64,000 nucleotides of DNA, taken from contig NZ_CP136684.1 in NCBI RefSeq assembly GCF_032921865.1, positions 2,949,001 to 3,013,000 of the forward strand. The letters run 5' to 3'. The notes beneath the pieces were generated by a model. The model made no database searches. It saw only the letters and a program-made list of their open reading frames with translations, and was not told the origin of the DNA. Positions 1 through 64,000 of this stretch are shown here, piece after piece (the stretch's first letter is position 1; the number at the start of each line of letters is the position of its first letter). This DNA comes from Thalassospira lucentensis (GTDB lineage: Bacteria > Pseudomonadota > Alphaproteobacteria > Rhodospirillales > Thalassospiraceae). Position numbers and translations under genes: made by a program.

Positions 1-15
1 GGAAAGGATAAAGCC

Positions 16-174
16 ATGCGTCGTTATGGTGATTACGATCTGACCACGCTGCAGCGCGAAGCCGAAAAACTCCGTGCTCAGGCGATCCGCAAAGCCGTTG
101 TTACTTTGGCCCGCAAAATTGCTTCCCTGTTTGGCGGTAACCGCCTTCCGGGTGGCCGTCCGGCTGGTGCCTAA
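16..174 (+). CDS. Small basic protein of unknown function (52 aa)
   Basis: The ATG at 16 follows a purine-rich GGAAAGGA at a normal spacing. The frame stays open to the left edge of the window, so a longer protein cannot be excluded. The product is a basic peptide with a predicted amphipathic helix (Leu/Arg/Lys/Ala-rich, residues about 10-38) and a Gly/Pro/Arg-rich tail. It resembles the short helical proteins common in alphaproteobacteria, but I cannot assign a family. A strong terminator follows directly, so it ends its own transcription unit. Confidence 0.6.
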   Translation: MRRYGDYDLTTLQREAEKLRAQAIRKAVVTLARKIASLFGGNRLPGGRPAGA

Positions 175-215
175 GCTTAACGCTTGGCGATGAATACCGG
201 GTCGAATGACCCAAG

Positions 216-251
216 AAACACCCCCGCATTCCTCCCATGCGGGGGTGTTTT
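216..251 (+). terminator. Rho-independent terminator
   Basis: A perfect 14-bp stem (arms 216-229 and 237-250, AAACACCCCCGCAT and its complement) with a 7-nt loop, ending in TTTT. It closes the small gene at the left edge and isolates it from the hydrolase gene. Confidence 0.9.
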
Positions 252-341
252 GATTCCCATCCCCACCACAGGGCTTCACGCCACCGTCCGGTCCCGCTAT
301 TAAGGGGAATAACCAGATAACCCGATTGCGGAGCGTGCCTG

Positions 342-1127
342 ATGAAACTTGCCCATTATGCCTTTGGCGAAGAAAACCGTGACAATGGCACGCTTGTGAT
401 CCTGCACGGGCTGTTCGGGCAGGCGCGTAACTGGACCGCCATCGCGCGGCGTCTGGCGGAAAAGTATCACGTGGTCACCGCCGATCTTCGCAATCATGGC
501 CGGTCCGACTGGGACATGAACATGACCTATCCGGCGATGGCATCGGACATCGCCGAGCTGATCCGGGATGTTGCCAATGGCCCGGTCCACCTGATCGGAC
601 ATTCGATGGGGGGCAAGGCATCAATGGTGCTGACCCTGTCACAGGATGCGGATTTGGTTGCCGATCTGGTTGTGGTTGATATTGCGCCTGTGACCTATGA
701 CCATGACTATACCGGCTATATCAGTGCCATGAAGTCGGTGGATTTCGATGCAGTATCGCGGCGCGCCGAAGTCGAAGATGCACTTGTCAGTGGCGTTTCG
801 GAAAAGGGCGTGCGTCAGTTCCTGGCGCAGAATGTCGCGACCGACAAGGAAACCGGCAAAATGTCATGGCAGGTCAATATCGATGCCATGGCCAACCACC
901 TTTCCGACATTACCGGCTGGCCCGAAACGGTGGGGGGCAGTTTTGATCGCGATGTGCTGTTCATATCCGGTGCCAATTCGCATTATGTTGATCCCAAGGA
1001 TCGCGATCACATCAAGTCGCTGTTTCCCAAGGCGGCCTTTACCAGCATCAAGGGCGCAGGCCACTGGGTTCACGCCGAAAAACCCGATGCGGTATTGCTG
1101 ACCCTGTCTGCCTTTCTGAACCGCTGA
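342..1127 (+). CDS. Alpha/beta hydrolase (YbfF-type esterase)
   Basis: A 261-residue alpha/beta-hydrolase-fold protein. The oxyanion-hole motif HGLFG is at residues 22-26. The nucleophile elbow GHSMGG places the catalytic Ser at 88, and the catalytic His is in GAGHW at about 241. The HGLFGQARNW signature is typical of the YbfF esterase group, which cleaves acyl-CoA and small esters in vitro; the natural substrate is unknown. It has no signal peptide, so it should be cytoplasmic. The Nudix gene follows 13 bp later on the same strand, so the two are probably co-transcribed. Confidence 0.85.
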   Translation: MKLAHYAFGEENRDNGTLVILHGLFGQARNWTAIARRLAEKYHVVTADLRNHGRSDWDMNMTYPAMASDIAELIRDVANGPVHLIGHSMGGKASMVLTLSQDADLVADLVVVDIAPVTYDHDYTGYISAMKSVDFDAVSRRAEVEDALVSGVSEKGVRQFLAQNVATDKETGKMSWQVNIDAMANHLSDITGWPETVGGSFDRDVLFISGANSHYVDPKDRDHIKSLFPKAAFTSIKGAGHWVHAEKPDAVLLTLSAFLNR

Positions 1128-1140
1128 CGGATATTTTGAC

Positions 1141-1755
1141 ATGACCGAGCTTCCCAAAGGTTGGAACTTGCCGGAAAACGACGATATCCGCGTTCAGAAC
1201 ATCGAATGCCTGTCGGATAACTGGTATCACCTGTATCGCGTCAGCTTTGATCTGCGCCGAAGCAACGGCGAATGGCAGTCCCAGCAACGCGAAGCCTATG
1301 ATCGGGGCAACGGGGCGGCCATCCTGCTTTATAACCGCGGGACAGGCACCGTGATCCTGACACGGCAATTTCGTCTGCCATCCTTCGTGAATGGCAATGA
1401 AAATGGCATGCTGATCGAAGTTCCGGCAGGGTTGCTTGACGATCGCGATCCGGCATCCGCCGTGATTGCCGAGGTCGAAGAAGAAACCGGTTACAGGATC
1501 GGCAAACCGCAAAAGGTGTTCGATCTGTTCATGAGCCCGGGTTCCGTCACTGAGCGCCTGCACCTGTTCGTGGCCGAAGTCACAAGCGATCATCGCGCGG
1601 GCGAGGGCGGTGGTTTGCATGAAGAGGGCGAGGATATCCACGTGCTTGAAGTGCCTTTCAGGGACGCGCTGGCTATGATATCGGATGGTCGCATCCGGGA
1701 TGCCAAAACCGTCATTCTGTTGCAGCATGCCGTGTTAAACAGCCTGTTTGACTGA
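1141..1755 (+). CDS. Nudix hydrolase, NudK/YffH (nucleoside-diphosphate sugar pyrophosphatase) type
   Basis: A 204-residue protein with a Nudix box beginning GLLDDRDP and ending EEETGY, near residues 99-120. The surrounding residues (RQFRLPSFVNGNENG before the box, MSPGSVTERLHLF after it) match the NudK/AdpP subfamily, which hydrolyses GDP-mannose or ADP-ribose with Mg2+. The position usually held by Arg or Lys in the REUxEE core is Ala here. It is co-directional with the esterase upstream and the methyltransferase downstream. A housekeeping role removing nucleotide sugars is inferred. Confidence 0.82.
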   Translation: MTELPKGWNLPENDDIRVQNIECLSDNWYHLYRVSFDLRRSNGEWQSQQREAYDRGNGAAILLYNRGTGTVILTRQFRLPSFVNGNENGMLIEVPAGLLDDRDPASAVIAEVEEETGYRIGKPQKVFDLFMSPGSVTERLHLFVAEVTSDHRAGEGGGLHEEGEDIHVLEVPFRDALAMISDGRIRDAKTVILLQHAVLNSLFD

Positions 1756-1783
1756 GATTCCCGAGAAGCCAAAGGAGAAACCG

Positions 1784-2512
1784 ATGTCCGGTTTTCGCAA
1801 GGATCATGTCCACTGGTCCGATATCGCTCAAAACTGGATCGCCTGGGCGCGTAAACCGGGGCACGATGCCTTTTGGCAATTCCGCAAAAATTTTGCTGAC
1901 TTTGTCGGCCCGGGAACCGGCATTGCACTTGATGTCGGTTGTGGTGAGGGGCGCGGTTCACGGCTTCTGGCCGAACTTGGCTATGACGTTACGGGCATTG
2001 ACCCGGTAGCTGACCTTGTTCTGGCGGCGCGTGAAGCTGCCACCGATAGCAGATCATCCTATCATATCGCACCGGGCAATGATGTGCCCTTTGACAATGA
2101 AAGCTTCGATCTTGTGCTGGCCTATAACGTTCTGATGGATGTGGATGATCTTGCGGGTACGCTGGATGAAATTCGCCGTGTCTTGCGTAAGGACGGGGAA
2201 TTGGTGATTTCGATTGTGCATCCATTCAGGGACCGTGGCCGCTTTGACGGGACGGCTCCTGATGCTCCCTTTGTCCTGACGGGCAGTTATTTCGGGGAAC
2301 GCCGGTTTGAAGGCAGCGAAGAACGTGATGGCCTGATCATGCATTTTGCCGGATGGTCGCGGCCGCTTGAGTATTACATCAATGCGTTGGGCAAGGCCGG
2401 GTTTGGTGTATCGGCCATGCGTGAACCGGCTCCCGATCAGGCCGACCGTGACATCCTCAAACAATGGTCGCGTGTGCCGCTGTTCATGTGGCTCAAGGCC
2501 CGTCCTCTTTGA
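1784..2512 (+). CDS. Class I SAM-dependent methyltransferase
   Basis: A 242-residue protein with the SAM-binding motif I DVGCGEGRGS, an acidic residue ending strand 2 (GIDPV), and a motif IV-like stretch LVLAYNVLMDVDD. This is the Methyltransf_11/25 layout. I chose the ATG at 1784 because AAAGGAG lies just upstream; an in-frame ATG at 1748 overlaps the Nudix gene and lacks such a site. The substrate cannot be told. It converges on the SDR gene, with 10 bp between the two stop codons. Confidence 0.82.
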   Translation: MSGFRKDHVHWSDIAQNWIAWARKPGHDAFWQFRKNFADFVGPGTGIALDVGCGEGRGSRLLAELGYDVTGIDPVADLVLAAREAATDSRSSYHIAPGNDVPFDNESFDLVLAYNVLMDVDDLAGTLDEIRRVLRKDGELVISIVHPFRDRGRFDGTAPDAPFVLTGSYFGERRFEGSEERDGLIMHFAGWSRPLEYYINALGKAGFGVSAMREPAPDQADRDILKQWSRVPLFMWLKARPL

Positions 2513-2522
2513 TCATTGCATC

Positions 2523-3263
2523 TCACCACGGCAACTCATTGCCATCATAGGCAAAGAAGCCGCCGCTTTGTGATGGTTGCAGCCCGTCAATCACCATCAA
2601 CATGTTTGCCGTTGCCTGATCGGGGCTTTGCACATTGAGCCCCGATTTGGCAAACGGGCCCGAAAGGCCGGTATCGACCGTGCCGGGATGAAGGGCGATG
2701 CAGATCGCATTGCGTTTGCTTCGGGCAAGTTCGATGGCGGTGCATTTTACCAGTTGGTTCAATGCGGCCTTTGCCGCCCGGTAACTGTACCAGCCGCCCA
2801 TCCGGTTATCGCCAATGCTGCCGACCTTGGCCGACAGGGTGGCAAAGACCGATTTGCCGTCACGTGGCAAGATTGGCGTGAAATGCCTCATCAGCAAGGC
2901 CGGACCGATGGCGTTGATCAGAAACGATTTCGCCATGTAATCGGCTTCAATCTGGCGCAATGATTTTTCCGGCTGAAATATCTCATCATGCAGATAGCCG
3001 GTGGCATCGATGATCAGACGTACGGATTGGTTCTGTGCGGATGCCTGATCACGGACAAAGGCAGCGGCACTTTCGATGCTGCCGGGATCGGTGAAATCGA
3101 TGGCGGGTTTGGTGCCGCGCGACAGTTCAATCACACCATCAAACCGGCCGCAATCGCGAAGATGTCTCACAAAGGCCCGGCCAATACCGCCGGTCGCGCC
3201 GATGACGATTGCGATGCCGGCTGTGTCAAAGCTTTGCAATTTGGGTGCTGGCGTTCCCGGCAT
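2523..3263 (-). CDS. SDR-family NAD(P)-dependent oxidoreductase
   Basis: A 246-residue short-chain dehydrogenase. It has the TGxxxGxG-like cofactor motif GATGGIG near the N-terminus, an active-site Ser in TLSAKVGS and the YxxxK catalytic pair in YSYRAAK. It most resembles C-factor/CsgA-like SDRs that act on unknown carbonyls. I set the start at 3263 because AGGGA sits before it; the frame opens further upstream (3353), but that extension does not look like an SDR. It is divergent from the unknown gene at 3407. Confidence 0.82.
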   Translation of the reverse strand: MPGTPAPKLQSFDTAGIAIVIGATGGIGRAFVRHLRDCGRFDGVIELSRGTKPAIDFTDPGSIESAAAFVRDQASAQNQSVRLIIDATGYLHDEIFQPEKSLRQIEADYMAKSFLINAIGPALLMRHFTPILPRDGKSVFATLSAKVGSIGDNRMGGWYSYRAAKAALNQLVKCTAIELARSKRNAICIALHPGTVDTGLSGPFAKSGLNVQSPDQATANMLMVIDGLQPSQSGGFFAYDGNELPW

Positions 3264-3406
3264 GATCTGATCCCTGATCTGGTTTTTTATTCTACCTGTT
3301 TTACGCGGGTAAAATTGCGTCGGTTCAGGGATTGTCACAGGGTCGGATACCACCCGTCTCTGATGCGTCAGTTATCTTTTATCTTTCGCAAATCAGGGAC
3401 AATCCA

Positions 3407-3790
3407 ATGCCATATGTTTTCAGTCAGGCCGCCAACCCGCTAGCTATCGCCGAATGTGAATATGCAAGTGCCGCCGAAATCCGCTTCTCGACTTTCACAA
3501 GCTGTATCGGGATCGTTGGCATTCGCAATGGCGAGGTTTTCGGCATCCATTTGCCGCTTGCTGTCGACGATTTCGTCACCAACGCAGATATTGATGCCGC
3601 GCTGGTGCATTGCCAGGGCTTGGCTCAGACAACAATTACCGGGGTGATCGGGGCGTGGACCTCTTCCCGTCCGACTGTATATGCCTATCTTGTTGCCCAG
3701 TTGGGCAATCCGGCAATTGGTGTGGATCATGACGAGGGCGTTTACGGTGCGCGCGTGAACAATGGCAATCTGGTTCTTTCCTATCCCTGA
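3407..3790 (+). CDS. Protein of unknown function (127 aa)
   Basis: The ATG at 3407 is preceded by TCAGGGA; an earlier in-frame start at 3332 has no such site. The 127-residue product has no signal peptide or membrane segment that I can see. It has an alternating hydrophobic pattern suggesting a small alpha/beta domain, and a Cys in a TSCIG motif near residue 38. I recognise no family. A bidirectional terminator separates it from phaZ. Confidence 0.6.
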   Translation: MPYVFSQAANPLAIAECEYASAAEIRFSTFTSCIGIVGIRNGEVFGIHLPLAVDDFVTNADIDAALVHCQGLAQTTITGVIGAWTSSRPTVYAYLVAQLGNPAIGVDHDEGVYGARVNNGNLVLSYP

Positions 3791-3822
3791 TAACCCGCCA
3801 TAATCACATAGCCGTCAAAGCC

Positions 3823-3851
3823 AAAAGCCGCCCCGGATAAGGGTGGCTTTT
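3823..3851. terminator. Bidirectional terminator between convergent genes
   Basis: An 11-bp stem with one G-T wobble (AAAAGCCGCCC at 3823-3833 against GGGTGGCTTTT at 3841-3851), flanked by A and T runs. It can serve both the 127-aa gene and phaZ. Confidence 0.8.
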
Positions 3852-3885
3852 GAGTGTTCTATTCATCCGAGGATCGGGGCGCTGC

Positions 3886-5175
3886 CTATTCAGCGGCTTC
3901 GATCCGGGTCATGTCCGGCGCGCTTTTGCGGCCCTTGCCCTGCTGATCGTGACGGCGGATGAAATCCTTGATCCGCGGGCTGATCTGTTCGCGCCAGCGA
4001 CGACCGTTAAACACGCCGTAATGACCAACACCCTTCTGGATGTGATGCATGCGCATATTATCGGGCAGATTGGCGCAAAGCTTGTGGGCCGCGCGTGTCT
4101 GTCCCATGCCGGTGATATCATCGCGTTCGCCTTCGACCGTCAGAAGGGCGGTCTTGGTGATGGCGGACGGTTCAACCGGAACCCCCTGCCAGCGCATCGT
4201 CCCTTCGGGCAACTGATGTTCGTGGAACACGGCTTTCAGCGTCTGAAGATAGAACTCGGCACTCATATCCATCACGGCCAGATATTCATGATAGAAATTT
4301 CGCTTGGCATCGGCACTTTCGCCGTCCCCTTCGACAAGATGGGTGAACATCTCGTGATGGGCGGAAACGTGCTTGTCCCAGTTCATGCTCATGAAACCGG
4401 CAAGCTGCATGAAGCCCGGATAAACGCGGCGCATCACCCCGGCATGGGGCAATGGCACATGCGTAATGACATGGCGTTCAAACCAGTCGAGGCTGTGCTG
4501 CTTGGCAAAGTTGTTGACCTCGGTCGGGTTTTCACGGGTATCGACCGGGCCGCCCATAAGGGTCATCGATGCCGGCTGGCAGGGCTCGTTCCCGGCGGCC
4601 ATCAGCGATGCGGCCGCAACCACCGGAACCGATGGCTGACACACCGCCATCAGGTGGGTGTTCGGGCCAAGCTTGCGCAGGAACTGCATGACATAGTCGA
4701 TATAGCTATCAAGATCGAAATGACCCTGATGCACGGGAACCATGCGGGCATCGATCCAGTCGGTGATGTAAACATCATGATCGGGCAGCAATGCCTCGAC
4801 CGTGCCGCGCAGCAACGTTGAAAAGTGACCCGACAGCGGGGCCACGATCAGAAGCCGCGGATCATCCGGCTGATTTTTAAGGTGATCGGTTTCGCGTTTG
4901 AAATGCAAAAGATTGCAGAACGGTTCGCTATGGACGATTTCCTCGGTCACGGCGACGGTTTCACCATTGATGACCGTGGTATCAAGGCCGAATTCCGGTT
5001 TGCCATAACGGTGCGTGATATGGGTGAACACATCAAACGCGGCGGCGGCCGCACGGCCCTGATGGGTATAGGATAGCGGGTTGACCGGATTGCGCAGCCA
5101 CTTCTTGCTCGCATCCGCTGCCATGCGCAACGGGCTGATGGTGGCGTGCTGCAATTCATAGAGATGGTACAGCAT
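3886..5175 (-). CDS. phaZ: Intracellular polyhydroxyalkanoate depolymerase
   Basis: A 429-residue protein matching the intracellular PHB depolymerase family over its full length. It begins MLYHLYELQHA, typical of the family. The nucleophile elbow has Cys179 in VCQPS instead of a lipase-box Ser, as known for R. eutropha PhaZ-type enzymes. It has no signal peptide, consistent with action on cytoplasmic granules. It hydrolyses stored PHA to hydroxyacids when carbon is short. No other pha gene is adjacent. A TGC-N3-GCA-cored palindrome 345 bp upstream could be a PhaR site (see findings). Confidence 0.92.
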   Translation of the reverse strand: MLYHLYELQHATISPLRMAADASKKWLRNPVNPLSYTHQGRAAAAAFDVFTHITHRYGKPEFGLDTTVINGETVAVTEEIVHSEPFCNLLHFKRETDHLKNQPDDPRLLIVAPLSGHFSTLLRGTVEALLPDHDVYITDWIDARMVPVHQGHFDLDSYIDYVMQFLRKLGPNTHLMAVCQPSVPVVAAASLMAAGNEPCQPASMTLMGGPVDTRENPTEVNNFAKQHSLDWFERHVITHVPLPHAGVMRRVYPGFMQLAGFMSMNWDKHVSAHHEMFTHLVEGDGESADAKRNFYHEYLAVMDMSAEFYLQTLKAVFHEHQLPEGTMRWQGVPVEPSAITKTALLTVEGERDDITGMGQTRAAHKLCANLPDNMRMHHIQKGVGHYGVFNGRRWREQISPRIKDFIRRHDQQGKGRKSAPDMTRIEAAE

Positions 5176-5519
5176 TAATCTCTCACTCCCCGGCGATGCA
5201 AAGGTTCGGTGTGGGGTGCATCGACCGTGTTGGTCCCCGGCTGCATTTTTCCGAAAGAATTTCCGGTGGGCAGGCCTTCTGTTTTTCGTAAATCCAGGGC
5301 CGGCTCATGCGGGCGACCGGCGGAACGGGGTGATCATCGCGGGTTAACATCCCGCAATATCACGATAAACAGAAATCCTGCATTCATCAGAACCCTACGA
5401 TACTTCAGGTTTCAATCAATAACCTAAAAGTATGATGAATTTCCAAACTTTCGTGTTTCACCTTGATTCAAACCAACATTCAGGGTGCTGTCGAGTGAAA
5501 TTTTGCGATGCAGCGTAAG

Positions 5520-5536
5520 TTGTTGCATTGCAACAA
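5520..5536. promoter_or_regulatory. Palindrome TTGTTGC-ATT-GCAACAA, possible PhaR operator
   Basis: A perfect 7-bp inverted repeat with a 3-bp centre. Its core, TGC-N3-GCA, agrees with what I recall of sites bound by the PHA-responsive repressor PhaR in alphaproteobacteria. It lies upstream of phaZ, which fits, but it is 345 bp from the start codon. Confidence 0.4.
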
Positions 5537-5623
5537 TAGTTTGAGGTTCGAAAGGCGGGGGAAAAGTACTCGGACCTATACATAGGGTTAGTTTTTTCGG
5601 GACTCGGCCTGTTTGCGGGCCGA

Positions 5624-5659
5624 ACAAAGAAAAACGCTGCCGTCGGGGAAACAGCAGCG
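5624..5659 (-). terminator. Rho-independent terminator of the SOS-box small gene
   Basis: Read on the minus strand: a 9-bp stem with one wobble (CGCTGCTGT pairing with ACGGCAGCG), a 7-nt loop and the tail TTTTTCTTT. It lies 170 bp after the stop of the 43-aa gene, so that gene forms a short monocistronic transcript. Confidence 0.75.
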
Positions 5660-5829
5660 TCAAGTAGCGCGGAATAGCGAAGGTAATATGCAGGTTACAA
5701 TTCACGAAATCCGGATCGATGGATGAGGGACGACCGACAGACGGGACAGGGTATGGGTGCGGGGTTGCCTGCCGGTCGTCACCCTGGATGGGAAGTCCAT
5801 CCGGGTCTCGCAAAAGGTATGAGCTTTGA

Positions 5830-5961
5830 TCAGATCAGACCGCGAAGGGTTTGCGCCATTCCCAGTCCGATAACGAACAGGAAAAATCCGGTGCTTCCGA
5901 CCACGGCAACCGTGCTGCAAAGCTCGTTCAGGCGGTTCGGATTTTCAAGCAACTTCATCAT
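5830..5961 (-). CDS. Small single-span membrane protein (43 aa) behind an SOS box
   Basis: The 43-residue product has a polar N-terminus (LLENPNRLNEL), then one hydrophobic segment at about residues 16-37 (STVAVVGSTGFFLFVIGLGM) and a short tail. AGGAGG lies 8 nt before the ATG at 5961, so translation is well supported; a second ATG follows directly. A LexA-type GAACN7GAAC box sits about 60 nt upstream. Size, topology and SOS control recall SidA of Caulobacter, a short inner-membrane division inhibitor, although I see no sequence match. A toxin or division-inhibitor role is inference only. Confidence 0.65.
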   Translation of the reverse strand: MMKLLENPNRLNELCSTVAVVGSTGFFLFVIGLGMAQTLRGLI

Positions 5962-6020
5962 GGCTGTGTCCTCCTCAATCTGTCTGAAGAAACCATACTG
6001 ATCCTGTTTTGTTCTCACAA

Positions 6021-6035
6021 GAACAAAATTAGAAC
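6021..6035 (-). promoter_or_regulatory. LexA/SOS box, alphaproteobacterial type
   Basis: GAACAAAATTAGAAC fits GAAC-N7-GAAC exactly; on the coding strand it reads GTTC-N7-GTTC, the known LexA direct repeat of alphaproteobacteria. An overlapping inverted repeat at 6007-6028 (TTTTGTTCT and AGAACAAAA, 4-bp centre) shares one half-site. The box is about 60 nt upstream of the small membrane-protein start, where it would cover the promoter. Confidence 0.7.
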
Positions 6036-6215
6036 AAAAGCCGATAAAATATTTAAGTTATTGATTTTAAATGAAATTTATATGGCCTCGATGTTCTTGT
6101 CTTTCGAAGGAAAATGAGAACATCGGCGGTGCATGACCGGTATCAGGTTGAATGAAACCCGCAGAAACCAAAGCTTTTGCGCGAGTCTTCCGAAGTGATG
6201 AACCGCAGGGGAATG

Positions 6216-6247
6216 AAAAACGGAACATCATCGCATTCCCGATGTTC
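6216..6247 (-). terminator. Possible terminator after the AraC-family gene
   Basis: On the minus strand, GAACATC and GATGTTC (6241-6247 and 6223-6229) form a 7-bp stem with an 11-nt loop, followed by CGTTTTTC. It is weak in GC but well placed, 20 bp after the AraC stop. Confidence 0.45.
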
Positions 6248-6267
6248 TGTCGTGCGATGGCGGTGGA

Positions 6268-7251
6268 CTATTCTGCGGCGGATGCCGGAATGGCGGTGCG
6301 TCGGTCCGGAACACCGTCTATCTCGCTTGGCAGCGGACGGGCCGGAACGGCACCGATACGGGCATCGGGCATTGGCGGGTGATCGGGGAACTGGCCGTGA
6401 ATGCGAATGTTCTCGCGATAATCGCTGGCCGATTTCCCACGATACTGGCGAAAACGCCGGTTGAAGTTCGAAAGGTTGCTAAAGCCGTTATTTTCGGCGA
6501 TCTGATAGATCGGAAGATCAGTGCGCGACAGCTGCACACAGGCCCGCGAAATCCGGTATTCGTTCAGATATTCGACAACACTGCGCCCGGTATAACGTTT
6601 GAACAGCCGGTAAAAGCTGCTTTCACTGACACCGGCAACATCGGCAAGCGACGATACCCGAAGCGGTTCGGCGTAATGCGCGTGAATGAAAGCCAGTGCG
6701 CGATCCACCCGGATAGATTCACTGTTCTTCCCGGCTTCGCCGCCAAAATTGGCCGATGCCAGCGGTTTGTCGATCCCGGCAAGCAGGGCCTCAAGCAGTT
6801 CGATCATCAGGATAAAGCGCCGCCGCGGTTTGGCATCATCAAGGTGCGGGCAGATTTCCCGAACGCGTGCTACGGCGTCATCGGTAAAGGAAAGGCCACG
6901 ACGCGCACGGGCAAACAATTCGTGAAAATCGGCAAATTCAACAAAATCCCGCGTCAGGTTTTCCACCCATTCCTGCGACAGCCACAGCACATAAACCTCG
7001 ATCGGGCGGGACGGATCAATGCGTTTGCATTCCCAAAGATGGGGCAGGTTGGGGCCGACCATGGCGAAATCCAGCCCGTCAAACGCCTGCCGGTGATCGC
7101 CAATCAACCGCGATCCTTTGGCATTCAGCGTCAGGGTCATCTCATATTCGGGGTGCTGGTGCCAGTTGCAGCGAAAATCATCCCAGACATAGTGAAAATA
7201 ACCCCAGCTATATCCCTGTGGATTCGTGATCCGTTCCTGGATGATCCGCAT
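6268..7251 (-). CDS. AraC-family transcriptional regulator
   Basis: A 327-residue protein with an N-terminal cupin-like sensing domain (HQHPEYEMTLTL near residues 32-43; LPHLWECK further on). The C-terminal double helix-turn-helix spans about residues 195-290 (VSESSFYRLFKRYTG and GFSNLSNFNRRFRQYRG). It is transcribed away from the alpha-glucoside importer across a 274-bp gap, so it most likely senses the sugar and activates that operon. Known agl systems in rhizobia use a LacI-type regulator, so this pairing differs. Upstream AGTAGGA supports the start. Confidence 0.88.
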   Translation of the reverse strand: MRIIQERITNPQGYSWGYFHYVWDDFRCNWHQHPEYEMTLTLNAKGSRLIGDHRQAFDGLDFAMVGPNLPHLWECKRIDPSRPIEVYVLWLSQEWVENLTRDFVEFADFHELFARARRGLSFTDDAVARVREICPHLDDAKPRRRFILMIELLEALLAGIDKPLASANFGGEAGKNSESIRVDRALAFIHAHYAEPLRVSSLADVAGVSESSFYRLFKRYTGRSVVEYLNEYRISRACVQLSRTDLPIYQIAENNGFSNLSNFNRRFRQYRGKSASDYRENIRIHGQFPDHPPMPDARIGAVPARPLPSEIDGVPDRRTAIPASAAE

Positions 7252-7301
7252 ATCGTCCTACTATTCGTGTCGTGATTGCCGCGAATTTGCAGAATAGTAT
7301 C

Positions 7302-7315
7302 ATCCTTTGAAGGAT
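7302..7315. promoter_or_regulatory. Inverted repeat in the araC/importer divergent promoter
   Basis: ATCCTT-TG-AAGGAT, a 6-bp palindrome, lies 51 bp upstream of the AraC start. A further half-site, ATCCTTTTT, follows near 7335. It is placed well for an operator shared by both divergent genes; which protein binds is inference. Confidence 0.4.
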
Positions 7316-7525
7316 ATGACACTTTGAAAAGGTGCGATCAGGCGTATCCTTTTTCAATCGGGCGGCTCCGCGCCGGGAAGCAATCACCAAAACAGATTGC
7401 AGCCGGTGATTGCACCTGGGGTTCCGGTACGGGCGCCCGACCCGGACAAAAAGACCAATCAAAATGAATAAAAGCAGCTGCCAAAAGCTGCATGGGAAAA
7501 CCGATAACATCCTAGGGAGGTCTAT

Positions 7526-8800
7526 ATGACCTTGATGAAAAAACTGCTCGCAACGGCGGGCGTTCTTGGCGCGACTTTTGCGATGGCCGGATCGGCCAAT
7601 GCCGCAAAGATTTCTATTTCCTGTGGTGCCGTCGGACAGGAACTTGCGCTTTGCCAGGAAGGTGTTGATGCATGGGCAAAGCAGACAGGCAACGAAGTCG
7701 CGGTGATTTCCACCCCGAACTCCACCACCGAACGACTGGCCCTTTATCAGCAGATTCTGGCCGCCGGATCGTCCGATATCGATGTGTTCCAGATTGATGT
7801 GATCTGGCCGGGGATCCTGGGCAACCACTTCATTGATCTTAACGAATACATGGCGGACGAAGCCAAGCAGCATTTTGAGGCCATCGTCACCAACAACACC
7901 TTTGAAGACCGGCTGGTCGCCATGCCGTGGTACACGGATGCGGGCGTGCTTTATTACCGCAAGGATTTGCTGGAAAAGTATGGCGAAACTGTTCCTGAAA
8001 CCTGGGAACAGCTGACAAAAACAGCGCAGAAAATCCAGGAAGGCGAACGCAAGGCCGGTAACGACAAAATGTGGGGCCATGTGTTTCAGGGCCGTGCCTA
8101 TGAAGGCCTGACCTGCAATGCGCTGGAATGGGTCGTTTCGTTCAATGGTGGTTCGGTGGTCGAACCGAATGGCGATATTTCGATCAATAACGATCGGGCC
8201 AAAAAGGCAATTGAAACCGCTTCAAACTGGATCGGCACTATTTCCCCCGAAGGTGTCCTTGGCTATGCCGAGGAAGAAGCACGCGGTGTGTTTCAGTCAG
8301 GCAATTCGGTCTTCATGCGCAACTGGCCCTATGCCTGGGCGCTGGCCAATTCGGCAGACAGCCCGGTCAAGGGCAAGGTCGGTGTTGCTGCCCTGCCCAA
8401 AGGCGGTGAAGACGGCCGTTCGGCCGCAGCCCTTGGTGGCTGGCAGCTCTCGGTTTCGAAATATTCGGAAAATCCCGAACTTGCAGCCGATCTTGTGAAA
8501 TTCCTGACCTCCTACGAAGAACAGAAACGTCGCGCGATCAAGGGTTCCTATAACCCGACCATTGCGGATCTCTACAAGGACGAGGAAGTCCTTTCGGCCA
8601 ATCCGTTCTTTGGCGATCTGTACGAGACATTCACCAGTGCTGCACCGCGCCCGTCAACCGTGACCGGTTCGAAATACAATCAGGTATCAAGCGAGTTTTG
8701 GCAGGCGGTGCATGCATCCTTGTCGGGATCGCAAACCGTCGATCAGGCGGTTACCGGGCTTGAACGCAACCTGAAACGTGTAAAGCGTTCCGGCTGGTAA
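7526..8800 (+). CDS. Alpha-glucoside-type ABC transporter substrate-binding protein
   Basis: A 424-residue family 1 extracellular solute-binding protein. It has a clear signal peptide (MTLMKKLLATAG... cleaved after about residue 26 at ANA-AK). The stretch STTERLALYQQIL followed by IDVFQIDVIWPG is typical of trehalose/maltose/alpha-glucoside binding proteins. AGGGAGG lies just before the ATG at 7526. It is the first gene of the import operon, acts in the periplasm, and delivers its ligand to the two permeases downstream. The exact sugar (trehalose, maltose, sucrose) cannot be read from sequence. Confidence 0.88.
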   Translation: MTLMKKLLATAGVLGATFAMAGSANAAKISISCGAVGQELALCQEGVDAWAKQTGNEVAVISTPNSTTERLALYQQILAAGSSDIDVFQIDVIWPGILGNHFIDLNEYMADEAKQHFEAIVTNNTFEDRLVAMPWYTDAGVLYYRKDLLEKYGETVPETWEQLTKTAQKIQEGERKAGNDKMWGHVFQGRAYEGLTCNALEWVVSFNGGSVVEPNGDISINNDRAKKAIETASNWIGTISPEGVLGYAEEEARGVFQSGNSVFMRNWPYAWALANSADSPVKGKVGVAALPKGGEDGRSAAALGGWQLSVSKYSENPELAADLVKFLTSYEEQKRRAIKGSYNPTIADLYKDEEVLSANPFFGDLYETFTSAAPRPSTVTGSKYNQVSSEFWQAVHASLSGSQTVDQAVTGLERNLKRVKRSGW

Positions 8801-8886
8801 ACGGACCTCGCAGTACCGGGGACGAGGGTCGCCCGGTACTGCCCCGATCCTGTTTTCGTACCGGTTTGCTTAGGCCGGTTTGATGG

Positions 8887-9858
8887 ATGGCGGTCATAAC
8901 CGAACATCCCCCTTCAAGATCAAGAGCGGTTCCCATGGCGCAAGCTTCGTCCCTGACGCGTGCAAGACGGCGTTCGGCATGGCTGTTTTTAACACCGATG
9001 CTGGTCATTCTTGCCGCAGTGGCCGGTTGGCCGTTGCTCCGGACTTTCATCTTTGGCTTTACCGATGCCAATCTGTCCGACCTTGGAAATTATGGCTTTA
9101 TCGGCTTTGAAAATTTCTATGCGGTTTATGATGGCGAGACGTTCGGCCTTCTGGCCGATCCGGAATGGTGGCAGGCGGTCTGGAATACGATTTACTTCAC
9201 CGTGATTTCGGTTTCGCTTGAAACGGTACTGGGGATCATCGTGGCCCTTGTCCTTAATCAGGAATTCAAGGGGCGCGGTCTGGTGCGGGCGGCGGTTCTG
9301 ATCCCTTGGGCGATCCCGACAATTGTATCGGCCAAAATGTGGAACTGGATGCTGCATGACCAGTTCGGCATCATCAATGATCTTCTGATGTCGCTGGGGC
9401 TGATTGCATCGCCGATCGCCTGGACGGCCAATCCGGATACGGCGATGGTCGCTGTGATCATGGTTGATGTCTGGAAAACCACACCGTTTATGGCGCTTTT
9501 GACACTGGCAGCCCTTCAGATGCTGCCAAGTGACTGTTACGAAGCCGCCCGTGTTGATGGCATCCATCCGGTCCGGGTGTTTTTCAAGGTAACCCTGCCG
9601 CTGATCAAACCCGCATTGATGGTGGCCGTGATCTTCCGTGCCCTTGATGCATTGCGTGTGTTTGACGTGATTTATGTCTTAACGCCAAACAATCCGAACA
9701 CCATGACCATGTCGGTCTATGCCCGGCAGCTTCTGGTCGATTTTCAGGAAGTCGGATATGGCTCGGCGGCATCAACGCTGCTGTTTCTGGTCATCGCCTT
9801 TTCGATCATGGCCTACATGATGATCGGTCGGGTCCGGCTTGACGAGGGGGGACATTAA
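8887..9858 (+). CDS. Sugar ABC transporter permease (MalF-like)
   Basis: A 323-residue inner-membrane protein with about six hydrophobic spans and the EAA loop EAARVDGIHPVRVFFKVTLP that docks the ATPase. The short, mostly polar N-terminus precedes the first span (SAWLFLTPMLVILAAV). The start is uncertain: ATG 8887 gives the full length, while ATG 8935 would remove 16 residues. The next permease gene starts one base after this stop, indicating tight coupling. Confidence 0.87.
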   Translation: MAVITEHPPSRSRAVPMAQASSLTRARRRSAWLFLTPMLVILAAVAGWPLLRTFIFGFTDANLSDLGNYGFIGFENFYAVYDGETFGLLADPEWWQAVWNTIYFTVISVSLETVLGIIVALVLNQEFKGRGLVRAAVLIPWAIPTIVSAKMWNWMLHDQFGIINDLLMSLGLIASPIAWTANPDTAMVAVIMVDVWKTTPFMALLTLAALQMLPSDCYEAARVDGIHPVRVFFKVTLPLIKPALMVAVIFRALDALRVFDVIYVLTPNNPNTMTMSVYARQLLVDFQEVGYGSAASTLLFLVIAFSIMAYMMIGRVRLDEGGH

Positions 9859-9859
9859 C

Positions 9860-10699
9860 ATGAACCGCAATGTCAAATCCCTGATGATGAAGGCAGGGTT
9901 CTATCTTCTGGTAGCGGCCATCGTGATCTTTGCCGTTTTCCCGTTCTACTATGCGATCCTGACCGCGTTCGAAACCGGATCGGCGTTGTTTGACGTCAAT
10001 TACCTGCCCGAAAGTTTCAGTTTCTCGAACTATCTGTCGGTGTTTGAAGGGCAACCATTCGGTCGCAATATCTTCAATTCGATCTTTGTCAGTGTGATGG
10101 TTGTTGCCCTGTCGCTTCTGATGGGGGTGACCGCATCCTACGCGCTTGCACGGGTTAAATTCGCCGGGCGTGGCCTGTTGCTGGTGACAATCCTGTCGGT
10201 GTCGATGTTCCCGCAGGTCGCGGTGCTGTCGGGGATGTTCGAACTGATCCGCGCCGTCGGGCTTTATAACTCGATGTTCGGGCTGGCGATTTCATACATG
10301 ATGCTGACCCTGCCATTCACGGTCTGGATCCTGACCGCCTTCATGCGCGAATTACCGCGCGAGCTTGAAGAAGCCGCCGTGATGGACGGGGCCAGCCCCT
10401 GGACCGTGATCACGCGGGTGTTCCTGCCGGTTATGTGGCCGGCGATGGTCACCACCGGGCTTCTGGCCTTCATCATGGCATGGAACGAATTCCTGTTTGC
10501 CCTGACCTTCACCCTGACCAATGAACAGCGCACCGTGCCGGTTGCCATCGCCCTGATTTCCGGGGCCAGCCAGTTTGAAATGCCATGGGGCAATATCATG
10601 GCGGCATCGGTGATCGTGACGGTTCCGTTGATTGTTCTGGTTCTGATTTTCCAGCGTCGCATCGTTTCCGGCCTGACCGCCGGGGCTGTCAAAGGCTGA
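9860..10699 (+). CDS. Sugar ABC transporter permease (MalG-like)
   Basis: A 279-residue partner permease with about six spans and the EAA-type loop EEAAVMDGASPWTVITRVFLP. The start at 9860 is chosen because GAGGGGGGA precedes it; the earlier in-frame codon at 9839 lies inside the previous gene. With the MalF-like protein it forms the translocation channel of the alpha-glucoside importer. Confidence 0.9.
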   Translation: MNRNVKSLMMKAGFYLLVAAIVIFAVFPFYYAILTAFETGSALFDVNYLPESFSFSNYLSVFEGQPFGRNIFNSIFVSVMVVALSLLMGVTASYALARVKFAGRGLLLVTILSVSMFPQVAVLSGMFELIRAVGLYNSMFGLAISYMMLTLPFTVWILTAFMRELPRELEEAAVMDGASPWTVITRVFLPVMWPAMVTTGLLAFIMAWNEFLFALTFTLTNEQRTVPVAIALISGASQFEMPWGNIMAASVIVTVPLIVLVLIFQRRIVSGLTAGAVKG

Positions 10700-10736
10700 T
10701 GCGGCTTCTCGTCCCACATGACTTAAGGTGACTTAA

Positions 10737-12365
10737 ATGGCTTTGGCCGGAAATCCTGACTGGTGGCGCGGTGGCGTCCTGTATCAAATCTATCCGCGCA
10801 GCTTCTTTGATTCGAATGGCGATGGCATTGGTGATCTGCCCGGCATTACCCAGAAACTCGATTACATTGCCGATCTGGGCGTCGATGGCATCTGGCTATC
10901 GCCGTTCTTTACCTCGCCCATGAAGGATTTCGGCTATGATGTGGCGGATTACCGCGATGTCGATCCGATGTTCGGGACATTGGCCGATTTCGACCATCTG
11001 GTTGAAAAGGCCCATTCGCTTGGCCTGCGCGTCACCATCGATCAGGTCCTGTCGCACAGTTCCGATCAGCATGCCTGGTTCAAGGAAAGCCGGTCATCAC
11101 GCGATAATCCAAAGGCCGACTGGTATGTCTGGGCTGATCCCAAGGCGGACGGCACGCCGCCCAATAACTGGCTGTCGATCTTTGGCGGTTCGGCATGGAA
11201 GTTCGATACCACCCGGCAGCAATATTACATGCACAACTTTCTGGTCAGTCAGCCGGACCTGAATTTCCATAACCCGGATGTACAGGCCCAGTTGCTTGAC
11301 GATGTGGAATTCTGGCTGCGTCGCGGGGTGGACGGTTTCCGGCTTGATACCGCCAATTTCTATGTCCATGACGCGGAATTGCGCGATAACCCGCCATGGG
11401 TTCCGGGTACCCACCGGCCCGAAGGTGCCCCAAAGGAAAATCCCTATACCCGCCAGATGCATGTCTATGACAAAACGCGACCGGAAAATATCGCGTTCCT
11501 TAAAAAACTGCGTGCGGTTCTCGACAAATATCCGGGGGCAACGACGGTTGGTGAAATCGGGTCGGACAATTCGCTGGCGACCATGGCGGAATATACCGCC
11601 GGGGGCGACAAGCTTCACATGGCCTATACGATCAATCTGCTGGAAAGCCCGCTTGAAACGCCGTTGATCCGCGGGATGTTGCGCAATGTGTTTGACGTCC
11701 TTGGTGATGGCTGGCCGTGCTGGGCGGTGTCGAACCATGACTTCGTCCGGGTCGCGACCCGTTGGGGCAGGGATAAGGGCGGCGATAATGATGCCCGCCT
11801 TCGCATGATCCCGGCCCTTTACACCACATTGCGTGGCACGCCCTGCATCTATCAGGGGGAAGAACTTGGCCTTGAAGAGGCCGTCGTTCCCTATGAATTG
11901 CTGCAGGATCCTTACGGGATTGAAATGTGGCCGGAATTCAAGGGGCGCGATGGATGCCGGACCCCGATGCCGTGGATGAATGCCAATATTCCGCATGGCG
12001 GTTTCACGACAAGTGACGCGCCGTGGCTTCCGGTCCCGCAGGATCACAGCGCGCTTGCGGTTGCCGAACAGATGGATGACCCCAATTCGCTGCGCAGTTT
12101 CTATCGTGATCTTCTGGCGTGGCGCAAAATCCATCCGGAAATCATCGATGGCGATATCGAGATGCTCGATATCGATGACAATGTCATCGCCTATGCCCGG
12201 ATGGCGGGCGTGGTCCGGACCATCTGCGTGTTCAATACGACGTCCGATGCCCGAACCGTGACCTTGCCCGGGCGTTCGGATGCGAATTTCGCCCTTAACA
12301 GCGGATCGGTTACCGGCAATCAGCTTTCGCTGCCGGGCTGGGGCTTTTATTTCGGAACGATATAA
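10737..12365 (+). CDS. GH13 alpha-glucosidase
   Basis: A 542-residue glycoside hydrolase family 13 enzyme. The four conserved regions are seen: region I near DQVLSHSS, region II GVDGFRLDTANF with the nucleophile Asp204, region III VGEIGS with the acid/base Glu273, and region IV SNHD with the stabilising Asp335. The N-terminal WWRGGVLYQIYPRSF and length match AglA-type alpha-glucosidases and oligo-1,6-glucosidases. With no signal peptide it acts in the cytoplasm, cleaving the imported disaccharide to glucose for glk. Its place between permease and ATPase genes matches the rhizobial aglEFGAK order. Confidence 0.93.
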   Translation: MALAGNPDWWRGGVLYQIYPRSFFDSNGDGIGDLPGITQKLDYIADLGVDGIWLSPFFTSPMKDFGYDVADYRDVDPMFGTLADFDHLVEKAHSLGLRVTIDQVLSHSSDQHAWFKESRSSRDNPKADWYVWADPKADGTPPNNWLSIFGGSAWKFDTTRQQYYMHNFLVSQPDLNFHNPDVQAQLLDDVEFWLRRGVDGFRLDTANFYVHDAELRDNPPWVPGTHRPEGAPKENPYTRQMHVYDKTRPENIAFLKKLRAVLDKYPGATTVGEIGSDNSLATMAEYTAGGDKLHMAYTINLLESPLETPLIRGMLRNVFDVLGDGWPCWAVSNHDFVRVATRWGRDKGGDNDARLRMIPALYTTLRGTPCIYQGEELGLEEAVVPYELLQDPYGIEMWPEFKGRDGCRTPMPWMNANIPHGGFTTSDAPWLPVPQDHSALAVAEQMDDPNSLRSFYRDLLAWRKIHPEIIDGDIEMLDIDDNVIAYARMAGVVRTICVFNTTSDARTVTLPGRSDANFALNSGSVTGNQLSLPGWGFYFGTI

Positions 12366-12391
12366 ATCGACAAGTCGAGGGAGGAACCCGC

Positions 12392-13522
12392 ATGTCTGAA
12401 GTGGTTCTTAAGCAGGTTAAAAAACGTTTCGGTCCGATCGAGACCATTCATGGTGTCGATCTGAATATCCGCGATGGCGAATTTTGCGTGTTTGTCGGTC
12501 CGTCAGGATGTGGCAAATCGACCTTGCTGCGCCTGATTGCCGGGCTCGAAGATATCAGCGACGGCGAACTTTCCATTGGTGGCGAGGTCGTCAATGACAG
12601 GGCGCCAAAGGATCGTGGTGTGGCCATGGTATTTCAGTCCTATGCGCTTTATCCGCATATGACGGTCTATGAAAACATGGCGTTCGGCCTTGATCTTGCA
12701 AAAAAGACCAAGGACGAGCAGCGCGAACGCGTGATGGCCGCGGCCAGGGTGCTGCAACTTGAAGAATTGCTGGACCGCAAGCCAAAGGAACTTTCGGGCG
12801 GGCAGCGTCAACGCGTTGCGATTGGCCGGGCGATTGTGCGCAAGCCGAAAGTCTTCCTGTTTGACGAGCCGTTATCGAACCTTGATGCCGGTTTGCGCGT
12901 GCAGATGCGCATCGAATTGACAAAACTTCATGAAAAATTGAAGTCCACGATGATTTATGTGACGCATGATCAGGTCGAAGCCATGACAATGGCTGACAAG
13001 ATCGTGGTTTTGCGGGCGGGTTCGGTCGAGCAGGTCGGGACCCCGCTTGAACTCTATCATCATCCGCAAAATCAATTTGTTGCGGGCTTCATCGGGTCGC
13101 CTAAAATGAACTTTGTTCCGGCGGTTGTGATGGGGGTTTCGCAACAAACTGTTACGGTTAAACTGGATTCCGGTAAAGAGGTGATGCTGCCTGTTGATGG
13201 CAGTGGTCTTGACGCCGGAGATCGTGTAACAGTGGGCATCAGACCGGAACATTGCAGCCTTGCCGATCAGGACACGGCATTGCTGTCAGGTACGGTCGAA
13301 GTGGTTGAACATCTGGGCGAGGCGGGTCTCGTCTATGTGCAGGCCGATGGTGATGAACTGTTCGTTGCCCGTGTCACGGGTGATACGGCAATTGTAACAG
13401 GATCATCCATTGGCATTCATGCCCGGGTGGAAGATTGCTATCTGTTCGATCAGAACGGACAAGCCAGACGGCGCCTTGATGTGGATAACGAACCGCTCAG
13501 AGCCCAGCTGGCAACAGGATAG
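12392..13522 (+). CDS. Sugar ABC transporter ATP-binding protein (MsmK/UgpC type)
   Basis: A 376-residue ATPase. Walker A is GPSGCGKST, the signature is LSGGQRQRVA, Walker B is VFLFDEPLSNLD, and the switch His is in VTHDQVEAM. About 130 C-terminal residues form the MOBE/TOBE-like regulatory domain found in sugar-importer ATPases. It follows the glucosidase gene by 26 bp with GGGAGGA before the ATG. It powers the importer and may also serve other sugar permeases. Confidence 0.92.
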   Translation: MSEVVLKQVKKRFGPIETIHGVDLNIRDGEFCVFVGPSGCGKSTLLRLIAGLEDISDGELSIGGEVVNDRAPKDRGVAMVFQSYALYPHMTVYENMAFGLDLAKKTKDEQRERVMAAARVLQLEELLDRKPKELSGGQRQRVAIGRAIVRKPKVFLFDEPLSNLDAGLRVQMRIELTKLHEKLKSTMIYVTHDQVEAMTMADKIVVLRAGSVEQVGTPLELYHHPQNQFVAGFIGSPKMNFVPAVVMGVSQQTVTVKLDSGKEVMLPVDGSGLDAGDRVTVGIRPEHCSLADQDTALLSGTVEVVEHLGEAGLVYVQADGDELFVARVTGDTAIVTGSSIGIHARVEDCYLFDQNGQARRRLDVDNEPLRAQLATG

Positions 13523-13634
13523 GCGGTGACGGGGCGAAAACCCGGCGCCGGCCAACACGGTAAATACCGTGGCCCGGTCGTTTGCCAGAGCCCTTCGGGC
13601 TCGGGATCCCACCTTTACGACGGGGAGGAAACGA

Positions 13635-13718
13635 GTGAGAGCAGTTCGCTTGGAAGGCTTAGGGCAAGATGACACAAACGACGACGCAGCGCCAACGGCT
13701 GAAGCATCGTATCGCTGA
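13635..13718 (+). CDS. Possible leader ORF overlapping the start of zwf (27 aa)
   Basis: A GTG at 13635 lies just after GGGGAGGAAACGA, the strongest ribosome site in this gap. The frame runs 27 codons and stops inside zwf at 13716-13718, out of frame with it. The zwf ATG itself has only AGGGCAAG. The ORF could couple translation or be accidental. The peptide is acidic at its C-terminal half and resembles nothing I know. Upstream are two small hairpins: CACGGT-AAAT-ACCGTG near 13557-13572 and GAGCCC-TTC-GGGCTC near 13589-13603. Confidence 0.3.
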   Translation: MRAVRLEGLGQDDTNDDAAPTAEASYR

Positions 13719-15174
13719 TATCGTGATTTTCGGTGGGACCGGAGATTTGGCGTTACGCAAACTTTTCCCCGCACTTTACGAAATGGAACGTACCGGGCGT
13801 TTCGATGATTCCACCCGCATTTTCGGCGCCTCGCGCAGCGAACATTCCGATGACGAATTCCGCACCAAGCTGGAAGAAGCCGGAAAAAAGTACATTCCCA
13901 AAGGCGAATTTGACGCCAAGGTCTGGAAAAAGTTTGCAGCCCGCATCGCCTATGTTCAGGTATCCGCCGGCGATGAAGCCGGGTTTAAGATCCTGCATGA
14001 AAAACTTGCCGATCAGCCGGATCGGGACCGCGTCTATTATTTCTCGACCAGCCCTTCGCTGTTTGCCGATATGGCCTTTAACCTCAAGAAAGCCGGTCTG
14101 GTAACGCCCAATTCGCGCGTTGTGCTTGAAAAGCCGCTGGGCCACGATCTTGAAAGCTGCCGTGAAATCAACGGCCAGATTGGTGAAGTCTTCGAAGAAC
14201 ACCAGATTTTCCGTATCGACCATTATCTTGGCAAGGAAACGGTGCAGAACCTTTTGATCCTGCGCTTTGCCAATGCGATGTTCGAGCCATTGTGGAACAG
14301 CGCGCATATCGATCATGTGCAGATCACGGTTGGCGAGGAAGTCGGCGTCGAAGGGCGCTGGTCCTATTATGATGATGCCGGTGCGATGCGCGACATGGTT
14401 CAGAACCATATGTTGCAGCTTCTCTGCCTTGTCGCGATGGAAGCCCCGCATGTTCTCGATCAGGACGCGGTGCGTGATGAAAAGGTCAAGGTGCTCAAGG
14501 CGCTCAAACCGATCAATGATTCCAATATCGACAGCGCAACCGTGCGCGGCCAGTACCGCAATGGTGCCGTTGGCGGCAAGGAAGTCCCGGGCTATCTTGA
14601 AGAAGAAGGTGCCAATATCGACAGCACCACCGAGACATTCGTTGCCATCCGGGCCGAACTGAATAACTGGCGCTGGGCCGGGGTGCCGTTCTATCTGCGG
14701 ACCGGTAAACGTTTACCGAAACGCCATTCGGAAATTGTCATCCAGTTCCGCGATGTGCCGCACCAGATTTTCCCGCTGGCAAAATCCATGACCAATTATC
14801 AGGCCAACCGCCTTGTTCTGCGTTTGCAGCCTGATGACGGCATCCATCTGGTTCTGAATACCAAGAACCCGGGGCCGGGTCTTGTGCGCCTGCGTCCGAC
14901 CGCGCTTAACCTGTCCTTTGCCGAGGCATTCGGCGGGCGCAGCCCGGATGCTTACGAGCGTCTTTTGCTCGATGCGATTGATGGCAATAACACACTGTTC
15001 GTCCGTCGTGATGAACAGGATATTGCCTGGCAGTGGGTCGATGCCATTCAGGAAGCATGGCAAAGCAATCACATCACACCCAAGGGGTATACCTCGGGCA
15101 CGTGGGGGCCTTCGGCGGCCATTGCGCTGATCGAGCGTGACGGCCGGACCTGGAACGAAGAAGCCGGGTTCTGA
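13669..15174 (+). CDS. zwf: Glucose-6-phosphate 1-dehydrogenase
   Basis: A 501-residue enzyme oxidising glucose 6-phosphate to 6-phosphogluconolactone with NAD(P)+. It has the cofactor motif GGTGDLALRKLFPALY near residue 23 and the substrate-binding signature RIDHYLGKE with the active-site His and Lys. Length is normal. It is the first step of the Entner-Doudoroff block that continues with pgl, edd, glk and eda, all on the same strand. The gap from the ATPase gene is 146 bp, so a second promoter is possible. Confidence 0.96.
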   Translation: MTQTTTQRQRLKHRIADIVIFGGTGDLALRKLFPALYEMERTGRFDDSTRIFGASRSEHSDDEFRTKLEEAGKKYIPKGEFDAKVWKKFAARIAYVQVSAGDEAGFKILHEKLADQPDRDRVYYFSTSPSLFADMAFNLKKAGLVTPNSRVVLEKPLGHDLESCREINGQIGEVFEEHQIFRIDHYLGKETVQNLLILRFANAMFEPLWNSAHIDHVQITVGEEVGVEGRWSYYDDAGAMRDMVQNHMLQLLCLVAMEAPHVLDQDAVRDEKVKVLKALKPINDSNIDSATVRGQYRNGAVGGKEVPGYLEEEGANIDSTTETFVAIRAELNNWRWAGVPFYLRTGKRLPKRHSEIVIQFRDVPHQIFPLAKSMTNYQANRLVLRLQPDDGIHLVLNTKNPGPGLVRLRPTALNLSFAEAFGGRSPDAYERLLLDAIDGNNTLFVRRDEQDIAWQWVDAIQEAWQSNHITPKGYTSGTWGPSAAIALIERDGRTWNEEAGF

Positions 15175-15178
15175 TGAC

Positions 15179-15973
15179 ATGCGGGTCGCCTTGCCTTTTG
15201 GTGTGGCGGCCTTGCGTGACGATGAACCGGTTCCCAATTTTCTGGACGAAGACATGACAAACGAACGCATTTTCCAAAGCGGCGATGACATGCTTGCGGC
15301 CATGGTCAAGGAAACCGTGGAACGCCTTGAATTCGCCATTGCGACCCGCGGCCATGCCAGCATGGCGGTGGCCGGTGGACGTTTTCCCAAACCGCTCTTT
15401 GAAAAACTCTCGACCGTCAAACTGGACTGGTCAAAAGTCACTGTCACCCTTGGCGATGATCGCTGGGTGGGGCTGGATGACGATCAGTCGAACGAAAAGC
15501 TGGTTCGCGATCATTTCCTGATCAACGAAGCCCAGCATGCGCGTTTTGTGTCGCTGAAAACCGGCGATGCCAATCCCGAAGACGCGATTTCAACGGTTTC
15601 AAGCCGCCTTCGCACCGATCTGAACTGGCCGCTTGATATCGTGTATCTGGGCATGGGTGATGATGGCCATACGGCATCCCTGTTCCCGTCATCCGCGCCC
15701 GATGCCCTGCAAAAGGGACTTTATCCCGCCCATGGCGAACTGGTTGCCGCCGCGCGTCCGACCGTATCCCCGGTCCCGCGCATCAGCATGACTTTGCCCG
15801 CCATCCTCAATGCCCGGTATATTGGCATCCATATTACCGGACAATCCAAATGGTCGACCTTTGAAACCGCGAAAAACGGCACCGAGATCGAAGAAATGCC
15901 GGTTCGCGCAATCTTGCAGCAGACTGACATCCCCGTCGATCTGTGGTGGAGCGCCGAGAACCCGAAAGGCTGA
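15179..15973 (+). CDS. pgl: 6-phosphogluconolactonase
   Basis: It hydrolyses 6-phosphogluconolactone to 6-phosphogluconate. Motifs seen: [15 protein letters not shown] near the N-terminus, TLGDDRWVG and [14 protein letters not shown], all typical of the DevB/NagB-like fold. From the ATG at 15179 the protein is 264 residues. An ATG at 15254 gives 239 residues, the usual family length. I kept the upstream start because it lies 4 nt after the zwf stop and the extra codons look coding, but the shorter form is quite possible. Confidence 0.9.
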
Positions 15974-15978
15974 ACCCC

Positions 15979-17817
15979 ATGAAACGTGAATTAGAACAGA
16001 TTACCAAACGCATCATCGAACGTTCCAAGCCGACCCGCGAGGCCTATCTGGAACGCATCGAAGCTGCCGCGTCCGACCGCCCGCATCGCTCATCCCTGTC
16101 ATGCGGCAACCTTGCCCATGCGTCTGCGGGCTGCAGTGCGGCGGACAAGGAACGCATCAATGGCGACGAAGGTGCCAATCTGGGCATCGTGACATCCTAT
16201 AACGATATGCTGTCCGCCCATCAGCCGCTGGGCGTCTATCCCGATCGCATCAAAAAGGCCGTGTTCGAAGCCGGCGCAACCGCACAGGTTGCCGGTGGCG
16301 TGCCCGCCATGTGCGATGGCGTGACGCAAGGCCGTCCGGGCATGGAGCTGTCCCTGTTTTCGCGTGATGTGATCGCGATGTCGACTGCGGTATCGCTGTC
16401 GCATGATGTGTTTGATGCCGCTCTTTATCTTGGTGTCTGCGATAAAATCGTACCGGGTCTGGTGATGGGGGCACTTGCCTATGGTCACATTCCGGCGGTG
16501 TTTGTGCCAGCCGGTCCGATGCCGTCCGGTTTACCCAACAATGAAAAGGCCCGCATCCGGCAGCTTTACGCGCAGGGCAAGGTCGGTCGCAAGGAACTGC
16601 TCGAAGCGGAAACCGCATCCTATCACAGCCCGGGGACCTGTACCTTCTATGGTACGGCGAACTCCAACCAGATGCTGATGGAAATCATGGGCCTGCATTT
16701 GCCCGGTGCGGCGTTTGTTAATCCAAACACCGATCTGCGTGATGCCCTGACCGAAGAAGCCGCCCGTCGTGCGCTTCAGATCACCAAACTTGGCAATGAT
16801 TATCGTCCGGTTGGCAAAATTCTCGATGAAAAGGCATTCGTGAACGGCATCATCGGTCTGCTTGCGACCGGTGGGTCGACCAACCATACCCTGCATCTTC
16901 CGGCGATGGCCCGTGCCGCAGGGATCGAACTTCGCTGGGAAGATTTCGATGAATTGTCGCGTCTGATCCCGCTTCTGTGCCGTGTTTATCCGAACGGGCA
17001 GGCTGATGTGAACCATTTCCACGCCGCGGGCGGCATGGGCTTTGTGATCAGCGACCTTCTGAAAAACGGTCTTCTGCATCCCGATCTTCAGACCATCCAT
17101 ACCGGCGGCATGGCGGCCTATGGCACCGAGCCGTATCTGGATAACGGCAAATTGTCGTGGCGTGATGCCCCGGCCACCAGCCATGACGAGGAAATCCTGC
17201 GTCCGGCCGAAAAGGCGTTCAGTGCCGATGGTGGCCTTCGCATGCTGGCGGGGAACCTTGGCCGTTCGGTGATCAAGGTATCGGCTGTGAAGCCTGAAAA
17301 CCGCGTGATCGAAGCCCCGGCTGCGGTCTTTACCTCGCAGGAAGAAATGATGCAGGCGTTCAAGGACGGCAAACTGCATCGCGACGTTGTCTGCGTCGTT
17401 CGTTTCCAGGGGGCCAAGGCCAATGGCATGCCGGAACTGCACAAACTGACCCCGCCGCTTGGCGTGTTGCAGGACCTTGGTTACAAGGTCGCCCTTGTCA
17501 CCGATGGCCGCATGTCGGGCGCATCGGGCAAGGTCCCGGCGGCAATCCATGTCACCCCCGAAGCCATGATGAATGGGCCGATTGCCAAGGTGAAAGACGG
17601 CGATATCGTGCGTCTTGATGCCGAAACCGGCGAACTGATCCTGAACGTGACCGAGGCCGAACTGGCCAAGCGTGACTTCGCAACCTTTGATAACAAGGCC
17701 GAACATCAGACCGGTTTCGGTCGTGAATTGTTCGGTGTCTTCCGCGAACATGTCGGACTGGCCGAACTGGGTGCCAGTGCGGTGCTTCCGGGGGCAGCCG
17801 AGGTCGAGGTAGCATAA
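15979..17817 (+). CDS. edd: Phosphogluconate dehydratase
   Basis: A 612-residue IlvD/Edd-family dehydratase converting 6-phosphogluconate to 2-keto-3-deoxy-6-phosphogluconate. Cysteines expected to bind the Fe-S cluster are seen in [20 protein letters not shown] and [31 protein letters not shown] is the conserved family signature. The ATG at 15979 lies 5 nt after the pgl stop. The stop codon overlaps the glk start by one base, so the two are translationally coupled. Confidence 0.96.
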
Positions 17818-18755
17818 TGCGGCTGGTTGGTGATATCGGCGGTACCAACGCCCGCTTTGCCTGGATTGACGAAAATGGAAATCCGCAATCACCGATGACA
17901 TTGCCGGTCCGCGATTATGCGACCATCGGCGATGCCATGCGGGATTTCATGGTGAAAACCGATTGCGCGGATCTGAATGAATTTGCGGTTGCCGTGGCCT
18001 GCCCGGCATCCGCAGACATCATCAAATTCACCAATAACCCGTGGGTGTTTTCCAAGAACGCGCTCAAGGCTGAATTCGGTCTTGATCGTCTGGTGGTGGT
18101 CAATGATTTTACCGGTCTTGCGATGTCCGTGCCTTATCTTGGCGACGAAGACCTGATCACGCTGTTTGATGGTCCGGGGCGCCCGGGATTGCCATTGGCG
18201 GTGATCGGGGCGGGGACCGGGCTTGGCGTTTCGGGGCTTCTGCGCCATGACGATCACTGGATTCCGATCCAGGGCGAAGGCGGCCATGTGTCACTGCCCG
18301 CCGTCGATGATCTCGATTATGAAATCGTCAAATTCCTGACGGCTGAACTGGGCCGTGTGTCGGCCGAACGTATCCTGTCGGGGATGGGGCTTGAAAACCT
18401 CTATCGCGCGCTTGCTGCCATTGACGGGATCGACGTGACACCGCTTAGTGCCGCTGTAATCGTTGAAAATGCCATGCAGAAAAACGATCCGCTTTGCCTT
18501 AAGGTGCTGGATCGGTTCTGTCTGTTCATGGGCGGGGTGGCCGGTGATCTGGTCCTGACGCTTGGCGCATTCGACGGCGTATTTATCGGTGGCGGCATTG
18601 GTCCGCGCATTGCCGACTTTATGAAACAAAGCGGCCTTAAGGATCGTATGATCGCCAAGGGCCGTTTCCATGATTTGATGAATGATGTGCCGGTACGCCT
18701 GATGACGGCGAAATACCCGGCCCTGATCGGTTGTGCCAAGATTTTGACGGCCTGA
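17817..18755 (+). CDS. glk: Glucokinase
   Basis: A 312-residue bacterial glucokinase (Glk family) phosphorylating glucose with ATP. Phosphate-binding motif GDIGGTNARFAW is at residues 5-16. FTGLAMSVPYL, GAGTGLGVSGLL and GEGGHVSLPA (substrate contact) follow in order. The TAATG overlap with edd indicates coupled translation. It supplies glucose 6-phosphate from the glucose released by the GH13 enzyme encoded upstream. Confidence 0.95.
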   Translation: MRLVGDIGGTNARFAWIDENGNPQSPMTLPVRDYATIGDAMRDFMVKTDCADLNEFAVAVACPASADIIKFTNNPWVFSKNALKAEFGLDRLVVVNDFTGLAMSVPYLGDEDLITLFDGPGRPGLPLAVIGAGTGLGVSGLLRHDDHWIPIQGEGGHVSLPAVDDLDYEIVKFLTAELGRVSAERILSGMGLENLYRALAAIDGIDVTPLSAAVIVENAMQKNDPLCLKVLDRFCLFMGGVAGDLVLTLGAFDGVFIGGGIGPRIADFMKQSGLKDRMIAKGRFHDLMNDVPVRLMTAKYPALIGCAKILTA

Positions 18756-18776
18756 CCGAAAACTGGAGGATACCCA

Positions 18777-19418
18777 ATGAGCCTTTCGTCACGCGAAATT
18801 CTGTCCAAGGCCCCGGTCGTACCGGTTCTGGTGATCGAAGACGCCAATGATGCCGTTCCGCTTGCAAAGGCACTGGTTGCCGGTGGTTTGCCGGTGCTTG
18901 AAATCACCCTGCGCAGTGCCGCAGCCGAAGAAAGCATCAAACGCATCATCGCCGAAGTGCCAGATGCGATTACCGGTGCGGGCACCGTGATTAATGCCAA
19001 GCAGATGGAACGCATGGCAAAAATCGGCTGTGCCTTTGCCGTGTCGCCCGGCCATACCAAAAGCCTTCTGAAGGCGGCCAAGGATACTGGCGTGCCGTTG
19101 CTTCCGGGGGCCGGAACCCCGTCAGAGATCATGTATCTGCTTGAACATGGTTACGACATGCTGAAATTCTTCCCCGCCGAACAACAGGGCGGTGTTTCGA
19201 TGCTCAAAGCCCTGTCCGGCCCGCTGCCGCAGGTCAAATTCTGTCCGACCGGCGGTGTGTCATTGGCAAACCTTGGTGATTATCTGGCCCTGCCAAACAT
19301 CATCACCGTGGGTGGTTCATGGGTGGCTCCCAAGGACGCGGTCAAGGCCGGTGACTGGGCAACCATCACCCGCCTGGCACAGGAAGCCACCGACAAGGTT
19401 GCCGAACTGCGCGGCTGA
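18777..19418 (+). CDS. eda: KDPG aldolase (2-dehydro-3-deoxy-phosphogluconate aldolase)
   Basis: A 213-residue class I aldolase splitting KDPG to pyruvate and glyceraldehyde 3-phosphate. The Schiff-base Lys130 is in [12 protein letters not shown], the catalytic Glu42 in LEITLRS, and the phosphate-binding GAGTP is near 111. CTGGAGGA precedes the ATG. It is the last gene of the block, closed by a strong terminator. Confidence 0.96.
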
Positions 19419-19439
19419 TCGGCCCTGATAGACAACTGC

Positions 19440-19470
19440 AAAAAAGGAGCCCGTAACGGGCTCCTTTTTT
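19440..19470. terminator. Terminator after eda (bidirectional)
   Basis: A perfect 14-bp stem, AAAAAAGGAGCCCG against CGGGCTCCTTTTTT with a TAA loop. It also lies downstream of the convergent DUF1127 gene and can serve both directions. Confidence 0.92.
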
Positions 19471-19495
19471 ATTGGTGGGGCGGGGGGGATCTTCA

Positions 19496-19729
19496 TCAGA
19501 CAATGCGCGTAACGCGCCATTGGTGGCCATCAAATGTGCGTTGCAGCCCGACATCGCGAAGCTGATCGTCGCTCAGATGCGCCATCACTTCGCGTTCGTT
19601 CTTGCGTTTGCGGGCGTCGGCCGAATAGTTGGTGATCTTGTCGATCAGACGGCCAAACGGCACGCGGTTGGCGATCGGGTCGGTACGGATGTCGAAGTCC
19701 TGTGCTTTGGTCGGGGGCCGATAGGTCAT
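19496..19729 (-). CDS. DUF1127 family protein
   Basis: 77 residues ending in the YjiS-like DUF1127 motif (HLSDDQLRDVGLQR), a short Arg-rich helical module common in alphaproteobacteria. Roles of such proteins in phosphate/carbon metabolism and RNA regulation are reported for a few members only. CAGGAGGA lies just before the ATG. It is divergent from the LysR gene at 19880, a pairing repeated 1.2 kb downstream. Confidence 0.8.
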   Translation of the reverse strand: MTYRPPTKAQDFDIRTDPIANRVPFGRLIDKITNYSADARKRKNEREVMAHLSDDQLRDVGLQRTFDGHQWRVTRIV

Positions 19730-19879
19730 GGTGTCCTCCTGGTTTCCAAAAAACCGTATTCCGTCGATGAACTGATCCTCTCATATGCAAAATAAAACGG
19801 GAATTTGGTTGTTTCGCAGATTTAATGTGCAAAAATAAACGGAACTGATGATCCCCGATCATATGAACTGGTCATGCAC

Positions 19880-20749
19880 ATGAACTGGAACGACCTGCGC
19901 TATTTTCTGATCCTTGCCGAGGAAGGCAGTCTTTCGGGGGCCGCCCGACGGTTGCGCAAGGAACACACCACCGTCGCTCGCCGGATCGAGGCGCTTGAAG
20001 ACGCGGTGGGAACCAAGCTGTTTGACCGTCTCCCGCGCGGCTGGCAATTGACCATCGCCGGGCAGAACCTTGTGCCGGTGGCCGAACGGGTCGAGGCCGA
20101 GGCGCTTGGCTTTGAACGGCAGGCCAAAGGCGACGAAGCCGCCCACGGTGTGGTGCGCATATCGGTTCCCCCGGTGGCAGGGCGGGTTTTGTTTGCCCCG
20201 CGTCTGGCGCAATTGCTAACCGCGCACAAGGGGCTGGAATTTGAAATTATCGGGGCGTCCAATGTCGTCAATCTGGCCCGGCGCGAGGCCGATCTGGCGG
20301 TGCGCATGGTCACCCCGCGCGAACCCGGCCTGATCACCCGCAAGCTGGTCGAACTGGGCGTCGGCCTTTATGCCGCCCGGGGATATAGCGCGCGCGTGCC
20401 CGAACAGGATTGGGAATTTTGCGGCTACGAGGACACATCCTATGGGGCCGCCAAAAAGGAATGGGTGCGCAATATTATGGGGCGTGAACTGCCCTGCCGT
20501 TTCCGGGCCGACGATACGGAATCGGTGCGGCAATTCATCGCCGCCGGGCACGGGGTGGGGGTGTTGCCACGCTATCTGGCGGACGGGGACGAACGGCTTG
20601 AACTGATCCGGGCCGATACGGCGGGCGAAAGCCGCGAAACAGCGTGGCTGGTGCTGCATCCCGATATGCGCCGCTCCCCCGGTGTACGGCTTGTCATGGA
20701 TGCCCTGATCAAGGCCGCCGACAGCATTTCGGCAGAATTTCAGGTGTGA
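19880..20749 (+). CDS. LysR-family transcriptional regulator (copy 1)
   Basis: 289 residues. The N-terminal winged helix begins MNWNDLRYFLILAEEGSLSG, with the recognition helix near KEHTTVARRIEALE, followed by the periplasmic-binding-like effector domain. An ATG two codons upstream (19874) is possible; I used 19880 because the second copy starts at the equivalent Met. It is very similar to the gene at 21227, so the two arose by duplication. Its likely target is the divergent DUF1127 gene; the effector is unknown. Confidence 0.88.
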   Translation: MNWNDLRYFLILAEEGSLSGAARRLRKEHTTVARRIEALEDAVGTKLFDRLPRGWQLTIAGQNLVPVAERVEAEALGFERQAKGDEAAHGVVRISVPPVAGRVLFAPRLAQLLTAHKGLEFEIIGASNVVNLARREADLAVRMVTPREPGLITRKLVELGVGLYAARGYSARVPEQDWEFCGYEDTSYGAAKKEWVRNIMGRELPCRFRADDTESVRQFIAAGHGVGVLPRYLADGDERLELIRADTAGESRETAWLVLHPDMRRSPGVRLVMDALIKAADSISAEFQV

Positions 20750-20755
20750 AAAACA

Positions 20756-20796
20756 AAAAGAGACCCCGTGCTGTGTATCTGCGCGGGATCTCTTTT
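20756..20796 (+). terminator. Terminator after LysR copy 1
   Basis: Outer stem AAAAGAGA/TCTCTTTT continued by CCCG/CGGG past one mismatch, with a T-run in the 3' arm. It lies 7 bp after the LysR stop. Confidence 0.75.
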
Positions 20797-20880
20797 GCTG
20801 CCTGAGGGAGGCATATCAAAGCGTGTCGATTGCCAGAATGAAAGGGTCAGGAACCCTGATCAGGCACCGCCTTGAATCTT

Positions 20881-21102
20881 TTAATAATTGTCGCGGGATA
20901 CATACCCGCTTTCGCTGCGTTCCAGTCCGATATCGCACAGTTGATGATCCGACAGTCGGTGAAGTGCTGCGCGGCTTTGATGGCGTTTGTACGCGGCCAG
21001 CAGGACATCAATCGCAGTCGTCGCAATTTGCGAGACACTGGGGCGCGAGGGGCGGTTCAACCGGACATTGGCATCGCATTCGATATGATGGGAGACGGCC
21101 AT
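20881..21102 (-). CDS. DUF1127 family protein
   Basis: 73 residues ending in a DUF1127 module (LHRLSDHQLCDIGLERSE) after a polar N-terminal half. AAGGAG lies 8 nt before the ATG. It is divergent from LysR copy 2. The N-terminal half differs from that of the other DUF1127 protein at 19496, while the C-terminal motif is shared. Confidence 0.78.
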   Translation of the reverse strand: MAVSHHIECDANVRLNRPSRPSVSQIATTAIDVLLAAYKRHQSRAALHRLSDHQLCDIGLERSESGYVSRDNY

Positions 21103-21226
21103 GTCGAAATCTCCTTGTTCGGGGGCTCGTTTGATATGGCGTGATCATGACATGCGCATAAATCTCATGTAATTCCGATAAAATGCGCTATGATTGTGCA
21201 AATTTGCGCAAGCGGGATAAGCCATC

Positions 21227-22096
21227 ATGAACTGGAACGATCTGCGATATTTCGTCGTACTGGCAGGTGAAGGCACGCTTTCCGGTGCCGCCCGAAAGCT
21301 CGGCAAGGATCACACCACCGTTGCAAGACGGATCGAGGCCCTTGAACAGGATGTCGGCGCGCGGCTGTTTGACCGGCTGGGGACGGGATGGTCGCTGACC
21401 GATGCCGGTGAAAATCTTGTGCCCGTCGCGGCAAAGATCGAGGAAGACGTTCTTGCCTTTGAACGCCAGGCACGTGGCGATGAAACCGCGCACGGTGTGG
21501 TGCGCATTGCCGTGCCACCAGTGGCAGGTCGCATATTGTTTGCACCGCGCCTTGCCGAACTTCTGAAAGACCAGCGCGATCTGGAATATGAAATCCTTGG
21601 TTCCAGCGTGATTGCCAATCTGGCACGGCGCGAAGCCGACGTGGCGGTGCGTATGGCAACCCCGGATCAAAGCGGGTTGATCGCGCGCAAGCTGACCGAC
21701 ATACGATATGCGGTTTACGCCGTGCGCGGTTACACCGCCAATGTGCCGGAAAAGGATTGGGAATTTTGTGCTGACGGGCGCAATAGCTTTGGCGACTATC
21801 AGCAGGGCTGGGTATGGGATCAGCTTAACCGCAAATTGCCGATGCGGGTCAAATCCGACGATACCCAGACCGTGCTGGCCTTTGTTGCCGCGGGATACGG
21901 GCTTGGCCTTCTGCCGCGTTATCTGGCGGACGAGGATGACAGGCTGGAACTTGTCACCGATGACGTGACCAATGAACTCAGCAAGCCGGTCTGGCTGGTC
22001 GTGCATCCCGATATTCGCCGCTCACCCGCGGTACGGATGGTGATGGATGCCCTGATCAAGGCAACCGACGCCATCCCCGACCAGTATAAATGCTGA
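21227..22096 (+). CDS. LysR-family transcriptional regulator (copy 2)
   Basis: 289 residues with the same layout and length as copy 1. The HTH begins MNWNDLRYFVVLAGEGTLSG and the effector domain follows. Long identical runs with copy 1 are visible, for example HTTVARRIEALE, HGVVRI and GRILFAPRLA-like stretches. It is divergent from a DUF1127 gene. Its effector is unknown. Confidence 0.88.
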   Translation: MNWNDLRYFVVLAGEGTLSGAARKLGKDHTTVARRIEALEQDVGARLFDRLGTGWSLTDAGENLVPVAAKIEEDVLAFERQARGDETAHGVVRIAVPPVAGRILFAPRLAELLKDQRDLEYEILGSSVIANLARREADVAVRMATPDQSGLIARKLTDIRYAVYAVRGYTANVPEKDWEFCADGRNSFGDYQQGWVWDQLNRKLPMRVKSDDTQTVLAFVAAGYGLGLLPRYLADEDDRLELVTDDVTNELSKPVWLVVHPDIRRSPAVRMVMDALIKATDAIPDQYKC

Positions 22097-22235
22097 TGGA
22101 TACAGGTTTTTCTGATCGGATAACTGATCAACCCTGCCAATCTGCACGTATGAATTGATGGCTCGGGATCAAACATCCCGGAAAATGGTACATTGGTTCG
22201 TCGCAGGGTTGCGGCGGCGATAATTGGCGGATGGC

Positions 22236-22790
22236 ATGGGGACATCAACCCGGGATCTGGAACAGTTTCTGGCACGTGCGGCCGACGGCGATATGGACGC
22301 CTTCGGGCATCTTTATCATGCGACATCGGCGAAACTTTTCGGCATTGTCCTGCGTATCTTGAAAAACAGGGCCCAAAGCGAGGATATCCTGCAGGAAATC
22401 TATGTGCGGGTCTGGGAACATGCCGGTGATTTCGAACCGGGCCGTGCGTCGATCATCACCTGGATGGCAACGATTGCGCGGAACCGGGCGATTGATGCGC
22501 TGCGCCGTGACAAACGTCATGACGCGGTGGTTGATGATTTCGATATCGATCAACTGGCCGATCACGATGATCTGTCGGTTGCCGATGATGCCGAACGCAA
22601 TGATGACCTCCGCCTGCTTGAAATCTGCCTTGGCGGGCTTGATGATGATCGCCGCAAAATGGTCAGGCTGGCCTATCTTGACGGATTTTCGCGTGCCGAA
22701 CTGGCAGAGCGGTTTGCCCAGCCGGTCGGCACGATCAAGACATGGCTGCATCGCAGCCTGAAGCAATTAAAGGAATGCCTCGGATCATGA
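22236..22790 (+). CDS. ECF RNA polymerase sigma factor
   Basis: 184 residues with region 2 (DMDAFGHLYHATSAKLFGIVLRIL, then QSEDILQEIYVRVWEH) and region 4 (RKMVRLAYLDGFSRAELAERF, then VGTIKTWLHRSLKQL). The TTG at 22224 is an alternative start four codons upstream. Its last four bases overlap the anti-sigma start (ATGA), typical of a sigma/anti-sigma pair. It should direct a small stress regulon that probably includes its own operon and the secreted protein next door. Confidence 0.92.
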   Translation: MGTSTRDLEQFLARAADGDMDAFGHLYHATSAKLFGIVLRILKNRAQSEDILQEIYVRVWEHAGDFEPGRASIITWMATIARNRAIDALRRDKRHDAVVDDFDIDQLADHDDLSVADDAERNDDLRLLEICLGGLDDDRRKMVRLAYLDGFSRAELAERFAQPVGTIKTWLHRSLKQLKECLGS

Positions 22791-23503
22791 CCGACCGGGA
22801 AGATATCGACATGCTGGCTGCGGAATATGTGTTGGGAACACTTGATCCCGACATGCGCCGAATTGTCGATGAACGCCGGTCGCACGAGGATGATCTGAAT
22901 GCCGCGATTGCTGATTGGGAAAAACGCCTGTCGCCATTAAACGCGCATTACCGCGATGAAATACCGTCGCGCGATCTGTTTCCCGGTATCCGTGCGCGGA
23001 TAGAAGAGGCGCGTGTGCAGGCGGATAATATTGTCGAAATCGATCTGCTTAAACGCAAACTCGCCCGCTGGCGGATCGGGACATTTGCCACCGGCGCACT
23101 GGCGGCAAGCCTGATGGTGGCCGTTCTGGTATCGGATTTTGCCACCCCGGTTCAGGACCGGCAATTTGTCGCCGTCTTCCATCGTGACGATACCCAGCCC
23201 GCCTTTGTCATGAGCATTGATCTGGATACCCGTGCGGTGATCATCCGTCCGGTTTCGGCAACATTGCCTGAAGGCAAGACCTATCAGTTATGGATCGCAT
23301 CCGATGAGTTGGGCCCGGCACCAAAATCGCTGGGGCTGCTTGAAAACGCATCCGTGCCAACAACCCGGTCGCTGGGCGAATTTGATCCGGCCCTGCTGCG
23401 AAATGCGACCTTTGGCATCAGTCTGGAACCCGAAGGCGGGTCGCCCACAGGGCGTCCGACGGGCCCTGCCATTCATGGCCGTTTGATCCCGGTCGAACAC
23501 TGA
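22787..23503 (+). CDS. Anti-sigma factor, RskA-like
   Basis: 238 residues. An N-terminal sigma-binding region (DIDMLAAEYVLGTLDPDMRR) is followed by one membrane span at about residues 104-124 (TFATGALAASLMVAVLV). The C-terminal RskA-type extracytoplasmic domain contains LPEGKTYQLWI and ends with FGISLEPEGGSP. The start is set at 22787 by the ATGA overlap with the sigma gene. It should hold the sigma factor at the membrane until a periplasmic signal arrives. I see no HxxxCxxC zinc motif. Confidence 0.88.
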   Translation: MTDREDIDMLAAEYVLGTLDPDMRRIVDERRSHEDDLNAAIADWEKRLSPLNAHYRDEIPSRDLFPGIRARIEEARVQADNIVEIDLLKRKLARWRIGTFATGALAASLMVAVLVSDFATPVQDRQFVAVFHRDDTQPAFVMSIDLDTRAVIIRPVSATLPEGKTYQLWIASDELGPAPKSLGLLENASVPTTRSLGEFDPALLRNATFGISLEPEGGSPTGRPTGPAIHGRLIPVEH

Positions 23504-23636
23504 TTTCAAAAAAAAGTTTCCCGATCTGAAACCCGGCCGGTCTGGCCTGCGTAGCTTCGATGTGCGCAACAAAGCGCGACACGAGCGGACGGCAGACAAA
23601 AAGCCTGTCCCGGTTCAACAGACAAGGAGACTTCAA

Positions 23637-24071
23637 ATGCTGGTGACCAAAAAGATGTTCGGTATTCTCGGCGGGGCGCTGATGGCCGGTGCCCTGACCG
23701 CTGCCATTCCGACGGCCGCCAACGCCATGGGGCCGATGGTCGATGCGATGGATCAGGATGTTTCGGGCGGAACCGTCAGTGCATCGAAAATCATGGCTGA
23801 CGAAAATGGCTGGCTGGTGGTGCATCGCACCGATTCCGCGATGAAGCCGGGCCCGGTTGTCGGTTATGCGCCGCTGAAAAAGGGCGAGAACATGGACGTT
23901 ACCGCCATCCTGCAGGAACCGGTCAAATCCGGTGAAATGCTGATGCTGATGATCCATTCCGAACAGGGTGGCATGAAAACCGGCTATTTCGAATATACGC
24001 TGGGTGCCAAGGAAGACGGCCCGATCAAGCCGGATGGCAAACTGGTGATGAAAGTCGTGACCGCCGAATAA
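23637..24071 (+). CDS. Secreted protein, DUF7282-like
   Basis: 144 residues. A signal peptide (MLVTKKMFGILGGALMAGAL...) is cleaved near residue 30 after ANA. The mature part has the pattern NGWLVVHRTD, then GPVVGYAPLKKGENMDV and a Met-rich stretch (SGEMLMLMIH), which I associate with DUF7282 domains. AAGGAGA precedes the ATG at 23637; upstream in-frame codons lack such a site. Its position after a sigma/anti-sigma pair suggests it belongs to that regulon. Confidence 0.7.
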   Translation: MLVTKKMFGILGGALMAGALTAAIPTAANAMGPMVDAMDQDVSGGTVSASKIMADENGWLVVHRTDSAMKPGPVVGYAPLKKGENMDVTAILQEPVKSGEMLMLMIHSEQGGMKTGYFEYTLGAKEDGPIKPDGKLVMKVVTAE

Positions 24072-24092
24072 TCGGGGCGGCATTTTAAATCA

Positions 24093-24129
24093 AACGGCCC
24101 GCAGGCAATCTTGCGGGCCGTTATCTTTT
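24093..24129. terminator. Bidirectional terminator
   Basis: An 11-bp GC-rich stem (AACGGCCCGCA against TGCGGGCCGTT), T-rich on both sides, between the convergent DUF7282-like and NicO genes. Confidence 0.85.
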
Positions 24130-25144
24130 ACAGCCAGCCAAGCTGCCGGGCCGCAGACAGCAATAACAACAGGCCAAACAGGGTAATCAACGCGGCCCCC
24201 GCCAAGCCAACCCCGCGGCGAAGCCAGCCCGACGTGCTTTCCGAAACACTGAAAAGATGCTGCGTGCCGGTCCGAATGCCGATGGCCGCCAGCCCGATCA
24301 GGCTGATGGTCAGCGCCACACCGGCCGCCATGGCAAAGGCCGAGGCAATCCCGATCAGGAACAATCCATTTGCCAGCGTAAACAGCAACACCAGTATCGA
24401 CCCGGTACAGGGACGCAGGCCGACCACAATCCCGCCCGCAATCATCTGCCAGCGGGACTTGGTGATGGCGTGATCATGGTCATGGTCATGGTCATGATGA
24501 TGTGAGTGATCATGTGCATGGTGGTGATCGTCATGCCCGCCGTGATCGCAACAATCATCACGTCCCTGCAAGATACGGATACACATCAATCCGCCCAGCC
24601 CGGCAATCAGGGCATAGGACACGGCTTCCAGAACCAGTCCGTTCTGCGTAATTGCCGCCGGGCCAAGATTAAGGATCAGGGTCAGCGACCCGACAAGAAC
24701 GATGGCCGTTACTGCCTGAACGCCGGCAATCAGGCTGCCCATGGCAACACCCTGTTTCCATCCGGCATCACGCGACAGGAAATAGGTGGTTGTGACCATC
24801 TTGCCATGGCCGGGGCCCGCCGCATGAAACACGCCATAGGCGAATGAAAGCGCGATAATGGTCAGGCCCGGCCACCAAGCATCGCCGGTTTTGGCACTGC
24901 GCAATGTTGCGGTCATCTGCCGGTTAAGCTGTGTTTGGATCACCACCACCTGACCGACAATATCCGATAGCCATCCCGGCAGGCTGATCAGGCTCTCGCT
25001 GTCATTTTGTGTTGTCTGATCGGGGGTATTCGGGGCCTGTTCGCTGCTTGTGCCGCGGCCCAGAAGGTTACTGGCTTGTGCTGCGGCCTGATTGCTCGGC
25101 AGAAACGAAATCGCCAGCAGAAAGGCCATGATCAGAACCGGCAT
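24128..25144 (-). CDS. Nickel/cobalt-type (NicO/RcnA-like) membrane transporter
   Basis: 338 residues with a signal-like N-terminus and about six further membrane spans. The NicO motif HAAGPGHGK is near residue 107. A cytoplasmic or loop His-rich run (about residues 198-225, mostly His-Asp dipeptides) follows, then GLRPCTGS, also a family motif. GAGG lies 6 nt before the ATG at 25144, which is inside the preceding DUF1007 gene (77-bp overlap). Family members move Ni2+ or Co2+; being in a ZnuA-headed operon, zinc is equally possible. Confidence 0.82.
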   Translation of the reverse strand: MPVLIMAFLLAISFLPSNQAAAQASNLLGRGTSSEQAPNTPDQTTQNDSESLISLPGWLSDIVGQVVVIQTQLNRQMTATLRSAKTGDAWWPGLTIIALSFAYGVFHAAGPGHGKMVTTTYFLSRDAGWKQGVAMGSLIAGVQAVTAIVLVGSLTLILNLGPAAITQNGLVLEAVSYALIAGLGGLMCIRILQGRDDCCDHGGHDDHHHAHDHSHHHDHDHDHDHAITKSRWQMIAGGIVVGLRPCTGSILVLLFTLANGLFLIGIASAFAMAAGVALTISLIGLAAIGIRTGTQHLFSVSESTSGWLRRGVGLAGAALITLFGLLLLLSAARQLGWL

Positions 25145-25784
25145 CCGCAACCTCGTTCTGGCAGGCAAGGTCGGCGCGTATTGGCGAAACCAGATCAAAA
25201 TAGATGCGGTTCTTTTCATCTTCGCTCATTTCATAGTGGCATTTGAGATGGCGGTTGCCCTTGAACAGGATCGGATCAACCTGGGTAAAGGCAACATCAA
25301 TATAGAATTCCGCATCATATACCGACAGGGCAACGGCATCTTTTATCGGGTCAAGCGGCTCTTTAAGCGTCAGGGTGAAATCGTAACTCACCCGACGGTC
25401 ATCGGTAATATCGGCCTTGAAGTCCGTTGCCCCGGCAAAGGTCACAAGCTCCTCGTTCCGGCGCAGATGCGTCAACCATGAAACTTCGGAAAGCAATGCA
25501 AACGCATTGTCGTGAACATCGGTGTTTTCTTCATCAAAGAACCGCAAATCATGATTTTTGTCGAACTGGTCAATCAGCGTCAGACTGAACAGATCGTCAA
25601 ACACCCAATGCAGCCGGATGGCGGTGATTTTGTCGTCTTCAAAAATCATCTGCGCATCGGCATCAATCCAGACATGCGGATGTGCTGATGCCGGCATGCC
25701 TGATCCGACCCAAAGGACGGATGCAAGCATACCCGCAACAAACGTCTTAGGACTGCGACAGGCAGTCCGCCAACGCGCCAGCAT
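25068..25784 (-). CDS. DUF1007 family periplasmic protein
   Basis: 238 residues. After a signal peptide ending SASA-like (MPASA) comes AHPHVWIDA, the hallmark N-terminus of DUF1007, then FDDLFSLTLIDQFD. Such proteins are usually encoded beside NicO transporters and are thought to bind metal through the HPHVW motif. Two starts are possible: 25784 overlaps znuA by 38 bp but gives a charged n-region (RSPK) for a proper signal peptide; 25730 avoids overlap but leaves an uncharged one. I prefer 25784. Confidence 0.75.
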   Translation of the reverse strand: MLARWRTACRSPKTFVAGMLASVLWVGSGMPASAHPHVWIDADAQMIFEDDKITAIRLHWVFDDLFSLTLIDQFDKNHDLRFFDEENTDVHDNAFALLSEVSWLTHLRRNEELVTFAGATDFKADITDDRRVSYDFTLTLKEPLDPIKDAVALSVYDAEFYIDVAFTQVDPILFKGNRHLKCHYEMSEDEKNRIYFDLVSPIRADLACQNEVADAGSDHGLSAGDFVSAEQSGRSTSQ

Positions 25785-26874
25785 TCTGGCGCAGGATGTT
25801 CTGATAGGCATCTGGTCCTGCCGGAATATCCGCGCCCAGCGGATCAAGCGTTCCGATATGCGCGCCGGTATCGGCAACCACGGCTTCGACAATCGCCGGG
25901 CGGAATTGCGGTTCGGCAAAGACACAGACAGCATTGCTGTCCCGGATTTTGTCTTCGATCTCATGCAGGCGCTTTGCTCCGGGCTTCTGTTCCGGTGAAA
26001 CAGTAATCGAACCAACCGCATTCAGGCCAAATCCCGCTTCCAGATACTGATAGGCATCATGGAAAACGACAAACGGCTTGCTGCGGACCGGTTCCAGTTG
26101 ACTGTCCAGATCATTCCCAAGTGCATCAAGGCTTGCAAGGAACTTTTTCAGATTGTCCTGATAGGTGCCTGCATGGTCCGGATCAATTTCACCCAGTTCA
26201 GCGGCAATCGCCTTTGCGATAGATGCGCCATTGGCCGGATCAAGCCAGAGATGGGCATCAATACCGTGTTCATCATGATGGTGACCTTCTTCACCTTCGT
26301 GCTCGTGGTCATGATCATGATCATGGTCATGTTCTTCGGCATGGGCGTGATCTTCATGCCCGTCATGGTCATGGTCGTGGTCGTGGGCATCGTGATCATG
26401 GGCATCATGATCATGTTCGTCATGATGTTCATCTTCGTGATCATGATCGCCGTGATCATGGCCGCCATGGTCATGGCCGCCATGGTCATGGCTATGGGCT
26501 TCCCACGCGCCGCCTTCACGCATTGCCAGGATGGTCAGACCTTCAACATCGGCCAGTTCAAGCTGATGGGCACCGCCCGACAGGGTTGCCAGCGGTTTTT
26601 TCAGAAACCCTTCAAGACTGTGCGACACATAAATCACCAGATCAGCTTCCTGAAGCGACCGGGCTTCGCTGGGACGCAGAGAATAGGCATGCGGTGATGA
26701 GGCACCATCAAGCAGCAGAACCGGTTCACCTACGCCTGCCATAATTGCGCTGGCAATGCCGTGGATCGGCTTGATCGATACAACGACCGACGGATTTTCG
26801 GCTGCCTGCACCCCATAGGGCAGGGCAAGTAACGGCAGGGCAAGCAGGGCGCGACGAAGGGCAGAAATTGGCAT
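25747..26874 (-). CDS. znuA: Zinc ABC transporter substrate-binding protein, ZnuA
   Basis: 375 residues. Signal peptide to about residue 24 (VQA-AE). Predicted zinc ligands are His62 (SSPHAYSLRPS), His208 (DAHLWLDP), His272 (VFHDAYQYLE) and an Asp in GTLDPLGADI. A very long His/Asp/Glu-rich loop fills residues 127-203, longer than in most ZnuA proteins. It captures periplasmic Zn2+. No znuB, znuC or zur is adjacent, which is unusual. A Zur-like palindrome lies about 60 bp upstream. Confidence 0.9.
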   Translation of the reverse strand: MPISALRRALLALPLLALPYGVQAAENPSVVVSIKPIHGIASAIMAGVGEPVLLLDGASSPHAYSLRPSEARSLQEADLVIYVSHSLEGFLKKPLATLSGGAHQLELADVEGLTILAMREGGAWEAHSHDHGGHDHGGHDHGDHDHEDEHHDEHDHDAHDHDAHDHDHDHDGHEDHAHAEEHDHDHDHDHEHEGEEGHHHDEHGIDAHLWLDPANGASIAKAIAAELGEIDPDHAGTYQDNLKKFLASLDALGNDLDSQLEPVRSKPFVVFHDAYQYLEAGFGLNAVGSITVSPEQKPGAKRLHEIEDKIRDSNAVCVFAEPQFRPAIVEAVVADTGAHIGTLDPLGADIPAGPDAYQNILRQNAGALADCLSQS

Positions 26875-26930
26875 GACATCAATCCGGTTCGAAACGGGGG
26901 AATGGCTATTGGTGAGGTATTATTTGTTAT

Positions 26931-26943
26931 GTTATATCATAAC
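26931..26943. promoter_or_regulatory. Zur-like operator upstream of znuA
   Basis: GTTATATCATAAC, a 5-bp inverted repeat (GTTAT/ATAAC) around a 3-bp centre, in an AT-rich stretch 57-69 bp before the znuA start. It resembles Zur boxes as I remember them in alphaproteobacteria. Confidence 0.6.
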
Positions 26944-27043
26944 GATTCGTCAAGCGATAAATCCCCTCGTGATCCGGTTATGCCTGTTTGAGCCTAATAG
27001 GGTTTTCTGTTTGATCCCGATAAGCAAGTTTCGAGTTCGTAAC

Positions 27044-27077
27044 AAAAAATCCGCATCCGTAGTTGAATGCGGATTTT
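27044..27077 (-). terminator. Terminator after the amino-acid permease gene
   Basis: On the minus strand, AAAATCCGCAT pairs with ATGCGGATTTT (11 bp, 10-nt loop) followed by a T-run and G. It lies 63 bp past the permease stop. Confidence 0.8.
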
Positions 27078-27139
27078 GGGCGGAGTTCGGCGCAAAACCA
27101 ACGTTGGGGAATGGCAATGATATTAACGGGCGGGCCTGA

Positions 27140-28129
27140 TCAGACCCGCACACCCTTGCCGAGCTTTTTCTCGATCCGGCTTTGGATGAATTCAAAAATC
27201 CCCGAAAGCGCCCAGTAAATCAGCGCTGCCGAAATCAGCATTTCCATATATTTGAACTCGGACCGGCCATGGGTCCGCGCCAGATACATCAGCTCCCACA
27301 CGCCCATCACGGATACCAGGGACGAATCTTTCAGCATCGAAATGAACTGGTTGCCGGTTGGCGGGATTACCAGCCGCAAGGCCTGTGGCAGGATCACCAG
27401 ACGCATGACCTGATAGGGTTTAAGCCCGAGTGACAGGGCGGCCTCGGTCTGGCCTTCGGGAACGCCTTCGATACCCGCCCGGAAAATCTCGGCCATATAG
27501 GCCCCGTAACATAGCGACAGGGCGATGATCCCGGCCGGGACAGCCGACAGGACAATGCCGACCTGCGGCAGGCCGAGATAAATCAGCATGACTTGAAGTA
27601 ACAGCGGTGTTCCACGAAAGAACGACGTATAAAAGGTCGAAATCCCGTAAAACACGCCGTTCTTCGATAAACGCCCAAGGGCTGCCGCCAGGGCCAGCAC
27701 CGTCGCGCAAAAGATCGACACCAGCGAGATGAAAAGTGTCAGCACCGCACCCTGAAGAAACTCACCTTCAAGCCTGAGCCCCAGCAGGAAGGGCAGGCGC
27801 GAGCCGATGAAATCAAAGCTGAGATCAAAGCTGTAAAAGAACAGGGCAAAGCCCAAAAGCAGTTCCGCCCAGATGATCGTGGTCTGCACCCGGAACGGCA
27901 GATTATGCAGCAAACGAAAATTCAGCCAGATCATAAAGCCCAGCACGAGGGCCACGATGACATCGCCAATCATGTTATCCATGCCGATCCAGATGCCCGG
28001 CTGGGCTGCCATCAGGATCACGCCGCAAATCACCGAAAACAGCCCAAGCGGCCAGCCGGGGCCGGTCTTCGTTCGGGGGCGGGATGCGTTTTCAGGCAGG
28101 GGCGTGGTCATCGGCGCTGACATTTTCAT
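27140..28129 (-). CDS. Amino-acid ABC transporter permease (His/Glu/Gln type)
   Basis: 329 residues with an unusually long N-terminal part holding extra hydrophobic spans before the BPD_transp_1 domain. The EAA loop (ALSLGLKPYQVMRLVILPQALRLV) identifies the HisMQ/GltJK group. The start is uncertain between 28129 and 28123; neither has a good ribosome site. It is divergent from its presumed binding protein with only 50 bp between starts. No ATPase gene is nearby. Confidence 0.85.
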   Translation of the reverse strand: MKMSAPMTTPLPENASRPRTKTGPGWPLGLFSVICGVILMAAQPGIWIGMDNMIGDVIVALVLGFMIWLNFRLLHNLPFRVQTTIIWAELLLGFALFFYSFDLSFDFIGSRLPFLLGLRLEGEFLQGAVLTLFISLVSIFCATVLALAAALGRLSKNGVFYGISTFYTSFFRGTPLLLQVMLIYLGLPQVGIVLSAVPAGIIALSLCYGAYMAEIFRAGIEGVPEGQTEAALSLGLKPYQVMRLVILPQALRLVIPPTGNQFISMLKDSSLVSVMGVWELMYLARTHGRSEFKYMEMLISAALIYWALSGIFEFIQSRIEKKLGKGVRV

Positions 28130-28179
28130 GAAATTGTATAAAACTGCGTCAGAACTACACAAAAAGAGAGTTTTAGGAA

Positions 28180-29016
28180 ATGGGCTTTCACAAAACTGGG
28201 ATGCTTCTGGTCGGGGTCACCTTTGCAATTATGCCGTTTGCCAACGGGATGGCGGGCGAAACCCTTGATCGCGTGATGGAAACCGGAACGCTGGTCGGTG
28301 CGACGGCCGATGGCTATCCGCCGGTTGCCTTTACCGATGAAAACAATCAGCTAACCGGTTTTGATGTCGAAGTCGCGCGTGAAATCGCCAAACGGCTTGG
28401 CGTGGAATTCAAACCGGTGACACCCTCTTGGGAAGCACAGGTTGCCGGACGCTGGGCCGGGCGGTGGGATATCGCGGTCGGTTCCATGACCCCGACAACC
28501 GCACGCGCCGAAGTCCTCGATTTCCCGGCGGTCTATTACTATACCCCGGCAATTCTGGTCACGCATAAGGACAACACAACCTATCAGTCCGCATCCGATC
28601 TGGATGGCAAGGTGGTCGGGGCCTGTGCCGCCTGTTCGTATGAAGATTACCTGCGCCATAAGCTTGTGATGGATGTCGAGGGCGTGCCGCCCTTCGACTA
28701 CGAAGTCACACCGGGCCGGATCCAGACCTATGAGTCGGATGGTATGGCTTTTGATGATCTGCGTCTGGGCGATGGTGTGCGCATTGACGCGGTTCTGTCC
28801 AACGTGCCGACAGCAACCGCCGCAATTGAAAACGGCATGCCGTTCCGCATGGTGGGCGAGCCGCTGGTCTATGAACCGCTCGCCATCGCAACCGACAAGG
28901 GGGATGCAGAATTCAACGCCAAAATCACCGAAATCGTCGATGCCATGCGGGCCGACGGAACGCTAGGCGCCCTTTCAGAAAAATGGTTTGGGGTTGATCT
29001 GACCACCGTGAAATAG
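28180..29016 (+). CDS. Amino-acid ABC transporter substrate-binding protein
   Basis: 278 residues, SBP_bac_3 family. A signal peptide (to about residue 25, GMA-GE) precedes LVGATADGYPPVAFTDE and LTGFDVEVAREIAKRLG, the usual ligand-pocket motifs. A pair of Cys in GACAACSYED is a less common feature. TTTTAGGAA precedes the ATG. It pairs with the divergent permease; the specific amino acid cannot be told. Confidence 0.87.
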   Translation: MGFHKTGMLLVGVTFAIMPFANGMAGETLDRVMETGTLVGATADGYPPVAFTDENNQLTGFDVEVAREIAKRLGVEFKPVTPSWEAQVAGRWAGRWDIAVGSMTPTTARAEVLDFPAVYYYTPAILVTHKDNTTYQSASDLDGKVVGACAACSYEDYLRHKLVMDVEGVPPFDYEVTPGRIQTYESDGMAFDDLRLGDGVRIDAVLSNVPTATAAIENGMPFRMVGEPLVYEPLAIATDKGDAEFNAKITEIVDAMRADGTLGALSEKWFGVDLTTVK

Positions 29017-29045
29017 CCGATCCGATTGCCGCATAAACCATAAAC

Positions 29046-29081
29046 AAAGCCGCCCGAAACCAAACGTTCGGGCGGCTTTTT
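29046..29081. terminator. Bidirectional terminator
   Basis: A 13-bp stem (AAAGCCGCCCGAA against TTCGGGCGGCTTT) with an 8-nt loop and TTTTT, between two convergent genes. Confidence 0.92.
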
Positions 29082-29092
29082 GCTATGACTGC

Positions 29093-29704
29093 TCAGGACG
29101 GTGTCATGCCCTTTAACCACGGCAGGAACCCGTCAAGAAACCGTGTCGTCGCGGGCATGAAATGGCTGCCGTGATGATACATCGGGTCAAGCGTGGTGAC
29201 GATCATCCGGCCCGGCGTGGTGACCGTGTCGTCATAAAGAACCGACCCCAGATCACCAACATCAATCAGCGATACCGCCCCCTCGGGCACGATCAGATGC
29301 CCGTGATGATGCCACGTCGCATCGGCCAGCGTGATGTGATCAAATAACGGGTGATCGGGTGCGGTTACGTGAAGGCCAAGGCTGCCGCCTTCCTTCCACC
29401 ACCAGAAATTGGTCGGCGTGAAATGCCATTCGATCCCCGAAATCCATTCCGCCGGTCCGGTCGACCCCATGATGACAAGCGTTCTGCCGCTTTCAAGAAA
29501 CTGTCTGAACTTTTCACGGTGCGGGCGCAACACGGACGGATCGGTACGGCATGACACAATCAGCGTGTCATAATCCTCAAGCACCGTCTCGCCCAGTTCA
29601 CGGGTATAGATCACACCGTCAAAAAAGTCGCGATAACGCGGCTCATAAAGCGTTCTGTGATGGTAATAGGTCCCGCCATCAAGGGCTGCAATCCTGCTGG
29701 TCAT
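29093..29704 (-). CDS. Class I amidotransferase-fold (ThuA-like) protein A
   Basis: 203 residues with the alternating pattern of a ThuA/GATase-1-like fold: YDTLIVSCRTD, then LESGRTLVIMGSTGPAEW. It is rich in His and Trp (HFTPTNFWWWKEGG, WHHHGHLIVPEG). I see no classical GxCxG nucleophile elbow, so amidotransferase chemistry is doubtful. It overlaps its upstream neighbour by 4 bp (ATGA) and is the last gene of the peptide-ABC operon. Function unknown. Confidence 0.65.
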   Translation of the reverse strand: MTSRIAALDGGTYYHHRTLYEPRYRDFFDGVIYTRELGETVLEDYDTLIVSCRTDPSVLRPHREKFRQFLESGRTLVIMGSTGPAEWISGIEWHFTPTNFWWWKEGGSLGLHVTAPDHPLFDHITLADATWHHHGHLIVPEGAVSLIDVGDLGSVLYDDTVTTPGRMIVTTLDPMYHHGSHFMPATTRFLDGFLPWLKGMTPS

Positions 29705-30333
29705 GATGCGCCTCCCTGTTCGTGATCCTCATCACCATTACCACCGGCCCAAAGGCAAAGCTGCGGTACGATCCGTGCGGTGCTGTCTTTTGATCCGGCA
29801 TACATCCATAAATCATTGCCCGCATGCATCAGGATGCGTCCGCCCTCGGGGCGATGATAAACCCAATCGCACGGCAACCGGTCCGGGCCAACCCCGTGCA
29901 GGGCAATCGCGCCCTTGGGCGGCGGATTGTAACCGCGGGCATAAAACCCCGCCACACCGCGCCGGAATGTCAGATGCTGCGTATCCACGCCTTCGAAAAC
30001 CGGATGATCGGCAAGGCGATGAATGATCAGGTTTTCAAGCGACTGGCTTTCAAGCGGAACAAAAGTCTCAAATTCCGGCAACATCGGCCATGCGACATGC
30101 CCGTTAAACACAAGCGTCCCGCCCCTGGCAAGGAACCCCTCGATCTTGGTCGTCAGCGTCCCGAAAAACCGCTGATCAAGATGGGCTGGCAACATCAGGG
30201 CAGCATAGGGCGAAAGATCGATATCGCTCAGGTCGTAATGATCGATCTGTGCGATATTGGGCGCATGATCACCCACATCGGGCAAATCATCCCCGGCCCC
30301 CTTGATCGGATTGATAAACAGGCAAAGTCCCAT
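29701..30333 (-). CDS. Class I amidotransferase-fold (ThuA-like) protein B
   Basis: 210 residues. It has a similar fold pattern to its neighbour: LSPYAALMLPAHLDQ, then FLARGGTLVFNGH, with HRPEGGRILMHAGNDLW near the C-terminus. It has no catalytic Cys in the expected place. The ATG at 30333 follows AGGAAACAGCC; an upstream extension to 30402 lacks support. It is coupled to protein A and follows the peptide-binding-protein gene, from which it is separated by a strong hairpin. Confidence 0.65.
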   Translation of the reverse strand: MGLCLFINPIKGAGDDLPDVGDHAPNIAQIDHYDLSDIDLSPYAALMLPAHLDQRFFGTLTTKIEGFLARGGTLVFNGHVAWPMLPEFETFVPLESQSLENLIIHRLADHPVFEGVDTQHLTFRRGVAGFYARGYNPPPKGAIALHGVGPDRLPCDWVYHRPEGGRILMHAGNDLWMYAGSKDSTARIVPQLCLWAGGNGDEDHEQGGAS

Positions 30334-30358
30334 GGCTGTTTCCTGCAAGAAAAGCGCG

Positions 30359-30394
30359 TAAAATCCCGTCCCCGGCGATAATGCCGGGGACGGG
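30359..30394 (-). terminator. Strong intra-operon hairpin (attenuator-like)
   Basis: A perfect 12-bp stem (CCCGTCCCCGGC against GCCGGGGACGGG) with a 6-nt loop, followed on the minus strand by ATTTTA. It lies between the abundant binding-protein gene and the two ThuA-like genes, and probably reduces or processes the downstream message. Confidence 0.6.
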
Positions 30395-30401
30395 AAGATC
30401 A

Positions 30402-31946
30402 TCAGTCTTTCGACACACTCTTGAAGTCATAGAAGAAGCCGGACGGATGGATGCGATAACCTTCAACATCCTTGGCCGACGCCCCGACCGAAACCTTGTG
30501 CACCAGCGGAATGATCGGTGCATCGTCATGCAGGATATTTACCGCCCTGCGATAGGTTTCGTCCTTTTCCGCACCGGGCGAAAGGGTCCTTCCGGTATCG
30601 ACGGCCTCGTCAAAATCGGCATTGTTCCAGAACTGGTAATTCAGCCCGGCCTTCGAATGGAACTGCGATTTAAGGTGCAGGTCCGGATGGCCGGTCATTT
30701 CCGGGGTCCAGAACACGACCGAAATGTCATATTCACCGCGCTTGACCAGATCAAGCATCCCTTCCCAGGTATACATCTGCACATCGGTGGCGATGCCGTT
30801 CTGGTTCAGAAGGGCGGCAAGTGCCTCGGTAATCGCGGGCATTTCGGTCCGGCTGGAATAGCTGAGGATACGAAGTGTCAGCGGCGCACCATCCTTTTCC
30901 CATTTGCCGTCATTCTGTTCATATCCGGCGTCGTTCAGAAGCGACGTCGCCAGACCGGTATCAAGCTTGAACGGGGCATCGGCCTTGGGCGCCCAATCAA
31001 ATTGCGGGCCAAAGAAATCCCATGCCGGTTCGCCAATCCCGTCAAGCGCACCCTTGACGATCAGATCGCGATCCACCAGCGCATTGACGGCTTGACGAAT
31101 GCGCACATCCGAAAGCGGGCTTTTGTCCCCGGCATTGAACGCACCGTAATAAAGCCCGGCAATCGGTTTGGAATAAACCTTGAAGTTTTCATCGCGTGAC
31201 AGACGTGCCACATCGGATGGCAGCATATTGTCGATGAAATCAACCTCACCGGCTTCAAGGGCCAGCGTGCGCGAATTGTGATCGGGGATGAACCGGTATT
31301 CGACTTTCGAAAGGGCCGGTTTTTCACCCCAATACCCATCAAAACGCGTCACGATGGTGCGGTCCTGTTTGCGGTATTCCTCGAATTTCCAGGGGCCGGT
31401 GCCGACCGGTTTGACGAACTCGCCCGCATCATTGAACGATGCCTTGGCATAAATGCCGGTGATCGCGTCGGTCAACTGGTTGGGAAGTGCGGCAAACGGC
31501 TCGTTCGTCTCGATTTCCAGAACCAGCGGTTCGGCCACCGACATCTGCTTGATGTTCAAAAGGTCGGCAGCATAAGGCAGCAGCGCAATCACCCGTTCGA
31601 GCGAGAATTTGACCGCCTCGGCATCAAGCTTTGTTCCGTCATGGAAGACGACATTTTCACGCAGGTTGAAATGCCAGACAGTCGGTGAAACGCGTTCCCA
31701 CGATGTCGCAAGACCCGGAATGGTATTCAGGTCATAATCCAGTTTGACCAGCGTATCGAGGATCTCGCTTTCATTGAAAAAGCGTGACCGGCGCGGCTGC
31801 ATCGCCAGCGGAAGGGCTTCCCACATGGTGCCGACAACCAGCGTATCCTGTTCGGTTGCTGCTGCTTTCTGTGGTGCGGTTGCGATGGCACCGATTGCCA
31901 GTGTTGCAAAGGCAAAAGTGCAAAGGGTCTTCCTGAATATCGTCAC
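30402..31946 (-). CDS. Peptide-type ABC transporter substrate-binding protein (SBP_bac_5)
   Basis: 514 residues from a GTG at 31946, chosen because AGAAGGA sits 5 nt upstream; the frame extends further but overlaps the permease gene. A signal peptide (RKTLCTFAFATLAIGAIATA) ends near residue 30. Family motifs include WHFNLRENVVFHDG, then GTGPWKFEEY and FIPDHNSRTLALEAGEVDFI. It binds a peptide, an opine or another nickel/peptide-family ligand in the periplasm. Confidence 0.9.
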   Translation of the reverse strand: MTIFRKTLCTFAFATLAIGAIATAPQKAAATEQDTLVVGTMWEALPLAMQPRRSRFFNESEILDTLVKLDYDLNTIPGLATSWERVSPTVWHFNLRENVVFHDGTKLDAEAVKFSLERVIALLPYAADLLNIKQMSVAEPLVLEIETNEPFAALPNQLTDAITGIYAKASFNDAGEFVKPVGTGPWKFEEYRKQDRTIVTRFDGYWGEKPALSKVEYRFIPDHNSRTLALEAGEVDFIDNMLPSDVARLSRDENFKVYSKPIAGLYYGAFNAGDKSPLSDVRIRQAVNALVDRDLIVKGALDGIGEPAWDFFGPQFDWAPKADAPFKLDTGLATSLLNDAGYEQNDGKWEKDGAPLTLRILSYSSRTEMPAITEALAALLNQNGIATDVQMYTWEGMLDLVKRGEYDISVVFWTPEMTGHPDLHLKSQFHSKAGLNYQFWNNADFDEAVDTGRTLSPGAEKDETYRRAVNILHDDAPIIPLVHKVSVGASAKDVEGYRIHPSGFFYDFKSVSKD

Positions 31947-31956
31947 AATGATCCTT

Positions 31957-32826
31957 CTAGTGAAGATAGTTGATCTGACTGAGCCGGAAACGATCGCCAA
32001 GCGCGTCTCCAAGCAGGTTTACGGCAATGACAAACCCGGCAATGGTCAGGCCAGGCGCCAGAACCAGCCGCGGGTAATCGCGAAGATAGTTGCGGGATTC
32101 AGCAATCATCAGGCCCCATTCCGGCGTGCCCGGTTCAACGCCAAGCCCAAGGAAACTGAGCCCGGCAAAGGACAGGATCACCCAGGACATGGAATAGGCA
32201 CCAAGCGTCAGAAGCGGCCCGACGATATTGGGAAGGATATGCCGTCTTGCGATCCGGTGATGCGGTGCGCCAAGTGCCTCGGCTGCCATGACATAGGGCT
32301 TGGCCCGTTCGACAATCACCGCATTGCGAACGATCCGGGCATAGTCGGTCCAGTGAATGGCAATCAGGGCAATGATAACGGCGTTAAGTCCAAGCCCCAG
32401 CACCCCGGCAATGATCATGCTGATTGCCAGTGCCGGGAAAACCGAAATGCCCTCGCAGAACCGCATCAGGATGCGGTCCGGTGTCCCGCCGATCATTGCC
32501 GCAACCGTGCCAAGCAGGCTGCCAAACAGCGATGACGCAATTACCACGACAATCGCCGATGCGGTGGTAAGCCGTGCGCCATAAAGCAATCGCGAAAACA
32601 CGCAGCGCCCCATCGCATCCGTGCCCAGCGGATAATCCAGACTTGGCGGCTGCAACCGAAACAGGAATTGGGTCTGATAGGGATCATGCGGCGCAAAGAA
32701 CGGCAGGATCAGGATCGCCATCATCACCGATACGACAATGGCGGCATACATATTGCCATTCCGGCCAGGAAGGGTGGCCAGCTTTTCGTGGGCGACGGAT
32801 TTGGGAACAAAGGACCGCGCCAGCAT
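31957..32826 (-). CDS. Peptide-type ABC transporter permease (DppC-like)
   Basis: 289 residues. The N-terminal DppC-type segment PFFAPHDPYQTQF, then PLGTDAMGRCVFSRLLYGAR, is the family hallmark; about five further spans carry the EAA-like loop EALGAPHHRIARRHILPNI. Its ATG follows the DppB stop directly (TAGATG). No DppD/DppF ATPase genes are in this operon. Confidence 0.92.
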   Translation of the reverse strand: MLARSFVPKSVAHEKLATLPGRNGNMYAAIVVSVMMAILILPFFAPHDPYQTQFLFRLQPPSLDYPLGTDAMGRCVFSRLLYGARLTTASAIVVVIASSLFGSLLGTVAAMIGGTPDRILMRFCEGISVFPALAISMIIAGVLGLGLNAVIIALIAIHWTDYARIVRNAVIVERAKPYVMAAEALGAPHHRIARRHILPNIVGPLLTLGAYSMSWVILSFAGLSFLGLGVEPGTPEWGLMIAESRNYLRDYPRLVLAPGLTIAGFVIAVNLLGDALGDRFRLSQINYLH

Positions 32827-33765
32827 CTAGACGATCTCGCGCGTGCGGGGATCGTAAACCGATATGGTGATATCGACGATCAGATTGACCAGAATGTAGG
32901 ATGCTGCAATCAGAAGGAAACAGGCCTGTATCGCCGGATAATCACGATTAAGCAGCGATTCCACCAGATACCGCCCGATCCCCGGCCACGCAAACAGCGT
33001 TTCGACAATGATCATGCCATCAAAAATCCGGGCAAATTGCAGCCCGGAAAATGTCAGAAGACCCGGCACGATATTGGGAATGGCATGATGCAGAACCACG
33101 CGCCGCCGTCTCCCGCCCTTGGCGCGTGCGGTGCGGATATAGGGTTTTGACAATTCTTCCAGAAGACTGCTGCGCACGAACCGCGACAGAACGCCGGTGA
33201 TGGATGTCGCAATCACAAGGGTTGGCAAAACGGCATGTTGCCATGTGCCGTGCCCTCCGGTTGGCAACCAGCCAAGTGCAAGCGAAAACAGCAGGGCAAG
33301 CAACAGCGAGTACCAGAAATTCGGGATCGACATGCCGATCACGCTGATGATCCCCGCAATCCGATCTATTCTGCTGTCGGGATAAACCGCACACACGATA
33401 CCGATCGGCACCGCAAGCAACAGGGCAACCGCCAGCGCGCAGACCGCAAGGATCAGCGATTGTTCAATCCGCAACAGAATGTCGGTGATAATCGGTTCGC
33501 GGGTCACAAGCGAAAGACCAAGATCGCCCTGCATCAATCCGCCCAGCCAGCGCAGATACTGCAACGGCAACGGATCATTCAGACCATGCGTATCGGCAAA
33601 TCGCGCAACCTGGGTGGCATCGGGCAGGGTGCCATCCATCTGCGCCATCAACAGGACTTCGGCAAAATCACCCGGCATCAGCCGAAGCAGGGCAAAGCCC
33701 GCAACCGAAACGGCAAGCAGCAGAACAAGAGCATGTGCAATGCGGGCTGCCAGGCGGGACGCCAT
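32827..33765 (-). CDS. Peptide-type ABC transporter permease (DppB-like)
   Basis: 312 residues with about six spans. The N-terminal LLLAVSVAGFALLRLMPGDF is typical of DppB proteins, and the docking loop is near the stretch RTARAKGGRRRRVVLHHAIPN. I set the start at 33765 (MASRL); the open frame continues upstream but that part does not look like a permease. It is the first gene of the operon and follows a 25-bp palindromic site. Confidence 0.88.
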   Translation of the reverse strand: MASRLAARIAHALVLLLAVSVAGFALLRLMPGDFAEVLLMAQMDGTLPDATQVARFADTHGLNDPLPLQYLRWLGGLMQGDLGLSLVTREPIITDILLRIEQSLILAVCALAVALLLAVPIGIVCAVYPDSRIDRIAGIISVIGMSIPNFWYSLLLALLFSLALGWLPTGGHGTWQHAVLPTLVIATSITGVLSRFVRSSLLEELSKPYIRTARAKGGRRRRVVLHHAIPNIVPGLLTFSGLQFARIFDGMIIVETLFAWPGIGRYLVESLLNRDYPAIQACFLLIAASYILVNLIVDITISVYDPRTREIV

Positions 33766-34098
33766 CGGATCGATTTTCCATCTTGCGCTATGAACCGGGA
33801 ATTCGAAACCGCACCGGGTGCGGCACGAATTAATACCGCAAGTAATATGCAGTTGCATGAAAGTGATGCAACTGATTTCCATTATTAATTAAGGGGCCTG
33901 TGAATAAATCGATTGTACCTGCTGATAAAGCACAATCTTTGGGGGTGGTTGTGCCGAAGTCACGGTTTTAGATGGATAGGTTCGTGGCCTGATACAGCTT
34001 CAGGTTTTCTTTGGTGCGCAAAAATACAAATCCTGTTCCGCCGTATTTCAACGATACGGATCGGATTCTGGATCGGCTAAACTGCCGCAACGACAGGG
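33766..34098. other. Intergenic promoter region of the peptide-ABC operon
   Basis: 333 bp with no gene visible. It includes a 9-bp inverted repeat at 33850-33874 and an AT-rich stretch near 33880-33895 suitable for a promoter. I see no clear terminator for the spoVR gene that ends at 34099 beyond short AT-rich inverted segments. Confidence 0.5.
33850..33874. promoter_or_regulatory. Palindrome CAGTTGCAT-N7-ATGCAACTG, operator candidate
   Basis: A perfect 9-bp inverted repeat around a 7-bp centre, 85-109 bp upstream of the DppB-like start. The symmetry and size suit a dimeric repressor or activator. No regulator gene is adjacent, so the binding protein is unknown. Confidence 0.55.
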
Positions 34099-35706
34099 TC
34101 AGGCGTTGGCAAGGTCTTCGGGGGTGTAGTCCATTTCATGCAGGATTTCGCCGGTTTCATGGTCGACGGCCTGTAATGTCACGCCATAACCCCACAACTG
34201 CCCGATATAGCCCAGCGTCATTTCCGCTTCGGACTTTTCAAGCCGGATGCCGTCATGTTCGGTATGCTGGATGTAAAGCTGCCGGTTGCCACGAATATCA
34301 ACATCAACCACCTGCATGTCCGGTTCGCGGACCGAAATATCATGCATACGTGCCAACGCGCGGCGCACCTTGCGATATCCGTTATCGTCATGGATGGCGG
34401 CGACTTCCAGATGCGGGCTGGAACTCAGATCCTCGATCAGGAACATCCGCATGTCGCGCATCAGTTTGGGGGACAGGAATTGCAGGATGAAGCTTTCATC
34501 GCGGTAATGTGCCCATGCCTCTTTCAGCGTTTCAACCGGCTCATTATTGCCTGCAATATCGGGGAACCATTTGCGGTCTTCCTCGGTCGGGTCGACACAG
34601 ATGCGGTGAATATCCTGCATCATGGCAAAGCCAAGCGCATAGGGGTTAAACCCGGAATAGCGCGGATCATCATATTCGGCCTGAAACACGACGCGCGAAT
34701 GGTAATCGATGAATTCCATCATCGCACCTTCGGAAATCAGACCCTTGTCATACAGGCTGTTCATGATCGCGTAATGCACATAGCACGCGCAGCCTTCATT
34801 CATCATCTTGGTCTGTTTCTGCGGATAGAAATACTGCCCGATATTACGCACGATCCGCAAAATCTCGCGTTCCCACAACTGCATGGACGGGGCATTTTTT
34901 TCCAGGAAATAAAGCAGGTTTTCTTCCGGCAGGCCAAATTGCGCCCGGCGTTCTTCCATCCGCATTTTCCGGCGCATTTCATCAAGGTCTTCGTCGTCCT
35001 TTTCGGCCTGGGGCAGGGTGCGCCACAGATCGTTATAGGTCTCGTCCTCGTATTTCGCGCGTTCGCGTTCGCGTTCAAGTTCCTCGGCCAGATTGGGTTT
35101 TTCCGGGTGTGAATACCGGTTTACCCCCTGTTCCATAAGCGCATGGGCCGCATCCAGAACCCGTTCGACCGCATCAAAGCCGTACCTGTCCTCGCACTTG
35201 GCGATATAGCGTTTGGCAAATTGCAGATAATCGAGAATACCTTCCGCATCGGTCCATTGCTTGAACAGGTAATTGTTCTTGAAAAAATGGTTATGGCCAA
35301 ATGCCGCATGGGCAATCACCAAGGCCTGCATGACGATGGTGTTTTCTTCCATCACATAGGAAATACAGGGGTTGGAATTGATCACAATTTCATAGGCAAG
35401 GCCCTGATATCCCTTGCGATACATCACATCGTCGCGCACGAACCGTTTGCCGAACGACCAGTGGTGATACATCAACGGCATGCCGATGGATGAATAGGCA
35501 TCCAGCATCTGCTCGGACGTAATCACCTCGACCTGATTGGGATAGACATTCAGCTTCAGCTCGTTGATCGCAATATCCTCAATCGCGTCATAGGTGGCTT
35601 TCAGGGTGTTGAAATCCCAATCCGCACCGGAAAACAGAAGTCCGGGCGCGCTATCGGATGCGGCGGTTTTTTCCATGTCCGCTTTGGTCGTGCGTTTCTC
35701 GGTCAT
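34099..35706 (-). CDS. SpoVR family protein
   Basis: 535 residues, similar over its length to SpoVR/YcgB. Motifs typical of the family: SYVMEENTIVMQALVIAHAA, then GHNHFFKNNYLF and WYxxQ-like blocks (YFYPQKQTKMMNEGCACY). The biochemical role is unknown; in Bacillus the protein is needed for the spore cortex, while in proteobacteria it travels with prkA and yeaH. Its start overlaps the yeaH stop by 4 bp (ATGA), so the two are translationally coupled. Confidence 0.93.
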   Translation of the reverse strand: MTEKRTTKADMEKTAASDSAPGLLFSGADWDFNTLKATYDAIEDIAINELKLNVYPNQVEVITSEQMLDAYSSIGMPLMYHHWSFGKRFVRDDVMYRKGYQGLAYEIVINSNPCISYVMEENTIVMQALVIAHAAFGHNHFFKNNYLFKQWTDAEGILDYLQFAKRYIAKCEDRYGFDAVERVLDAAHALMEQGVNRYSHPEKPNLAEELERERERAKYEDETYNDLWRTLPQAEKDDEDLDEMRRKMRMEERRAQFGLPEENLLYFLEKNAPSMQLWEREILRIVRNIGQYFYPQKQTKMMNEGCACYVHYAIMNSLYDKGLISEGAMMEFIDYHSRVVFQAEYDDPRYSGFNPYALGFAMMQDIHRICVDPTEEDRKWFPDIAGNNEPVETLKEAWAHYRDESFILQFLSPKLMRDMRMFLIEDLSSSPHLEVAAIHDDNGYRKVRRALARMHDISVREPDMQVVDVDIRGNRQLYIQHTEHDGIRLEKSEAEMTLGYIGQLWGYGVTLQAVDHETGEILHEMDYTPEDLANA

Positions 35707-37052
35707 CCTTTGACCCCGCTTAGTTTTTCTGCACGGTTCTTGGCAAACAGTTCCCGGAATACCGGGAAGATATCGGCGGCCTTGGTCACCCGTTTAAGGG
35801 CAAATCGCGCATTGGTGCGTGCAACCGGGGCATAGGCCTTCCAAAGGGCGGTTTCCCCTTCGGCGGACGAGAAAATCTCGGCCTCGCGCTCGTCGGTGAT
35901 TTCGATATAGGCGTAATACTGGCATTTCGGCAAAAGGTCCTCGGCCAGCAAGGCCGTGCATTTTGCCCCGTCATTGGAATAATTGTCGCCGTCCGATGCC
36001 TGTGCGGCATAGATGTTCCACTGATCGGTCGGGTAACGATCCTTCAGCACGCGTTTCATTTCCTCTAACGCGGTGGAAACGATGGTGCCGCCGGTTTCAC
36101 GCGAATAGAAAAACGTTTCCTCGTCCACTTCGGCGGCGCGCGATGTATGGCGGATGAACACCACATCGACATGCTCGTATCTGCGGTGCAAAAACAGATG
36201 CAGCAACATGAAGAACCTTTTGGCCAGTTCTTTCATCTGCTCGGACATTGATCCGGATACATCCATCAGGCAGAACATGACCGCCTGGGTGTTTGGATCG
36301 GGGATTTGCTGGAACTGGTTGAACCGTGTGTCGATGGGGTCGATGAAGGGGATCGCCTTCATGCGGCGCTTGGCTTCCTCAAGTTCGGCCAGAAGCCCGT
36401 GAAGCGTGTCTTCATCCGTCTTGGTCAGTTTGCCGGATGGGCGTTTTTCCGCCTTGGCCTGAAGGGCGGCGATCCTGTCTTCAAGATCACGAACCTGTGC
36501 CGTTTTCGGGCGTCGCAAACCGATCCGGCGCGCCAGCGAATTGCGCATGGTGCGCACAAGGCTCAGGTTCGATGGCGTACCCTCGACCGAAAAACCGGCC
36601 CGCGCCGTACGATAGGCAGTGGTCTGTTTCAGACTTTTTTTCAAAAGGTCGGGCAGTTCCAGATCTTCGAAAAAGATATCCAGAAACTCGTCACGCGTCA
36701 GACTGAACTGAAATTCGTCCTCGCCCTCGCCGTCAGGGCTGGCCTGTGATCCGCCGGCACCACCATCGCCGCTTTGCGGGCGGGCAATCCGGTCGCCGGG
36801 GACAAACTTTTTATTGCCGGGCAGGACATAATTGCGATCCCCGCCGCGGCGTGCGTGATGGAAACCCGGTTCATGCAGGGTCTTTCCCGGAATGGTGATG
36901 GAATCGCCGCTATTGATATCGGTAATGCCGCGGGTGCGAATGGTGTCTTCTACCGCCTTTTTGATCTGTGCCTTTGCGCGCCGCATAAAGCGCTGCCGGT
37001 TGCCAAGGCTTTTGCCTTTCGGGTTCTTGCGGCGGTCGACGATATAAAGCAT
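35703..37052 (-). CDS. yeaH: YeaH/YhbH (DUF444) family protein
   Basis: 449 residues. A basic N-terminus (DRRKNPKGKSLGNRQRFMRR) leads to a Gly/Asp-rich linker (about residues 90-113) and a C-terminal von Willebrand A-like domain. That domain's MIDAS motif is DVSGS at 264-268 (CLMDVSGSMSEQMK). It functions with the PrkA kinase in starvation adaptation in E. coli; the mechanism is unsettled. It lies between prkA and spoVR. Confidence 0.93.
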   Translation of the reverse strand: MLYIVDRRKNPKGKSLGNRQRFMRRAKAQIKKAVEDTIRTRGITDINSGDSITIPGKTLHEPGFHHARRGGDRNYVLPGNKKFVPGDRIARPQSGDGGAGGSQASPDGEGEDEFQFSLTRDEFLDIFFEDLELPDLLKKSLKQTTAYRTARAGFSVEGTPSNLSLVRTMRNSLARRIGLRRPKTAQVRDLEDRIAALQAKAEKRPSGKLTKTDEDTLHGLLAELEEAKRRMKAIPFIDPIDTRFNQFQQIPDPNTQAVMFCLMDVSGSMSEQMKELAKRFFMLLHLFLHRRYEHVDVVFIRHTSRAAEVDEETFFYSRETGGTIVSTALEEMKRVLKDRYPTDQWNIYAAQASDGDNYSNDGAKCTALLAEDLLPKCQYYAYIEITDEREAEIFSSAEGETALWKAYAPVARTNARFALKRVTKAADIFPVFRELFAKNRAEKLSGVKG

Positions 37053-37094
37053 GGGCCATCATATCCTTGCTTGCGCACGTATCGTTTCGAGAAC

Positions 37095-37172
37095 CCCGGC
37101 CGACGCTCGTTGGAAAACCGTCGGCCGGGAACTCGGTGCACCGGGCGGACAAGGGGACAAACCGCCCGGTGC
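37095..37172 (-). repeat. Twin GC-rich hairpins between prkA and yeaH
   Basis: Two perfect 11-bp stems, each with a 13-nt loop. One has arms 37095-37105/37119-37129 (CCCGGCCGACG); the other 37138-37148/37162-37172 (GCACCGGGCGG). No T-run follows either, so they look like RNA-stabilising or processing elements that would let prkA mRNA accumulate above yeaH-spoVR. Confidence 0.75.
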
Positions 37173-37197
37173 GGGTCGGCAAAGCCGCAGCTTGGGC

Positions 37198-39144
37198 TTA
37201 ACCGGCCTTGTTCACACGCATATACCACTCGACCAGACGACGGGTCTGACGTTCGGTATAGTTACGATCAATCATGCGTTTGACGAACTCGTTATGCTTC
37301 TTCTCGGTGTCGCTGTCTTTTTTCGACCCGAAGGAAATCACCGGCAGCAGGTCTTCGACCTGGCTGAACATGCGTTTTTCGATGACTTCGCGCAGTTTTT
37401 CATAAGACGTCCATGCCGGGTTCTTGCCCTTGTTATTGGCACGTGCACGCAGGGCAAACTTGACGACCTCGTTGCGGAAATCCTTCGGATTGGCGATGCC
37501 CGCCGGTTTTTCGATTTTCGACAGTTCTTGATCGATGATCTTGCGATCCAGCAACTGACCGGTATCGGGATCCTTGAAGTCCTGATCCTCGATCCATGCA
37601 TCGGCATAGGCGACATAACGGTCAAACAGGTTCTGGCCGTAATCGGAATAACTTTCGAGATAGGCCTTCTGGATTTCCGCCCCGATGAACTCCGCATAGC
37701 GCGGGGCCAGTTCGGATTTGATGAAATCCATATAATCCTTCTCGCGTTCCTCCGGATATTGTTCGCGCCGGATCGCCTGTTCCAGCACATACATAAGATG
37801 GACCGGGTCGGCCGCAACCTCGTGGGTGTCGTGGTTGAACGTTTCCGAAAGCACCTTGAAGGCAAACCGTGTCGAAATGCCGTCCATGCCTTCGTCGACA
37901 CTCGCGGTATCACGATATTCCTGCATCGATTTGGCTTTGGGGTCGACATCCTTCAATGTCTCGCCGTCATAGACACGCATCTTGGAATACAGGTTTGAAT
38001 TCTCGTGTTCCTGCAAACGCGACAGGACCGAAAACTGTGCCAGCATCTTAAGCGTACCGGGCGCACATGCCCCCTGTTCCAGTTCGGACCCCTGCAACAG
38101 CTTGTCGTAAATCTGGGTTTCCTCTGTCACCCGCAGGCAATAGGGGACCTTGATCACGCTGATACGGTCGATAAAGGCTTCGTTGTTTTTATTGGCCTTG
38201 AAGGTTTGCCATTCGGCCTCGTTCGAATGCGCCAGAATAAGGCCCTGGAACGGGATCGCGCCGAGGTTCTCGGTGCCGATATAGTTGCTTTCCTGTGTTG
38301 CCGTCAGCAACGGATGCAGCATCTTGATCGGGGCCTTGAACATCTCGACAAATTCAAGAAGTCCCTGATTGGCGCGGTTAAGCCCGCCGGAATAGCTATA
38401 CGCATCCGGATCGTTCTGGCTGTAATATTCAAGTTTGCGGATATCGACCTTGCCGACCAGCGACGAAATGTCCTGATTGTTTTCATCGCCCGGTTCGGTT
38501 TTGGCAATCGCAATCTGACGCAGGCGCGACGGGATCAGTTTAACGACCGAGAATTTGGAAAGATCGCCGTTAAATTCATCAAGCCGTTTCACCGCCCATG
38601 GTGACATAAGCCCGGTCAGGCGGCGTTTGGGGATGCCGTATTTGTCCTCGATCGCATCACCCATCTTGGCCGGGTTAAACAGGCCAAGCGGACTTTCGAA
38701 AACCGGGCTGATCTGATCGCCGGCTTTCAGCACATAGATCGGCTCGACCTCCATCAGTTCCTTCAGCCGTTCGGCAAGCGAACTTTTGCCGCCGCCAACC
38801 GGGCCCAGCAGATAAAGAACCTGTTTGCGTTCTTCCAGTCCCTGGGCAGCATATTTGAAGAAACCGACGATGCGTTCGATGGTTTCTTCCATGCCGAAGA
38901 AATCCTCGAAGGCGGGATATCGCTTGATGGTGCGGTTCAGGAAAATTCGGCCGAGACGGGAATCGGTCGAGGTGTCGATCATTTCGGGTTCGCCGATTGC
39001 CTTGATCATCCGCTCGGCTGCGGATGCGTAGGCCGATGGATCATCGCGACATAGATTAAGATAGTCCCGGATGGTTAGTTCGGTTTCGCGTTTTCCGTCA
39101 TAGCCTTCCGCATACAGCTCGAAGATGTCCTTGTCTTCAGCCAT
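37198..39144 (-). CDS. prkA: PrkA family serine protein kinase / AAA protein (YeaG)
   Basis: 648 residues. The N-terminal AAA module has Walker A GPVGGGKSS at about 114-122 and the kinase-like C-terminal part follows. EKDYMDFIKSELAPRYAEFIGAE and ARANNKGKNPAW are typical of the family. PrkA proteins phosphorylate substrates in Bacillus, and E. coli YeaG helps survive nitrogen starvation. AAGGAG precedes the ATG. It is the first gene of prkA-yeaH-spoVR, with a 145-bp hairpin-rich gap before yeaH. Confidence 0.94.
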   Translation of the reverse strand: MAEDKDIFELYAEGYDGKRETELTIRDYLNLCRDDPSAYASAAERMIKAIGEPEMIDTSTDSRLGRIFLNRTIKRYPAFEDFFGMEETIERIVGFFKYAAQGLEERKQVLYLLGPVGGGKSSLAERLKELMEVEPIYVLKAGDQISPVFESPLGLFNPAKMGDAIEDKYGIPKRRLTGLMSPWAVKRLDEFNGDLSKFSVVKLIPSRLRQIAIAKTEPGDENNQDISSLVGKVDIRKLEYYSQNDPDAYSYSGGLNRANQGLLEFVEMFKAPIKMLHPLLTATQESNYIGTENLGAIPFQGLILAHSNEAEWQTFKANKNNEAFIDRISVIKVPYCLRVTEETQIYDKLLQGSELEQGACAPGTLKMLAQFSVLSRLQEHENSNLYSKMRVYDGETLKDVDPKAKSMQEYRDTASVDEGMDGISTRFAFKVLSETFNHDTHEVAADPVHLMYVLEQAIRREQYPEEREKDYMDFIKSELAPRYAEFIGAEIQKAYLESYSDYGQNLFDRYVAYADAWIEDQDFKDPDTGQLLDRKIIDQELSKIEKPAGIANPKDFRNEVVKFALRARANNKGKNPAWTSYEKLREVIEKRMFSQVEDLLPVISFGSKKDSDTEKKHNEFVKRMIDRNYTERQTRRLVEWYMRVNKAG

Positions 39145-39809
39145 GGCGCGGTCTCCTTTCCAACGTTATCGCACTTCTGTCAGATGTCGTTTCCTGTGTT
39201 CTTTTGATCTTGGGGCTTAACCGGCCTGATGGGGGCGGCGGGCCCGATCCTGTTACAAGAATGCAGCGGGTTTGCTGCACTGCGGTGGCATTGAAAATAG
39301 CCGCCGTTCATTCTGTCTGCGCCCGAAATAAACATCTCGTTTAAGCGGGCGGTGAGTAAATAAACTAATGAACTTTATTTAAGGTTCGTTTAAAGGTCTG
39401 CCAGATATTGGCAAAGAAAACGGCTTTGATGACTTTTTAGAATGGCTTGCAATATTTGCAACCGACGATGGAAATTTTGCGGCCCCGGCACGCGGCAGCC
39501 CAAAGTCACTTTTTGTTGCGGGCAAACTTTACCGGTGAATACACCCGGATAGGGTCTGCTCCTGTAACCTTGTCCCTTTGACGTGGGGCTTCCGGTTTCA
39601 TTCCGCAATGGCCAACTTACGAATATTGTTGGTAAAAACGCATGCGAAACGATCACTTCAAAGTGACCGGCCCCGACATCGGGAATAGCTTGGCCGGCCG
39701 ACGAAAACATCCGCCGCACCCGTTTTGCAATTGCACAGTCAGGCTGCAAAATTATATCAGTCCAGTATCGTCCACTGTGCGCCAAACCTGCCCCGAAGGG
39801 AAGTAACGA
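39145..39809. other. Long divergent intergenic region between prkA and the rhodanese gene
   Basis: 665 bp without a convincing gene. It holds a palindrome TGCAGC-N6-GCTGCA at 39262-39279, a 14-bp perfect palindrome TCACTT-CA-AAGTGA at 39653-39666, and AT-rich stretches near 39355-39395. It should contain both promoters; the size suggests complex control of prkA. I could not find a clear sigma-54 or sigma-32 site. Confidence 0.45.
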
Positions 39810-40145
39810 ATGACCGATGGTAGTGTGACTTTCGTCGAAAGTGGTGAACTCGATCACCTGATCGCACAGGGCAATGTGACCCTGATTGATGTCCGCGAAC
39901 CCGACGAATTCAAGTCCGGCCATATCAGCGGGGCGATCAATATGCCGACCTCGAATTTCGACATTCCGGCACTTGTCGACCTTGCCGACGATACAGAGAC
40001 GGATCTGGTCTTCATTTGTGCCGTCGGACAGCGATCTTTCGGCGCCGCCAACGCCGTTCTGCCCCACCTCGACTGTCAGGTGATGAACCTCAAGGGCGGC
40101 CTGCAAAGCTGGACCCGCGACGGATTTGACCTAACCCAAGCCTAA
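39810..40145 (+). CDS. Single-domain rhodanese-like protein
   Basis: 111 residues forming one rhodanese domain. The cysteine is at 70 in the active loop CAVGQRS. LIDVREPDEFKSGHISGAINMP is the family signature. GAAGGGAAG precedes the ATG. It would transfer or bind sulfur; the partner is unknown. It has no signal peptide, so is cytoplasmic. The C-terminal residues run up to a simple-sequence tract. Confidence 0.9.
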   Translation: MTDGSVTFVESGELDHLIAQGNVTLIDVREPDEFKSGHISGAINMPTSNFDIPALVDLADDTETDLVFICAVGQRSFGAANAVLPHLDCQVMNLKGGLQSWTRDGFDLTQA

Positions 40146-40266
40146 CAAACGCCGCGCGCCTTTCCCTCTATCCGCCCTCGCACCCACAGCCCGAACACCA
40201 AGAATCGCAAACCAAACTGGAACAGGGGTCCTCTGCGCCAACACGCCAACCCACAGACCCTCTCCC

Positions 40267-40378
40267 TTCCTCATCCTCATCCTCATCCCTTCCTCATCCT
40301 CATCCCGTCCCCGTCCCCGTCCTTGTCCTCGTACTAGTCCTTGTTCTAGTTCTAGTTCTAGTTCTCGCTCTCGTCCCT
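40267..40378. repeat. Pyrimidine-rich hexanucleotide repeat tract
   Basis: Successive six-base units: TCATCC (three, then two copies), CGTCCC (about three) and TAGTTC (three), joined by variants such as TTGTCC and TCGCTC. One strand is almost purine-free across the 110 bp. On the opposite strand it reads as dipeptide repeats, but no ribosome site supports a gene there. It lies just upstream of the XRE-cupin gene, within the 342-bp gap after the rhodanese. Confidence 0.8.
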
Positions 40379-40487
40379 CCACTCCCGCTCCATACGCCGC
40401 CGCCTCCTCCAACAACCACATCGATTCTCGTTGACGATTTCTCATATATGGGATTAATTCCCTGATAGTGGAATTTGAGGTGGTGGG

Positions 40488-41033
40488 ATGATGGATCGGA
40501 GGATTGCGGAGCGGTTGGGTGCGTTGCGGGCGGAGCGGGGCTGGTCGCTGGAGGAGCTGGCCGCACGCAGTGACGTCAGCCGGGCCAGCCTGTCGCGGCT
40601 TGAGAATGGCGAGGTCAGTCCGACGGCGCATGTTCTGGGCAAGCTTTGTGCCGCCTATGGCCTGCCGATGTCACGCCTGATGCAGATGGTCGAGGACGAG
40701 TTCAAACCGCTTGTTTATCGCGGTTTGCAGCGGACCTGGGCCGACCTGGAGACCGGATTTTTCCGACGGACGGTTTCGCCACCCGCGCAGGGGCTGATGG
40801 CGGAAGTCATCGAATGCGAACTCGATCCCGGTGCACGGATCGAATACGAGGGAACGCCACGCCCGGGGCTTGAACATCATCTGGTGATGCTGGCCGGGCA
40901 ACTGCATATCACGGTGGAGGGCAAGGCCTATGTGCTGAATGTCGGGGATTGCCTGCGATACCGGCTTTCAGGCCCCAGCAGCTTTGAAGCCCCCGCCGAT
41001 AAAGGCGCGATCTATCACCTTTTCATCGTATGA
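40488..41033 (+). CDS. XRE-family regulator with C-terminal cupin domain
   Basis: 181 residues. An N-terminal helix-turn-helix (LRAERGWSLEELAARSDVSR, then ASLSRLENGEVSP) is joined to a cupin_2 domain (EHHLVMLAGQLHITVEG, then LNVGDCLRYRL). This is the PuuR-like/HTH_3-cupin architecture that senses small molecules. GGTGGTGGG precedes a tandem ATGATG. It is co-directional with the GNAT gene 20 bp downstream. Confidence 0.9.
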   Translation: MMDRRIAERLGALRAERGWSLEELAARSDVSRASLSRLENGEVSPTAHVLGKLCAAYGLPMSRLMQMVEDEFKPLVYRGLQRTWADLETGFFRRTVSPPAQGLMAEVIECELDPGARIEYEGTPRPGLEHHLVMLAGQLHITVEGKAYVLNVGDCLRYRLSGPSSFEAPADKGAIYHLFIV

Positions 41034-41052
41034 GAGTATGAGGCCCCCAAAA

Positions 41053-41592
41053 ATGAGCGACCAGATCACCATTGCAAGCTTTGACGCCGATCAGCTTGAA
41101 AGCCACCTGGAGGCGTTTGGCGAGATGCTGCATGCCTGCGTTCATGACGGGGCCAGCATCGGATTTATCGAACCGTTTGATGCCGCCGCCGCAATTGGCT
41201 TCTGGCGCGATATGGTCCTGCCCGCGATGCGGGACGGCAGGCGTGATCTGTTCGTGGCGCTGCTGGACGGCAGCAAGGTGGTCGGAACCGTGCAGCTTGA
41301 TTGCGCCACCATGCCCAATCAGGTCCATCGTGGCGAGGTCTGCAAACTGATGGTGCATCCGCAATATCGCCGCATGGGCATTGCGCGAAAACTGATGGAA
41401 GCGCTGGAAAAACGGGCGTTTGCGAAAGCACGTCATCTGCTGACACTTGATACGAGAACCGGCGACAGTGCAGAGCCGCTTTATGCCTCGCTCGGTTTTG
41501 AAACGGCGGGCGTGATCCCGGCCTATGCCCGCGATCCGTTTTCCGAAAAGCTGAGCGCAACGACGGTGATGTATAAGCGGCTTGCCAATTAA
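41053..41592 (+). CDS. GNAT family N-acetyltransferase
   Basis: 179 residues with the acetyl-CoA-binding motif A VCKLMVHPQYRRMGIARKLM and a C-terminal LYASLGFETAG. It transfers acetyl to an unknown amine. The start at 41053 follows GAGGCCCCC; a start at 41038 is possible. It is probably co-transcribed with the XRE-cupin regulator, whose ligand may be this enzyme's substrate. A strong terminator follows. Confidence 0.88.
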   Translation: MSDQITIASFDADQLESHLEAFGEMLHACVHDGASIGFIEPFDAAAAIGFWRDMVLPAMRDGRRDLFVALLDGSKVVGTVQLDCATMPNQVHRGEVCKLMVHPQYRRMGIARKLMEALEKRAFAKARHLLTLDTRTGDSAEPLYASLGFETAGVIPAYARDPFSEKLSATTVMYKRLAN

Positions 41593-41659
41593 CGCGCAGG
41601 TGAACGATTCCCGTATTCTGTATTCAAAACCGTTTTTCTGGCATGCCAGATTACGTAGG

Positions 41660-41693
41660 AAAAGTGAATAATCAGCCCGATTATTCACTTTTT
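41660..41693 (+). terminator. Rho-independent terminator
   Basis: A perfect 14-bp AT-rich stem (AAAAGTGAATAATC against GATTATTCACTTTT) with a 5-nt loop and T-run. The rest of the 296-bp gap before the TRAP operon holds its promoter area and no gene. Confidence 0.88.
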
Positions 41694-41888
41694 GCATTGC
41701 AGCATGTGATTGCCGAGCAGGGCGCTTTCCCCCGGAACAGAAGACCTTCATGCTGCTGTGCAGCGCACTAAGGGTTAATGCGTGTGACAGTGGTATGACC
41801 AAAACATCTTGAATGCCAAACCGGGTTGAGCGCATCTTTGCGCCTGAAAGCTTTTGTATAAAATAAAAAACCCCGGAGGACGTTCGTC

Positions 41889-42887
41889 ATGAAGAAATTT
41901 GCCCTTGCGGCGGCCCTGATGGCTGCCGTTGGTTTTACCGGCATGACCCATAGTGCCATTGCAGCCGATCTGACATTGCGGATTTCGCTGCAACTGCCGA
42001 TGAAAAGCCATCTTGGTCAGAACCTTTTGATGTTCAAGAACGAGGTCGAGGAAAAATCGAACGGCGATATCGCGGTCGAGATTTATGACAGTGCGCAGCT
42101 TTACAAGGACAAGGAAGTGCCCGCCGCCGTCGGTTCCGGGGCGATTGAAATGGGTGTCGCATCGCTGACCCGTTATGTCGGTGATGTGCCGGCGGTCGAT
42201 GTGTTCTATCAGCCGTTCCTGCTTGATTCCGAAGAGAAAGTCCGTGCCGCGGTTGCCAAGGGATCGCCGGTGCGTGGCCCGCTTGACGAGGCGATTGCCG
42301 ATACCGGTGCGACCGTCCTGTGGTGGCAGGCATATGGCGGATCGATCATGCTGTCGAATGGTGGCCCGATCAAAGGCCCGGAAGGTCTTAAAGGCCAGAA
42401 AGTTCGCGTGTTTTCCAAAACCCAGGGCGATTTCATTTCAGCGGCTGGCGGTGCGCCGACCCTTATTTCCGGGTCCGAGCAGTATATCGCCTATCAGCGT
42501 GGCACGGTTGATGTCGGCATGACCGGCATGTCGGGCGTCAAATCCCGCCAGCTTTGGGAAGTCATGGATACGGTGACCGCCACCAACGATGCCGATGTTG
42601 AATTCATCGTGGTGATCAATACCGATTTCTGGAACGGCCTTTCGGATGCGCAGCGCGACATCATTTCGACTGCGGCGATGAATGCGGAAAAAGACGTGCG
42701 TGACCGCATGTCGTCGATCGAAGCCGAAGCATACGAAGAAGCCAAGGCCAACGGCATGACCGTCTATACCCCGACCGAAGAGGAAATGGCGGCATGGCGT
42801 GAAGTTGCCAAACCGGTTTACGAGGAATTCCTTAGCCATACCGGCGATCTGGGCAAGCAGGTCTTTGATGCGGCGAGCAAGCTTTAA
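41889..42887 (+). CDS. TRAP transporter substrate-binding protein (DctP family)
   Basis: 332 residues. Signal peptide to about residue 25 (AIA-AD). The DctP fold shows GSGAIEMGV early and GLKGQKVRVF with AYQRGTVDVGMTGM later; the Arg equivalent that binds the carboxylate lies in KVRVF. GGAGGA precedes the ATG. It captures a carboxylate, identity unknown, for the DctQM pair downstream. Confidence 0.92.
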   Translation: MKKFALAAALMAAVGFTGMTHSAIAADLTLRISLQLPMKSHLGQNLLMFKNEVEEKSNGDIAVEIYDSAQLYKDKEVPAAVGSGAIEMGVASLTRYVGDVPAVDVFYQPFLLDSEEKVRAAVAKGSPVRGPLDEAIADTGATVLWWQAYGGSIMLSNGGPIKGPEGLKGQKVRVFSKTQGDFISAAGGAPTLISGSEQYIAYQRGTVDVGMTGMSGVKSRQLWEVMDTVTATNDADVEFIVVINTDFWNGLSDAQRDIISTAAMNAEKDVRDRMSSIEAEAYEEAKANGMTVYTPTEEEMAAWREVAKPVYEEFLSHTGDLGKQVFDAASKL

Positions 42888-42925
42888 GCCTTATTCGCGG
42901 ACGATAGACTGAACTGCCAATAAAG

Positions 42926-42972
42926 AAGACATCACCGCATTTTAGACGGCCCCGCCGTTGCGGTGATGTCTT
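42926..42972 (+). terminator. Hairpin/attenuator between dctP and dctQ
   Basis: A perfect 14-bp stem (AAGACATCACCGCA against TGCGGTGATGTCTT) with a GC-containing loop, ending in TTTTC. It would let the binding protein be made in excess over the membrane subunits. Confidence 0.7.
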
Positions 42973-43052
42973 TTCATCTATTCACCAGTCTCTCTTTTCA
43001 GGAGGCGGTCGCAACCGGAGGCCACCATGCCGGTACGGCCAGGATTTTTATC

Positions 43053-43541
43053 ATGTTTGATCGTTTGATGCTTTTGCTGGCCTGGATCGCGGCCCTGCTG
43101 TTTGTCGCAGCGGGCGTGATGCTGACTTATGAGGTCGTGGCCCGGTATTTCTTTATTCGTCCCACCATCTGGGCGGCAGAGCTTTCGCAGCTTTGCCTGA
43201 TCTGGGGATCGCTGCTTGGCATGCCCTGGGCATTGGCGGCACGGCGGCATATTTCCGTCGATGCGATCACCCGGCTTTGCAAGCCGGGGATGCGCCGTCT
43301 GCTTGAAATCATCGCGATGGCGGTGGTTCTGGTGTTTTCCGTCATGGTGACGTTCAAGGGCTGGGAAATCTTCCTTGAAAGTTTCGAGCGCGGCCGCACC
43401 AGCGGCACGATGCTTGACCTTCCGGCGTGGGTTGCGGAAATCCCGGTCGTGATCGGTTTTGCGCTTCTGGCTGTTCAGGCCGTCATTGAAATTGTCGGCG
43501 TGATCCGCGGCAAGGATATTCCGGAAGGGGCGCACGAATGA
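43053..43541 (+). CDS. TRAP transporter small permease (DctQ)
   Basis: 162 residues with four hydrophobic segments (for example MLLLAWIAALLFVAAGVMLT). The conserved motif AELSQLCLIWGSLLG, then RRHISVDAI, is typical of DctQ. The start at 43053 follows AGGA at 8 nt; the frame opens earlier but includes the hairpin. Its stop overlaps the DctM start by 4 bp (ATGA). Confidence 0.9.
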   Translation: MFDRLMLLLAWIAALLFVAAGVMLTYEVVARYFFIRPTIWAAELSQLCLIWGSLLGMPWALAARRHISVDAITRLCKPGMRRLLEIIAMAVVLVFSVMVTFKGWEIFLESFERGRTSGTMLDLPAWVAEIPVVIGFALLAVQAVIEIVGVIRGKDIPEGAHE

Positions 43542-44806
43542 CAATTATCCTGACACTTGCGGCAATGTTCGCCTTGCTGCTGATCCGTGTGCCGGTGGCC
43601 TTTGCGCTGGGCGGGCTTGGTCTTGGCATGCTGATCATTGGCGGGTTTTCGCCGCTGATGGCACCGCAGGCGATCCTGTCGACACTGGATGGGTTTATTC
43701 TGCTGTCGGTGCCGCTGTTCCTTTTGATGTCCAACATCCTGCTGCGCGCCGGGGTCGGTAATGACCTGTTTGCTGCGGTCAGTGCGTGGGTCGGTCATTG
43801 GCCGGGCGGGCTTGCGGTCGCAACCATCCTGTCGTGTGGCGTGTTTGCCGCGATTTCGGGATCATCGGTGGCAACGGCGGCCACGATTGGCACGGTCGCC
43901 ATCCCGGAAATGGTCCAGCGCGGCTATAACAAGCGTTTCGTCTATGGCCTGATGGCGGCGGGCGGCACGCTTGGCATCCTGATCCCGCCTTCGATCCCGA
44001 TGATCATTTATGGCTTCGTGACCGAAGAATCCGTGATTGCGCTTTTCCTTGCCGGGGTCGGGCCGGGCATTGCGTTGCTGTTGCTGTTTATCGTCTATTC
44101 GATGATCTATGCCCGGTTTGGCGGGCAGGAACGCGAACCCAAACGTGGCTGGGATGAACGCAAGCGCGCCACGTTAAAGGCGCTGCCTGCCGTGCTTCTG
44201 GCGGTGCTGATCATATCGGGGATCTATTCCGGGGCCTTTACCCCGACCGAGGCCGCGGCCATCGGTTTTGCCGCTGCCCTTCTGATTACGGCAGCGATGC
44301 GGGTTCTGACCTGGAAAGCGTTGAAGCTTGCGATTTTTGATACCATGGCGACCACGGTTGCGATCATTCTGATCATTGCCGGGGCAAAGGTGTTTGGCAA
44401 GGCGATCACGCTGTATCGCATCCCGCAGGATATCTCGATGATGATCAGCCAGGGGATCGATACCGAACTTGGCTTTATCCTCGTCGTGACGGTCGTATTG
44501 CTGATCATGGGGCTGGTGTTCGAAGCACTTTCAATGGTGCTGATCATGACGCCGGTTCTGCTGCCCGCAGCTTTGGCACTTGGCTTTGATCCGATCTGGT
44601 TCGGTGTCTATATGGTGATCATGGTTGAATGCGCGCTGATCACGCCACCGGTGGGGCTTAACCTTTATGTCATTCAGTCGGTGGCGAAAACGCGATTGGG
44701 CGAAGTGGCGCGCGGTGTGTTGCCGTTCCTGCTTCTGATGTTCCTGACGGCGGCCATTCTGTATGTCTGGCATGATCTTGCCCTGTATATCCCCTTTAAA
44801 ATGTGA
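43538..44806 (+). CDS. TRAP transporter large permease (DctM)
   Basis: 422 residues, about 12 spans. Typical DctM stretches are LLRAGVGNDLFAAVSAWVGH, then GGTLGILIPPSIPMIIYG and GAFTPTEAAAIGF. With DctQ it forms the Na+-coupled importer. Its stop is followed directly by the isocitrate-lyase-family gene, which likely acts on the imported compound. Confidence 0.94.
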   Translation: MTIILTLAAMFALLLIRVPVAFALGGLGLGMLIIGGFSPLMAPQAILSTLDGFILLSVPLFLLMSNILLRAGVGNDLFAAVSAWVGHWPGGLAVATILSCGVFAAISGSSVATAATIGTVAIPEMVQRGYNKRFVYGLMAAGGTLGILIPPSIPMIIYGFVTEESVIALFLAGVGPGIALLLLFIVYSMIYARFGGQEREPKRGWDERKRATLKALPAVLLAVLIISGIYSGAFTPTEAAAIGFAAALLITAAMRVLTWKALKLAIFDTMATTVAIILIIAGAKVFGKAITLYRIPQDISMMISQGIDTELGFILVVTVVLLIMGLVFEALSMVLIMTPVLLPAALALGFDPIWFGVYMVIMVECALITPPVGLNLYVIQSVAKTRLGEVARGVLPFLLLMFLTAAILYVWHDLALYIPFKM

Positions 44807-44811
44807 CGCTT

Positions 44812-45693
44812 ATGACCAAACAAATCTCTGCTGCCGATAAACTCCGTGCGCTTCTGGCGACTGGCGACCTGATCACCATGCCGTGCTGCTTTGATGCGCT
44901 GTCGGCCAAGCTGATCGAACAGGAAGGCTTTGGCCTGACTTTCATGTCGGGCTTTTCGGCCGCGGCTTCGCGGATCGGCGAACCCGATCTTGGCCTGATG
45001 TCTTATGGCGAAGTGCTTGATCAGGCGCGCAACATCACCGACGCGGTTTCCATCCCGGTGATCGGTGATGGTGATACCGGATATGGTAATGCGATGAATG
45101 TAAAGCGCACCGTCACCGGATTTGCCAAGGCAGGCTGTGCCGCGGTAATGATCGAGGATCAGCTTGCGCCCAAGCGTTGCGGCCATACCAAGGGCAAGGA
45201 GGTCGTTGGCCGGGACGAGGCGTTTGATCGTATCAAGGCCGCCGTCGACGCCCGCGATGCCGGGGCGGATATCCTGATCCTTGCGCGCACCGATGCCCGT
45301 CATCAGCATGGCCTGAGCGAGGCGATTGACCGGGCCGCGAAATTTGCCGAACTGGGGGCTGACATATTGTTCGTCGAAGCCCCGAAAACGGTCGCGGAAA
45401 TGCGCACCCTTTGTGCGGCCCTGCCGGGGCCGAAAATGGCCAATATCGTCGAAGGTGGGGAAACCCCCGATCTGACGCCCGAAGAACTGAGTGATATCGG
45501 CTATCAGATCGCGGCCTATCCATTATCGCTTATGGCAGCGGCAATGAAGGCGATGGTTGAAACCCTACAATTGATGAAAGCCGGCAAGCCACGCACCGAT
45601 ATGCTGATGGATTGGGGCCAGTTGCGCAATCGCATCGGCTTTGATGCCTATTACGAGGAATTGGAACGCTACGCGACCTCGAAACGCGGGTAG
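44812..45693 (+). CDS. Isocitrate lyase/PEP mutase family enzyme
   Basis: 293 residues. The lyase signature KRCGH (Cys123) lies after the Mg-binding DGDTGYGN near 86-93. Such enzymes include methylisocitrate lyase, dimethylmalate lyase, oxaloacetate decarboxylase and carboxyphosphonoenolpyruvate mutase. Having the Cys favours a C-C lyase over a mutase. It has no good ribosome site; a GTG at 44803 overlaps dctM, so translation is probably coupled. The TRAP neighbour suggests a carboxylic acid substrate. Confidence 0.88.
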   Translation: MTKQISAADKLRALLATGDLITMPCCFDALSAKLIEQEGFGLTFMSGFSAAASRIGEPDLGLMSYGEVLDQARNITDAVSIPVIGDGDTGYGNAMNVKRTVTGFAKAGCAAVMIEDQLAPKRCGHTKGKEVVGRDEAFDRIKAAVDARDAGADILILARTDARHQHGLSEAIDRAAKFAELGADILFVEAPKTVAEMRTLCAALPGPKMANIVEGGETPDLTPEELSDIGYQIAAYPLSLMAAAMKAMVETLQLMKAGKPRTDMLMDWGQLRNRIGFDAYYEELERYATSKRG

Positions 45694-45719
45694 GGGCGGG
45701 CACTCATCTGATAGAGTGA

Positions 45720-45755
45720 AAAACGGCGCGCGAGGGGCTTCTCGCGCGCCGTTTT
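45720..45755. terminator. Bidirectional terminator
   Basis: A perfect 15-bp stem (AAAACGGCGCGCGAG against its complement) with a 6-nt loop between convergent genes. Confidence 0.92.
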
Positions 45756-45760
45756 GCGGT

Positions 45761-46153
45761 TTAGCCCGGAATGCGGGCGATAACCTTGATTTCGAAATCA
45801 AACCCGGCCAGCCAGTTCACGCCGATTGCCGTCCAGTTCGGATAGGGGGCTTCGGGGAAAACATCACCCTTCACCTTCATGATCGTTTCAAACTGGTTTC
45901 CGGGATCGGTGTGGAAGGTCGTGACGTCGACAATATCGTCAAGCGTGCAGCCACCAGCCTTGAGCGTTGCTTCAAGATTGGCGAATGCCAGACGGACCTG
46001 TGCCTCGAAATCCGGTTCGGGCGAACCGTCAGAGTGGCTGCCGACCTGCCCGGAAACGAACAGAAGGCCGCCCGATTTGATCGCGGCGGAATAACCGTGT
46101 TCGGCATAAAGGGCATGTCGGTTGGCGGGGAAAACGGCGTTACGCTGTGCCAT
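45761..46153 (-). CDS. RidA (YjgF/YER057c/UK114) family protein, Arg-lacking subgroup
   Basis: 130 residues with the trimeric RidA fold signature (SGGLLFVSGQVG). The segment where RidA itself has the substrate-binding Arg105 reads YPNWTAIGVNW here, so that Arg is missing, as in the Rid subgroups that do not deaminate imines. It is divergent from the TetR gene across a 140-bp operator-rich gap, which suggests TetR control. Confidence 0.88.
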   Translation of the reverse strand: MAQRNAVFPANRHALYAEHGYSAAIKSGGLLFVSGQVGSHSDGSPEPDFEAQVRLAFANLEATLKAGGCTLDDIVDVTTFHTDPGNQFETIMKVKGDVFPEAPYPNWTAIGVNWLAGFDFEIKVIARIPG

Positions 46154-46189
46154 GTGGATTTATCCTTTTATCTGGGCATGCAATTTCAC

Positions 46190-46251
46190 ATACGATGCGT
46201 ATATAAATCTCAGATACATGGCGTATGTCAAGTTCTATATACGTGACGTAT
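46190..46251. promoter_or_regulatory. Three 13-bp operators between ridA and tetR
   Basis: ATACGATGCGTAT (46190-46202), ATACATGGCGTAT (46214-46226) and ATACGTGACGTAT (46239-46251) share the pattern ATAC-N5-GTAT and are centred 24-25 bp apart. They fill the divergent promoter, a typical TetR-type arrangement. Confidence 0.75.
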
Positions 46252-46293
46252 GTGAGATGATATGTGTCGGGTAATTGACCAAGGAGGTTTGCA

Positions 46294-46890
46294 ATGGCCG
46301 CACGGCGTCGCCAGGAAACGATGGAAGAAAACCGCGAAAAGCTTATTTCGGCGGGGCGCAAGGCATTCGGAACGCAAGGGTTTGCCGCGGCGTCGATGGA
46401 TGAGCTGACGGCATCGGTTGGCCTGACGCGGGGCGCGCTTTATCACAATTTCGGCGACAAGAAGGGGCTGCTTGCCGCGGTGGTGGCGCAGGTCGATGGC
46501 GAGATGGCCGCGCGGGCACGCGCCGCAAGTGCCAGCGCCGGGGACGGGTGGCAACAGCTTCTGGCAGAGGGGGCGGCCTATATCGCGATGGCGCTTGATC
46601 CCGAGGTGAGGAGAATCGTTCTGCTTGACGGGCCTGCCATTCTTGGCGATCCGTCGCATTGGCCGAGCCAGAATGCGTGCCTTGAGGCCACCAAAGAAGC
46701 GGTCGAAAGGCTGATTGCCGACGGGGTTATGAAACCGGTCGATACCGATGCCGCTGCCCGGCTGCTGTGCGGGGCGGCCCTGAACGCGGCGTTATGGGTT
46801 GCGGACAGTGATGATCCGAAGTCTGCTTTGCCCAAGGCGGTTGATGCCTTCAGCCTGATGGCCGAGGGGTTTCTGGTCGAGAAACGATAG
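46294..46890 (+). CDS. TetR-family transcriptional regulator
   Basis: 198 residues. The N-terminal HTH (REKLISAGRKAFGTQGFAAA, then LTRGALYHNFGDKKGLLAAV) is a standard TetR_N domain; the C-terminal part (LCGAALNAALWVADS) is like TetR_C_33-type domains. AAGGAGG precedes the ATG. It most likely represses itself and the divergent RidA-like gene through the three operators. Confidence 0.92.
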   Translation: MAARRRQETMEENREKLISAGRKAFGTQGFAAASMDELTASVGLTRGALYHNFGDKKGLLAAVVAQVDGEMAARARAASASAGDGWQQLLAEGAAYIAMALDPEVRRIVLLDGPAILGDPSHWPSQNACLEATKEAVERLIADGVMKPVDTDAAARLLCGAALNAALWVADSDDPKSALPKAVDAFSLMAEGFLVEKR

Positions 46891-46969
46891 TTCCCCGATT
46901 TGTGAACCGGATGCCCGCCTTTGCGGGCATGGCGGAGAAGGGAAAGAGTCCAACTTGCCGCATCGGAGA

Positions 46970-47013
46970 CAAAAGAAAACCCCGCAGCCAAAAGGCGTAC
47001 GGGGTTTTCTTTT
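46970..47013. terminator. Terminator shared by tetR and the partial tRNA-Thr
   Basis: A 14-bp stem (AAAAGAAAACCCCG against CGGGGTTTTCTTTT). A diverged copy of the same terminator lies at 50912-50954, beside the intact tRNA-Thr. Another hairpin (ATGCCCGC/GCGGGCAT) lies at about 46909-46932. Confidence 0.8.
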
Positions 47014-47085
47014 AATGGTGCCGGCAGAGAGACTCGAACTCCCAACCTTCGGATTACAAATCCGCTGCTCTACCAATTATAGCTA
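47010..47085. repeat. Left direct repeat (att-like) of the tRNA-Thr insert
   Basis: 76 bp identical to 50951-51026. It contains the tRNA-Thr 3' end back to part of the D-stem region. The insert spans about 3.94 kb between repeat starts. This is the footprint left by site-specific integration into a tRNA gene. Confidence 0.9.
47016..47085 (-). pseudogene. Truncated tRNA-Thr copy
   Basis: Identical to the intact tRNA-Thr except that the 5' acceptor strand is missing: the seven bases before TAGCTATA cannot pair with the 3' strand TGCCGGC. It retains the anticodon loop, T-arm and CCA. It should not give a functional tRNA. Confidence 0.85.
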
Positions 47086-47146
47086 CATCGTCGATGGCAG
47101 CTTTGATGCGTCCTCGCGACGATGTTAGCAGACCTGAGTACGCTAT

Positions 47147-47284
47147 ATGCCTTTGTTCCGTATGTTAGAGCCGCAAGAAAAATTCAAACTTGACGCGATG
47201 CCTCCATTCCGCGTGGCAGATTGGTTAGTGGAATTGCAAGCTTACGATGAATTTCTTGCATTCGATTATCGTTATGAGGAATGA
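47147..47284 (+). CDS. Small acidic ORF at the left end of the island (45 aa)
   Basis: An ATG at 47147 opens 45 codons ending with TGA at 47282. The product is acidic and rich in aromatic residues (FRVADWLVELQAYDEFLAFD). An in-frame stop lies 9 bp upstream of the ATG. The ribosome site is weak. It lies just inside the att repeat, before the helicase gene on the same strand. It may be a small partner protein or a remnant of a larger gene. Confidence 0.4.
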   Translation: MPLFRMLEPQEKFKLDAMPPFRVADWLVELQAYDEFLAFDYRYEE

Positions 47285-47351
47285 TTATTTGAAAGCAAAG
47301 AGATACGGGGAGGCGTGACGTTGTTTTGCGCCAAGGCTAGGCGGAAAATTT

Positions 47352-50300
47352 ATGAAGAATAGACCTTATTTCAATAAGTCGATTAAAGAGCTGGAAAAGA
47401 CCTTTAATGACAACCAGAGCGATTCTGAAACGCTTAACCGCTTGATACATGAACTGGAGTTTCGCAGCACGCAACGCGCACTTGCACTAAAGAAAAAAGT
47501 TCAGGCGGCAACTACCGATCAATCCCCTAATTCATCTCCTCAAAAGCCTGTATTCAATCCTGAACCAAAAGCGGATCAGCTTGACTCAGCTCCGCGTCAA
47601 TCAGCGCTAGCTGTTGGTGAGCCTCCGAAGCTCCATGAAGCTATTAGGCCGCCGGAAACAATCAAGATTGCGGCCAAACCTGTAGCGAAACCACCGATCA
47701 CAAATGATGCGCAGGATATTCTGCGCGCATGGACGGCGTTGGAGGTTTTGTCTCCACAAGGGTATCGACGAGAAACAGATCTGGTAGCCGGTGACCGGAA
47801 AAAGATTGCTCGTTTTGAAGAAGGACCTTTGCCGTGGGAACTAGGGGAAAAATCTCTTCCCAAAAAGCGGCTTTACTATGAGCTTATCCTCGGTGCGATA
47901 GAACTAGCTCCAGCTGTTGAAATGCTGCTGAAAGTTTACGCTGATAAGCGCCCGGATAAACCCAGCGTAAGGGGGAGCAGTCCGATTGCAAGCATCCTTT
48001 TGGACAAAGAAGGACGCCCCTTGGAGGAAGAGACAAGTGCTGCGATTTCAAGTTTTGCGTGGGGCGTTCCAATCGCTCTTCAAGGGGACTTGAAGAAGCT
48101 CGCCGACTGGCCCGCCCAGGAAAAGATTTTGAAAGGACAGTTCAGAAAACTCTTAGTCAAACGGGATCGAAATGATGATGTAATTCCGTTGACGAAAAGC
48201 CGTATCTCAGAGCTGTTTGAGTATCTTGTCTCGACCCTAAACCTAGACGGTCATGTGATGAAAGCGCCGTCCTTCGCTTTGCGGCGATATGAGTTTTTTG
48301 CCAGTAAGACACCGCCCGAACCGGGTTTGCTTAATTCGTTCTTCTTGGAGGATTTGGCCGAGGCCCGCGTGCTGGCAAGTATGGGGAAACTTCCCAAAGC
48401 GCTCGAACATTATCTTGGTATCAAAAAGCCGTCGCAACGCATTAATTTGTTGGAAGACAATGCTGGTTTACGGGACTTACTTCAACCCGCTTTGACGCCT
48501 CCCGGGAAATGGCCAGGCAAAGGACGTTTCCCGCTGGCTTTGTTACAGCAAGCGGCAGTCAACGCCACAAATGCGCGGCAAATTAAGACTGGTGTTCTCG
48601 CCGTTAACGGTCCGCCCGGTACCGGTAAGACAACCTTACTTCGTGATGTTGTGACAGCACGGCTCATAGAGCGTGCCGTAGTGATGCATGAATTTGACCG
48701 TCCATCGCAAGCCTTCACGCCAACTAGCGAAACCCTTCAACGTAGCGGTGCGAAGATCACACTTCATAAGCTGGATGAACGACTTAAAGGCTTCGAGATG
48801 GTGGTAACATCATCCAACAACAAAGCTGTCGAGAATGTCAGTGCAGAACTTCCTGCACTAGACGCAATCGCGGTGGATGCGCCCGAACTTCGATATTTCA
48901 AGAGTATTTCAGATAATGTTCTTGAACGTGATACGTGGGGTCTTATTGCCGCTGTCCTTGGCAATTCTTCAAACCGCTACATGTTTTCACAAAGGTTCTG
49001 GCGCGACGAGGAGAATGGTCTTTCCACGTATCTCAATCATGCCAGCGGTGTGCCGCAAATAGTATCGGAACCCCAAGGTCGCGGCCGTCCTCCGCTGAAG
49101 CGAAATCGTCGAATCATTGATCGTGAGCATCCGCCGTCAAATAGCCGCGAAGCACAGATGCGGTGGGAGAAAGCCCGTTCCAAATTCAAGACCAAGTTTG
49201 ATGCTTTAAAGCGAACGGAAAACCGCCTGCAAAAGCTTCATGTGCAGCTCGTGCGTCACGCACAGGTCGTTGCTGAAATTAATAACCTCGCGCAAAAACT
49301 GCCTTCTCTTGAAGTGGATGCGCGGAACTTAGAAAGCGAGCGCGCAACCGCCCTACACGAGCTACAAGAAGCAGAAAACCGGTTTAAGAATTCACGACAA
49401 GCCCAAGTTTCTCATTTTTCATCGCGCCCTGGTTTCTTTGCAAGGTTATTCCGCACGCCTCGTTTCAGAACATGGCGCGATGAACAGCAAGGCCTTTTTA
49501 ATAGAGCCGGAGGCGATCAGCAGCGTTTTCACAACTGCAAGAAAATTGCCGAAGATCTTGGTGCAGAGCTCGCGGCGACAAAGGAATTGATTGCGCAGAA
49601 TCGGGAGTTTTTGGACACCCTTCGTGCCGAAAAGACAGATTTGGAAGCAAGCCTGCAACATACTTGCGTTGAGCTTGATGTACCGATCCCAGATGACGAC
49701 TTCTTTGCGGGCGCACACGAAGATATTCAAACCGCCAGCGTCTGGTTTGATAGCGCGGCAAGTCGACAGCGCGATGATGTCTTTGAAGCCGCTATTCAAC
49801 TGCACCACGCATTTATCGATGCAGCAGCCGATCCGCTGCGGCAAAACCTATCTGTCTTTGTAGAGACTTTCGGGACGCGTTCACTCGGCACACCGCAAAA
49901 AGATGTCTTGATCCCTGATCTTTGGTCATCTTTCTTCTTGGTGGTTCCGGTTGTCTCGACAACATTTGCCTCGGTGAATTGGATGTTCTCGCGGCTTCCC
50001 ACCGAAGCCCTGGGATGGCTTCTGGTAGATGAAGCTGGGCAAGCAGTGCCACAAGCTGCCGTTGGTGCGATGATGCGAACAAAGCGCTCGGTTGTCGTCG
50101 GCGATCCGCTTCAAATCGAGCCCGTTGTTACCCTCCCTAACAGCCTCACGGAAGAAGTATGTGCTTTCTTCGGCATTGACCCATTGAAATACAATGCGCC
50201 AGAAGCCTCGGTGCAGACAGTTGCAGATGCTGCCAGTATGTACTGTGCTAAGTTTCCGATCGGCAGCGGGCACCGGGATGTTGGATCGCCGCTACTTGTG

Positions 50301-50864
50301 CATCGACGCTGCGATAGCCCGATGTTTGATATCTCGAACGAGATTGCCTATTCAAATCTGATGGTGCAGGCGAAGGCGCCGTCAACGTCAAATCCGGTTC
50401 TCGGACACTCATGCTGGATAGATGTTGTAGGCAAGTCTAGTTCTGACAAATGGTGCGCTGATGAAGGAGAAGTGTTGATTAAAATGCTGCGAAAGATTTG
50501 CTTGAGCGGCACTCGCGCTGATCTATACGTGGTGACTCCTTTTGTTGTTGTGCAGGACAATCTCCGTCAGGCAATCCTGCGCAGCGGCGTGTTAAGCGGA
50601 TGGATCGATAAACCTGACGATTGGGTATGGGAGCACGTTGGTACGGTTCACACAGTTCAAGGCCGTGAAGCCGCAATCGTCTTCTTCGTCCTTGGGGCGC
50701 AAGATTCTTCTCAAAATGGCGCGCGCAATTGGGCCGGTAGCAAGCCGAATCTCGTGAACGTTGCAGTAACGCGAGCTAAAGCATCACTATACGTTATCGG
50801 CAATCGCAGCCTTTGGAAAACGGCGGGAGTGTTTTCGGTGCTAGACAGGTATCTTTCTGATTAA
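47352..50864 (+). CDS. Large SF1 (UPF1-like) helicase, island cargo (1170 aa)
   Basis: Helicase motifs seen: I GPPGTGKTT (about 420-428), Ia-like TSSNNKAVENV, II DEAGQ (893-897), III GDPLQIEPV, V TVQGREA and VI NVAVTRAK near the end. Between motifs I and II lies a 465-residue insert with a coiled coil at about 595-765. The N-terminal 50 residues (YFNKSIKELEKTFNDN) form a helical module followed by a Pro-rich linker. There is no PLD or other nuclease domain I can identify. UPF1-like helicases of this sort occur in anti-phage systems such as Mokosh; a defence role here is inference. Codon use is AT-richer than the neighbours, in keeping with transfer. Confidence 0.85.
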   Translation: MKNRPYFNKSIKELEKTFNDNQSDSETLNRLIHELEFRSTQRALALKKKVQAATTDQSPNSSPQKPVFNPEPKADQLDSAPRQSALAVGEPPKLHEAIRPPETIKIAAKPVAKPPITNDAQDILRAWTALEVLSPQGYRRETDLVAGDRKKIARFEEGPLPWELGEKSLPKKRLYYELILGAIELAPAVEMLLKVYADKRPDKPSVRGSSPIASILLDKEGRPLEEETSAAISSFAWGVPIALQGDLKKLADWPAQEKILKGQFRKLLVKRDRNDDVIPLTKSRISELFEYLVSTLNLDGHVMKAPSFALRRYEFFASKTPPEPGLLNSFFLEDLAEARVLASMGKLPKALEHYLGIKKPSQRINLLEDNAGLRDLLQPALTPPGKWPGKGRFPLALLQQAAVNATNARQIKTGVLAVNGPPGTGKTTLLRDVVTARLIERAVVMHEFDRPSQAFTPTSETLQRSGAKITLHKLDERLKGFEMVVTSSNNKAVENVSAELPALDAIAVDAPELRYFKSISDNVLERDTWGLIAAVLGNSSNRYMFSQRFWRDEENGLSTYLNHASGVPQIVSEPQGRGRPPLKRNRRIIDREHPPSNSREAQMRWEKARSKFKTKFDALKRTENRLQKLHVQLVRHAQVVAEINNLAQKLPSLEVDARNLESERATALHELQEAENRFKNSRQAQVSHFSSRPGFFARLFRTPRFRTWRDEQQGLFNRAGGDQQRFHNCKKIAEDLGAELAATKELIAQNREFLDTLRAEKTDLEASLQHTCVELDVPIPDDDFFAGAHEDIQTASVWFDSAASRQRDDVFEAAIQLHHAFIDAAADPLRQNLSVFVETFGTRSLGTPQKDVLIPDLWSSFFLVVPVVSTTFASVNWMFSRLPTEALGWLLVDEAGQAVPQAAVGAMMRTKRSVVVGDPLQIEPVVTLPNSLTEEVCAFFGIDPLKYNAPEASVQTVADAASMYCAKFPIGSGHRDVGSPLLVHRRCDSPMFDISNEIAYSNLMVQAKAPSTSNPVLGHSCWIDVVGKSSSDKWCADEGEVLIKMLRKICLSGTRADLYVVTPFVVVQDNLRQAILRSGVLSGWIDKPDDWVWEHVGTVHTVQGREAAIVFFVLGAQDSSQNGARNWAGSKPNLVNVAVTRAKASLYVIGNRSLWKTAGVFSVLDRYLSD

Positions 50865-50950
50865 GGTTTCTTCTCTACGCTGCGACGGATAGAACCGCCC
50901 GGCCAAATAGCCAAAAGAAAACCCCGTAAGCATGTGCTTGCGGGGTTTCT

Positions 50951-51026
50951 TTTTAATGGTGCCGGCAGAGAGACTCGAACTCCCAACCTTCGGATTACAA
51001 ATCCGCTGCTCTACCAATTATAGCTA
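50951..51026. repeat. Right direct repeat (att-like) of the tRNA-Thr insert
   Basis: Exact 76-bp copy of 47010-47085, here part of the complete tRNA-Thr. A preceding 15-bp identity (CAAAAGAAAACCCCG at 50912 and 46970) extends the duplication across the terminator. Confidence 0.9.
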
Positions 51027-51033
51027 TGCCGGC
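50957..51033 (-). tRNA. tRNA-Thr (anticodon TGT)
   Basis: Complete 77-nt cloverleaf including encoded CCA. The acceptor GCCGGCA pairs with TGCCGGC, the anticodon loop TTTGTAA gives TGT, and the T-loop is TTCGAGT. It is the intact copy at the right end of the island, with its own promoter to the right. Confidence 0.95.
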
Positions 51034-51045
51034 CAAGCGGCGCGA

Positions 51046-51074
51046 AACATAATCCGGGCCGTTCGCGAATGCAA
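51046..51074 (-). promoter_or_regulatory. Promoter of tRNA-Thr
   Basis: On the minus strand: TTGCAT, 17 bp, TATGTT, with the tRNA 5' end 13 bp after the -10. Good sigma-70 spacing. Confidence 0.6.
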
Positions 51075-51146
51075 GACTTTGAAACAGGGAAAAGATCAGA
51101 AAATTGCATCCCTGAAAATCACGGTCCTGTCGCGGATGTTGGCGGG

Positions 51147-51171
51147 CCGTGATGCCGGTTTGGCATCACGG
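51147..51171. terminator. Hairpin after rlmB
   Basis: A 10-bp stem (CCGTGATGCC against GGCATCACGG) 17 bp past the rlmB stop. It lacks a T-run, so it may stabilise the 3' end instead of terminating. Confidence 0.5.
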
Positions 51172-51187
51172 GATTCGTCAAAGGTTT

Positions 51188-52066
51188 TCAGCCGCGTGTC
51201 CGGTACAGTTCGTAAAGGGCAACCGCGGCCGCGTTCGAGACGTTGAGGCTTTCGATGCGGTCCGACATCGGCAGTTTGACGAGGAAATCGCAATTTTCGC
51301 GCGTCAGGCGGCGCAGGCCGTCACCTTCGGAGCCCATGACGATTCCGACACGGCCCTTCAGCTTGGCTTCGGCCAGGGTCTGTTCGGCGTAACCATCCAT
51401 GCCCGCCAGCCAGAAGTGGGCGGCTTTGAGCTTTTCGATGGTGTGGTTGAGGTTGCCCGCATGAATATAGGGCACGGTTTCAAGCGCGCCGCTGGCCGAT
51501 TTGGCCAGAACACCGGTTTCAGGCGGGGCGTGACGGTCGGGCACGATGACGGCAGCCGCACCAAAGGCAGCCGCACTGCGAAGAATCGCGCCGACATTGT
51601 GCGGGTCGGTGACCTGATCAAGGATGAGGACCGTGCATTGTTCCTCGTCCCTGGTGTCGGCGATCAGTTCTTCGACGGAAATCTGGGGCAGGGGGGCGCA
51701 ATGCATGGCCATGCCCTGATGGACGGTGCCCGGCGGCAGCATTTCATCAAGATCGGTGCGCCCGGCGGCGTCAAGCTGGACATCGGTGCGTTCGGTATCG
51801 GCAAGGGCGGCAACAATTTCGTCGCGCACGGCCTCGGACGCCCAGATTTTGTGAATCGTGCGTTGCGGATTGTAAATCGCGTTCAGAACCGGGTGACGGC
51901 CAAACAGAATCAGGCGCGAAGCGTTGCTTGCATTGCCGCCGTCGCGGCCGCGTTTTCGTCCGCGACGCGAATTGCCGTCACGTTTATCATCGTCTTGCGT
52001 GAAGCTGTCGCCCGGACCCGTTCCGGTCGAACGGTTGGCAGAACGTGAATTGTTGCGACGCGACAT
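51188..52066 (-). CDS. rlmB: 23S rRNA 2'-O-methyltransferase (TrmH/SpoU family, RlmB)
   Basis: 292 residues. A basic, low-complexity N-terminus (residues 1-45) leads to the SpoU substrate-binding domain (FGRHPVLNAI) and the knotted SPOUT domain with motifs LDQVTDPHNVGAILRSAAAFG, GSEGDGLRRLTRENCD and MSDRIESLNVSNAAAVALYE. It methylates G2251-type ribose in 23S rRNA. The start at 52066 has CGGAGG upstream; the open frame extends beyond it. Confidence 0.9.
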   Translation of the reverse strand: MSRRNNSRSANRSTGTGPGDSFTQDDDKRDGNSRRGRKRGRDGGNASNASRLILFGRHPVLNAIYNPQRTIHKIWASEAVRDEIVAALADTERTDVQLDAAGRTDLDEMLPPGTVHQGMAMHCAPLPQISVEELIADTRDEEQCTVLILDQVTDPHNVGAILRSAAAFGAAAVIVPDRHAPPETGVLAKSASGALETVPYIHAGNLNHTIEKLKAAHFWLAGMDGYAEQTLAEAKLKGRVGIVMGSEGDGLRRLTRENCDFLVKLPMSDRIESLNVSNAAAVALYELYRTRG

Positions 52067-52178
52067 AATGGCGGAAACCTCCGGACGGTAAGGGTGTGAA
52101 TGCACTTTGTTTCGCTTTGGAACGAAAGCATGGGGAACATATAGGAAAGGAAATACGATTTCGTGTTTTTTTTTGCTG

Positions 52179-52208
52179 TTGACAAGGACAGGCCCTGCAA
52201 CGTATTCC
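52179..52208 (+). promoter_or_regulatory. Promoter of the tRNA-Tyr/tRNA-Gly/tuf operon
   Basis: TTGACA, 18 bp, TATTCC, then a GC-rich discriminator (CTCCCTCGCC) of the kind found at stringently controlled promoters. The tRNA-Tyr starts 54 bp after the -10. Confidence 0.65.
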
Positions 52209-52261
52209 CTCCCTCGCCGAACGAAGCCGGGGGGTAACCCCGACAACGTTTTGACCCTGAT

Positions 52262-52346
52262 GGAGGGGTGGCAGAGCGGTCAAATGCAGCGGACTGTAAA
52301 TCCGCCGACTTAGTCTACGCAGGTTCGAATCCTGCCCCCTCCACCA
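52262..52346 (+). tRNA. tRNA-Tyr (anticodon GTA)
   Basis: 85 nt with a long variable arm, acceptor GGAGGGG/CCCCTCC, anticodon loop CTGTAAA and encoded CCA. Confidence 0.97.
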
Positions 52347-52382
52347 TTCTCTCGCCCTCGCGAGAGCTCGCAAAGAGAATAT

Positions 52383-52456
52383 GCGGGTGTAGCTCAATGG
52401 TAGAGCAGAAGCCTTCCAAGCTTACGACGAGGGTTCGATTCCCTTCACCCGCTCCA
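52383..52456 (+). tRNA. tRNA-Gly (anticodon TCC)
   Basis: 74 nt, acceptor GCGGGTG/CACCCGC, anticodon loop CTTCCAA, encoded CCA. It lies 36 bp after tRNA-Tyr and 76 bp before tuf. Confidence 0.97.
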
Positions 52457-52532
52457 GATTTTATATGATCCCGTCGGCTCGTGCGGTGGGTTCTTACGTG
52501 TTTTTTTTGGTTCGGATTAGGATCTGAGTGTA

Positions 52533-53723
52533 ATGGCTAAAGAAAAGTTTGCGCGTACAAAACCGCACGTGAACGTTGGCACCATCGGCCACGTTGACCA
52601 CGGTAAAACCACGCTGACCGCAGCGATCACCAAAGTTCTCGCAGAGAGCGGCGGCGCATCGTTCCAGGACTACAGCATGATCGATAAGGCGCCGGAAGAG
52701 AAAGCTCGTGGTATCACGATCTCGACCGCGCACGTCGAATATGAAACGGCGAACCGCCACTATGCGCACGTCGACTGCCCGGGCCACGCTGACTATGTTA
52801 AAAACATGATCACCGGTGCGGCACAGATGGACGGCGGCATCCTGGTTGTTTCGGCAGCAGACGGCCCGATGCCGCAGACCCGCGAGCACATCCTGCTTGC
52901 CCGTCAGGTTGGCGTTCCGGCCCTCGTCGTGTTCATGAACAAGGTTGACCAGGTCGATGACGAAGAGCTGCTCGAGCTCGTCGAAATGGAAATCCGTGAA
53001 CTTCTGTCGTCCTACGACTTCCCGGGCGACGACATTCCGATCGTCAAAGGTTCGGCTCTTGCCGCCCTTGAAGGTCGTGATGACGCGATTGGCAAAGAAG
53101 CGATCCTGAAGCTGATGGAAGCTGTTGACAGCTACATCCCGGCACCGGAACGTCCGAAAGACCGTCCGTTCCTGATGCCGATCGAGGACGTGTTCTCGAT
53201 CTCGGGTCGTGGTACCGTTGTGACCGGCCGTGTTGAAACCGGTATCGTCAAGGTTGGTGAAGAAGTCGAAATCGTCGGTATCAAAGACACCGTCAAAACG
53301 ATCGTCACCGGCGTTGAGATGTTCCGCAAGCTGCTCGATCAGGGTGAAGCTGGCGACAACATTGGCGCCCTGCTGCGCGGCACCAAACGTGAAGACGTCG
53401 AACGTGGCCAGGTTCTGGCACATGTCGGCTCGATCAAGCCGCACACCAAGTTCACTGCAGAAGCTTACATCCTGACCAAGGATGAAGGTGGCCGTCACAC
53501 GCCGTTCTTCTCGAACTACCGTCCGCAGTTCTACTTCCGTACCACTGACGTCACCGGCTCGATCGAGCTGCCGGCAGGCACGGAAATGGTTATGCCGGGC
53601 GACAACGTCCAGATGACCGCGACCCTCATTGCACCGATCGCAATGGACGAAGGTCTGCGTTTCGCAATCCGTGAAGGCGGTCGTACCGTCGGCGCCGGTG
53701 TTGTTGCGAAAATCATCGAATAA
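52533..53723 (+). CDS. tuf: Elongation factor Tu
   Basis: 396 residues. G1 [10 protein letters not shown]3 DCPGHADY and G4 NKVD are present, followed by domains 2 and 3 of normal length. It brings aminoacyl-tRNA to the ribosome. It follows two tRNA genes and precedes tRNA-Trp and secE, the classical bacterial order. Confidence 0.99.
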
Positions 53724-53855
53724 TTTTTGAAGATTTGCACCATTGGGTGCTTGATCTTTGATGTGCGGGCGGATATAAGCCGCCCGCACACCCTGCCGCC
53801 CGGGCGGGACTGTGTCGGAAAGACCTGAAGAAATTCAACTTTCTGATTACCTTGT

Positions 53856-53931
53856 AGGAGTGTAGCTCAGTTGGTAGAGCATCGGTCTCCAAAACCGAGG
53901 GCCGTGGGTTCGAGTCCCTCCGCTCCTGCCA
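53856..53931 (+). tRNA. tRNA-Trp (anticodon CCA)
   Basis: 76 nt, acceptor AGGAGTG/CGCTCCT with one G-T pair, anticodon loop CTCCAAA, encoded CCA. Confidence 0.97.
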
Positions 53932-53980
53932 TTTACCCGGGTCTTGGAATTGAATTTTTGAAAGCGGTGTAACCCCGACA

Positions 53981-54178
53981 ATGGCTAAAACGTCGCCGGC
54001 ACAATTCGTACAGCAGGTTCGCACCGAGGCCAAAAAGGTTTCGTGGCCGACCCGCAAGGAAACGACCGTTTCAACCATCATGGTTTTCGTCATGGTGGCT
54101 TTGGCGTCTGTTTTCTTTTTTGTTGTGGATCAGCTTCTCGCCTGGGGCGTTCAATTGATCTTTGGTGTCGGGGGTTAA
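53981..54178 (+). CDS. secE: Preprotein translocase subunit SecE
   Basis: 65 residues with a single membrane span near the C-terminus (TIMVFVMVALASVFFFVVDQL), preceded by the conserved VRTEAKKVSWPTRKET. It clamps SecY in the translocon. The stop is 3 bp before nusG. Confidence 0.95.
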   Translation: MAKTSPAQFVQQVRTEAKKVSWPTRKETTVSTIMVFVMVALASVFFFVVDQLLAWGVQLIFGVGG

Positions 54179-54181
54179 GTC

Positions 54182-54712
54182 ATGGCGCATCGCTGGTACG
54201 TTTTGCACGTCCATTCGGGTTTTGAGAAGAAAGTCGCCCAGTCGATCCGCGAGCAGTCCATCAAGAAAGGTCTTGAGGGCGAAATCAAAGAGGTCCTGGT
54301 TCCGACGGAAGAAACTGTCGAGGTTCGTCGCGGTGCGAAGGTCAATGCCGAGCGGAAGTTTTTCCCCGGCTACGTGCTGCTGAATATGGACCTGACGGAT
54401 GAGAGCTGGCATCTGGTCAAGAACACCGCCAAGGTCACCGATTTCCTTGGCAGCCGTGGCAAGCCGATGCCGATTTCCGAAAAGGAAGCCCAGCACATCC
54501 TGCATCAGGTGCAGGAAGGTGTCGAGCGTCCGAAGTCGACCATTTCGTTCGAGGTTGGCGAGGAAGTCCGTGTTTCCGACGGTCCGTTTGCATCGTTTAA
54601 CGGTGTCGTCGAAGGGGTTGATGAAGAACGTGCGCGCCTTAAGGTGTCGGTTTCGATCTTCGGTCGTTCAACCCCGGTCGAGCTGGAATATACCCAGGTC
54701 GAAAAGCTCTGA
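54182..54712 (+). CDS. nusG: Transcription termination/antitermination factor NusG
   Basis: 176 residues with the NGN domain (RWYVLHVHSGFEKKV, then FFPGYVLLNMDL) and the KOW domain (EVGEEVRVSDGPFASFNGVV). It binds RNA polymerase and, through its KOW domain, Rho or S10. Confidence 0.97.
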   Translation: MAHRWYVLHVHSGFEKKVAQSIREQSIKKGLEGEIKEVLVPTEETVEVRRGAKVNAERKFFPGYVLLNMDLTDESWHLVKNTAKVTDFLGSRGKPMPISEKEAQHILHQVQEGVERPKSTISFEVGEEVRVSDGPFASFNGVVEGVDEERARLKVSVSIFGRSTPVELEYTQVEKL

Positions 54713-54734
54713 CGAGCTGATACAAGTGAAGTTT

Positions 54735-54760
54735 CTGTCTGCGTGATGCGGACAGTTTTT
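54735..54760 (+). terminator. Terminator between nusG and rplK
   Basis: A 9-bp stem with wobble pairs (CTGTCTGCG / TGCGGACAG), 3-nt loop and TTTTT. It separates secE-nusG from the ribosomal-protein operon at least in part. Confidence 0.65.
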
Positions 54761-54761
54761 A

Positions 54762-54798
54762 AAGCGCGGGAGGTCAGCCATGACCGTACCGCGCGCTT
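54762..54798 (+). promoter_or_regulatory. Structured leader upstream of rplK, candidate L1 target
   Basis: Nested pairing: outer AAGCGCGG with the downstream CCGCGC(GC)TT, inner GGTCA with TGACC. L1 is known to repress the rplKA mRNA by binding its leader in E. coli; this element is in the right place, 18 bp before the rplK ATG. Confidence 0.45.
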
Positions 54799-54816
54799 CT
54801 GTAATGAGGTACTCTA

Positions 54817-55245
54817 ATGGCGAAGAAAATCGACGGCTATATCAAGCTGCAGATTCCCGCCGGCAAAGCCAACCCGTCGCCGCCCGTCGGCCCGGCTCTT
54901 GGTCAGCGCGGCGTGAATATCATGGAATTCTGCAAGGCGTTCAACGCAGCGACCCAGCAGATGGAACCAGGGATGCCGATTCCGGTCGTCATCACCGTTT
55001 ATTCCGACCGTTCCTTCAGCTTTGTCACCAAAACCCCGCCGGCATCCTACTTCCTGAAAAAGGCAGCAGGCATTCCGAAAGGTTCCGGTACGACCGGTAA
55101 AGGTTACATCGGTAAAGTGACCAAAGCACAGGTCAAGGAAATCGCGGAAGCCAAAATGGCTGACCTCAACGCATTTGACGTTGAAGGCGCGATGGCGATG
55201 ATCGAAGGTTCTGCCCGTGCTATGGGCCTCGAGGTTGTGGAGTAA
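54817..55245 (+). CDS. rplK: 50S ribosomal protein L11
   Basis: 142 residues. [30 protein letters not shown] is the L11 N-terminal domain, and [20 protein letters not shown] the RNA-binding part. It forms the GTPase-associated centre. Confidence 0.98.
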
Positions 55246-55249
55246 GACG

Positions 55250-55948
55250 ATGGCCAAGACTGGTAAGCGCCTTGCCCAGGCTTATGAGGGCATCGACCGT
55301 AACACCCAGTACGAACTGACCGCAGCGGTCAAGCTCGTCAAGGATGGTGCAAAAGCGAAATTCGACGAAACCGTTGAAATCGCGATGAACCTTGGTGTTG
55401 ATCCGCGTCACGCAGACCAGATGGTCCGTGGTGTTGTTTCGCTTCCGCATGGTACCGGTAAAACCATGCGCGTCGCCGTCTTCGCAAAAGACGCCAAAGC
55501 AGAAGAAGCCCAGAAAGCTGGTGCGGACGCTGTTGGCGCCGAAGACCTGATGGAAGCAATGCAGAAAGGCGATCTGAACTATGATCGCGTTATTGCAACC
55601 CCGGACATGATGGCTGTTGTCGGTCGTCTCGGTAAGGTTCTGGGCCCGCGCGGCCTGATGCCGAACCCGAAACTCGGCACCGTGACCATGGATGTTGCCC
55701 AGGCTGTTTCCGATGCCAAAGCTGGCCAGGTTCAGTTCCGCGCTGAAAAGAATGGTATTGTCCATGCCGGTATCGGCAAGGCGTCCTTCAGCGAAGAACA
55801 GCTTGTTGAAAATGCCAAGGCATTCGTTTCTGCGATCGTCAAAGCGAAACCGACAGGCGCAAAAGGTGTATACCTGCAGCGCGCCGCCATCAGCTCGACC
55901 ATGGGCGCTGGCGTGAAACTGTCGATTGCGGACATCGCATCGAAGTAA
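55250..55948 (+). CDS. rplA: 50S ribosomal protein L1
   Basis: 232 residues. KARFDETVEI-like stretch and [14 protein letters not shown] are family signatures. It starts 4 nt after the rplK stop (ATG 55250); the open frame extends earlier but overlaps rplK. It is the likely autogenous repressor of this pair. Confidence 0.98.
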
Positions 55949-55999
55949 TTCAAGAATTCTGACCGGTCGCATGCGGCCGGTCAGGACCGGAGAGGGTTG

Positions 56000-56215
56000 C
56001 AAGATCCTCTCTACCTGTCTGTCCCAGACTGCAGGTGAACGGTATCTGCCGTTCTTAATCTCCTGCATAGGCAGAGGTTCCGGTTTTTAGTTTTCCCCGG
56101 TTAACGGGGCATCACAAAAGGCTTGGACATCTGGCAAACGGACGGGCGTCACAGACCGGTTCGAAAGGACTGGTCACGTCTGTGAACCCCCCATGGGGTT
56201 CAGGGCAATAAGCAA
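56000..56215 (+). promoter_or_regulatory. L10 leader (rplJL autoregulatory mRNA)
   Basis: The 282-bp gap between rplA and rplJ is rich in hairpins, including CTGCAT-AGGCAG-like elements near 56063-56080 and TGAACCCC...GGGGTTCA near 56180-56202. Position and structures fit the L10(L12)4-binding leader known in bacteria. Confidence 0.55.
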
Positions 56216-56230
56216 TGTCGGAGACTTAAA

Positions 56231-56749
56231 GTGAACCGCGATGATAAAACACAGTTCGTAGCAGAAATGCGCGAAGTGTTCGAAGGTGCGGAAGGCGTTA
56301 TCGTTACCCAGTACAAAGGGTTGACGGTTGCGGAAATCACCGCTCTTCGTGCGCAGATGCGTGATGCTGGTGCGGGCTTCAAGGTCACCAAAAACCGGCT
56401 TACGCGACTTGCTCTGGAAGGCACCAAATTTGCCGGTCTTGCAGACCACTTCACCGGCCCGACCGCGATCGCCTATTCGGCTGATCCCGCGTCGGTCGCG
56501 AAAGTGGCCTCAACGTTCGCAAAAGCCAATGACAAGCTCGTTCTTGTTGCTGGCGCCATCGGTGAACAGATTCTGGACGAACAGGGCGTCAAAGCTCTGG
56601 CAGAACTGCCGTCGCTGGACGAACTGCGTGCGAAACTGGTGGGTATGATCCAGACCCCGGCACAGCGTATCGCTACGCTGACCTCCAAGCCGGCGGCCCA
56701 GATTGCCCAGGTGCTGAAGGCATACGCCGAAAAAGGCGAAGCCGCGTAA
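56231..56749 (+). CDS. rplJ: 50S ribosomal protein L10
   Basis: 172 residues from a GTG start. KTQFVAEMREVFEGAEGVIVTQYKGLTV is typical, and VTKNRLTRLALEGT follows. It carries the L7/L12 dimers on the stalk. Confidence 0.97.
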   Translation: MNRDDKTQFVAEMREVFEGAEGVIVTQYKGLTVAEITALRAQMRDAGAGFKVTKNRLTRLALEGTKFAGLADHFTGPTAIAYSADPASVAKVASTFAKANDKLVLVAGAIGEQILDEQGVKALAELPSLDELRAKLVGMIQTPAQRIATLTSKPAAQIAQVLKAYAEKGEAA

Positions 56750-56795
56750 CCCAATTTACCAACTTATCCAAGTTCAAGCCTAGGAGTTTATACAA

Positions 56796-57173
56796 ATGGC
56801 CGATCTTAAGGCACTCGTTGAAGAGCTTTCGAAGCTCACCGTTCTTGAAGCTGCAGAGCTTTCCAAACTTCTCGAAGAAGAGTGGGGCGTTTCCGCCGCT
56901 GCTCCGGTTGCTGTTGCTGCTGCTGGTGGCGCTGCTGCCGGTGCTGCTGCTGCAGAAGAAAAAACCGAATTCGACGTTATCCTGGCTTCTGCTGGTGACA
57001 AGAAAATCAACGTCATCAAAGAAGTTCGCGCAATCACCGGTCTTGGCCTGAAAGAAGCCAAAGACCTGGTCGAAGGCGCACCGAAAGCTGTTAAAGAAGG
57101 CGCGTCGAAAGACGAAGCCGAGTCGATCAAGAAGCAGCTTGAAGAAGCTGGCGCAACCGTCGAACTCAAGTAA
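56796..57173 (+). CDS. rplL: 50S ribosomal protein L7/L12
   Basis: 125 residues: N-terminal dimerisation helix pair ([20 protein letters not shown]), Ala/Gly hinge, then the globular domain with [26 protein letters not shown] precedes the ATG. Confidence 0.99.
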
Positions 57174-57197
57174 TCGACGGCTTCTTGCCAAGGTTTG

Positions 57198-57223
57198 GGT
57201 CGGCGGCCTTCGGGTCGCCGACC
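57198..57223 (+). terminator. Hairpin with UUCG tetraloop between rplL and rpoB
   Basis: An 11-bp stem (GGTCGGCGGCC against GGTCGCCGACC, one G-T) closed by TTCG. No T-run follows. It fits an attenuator or processing site such as the one known between rplL and rpoB in E. coli. A second hairpin lies at 57427-57454 (ACGCCCG/CGGGCGT). Confidence 0.6.
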
Positions 57224-57288
57224 TATCCGTCTCTACGGTGCGGGCAATGGGTGTCCGGTCTGTCGGGACGCGAAAAGGAAATTTACGG

Positions 57289-57316
57289 TTGACGCTGCCA
57301 AAGGTAATCGTACATA
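57289..57316 (+). promoter_or_regulatory. Possible internal rpoB promoter
   Basis: TTGACG, 16 bp, TACATA within the 364-bp rplL-rpoB gap, 219 bp before the first rpoB ATG. Confidence 0.4.
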
Positions 57317-57537
57317 ACGTAAGGCCGTTTAGGTCAGAGGTTATCTTTGACGGCGTCGACAGCCGAGGGATCAGTGATCTCATTCATGTTGGATGTCACA
57401 TAACATCCACGGTCATAATCAAGTGAACGCCCGCCCCGTACGGGGCTCGGGCGTCGTTGTGCTGTATGCTTTTTGCGTGGTGGCACAGGGACGAACGAGT
57501 TACGACGGTGTGGGGAGGCGCGATTAAAGGAACGATG

Positions 57538-61705
<4,168 letters not shown>

Positions 61706-61707
61706 TA

Positions 61708-61752
61708 GCTTGGCGGGCGGGTACCATTCGGGTATCCCGTCCGCCATCAAGC
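61708..61752 (+). repeat. Hairpin between rpoB and rpoC
   Basis: A long imperfect stem (GCTTGGCGGGCGGG... with ...CCCGTCCGCCATCAAGC) around ATTC, with no T-run; it is probably an mRNA processing or stability element. Confidence 0.55.
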
Positions 61753-61766
61753 ATCTTTCGGCCTGA

Positions 61767-64000
<2,234 letters not shown>

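What the first reader, a model, noticed from the sequence alone, without database searches (positions are those of the whole stretch)
47010..51033. Minimal genomic island in tRNA-Thr carrying one giant UPF1-like helicase
An exact 76-bp direct repeat brackets about 3.9 kb. The right copy is part of an intact tRNA-Thr(TGT); the left copy is a tRNA fragment that has lost its 5' acceptor strand. The only sizeable gene inside is a 1170-residue SF1 helicase with AT-richer codon use than its neighbours. No integrase, excisionase or transposase is visible, so either the island is moved in trans by another element's integrase or it is the remnant of a larger one. tRNA-borne islands with a single large ATPase or helicase are typical carriers of anti-phage functions.
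Basis: partly seen in the sequence, partly recalled or inferred. Interest (0 to 1): 0.82.

Follow-up and report, generated by a model that had tools for sequence, protein, structure and literature searches.

The report
Transferred solo helicase beside a tRNA
A marine Thalassospira bacterium has acquired a single large helicase gene, probably an anti-virus gene, beside a threonine tRNA gene; the repeat that looks like a mobile-element scar is better explained by a sloppy DNA-exchange event than by an integrase.

Summary
Observation confirmed. An exact 76-bp direct repeat (47010-47085 / 50951-51026) brackets 3.87 kb holding one sizeable gene, a 1,170-aa UPF1-like SF1 helicase, beside an intact tRNA-Thr(TGT). 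It is foreign: GC3 0.486 against 0.640±0.045 for 45 window ORFs; Ks to T. australica 0.19 against 0.82-1.60 for six flanking genes. The site is a hotspot: of 29 Thalassospira genomes, 2 carry this helicase, 2 another single large gene (one a PADLOC candidate), 3 integrase-bearing elements, 4 a small operon or part of it, 17 no clear insert, 1 unassessable. The integrase reading is disfavoured: the DNA after the truncated tRNA copy is a remnant of a chromosomal GFA gene that adjoins this tRNA in other Thalassospira. In T. australica the remnant continues leftwards as gene, not tRNA; in the window it is fused to the tRNA at 4 shared bases, as expected of homology-facilitated illegitimate recombination. 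Two integrase elements at this site have a 24-bp core, and their integrase was not found here. The protein is related to Mokosh MkoC and resembles CoCoNuT CnuH but lacks the PLD nuclease and an adjacent nuclease; many relatives are plasmid- or phage-borne. Anti-phage function is likely but untested.

The parts
46294..46890 (+). TetR-family regulator gene: native left flank (adjoins the tRNA directly in the empty site of G024)
46967..47015 (.). native terminator hairpin of tRNA-Thr (loop nearly as in the empty site of G024; flank 46891-47009 89% identical to G024)
47016..47085 (-). truncated tRNA-Thr copy, tRNA bases 8-77; part of the exact 76-bp repeat 47010-47085
47082..47085 (.). GCTA: 4-nt overlap between tRNA and GFA-gene remnant at the left junction
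47082..47114 (+). remnant of a GFA-family gene (85% to G006; lies in a 270-bp stretch 91% identical to G005)
47352..50864 (+). 1,170-aa UPF1-like SF1 helicase, MkoC-related, no PLD; Walker A 420-427, coiled-coil insertion 598-775, DEAGQ 893-897
50909..50956 (.). second terminator hairpin, contiguous with the cassette (same loop as the native terminator of G011)
50957..51033 (-). intact tRNA-Thr(TGT); contains most of the right copy of the exact repeat 50951-51026
51188..52246 (-). rlmB-like SpoU-family rRNA methyltransferase gene, native right flank (tRNA-rlmB gap 155/157 identical to conspecific G060)

Best explanation
A single-gene cassette carrying a UPF1-like SF1 helicase came horizontally from another Thalassospira lineage into the tRNA-Thr(TGT)/rlmB locus without an integrase of its own. 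Linear donor DNA [GFA remnant - helicase - terminator - tRNA] recombined at its tRNA/terminator end by homology, and its other end was joined illegitimately inside the recipient's tRNA at the 4 shared bases GCTA (homology-facilitated illegitimate recombination). The recipient's tRNA was thereby cut to bases 8-77 and the incoming one restored a whole gene, which makes the repeat look like an att pair. Shown: the junction, the remnant, the transfer, the hotspot. Inferred: the recombination route. Function (inferred): the helicase is an anti-phage protein. Its UPF1-type motor would load on phage or aberrant nucleic acid, the long coiled-coil arm serving sensing or partner contact. Some relatives couple the motor to a nuclease, fused (PLD) or adjacent (Mrr); this solo form either blocks phage replication or transcription by translocation or borrows an unlinked nuclease.
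For: Junctions: window left end = tRNA...ATTATAGCTA|CATCGTCGATGG; the same DNA in T. australica (G005) is preceded by more GFA gene (132 bp, 79% to G006), not tRNA. Left flank like empty G024 (89%), right flank 155/157 to G060 and G009 against 109/141 to G005, inside 92.6% to G005. Ks helicase 0.194 against 0.815, 0.865, 1.602, 1.046, 0.816, 1.065 for six flanking genes; helicase Ka/Ks 0.21, so selected. Site polymorphism in 29 genomes. G003/G016-type integrase not found in G000. Protein: MkoC profile E 6e-71 over residues 391-1159; UPF1/IGHMBP2/Senataxin/Dna2 fold, VIA Z 17.9 over 436 residues, Foldseek E 1.7e-12. Relatives: 720 of 72,556 plasmid records, 5 of 50,697 phage records, 16 viral contigs; an Mrr-type nuclease gene next 3' in 3 of 15 annotated plasmid loci looked at. 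A distant relative in G668 ends 63 bp from the 3' end of a tRNA-Met, across a terminator, in the window's geometry and without a detectable tRNA repeat.
Against: A 4-nt overlap alone could be chance (roughly 2% per junction, my estimate). Both tRNA copies carry the own-clade anticodon-stem allele while the right terminator matches G011 of another clade: the donor must have had the own-clade allele or the copies were converted. G060's unrelated single-gene insert breaks the tRNA within 2-3 nt of the window's breakpoint, a hint of a site-specific process. Of 24 relative loci outside the Thalassospira site scanned for tRNAs, only G668's lies directly at one. No phage assay exists; defence neighbourhoods were seen without a background control; no nuclease was recognised in the protein or its island.
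Confidence: 0.55

Rival explanations
1. Site-specific island: a (lost or trans-acting) tyrosine integrase inserted a circular element into tRNA-Thr; the 76-bp repeat is attL/attR.
For: tRNA geometry is classical; this very site is used by integrase-bearing elements in G003, G016 and G017, and the 24-bp core of the first two lies wholly inside both copies; G060 has a similar long truncated tRNA copy.
Against: The arm next to the left copy is a GFA-gene remnant that in T. australica continues as GFA gene, without tRNA; no integrase recognised in the segment; the G003/G016-type integrase was not found in this genome, though other integrases were not examined; the repeat is 76 bp and similarity includes the terminator, not 24 bp.
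Confidence: 0.25
2. Local tandem duplication of the tRNA followed by insertion or capture of the helicase between the copies.
For: Two similar tRNA copies with similar terminators.
Against: Left copy's terminator is native (G024-like), right copy's resembles another clade's (G011-like) and is contiguous with the G005-like helicase DNA; 26 of 28 assessable genomes lack a second long copy at the site, G018 being unassessable.
Confidence: 0.08
3. The helicase is not a defence gene but a plasmid or element maintenance/recombination helicase that was stranded at the locus.
For: Many relatives lie on conjugative plasmids (611 of 720 records), in some cases inside transfer or replication regions; SF1 helicases also serve replication and repair.
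Against: Patchy distribution (6 of 60 genomes, the window's own included), best match among profile libraries is the Mokosh helicase, some relatives near type I R-M, Mrr, SAVED/ThiF genes, kept under purifying selection as a solo chromosomal gene.
Confidence: 0.3
4. Split two-gene system: the helicase works with the unlinked Mrr-type nuclease elsewhere in the genome (G000 C2:3073068-3074492).
For: The Mrr protein that adjoins the helicase in Agrobacterium has a 37% homologue in 1 of 29 Thalassospira, this one; also in G711, whose helicase is 66% identical.
Against: Post hoc; T. australica (92% helicase) lacks it; of 15 helicase-bearing genomes given to the call only G711, which had raised the idea, has it; 5 of the 8 genomes with the Mrr homologue were looked at and none has a helicase beside it.
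Confidence: 0.1

Closest known systems
Mokosh type II (MkoC; helicase + PLD fusion)
   Same: UPF1-like SF1 helicase; MkoC profile matches residues 391-1159
   Different: no PLD (profile positions 952-1136 unmatched, no HxK(x4)D motif); seven MkoC-type rows branch apart with SH-aLRT 100 in a quick tree
CoCoNuT CnuH helicases (PMC11090510, passages read)
   Same: UPF1-like helicase with a coiled-coil insertion after Walker A; some relatives with a downstream nuclease gene
tRNA-borne genomic islands / defence hotspots
   Same: variable cargo at one tRNA gene, direct repeat, integrase-bearing elements at the same site in relatives
   Different: no integrase; left junction is a chromosomal gene remnant, not an att arm; long repeat with similarity into the terminator
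Homology-facilitated illegitimate recombination, as proposed for V. cholerae T6SS effector arrays (PMC5361080, passages read)
   Same: one homologous anchor, one illegitimate end, a displaced remnant of the old gene left behind
   Different: the anchor here is a tRNA gene and the displaced remnant is a tRNA piece that mimics an att site

Membership tests
UPF1-like SF1 helicase | Walker A, DEAxQ, GDxxQ, RecA2 motifs | tested here: met
   Walker A G420-K426, DEAGQ 893-897 and GDPxQxxP 917-924 invariant in 17 aligned sequences, the window's included; RAK 1141-1143 at least 90%; Pfam AAA_11 and AAA_12 above cut-off
UPF1-like SF1 helicase | fold | tested here: met
   model pLDDT 75.7; IGHMBP2 4b3g Z 17.9, rmsd 6.5, 436 aligned; UPF1 2xzp Z 16.6, rmsd 6.0, 445 aligned
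Mokosh type II | MkoC-type helicase | tested here: met
   PDLC03924 E 6.4e-71, positions 245-951 of 1136
Mokosh type II | PLD nuclease at the C-terminus | tested here: not met
   protein ends after the helicase; no HxK(x4)D; full-length MkoC rows such as L096-L099 have it
CoCoNuT type II/III | coiled-coil insertion in the helicase after Walker A | tested here: met
   helices 598-689 and 702-775 between Walker A and DEAGQ
CoCoNuT type II/III | adjacent CnuB/McrB GTPase and CnuE effector | tested here: not met
   helicase is the only sizeable ORF between the repeats, flanked by TetR and rlmB-like genes
Integrase-type genomic island | integrase gene in the element | tested here: not met
   none recognised in the segment
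Integrase-type genomic island | element end adjoining the att copy | tested here: not met
   the DNA is a GFA-gene remnant that continues as gene in T. australica
Integrase-type genomic island | excision to an empty site / circle | not testable with these tools
   needs PCR or reads
tRNA integration hotspot | empty and differently occupied sites in relatives | tested here: met
   29 genomes: 2 helicase, 2 other single large gene, 3 integrase elements, 4 small operon or part of it, 17 no clear insert, 1 broken contig
Homology-facilitated illegitimate recombination | one homologous end, one microhomology junction with no other homology | tested here: met
   right end in tRNA/terminator; left GCTA junction; the route itself is inferred
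Anti-phage defence system | reduces phage infection | not testable with these tools
   needs plaque assays

The most novel reading that the evidence does not exclude
tRNA genes act as portable homology anchors by which single-gene defence cassettes are swapped between strains without any integrase, leaving truncated tRNA pieces that mimic att sites; and the cassette here encodes a one-protein anti-phage system, a solo UPF1-like helicase that needs no nuclease.
Probability: 0.25. Interest if true: 0.72.

Novelty: new variant of a known kind. Interest (0 to 1): 0.5.

Why it matters
A tRNA repeat is commonly read as an integrase scar (general knowledge). This locus shows a long, perfect tRNA repeat better explained by illegitimate recombination, and gives a test: look at what adjoins the truncated copy in the other carriers. 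If general, part of the 'integrase-less' tRNA islands need no missing integrase. The helicase belongs to a large family found on hundreds of plasmids (720 of 72,556 records, 548 of them Klebsiella) that is seen fused to PLD, beside Mrr, or alone; a solo member under purifying selection is a clean starting point to ask whether the helicase motor alone can stop phage.

Tried and rejected
Obligate unlinked Mrr partner: lead, weakened. tRNA adjacency of helicase relatives elsewhere: no tRNA in 12 relative loci (first 12 of the 16; the other four are Thalassospira sites), tRNAs in 5 of 12 more (L134, L135, L136, L139, L140). The one in L135 lies inside the helicase ORF and looks spurious; those of L134, L136 and L139 are 1.4 kb or more away; L140 (G668) is directly adjacent, with no tRNA-Met repeat in 25 kb to its left. 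So tRNA adjacency is seen in 1 of 24 and is not a family rule. PDB by sequence: no hit. Defence neighbours were noted, not tested against a background. Residues 1-112 were not searched as a separate fold. In DNA alignment the G024 row was given in the wrong orientation and must be ignored; the junction rests. L152 (no single long ORF) was left out of the 45-row tree. Tree warnings: quick mode, long branches, uneven composition. The stretch G015 C79 (L079), with an 83% copy of the tRNA, was fetched and not analysed. Papers: search listings; passages read in PMC10952713, PMC5361080, PMC12278908, PMC11090510; PMC3240628 seen only as the start of its abstract in a listing. No paper on this locus or this solo helicase was seen in those listings, which cover open-licence papers only.

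Full report
What is there. The window lies in a 4.73-Mb two-contig genome of Thalassospira (genus inferred from the 92% relative in T. australica NP 3b2, and the kinship of the searched genomes; G005 is taken to be that strain because its contig has the same length and carries the same gene). Between a TetR gene and an rlmB-like gene (Pfam), an exact 76-bp direct repeat (47010-47085 / 50951-51026) brackets 3.87 kb. Similarity extends to about 118 nt because both copies continue into a terminator hairpin. The right copy is inside an intact tRNA-Thr(TGT). The left copy is tRNA bases 8-77. Its lost 5' acceptor strand is replaced by bases that happen to pair at 5 of 7 positions, so Rfam still scores it; by a simple binomial with random bases, done by hand, that is about a 7% chance event.

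The cargo. One 1,170-aa ORF, 47352-50864. Pfam: AAA_11 and AAA_12. PADLOC: MkoC, E 6.4e-71, over the helicase part only. PDB by sequence: nothing. The AlphaFold2 model (pLDDT 75.7, 11 sequences) resembles IGHMBP2, UPF1, Senataxin, Aquarius and Dna2, with two 74- and 92-residue helices (598-689, 702-775) as a coiled-coil arm inserted between Walker A and DEAGQ. Residues 58-109 have pLDDT under 50. No PLD motif.

It is foreign. GC3 is the lowest of the 46 ORFs tabulated. Between this genome and T. australica (G005) the helicase has Ks 0.194 and Ka/Ks 0.21, whereas six flanking genes have Ks 0.815-1.602. So the gene moved between these lineages after they split, and it is kept as a working protein.

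The site is a hotspot. In 29 Thalassospira genomes the interval between tRNA-Thr and its left neighbour holds: this helicase in G000 and G005; a 605-aa acyltransferase-3/SGNH protein in the conspecific G060, which lacks the helicase anywhere; a 654-aa protein matching the PADLOC candidate PDC-S39 (E 1e-96) in G009; integrase-bearing elements in G003 (integrase, relaxase, SacI-type restriction enzyme and a cytosine methylase), G016 (integrase, a relative of G003's relaxase, a phage-GPA-like protein) and G017 (an integrase at the tRNA and a long insert that looks like a prophage to me, though three of its large ORFs had no Pfam match); an ECF sigma factor, NrsF-like regulator and hydrolase in G025, with relatives by ORF cluster in G010 and G012 and the hydrolase among other ORFs in G027; no clear insert in 17; G018 cannot be judged (contig end). 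The classification is mine, from ORF clusters, not a formal test; G020, G014 and G001 have 0.9-1.4 kb of unassigned ORFs, and G019 and G023 have other left neighbours, and all five were counted as no clear insert. In G003 and G016 the tRNA repeat is 24 bp, the integrase being the tRNA-proximal gene.

How it got there. The left flank and terminator of the window match the empty site of G024 (89%). The right flank (tRNA-rlmB gap) matches conspecific G060 at 155/157 and G005 at only 109/141. The DNA between, from 47082 through the helicase and the right terminator into the tRNA, aligns to G005 at 92.6%. The first bases after the truncated tRNA, 47082-47114, are a remnant of a GFA-family gene: 85% to G006, where that gene (Pfam GFA) adjoins the tRNA. 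In G005 the remnant is longer: 132 bp that match G006 upstream-plus-start of the gene at 79%, without a tRNA piece; it is joined instead to the first half of the native terminator. So the two carriers share the cassette and its right side but have different left ends, each an illegitimate join; in the window the join is at GCTA. That is the pattern described as homology-facilitated illegitimate recombination (passages of PMC5361080; start of the abstract of PMC3240628 in a listing). A linear donor that carries its own tRNA explains why the recipient ends with one whole and one truncated tRNA.

What does not fit. Both tRNA copies have the own-clade anticodon-stem allele, while the right terminator loop equals that of G011 from another clade: the donor had the own-clade allele, or the copies were converted. 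The breakpoint in G060's unrelated insert is 2-3 nt from the window's. I cannot explain this coincidence, and it keeps the site-specific rival alive at 0.25.

Relatives and function. Matches: 6 of 60 near genomes at E<=0.001, the own one included; 6 of 385 class genomes at E<=1e-20, the own one included; 720 of 72,556 plasmid records, of which 25 cover 80% of the query; 522 at E<=1e-60, of which 468 Klebsiella; 5 of 50,697 phage records; 16 viral contigs. In a quick 45-row tree the window protein sits with T. australica and G711 (66%), and seven MkoC-type PLD proteins form a separate branch. One distant relative (L083, 1,390 aa) also has a C-terminal PLD motif; the tree does not rule out a single origin of the PLD fusion. 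In 3 of 15 annotated plasmid loci, taken from the best-scoring hits, an Mrr-type nuclease gene follows directly (L090, L092, L147), and these three fall in two places of the tree among solo relatives. Other neighbours seen: a type I R-M methylase (L137), SAVED/ThiF/nucleotidyltransferase genes (L094), a DUF4238-like gene just below the cut-off and ArdC (L143), tyrosine integrases (L117), KAP NTPase (L118). These are observations without a background count. CoCoNuT CnuH helicases are described as UPF1-like with a coiled-coil insertion and a downstream nuclease partner (passages of PMC11090510); this protein resembles them in build but stands alone.

A second tRNA case. In G668, an alphaproteobacterium of another family, a distant relative (L108/L140) ends 63 bp from a tRNA-Met, whose 3' end faces it across a terminator hairpin, as in the window (gap 92 bp). 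No tRNA-Met repeat was found in the 25 kb to the left, and the contig ends just beyond the tRNA; in the related G474 the contig ends 89 bp after the helicase, just past a terminator. It is 1 of 24 relative loci scanned, so it is a lead, not a pattern.

An unlinked partner? The Mrr protein of L092 has a homologue in 1 of 29 Thalassospira, the window's own genome, at C2:3073068-3074492 between an NnrS-like and a pepA-like gene (names by reading the ORFs). G711 has one too. But of 15 helicase-bearing genomes given to only G711 had it, T. australica did not, and none of five unlinked Mrr loci (5 of the 8 genomes found) has a helicase beside it. I keep it as a weak lead.

Verdict. A real, horizontally acquired single-gene cassette at a tRNA hotspot; probably a defence gene; probably not an integrase island. 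New variant of known kinds rather than something categorically new.

Noticed in passing
window 47019-47092 (-): The truncated tRNA copy still scores 42.7 bits as a tRNA in Rfam because the island-derived 5' strand re-pairs at 5 of 7 acceptor positions.
   Followed up: partly
G000 C2:3073068-3074492 (L154:9027-10730): A solo Mrr-type restriction endonuclease found in no other of 29 Thalassospira genomes, 37% to the nuclease that adjoins the helicase in Agrobacterium.
   Followed up: yes
L140 (G668) 6587-10134: A distant helicase relative ends 63 bp from the 3' end of a tRNA-Met, across a terminator, with no tRNA repeat: the window's geometry at another tRNA in another family.
   Followed up: partly
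L047 (G060) 1889-3703 and second tRNA copy: Conspecific genome with an acyltransferase-3/SGNH gene at the same site and a decayed 72-nt tRNA copy whose breakpoint is 2-3 nt from the window's.
   Followed up: partly
L049 (G009) 15879-17840: PDC-S39 defence candidate (DUF7380 + DUF4209) as a solo gene at the same site, without a second tRNA copy.
   Followed up: partly
L058 (G003) 7.9-17.9 kb: 10-kb element: DUF6538-type integrase, MOB relaxase, SacI-type restriction enzyme with a cytosine methylase, 24-bp tRNA core.
   Followed up: partly
L079 (G015 C79:28000-45000): A second, 83% identical copy of the tRNA-Thr sequence on another contig of G015; fetched, not analysed.
   Followed up: no
plasmids: A 33% relative of the helicase is carried by most of the 468 Klebsiella plasmid records that match at E<=1e-60 (judged from the rows listed), beside transfer genes in the one looked at (L093).
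   Followed up: no
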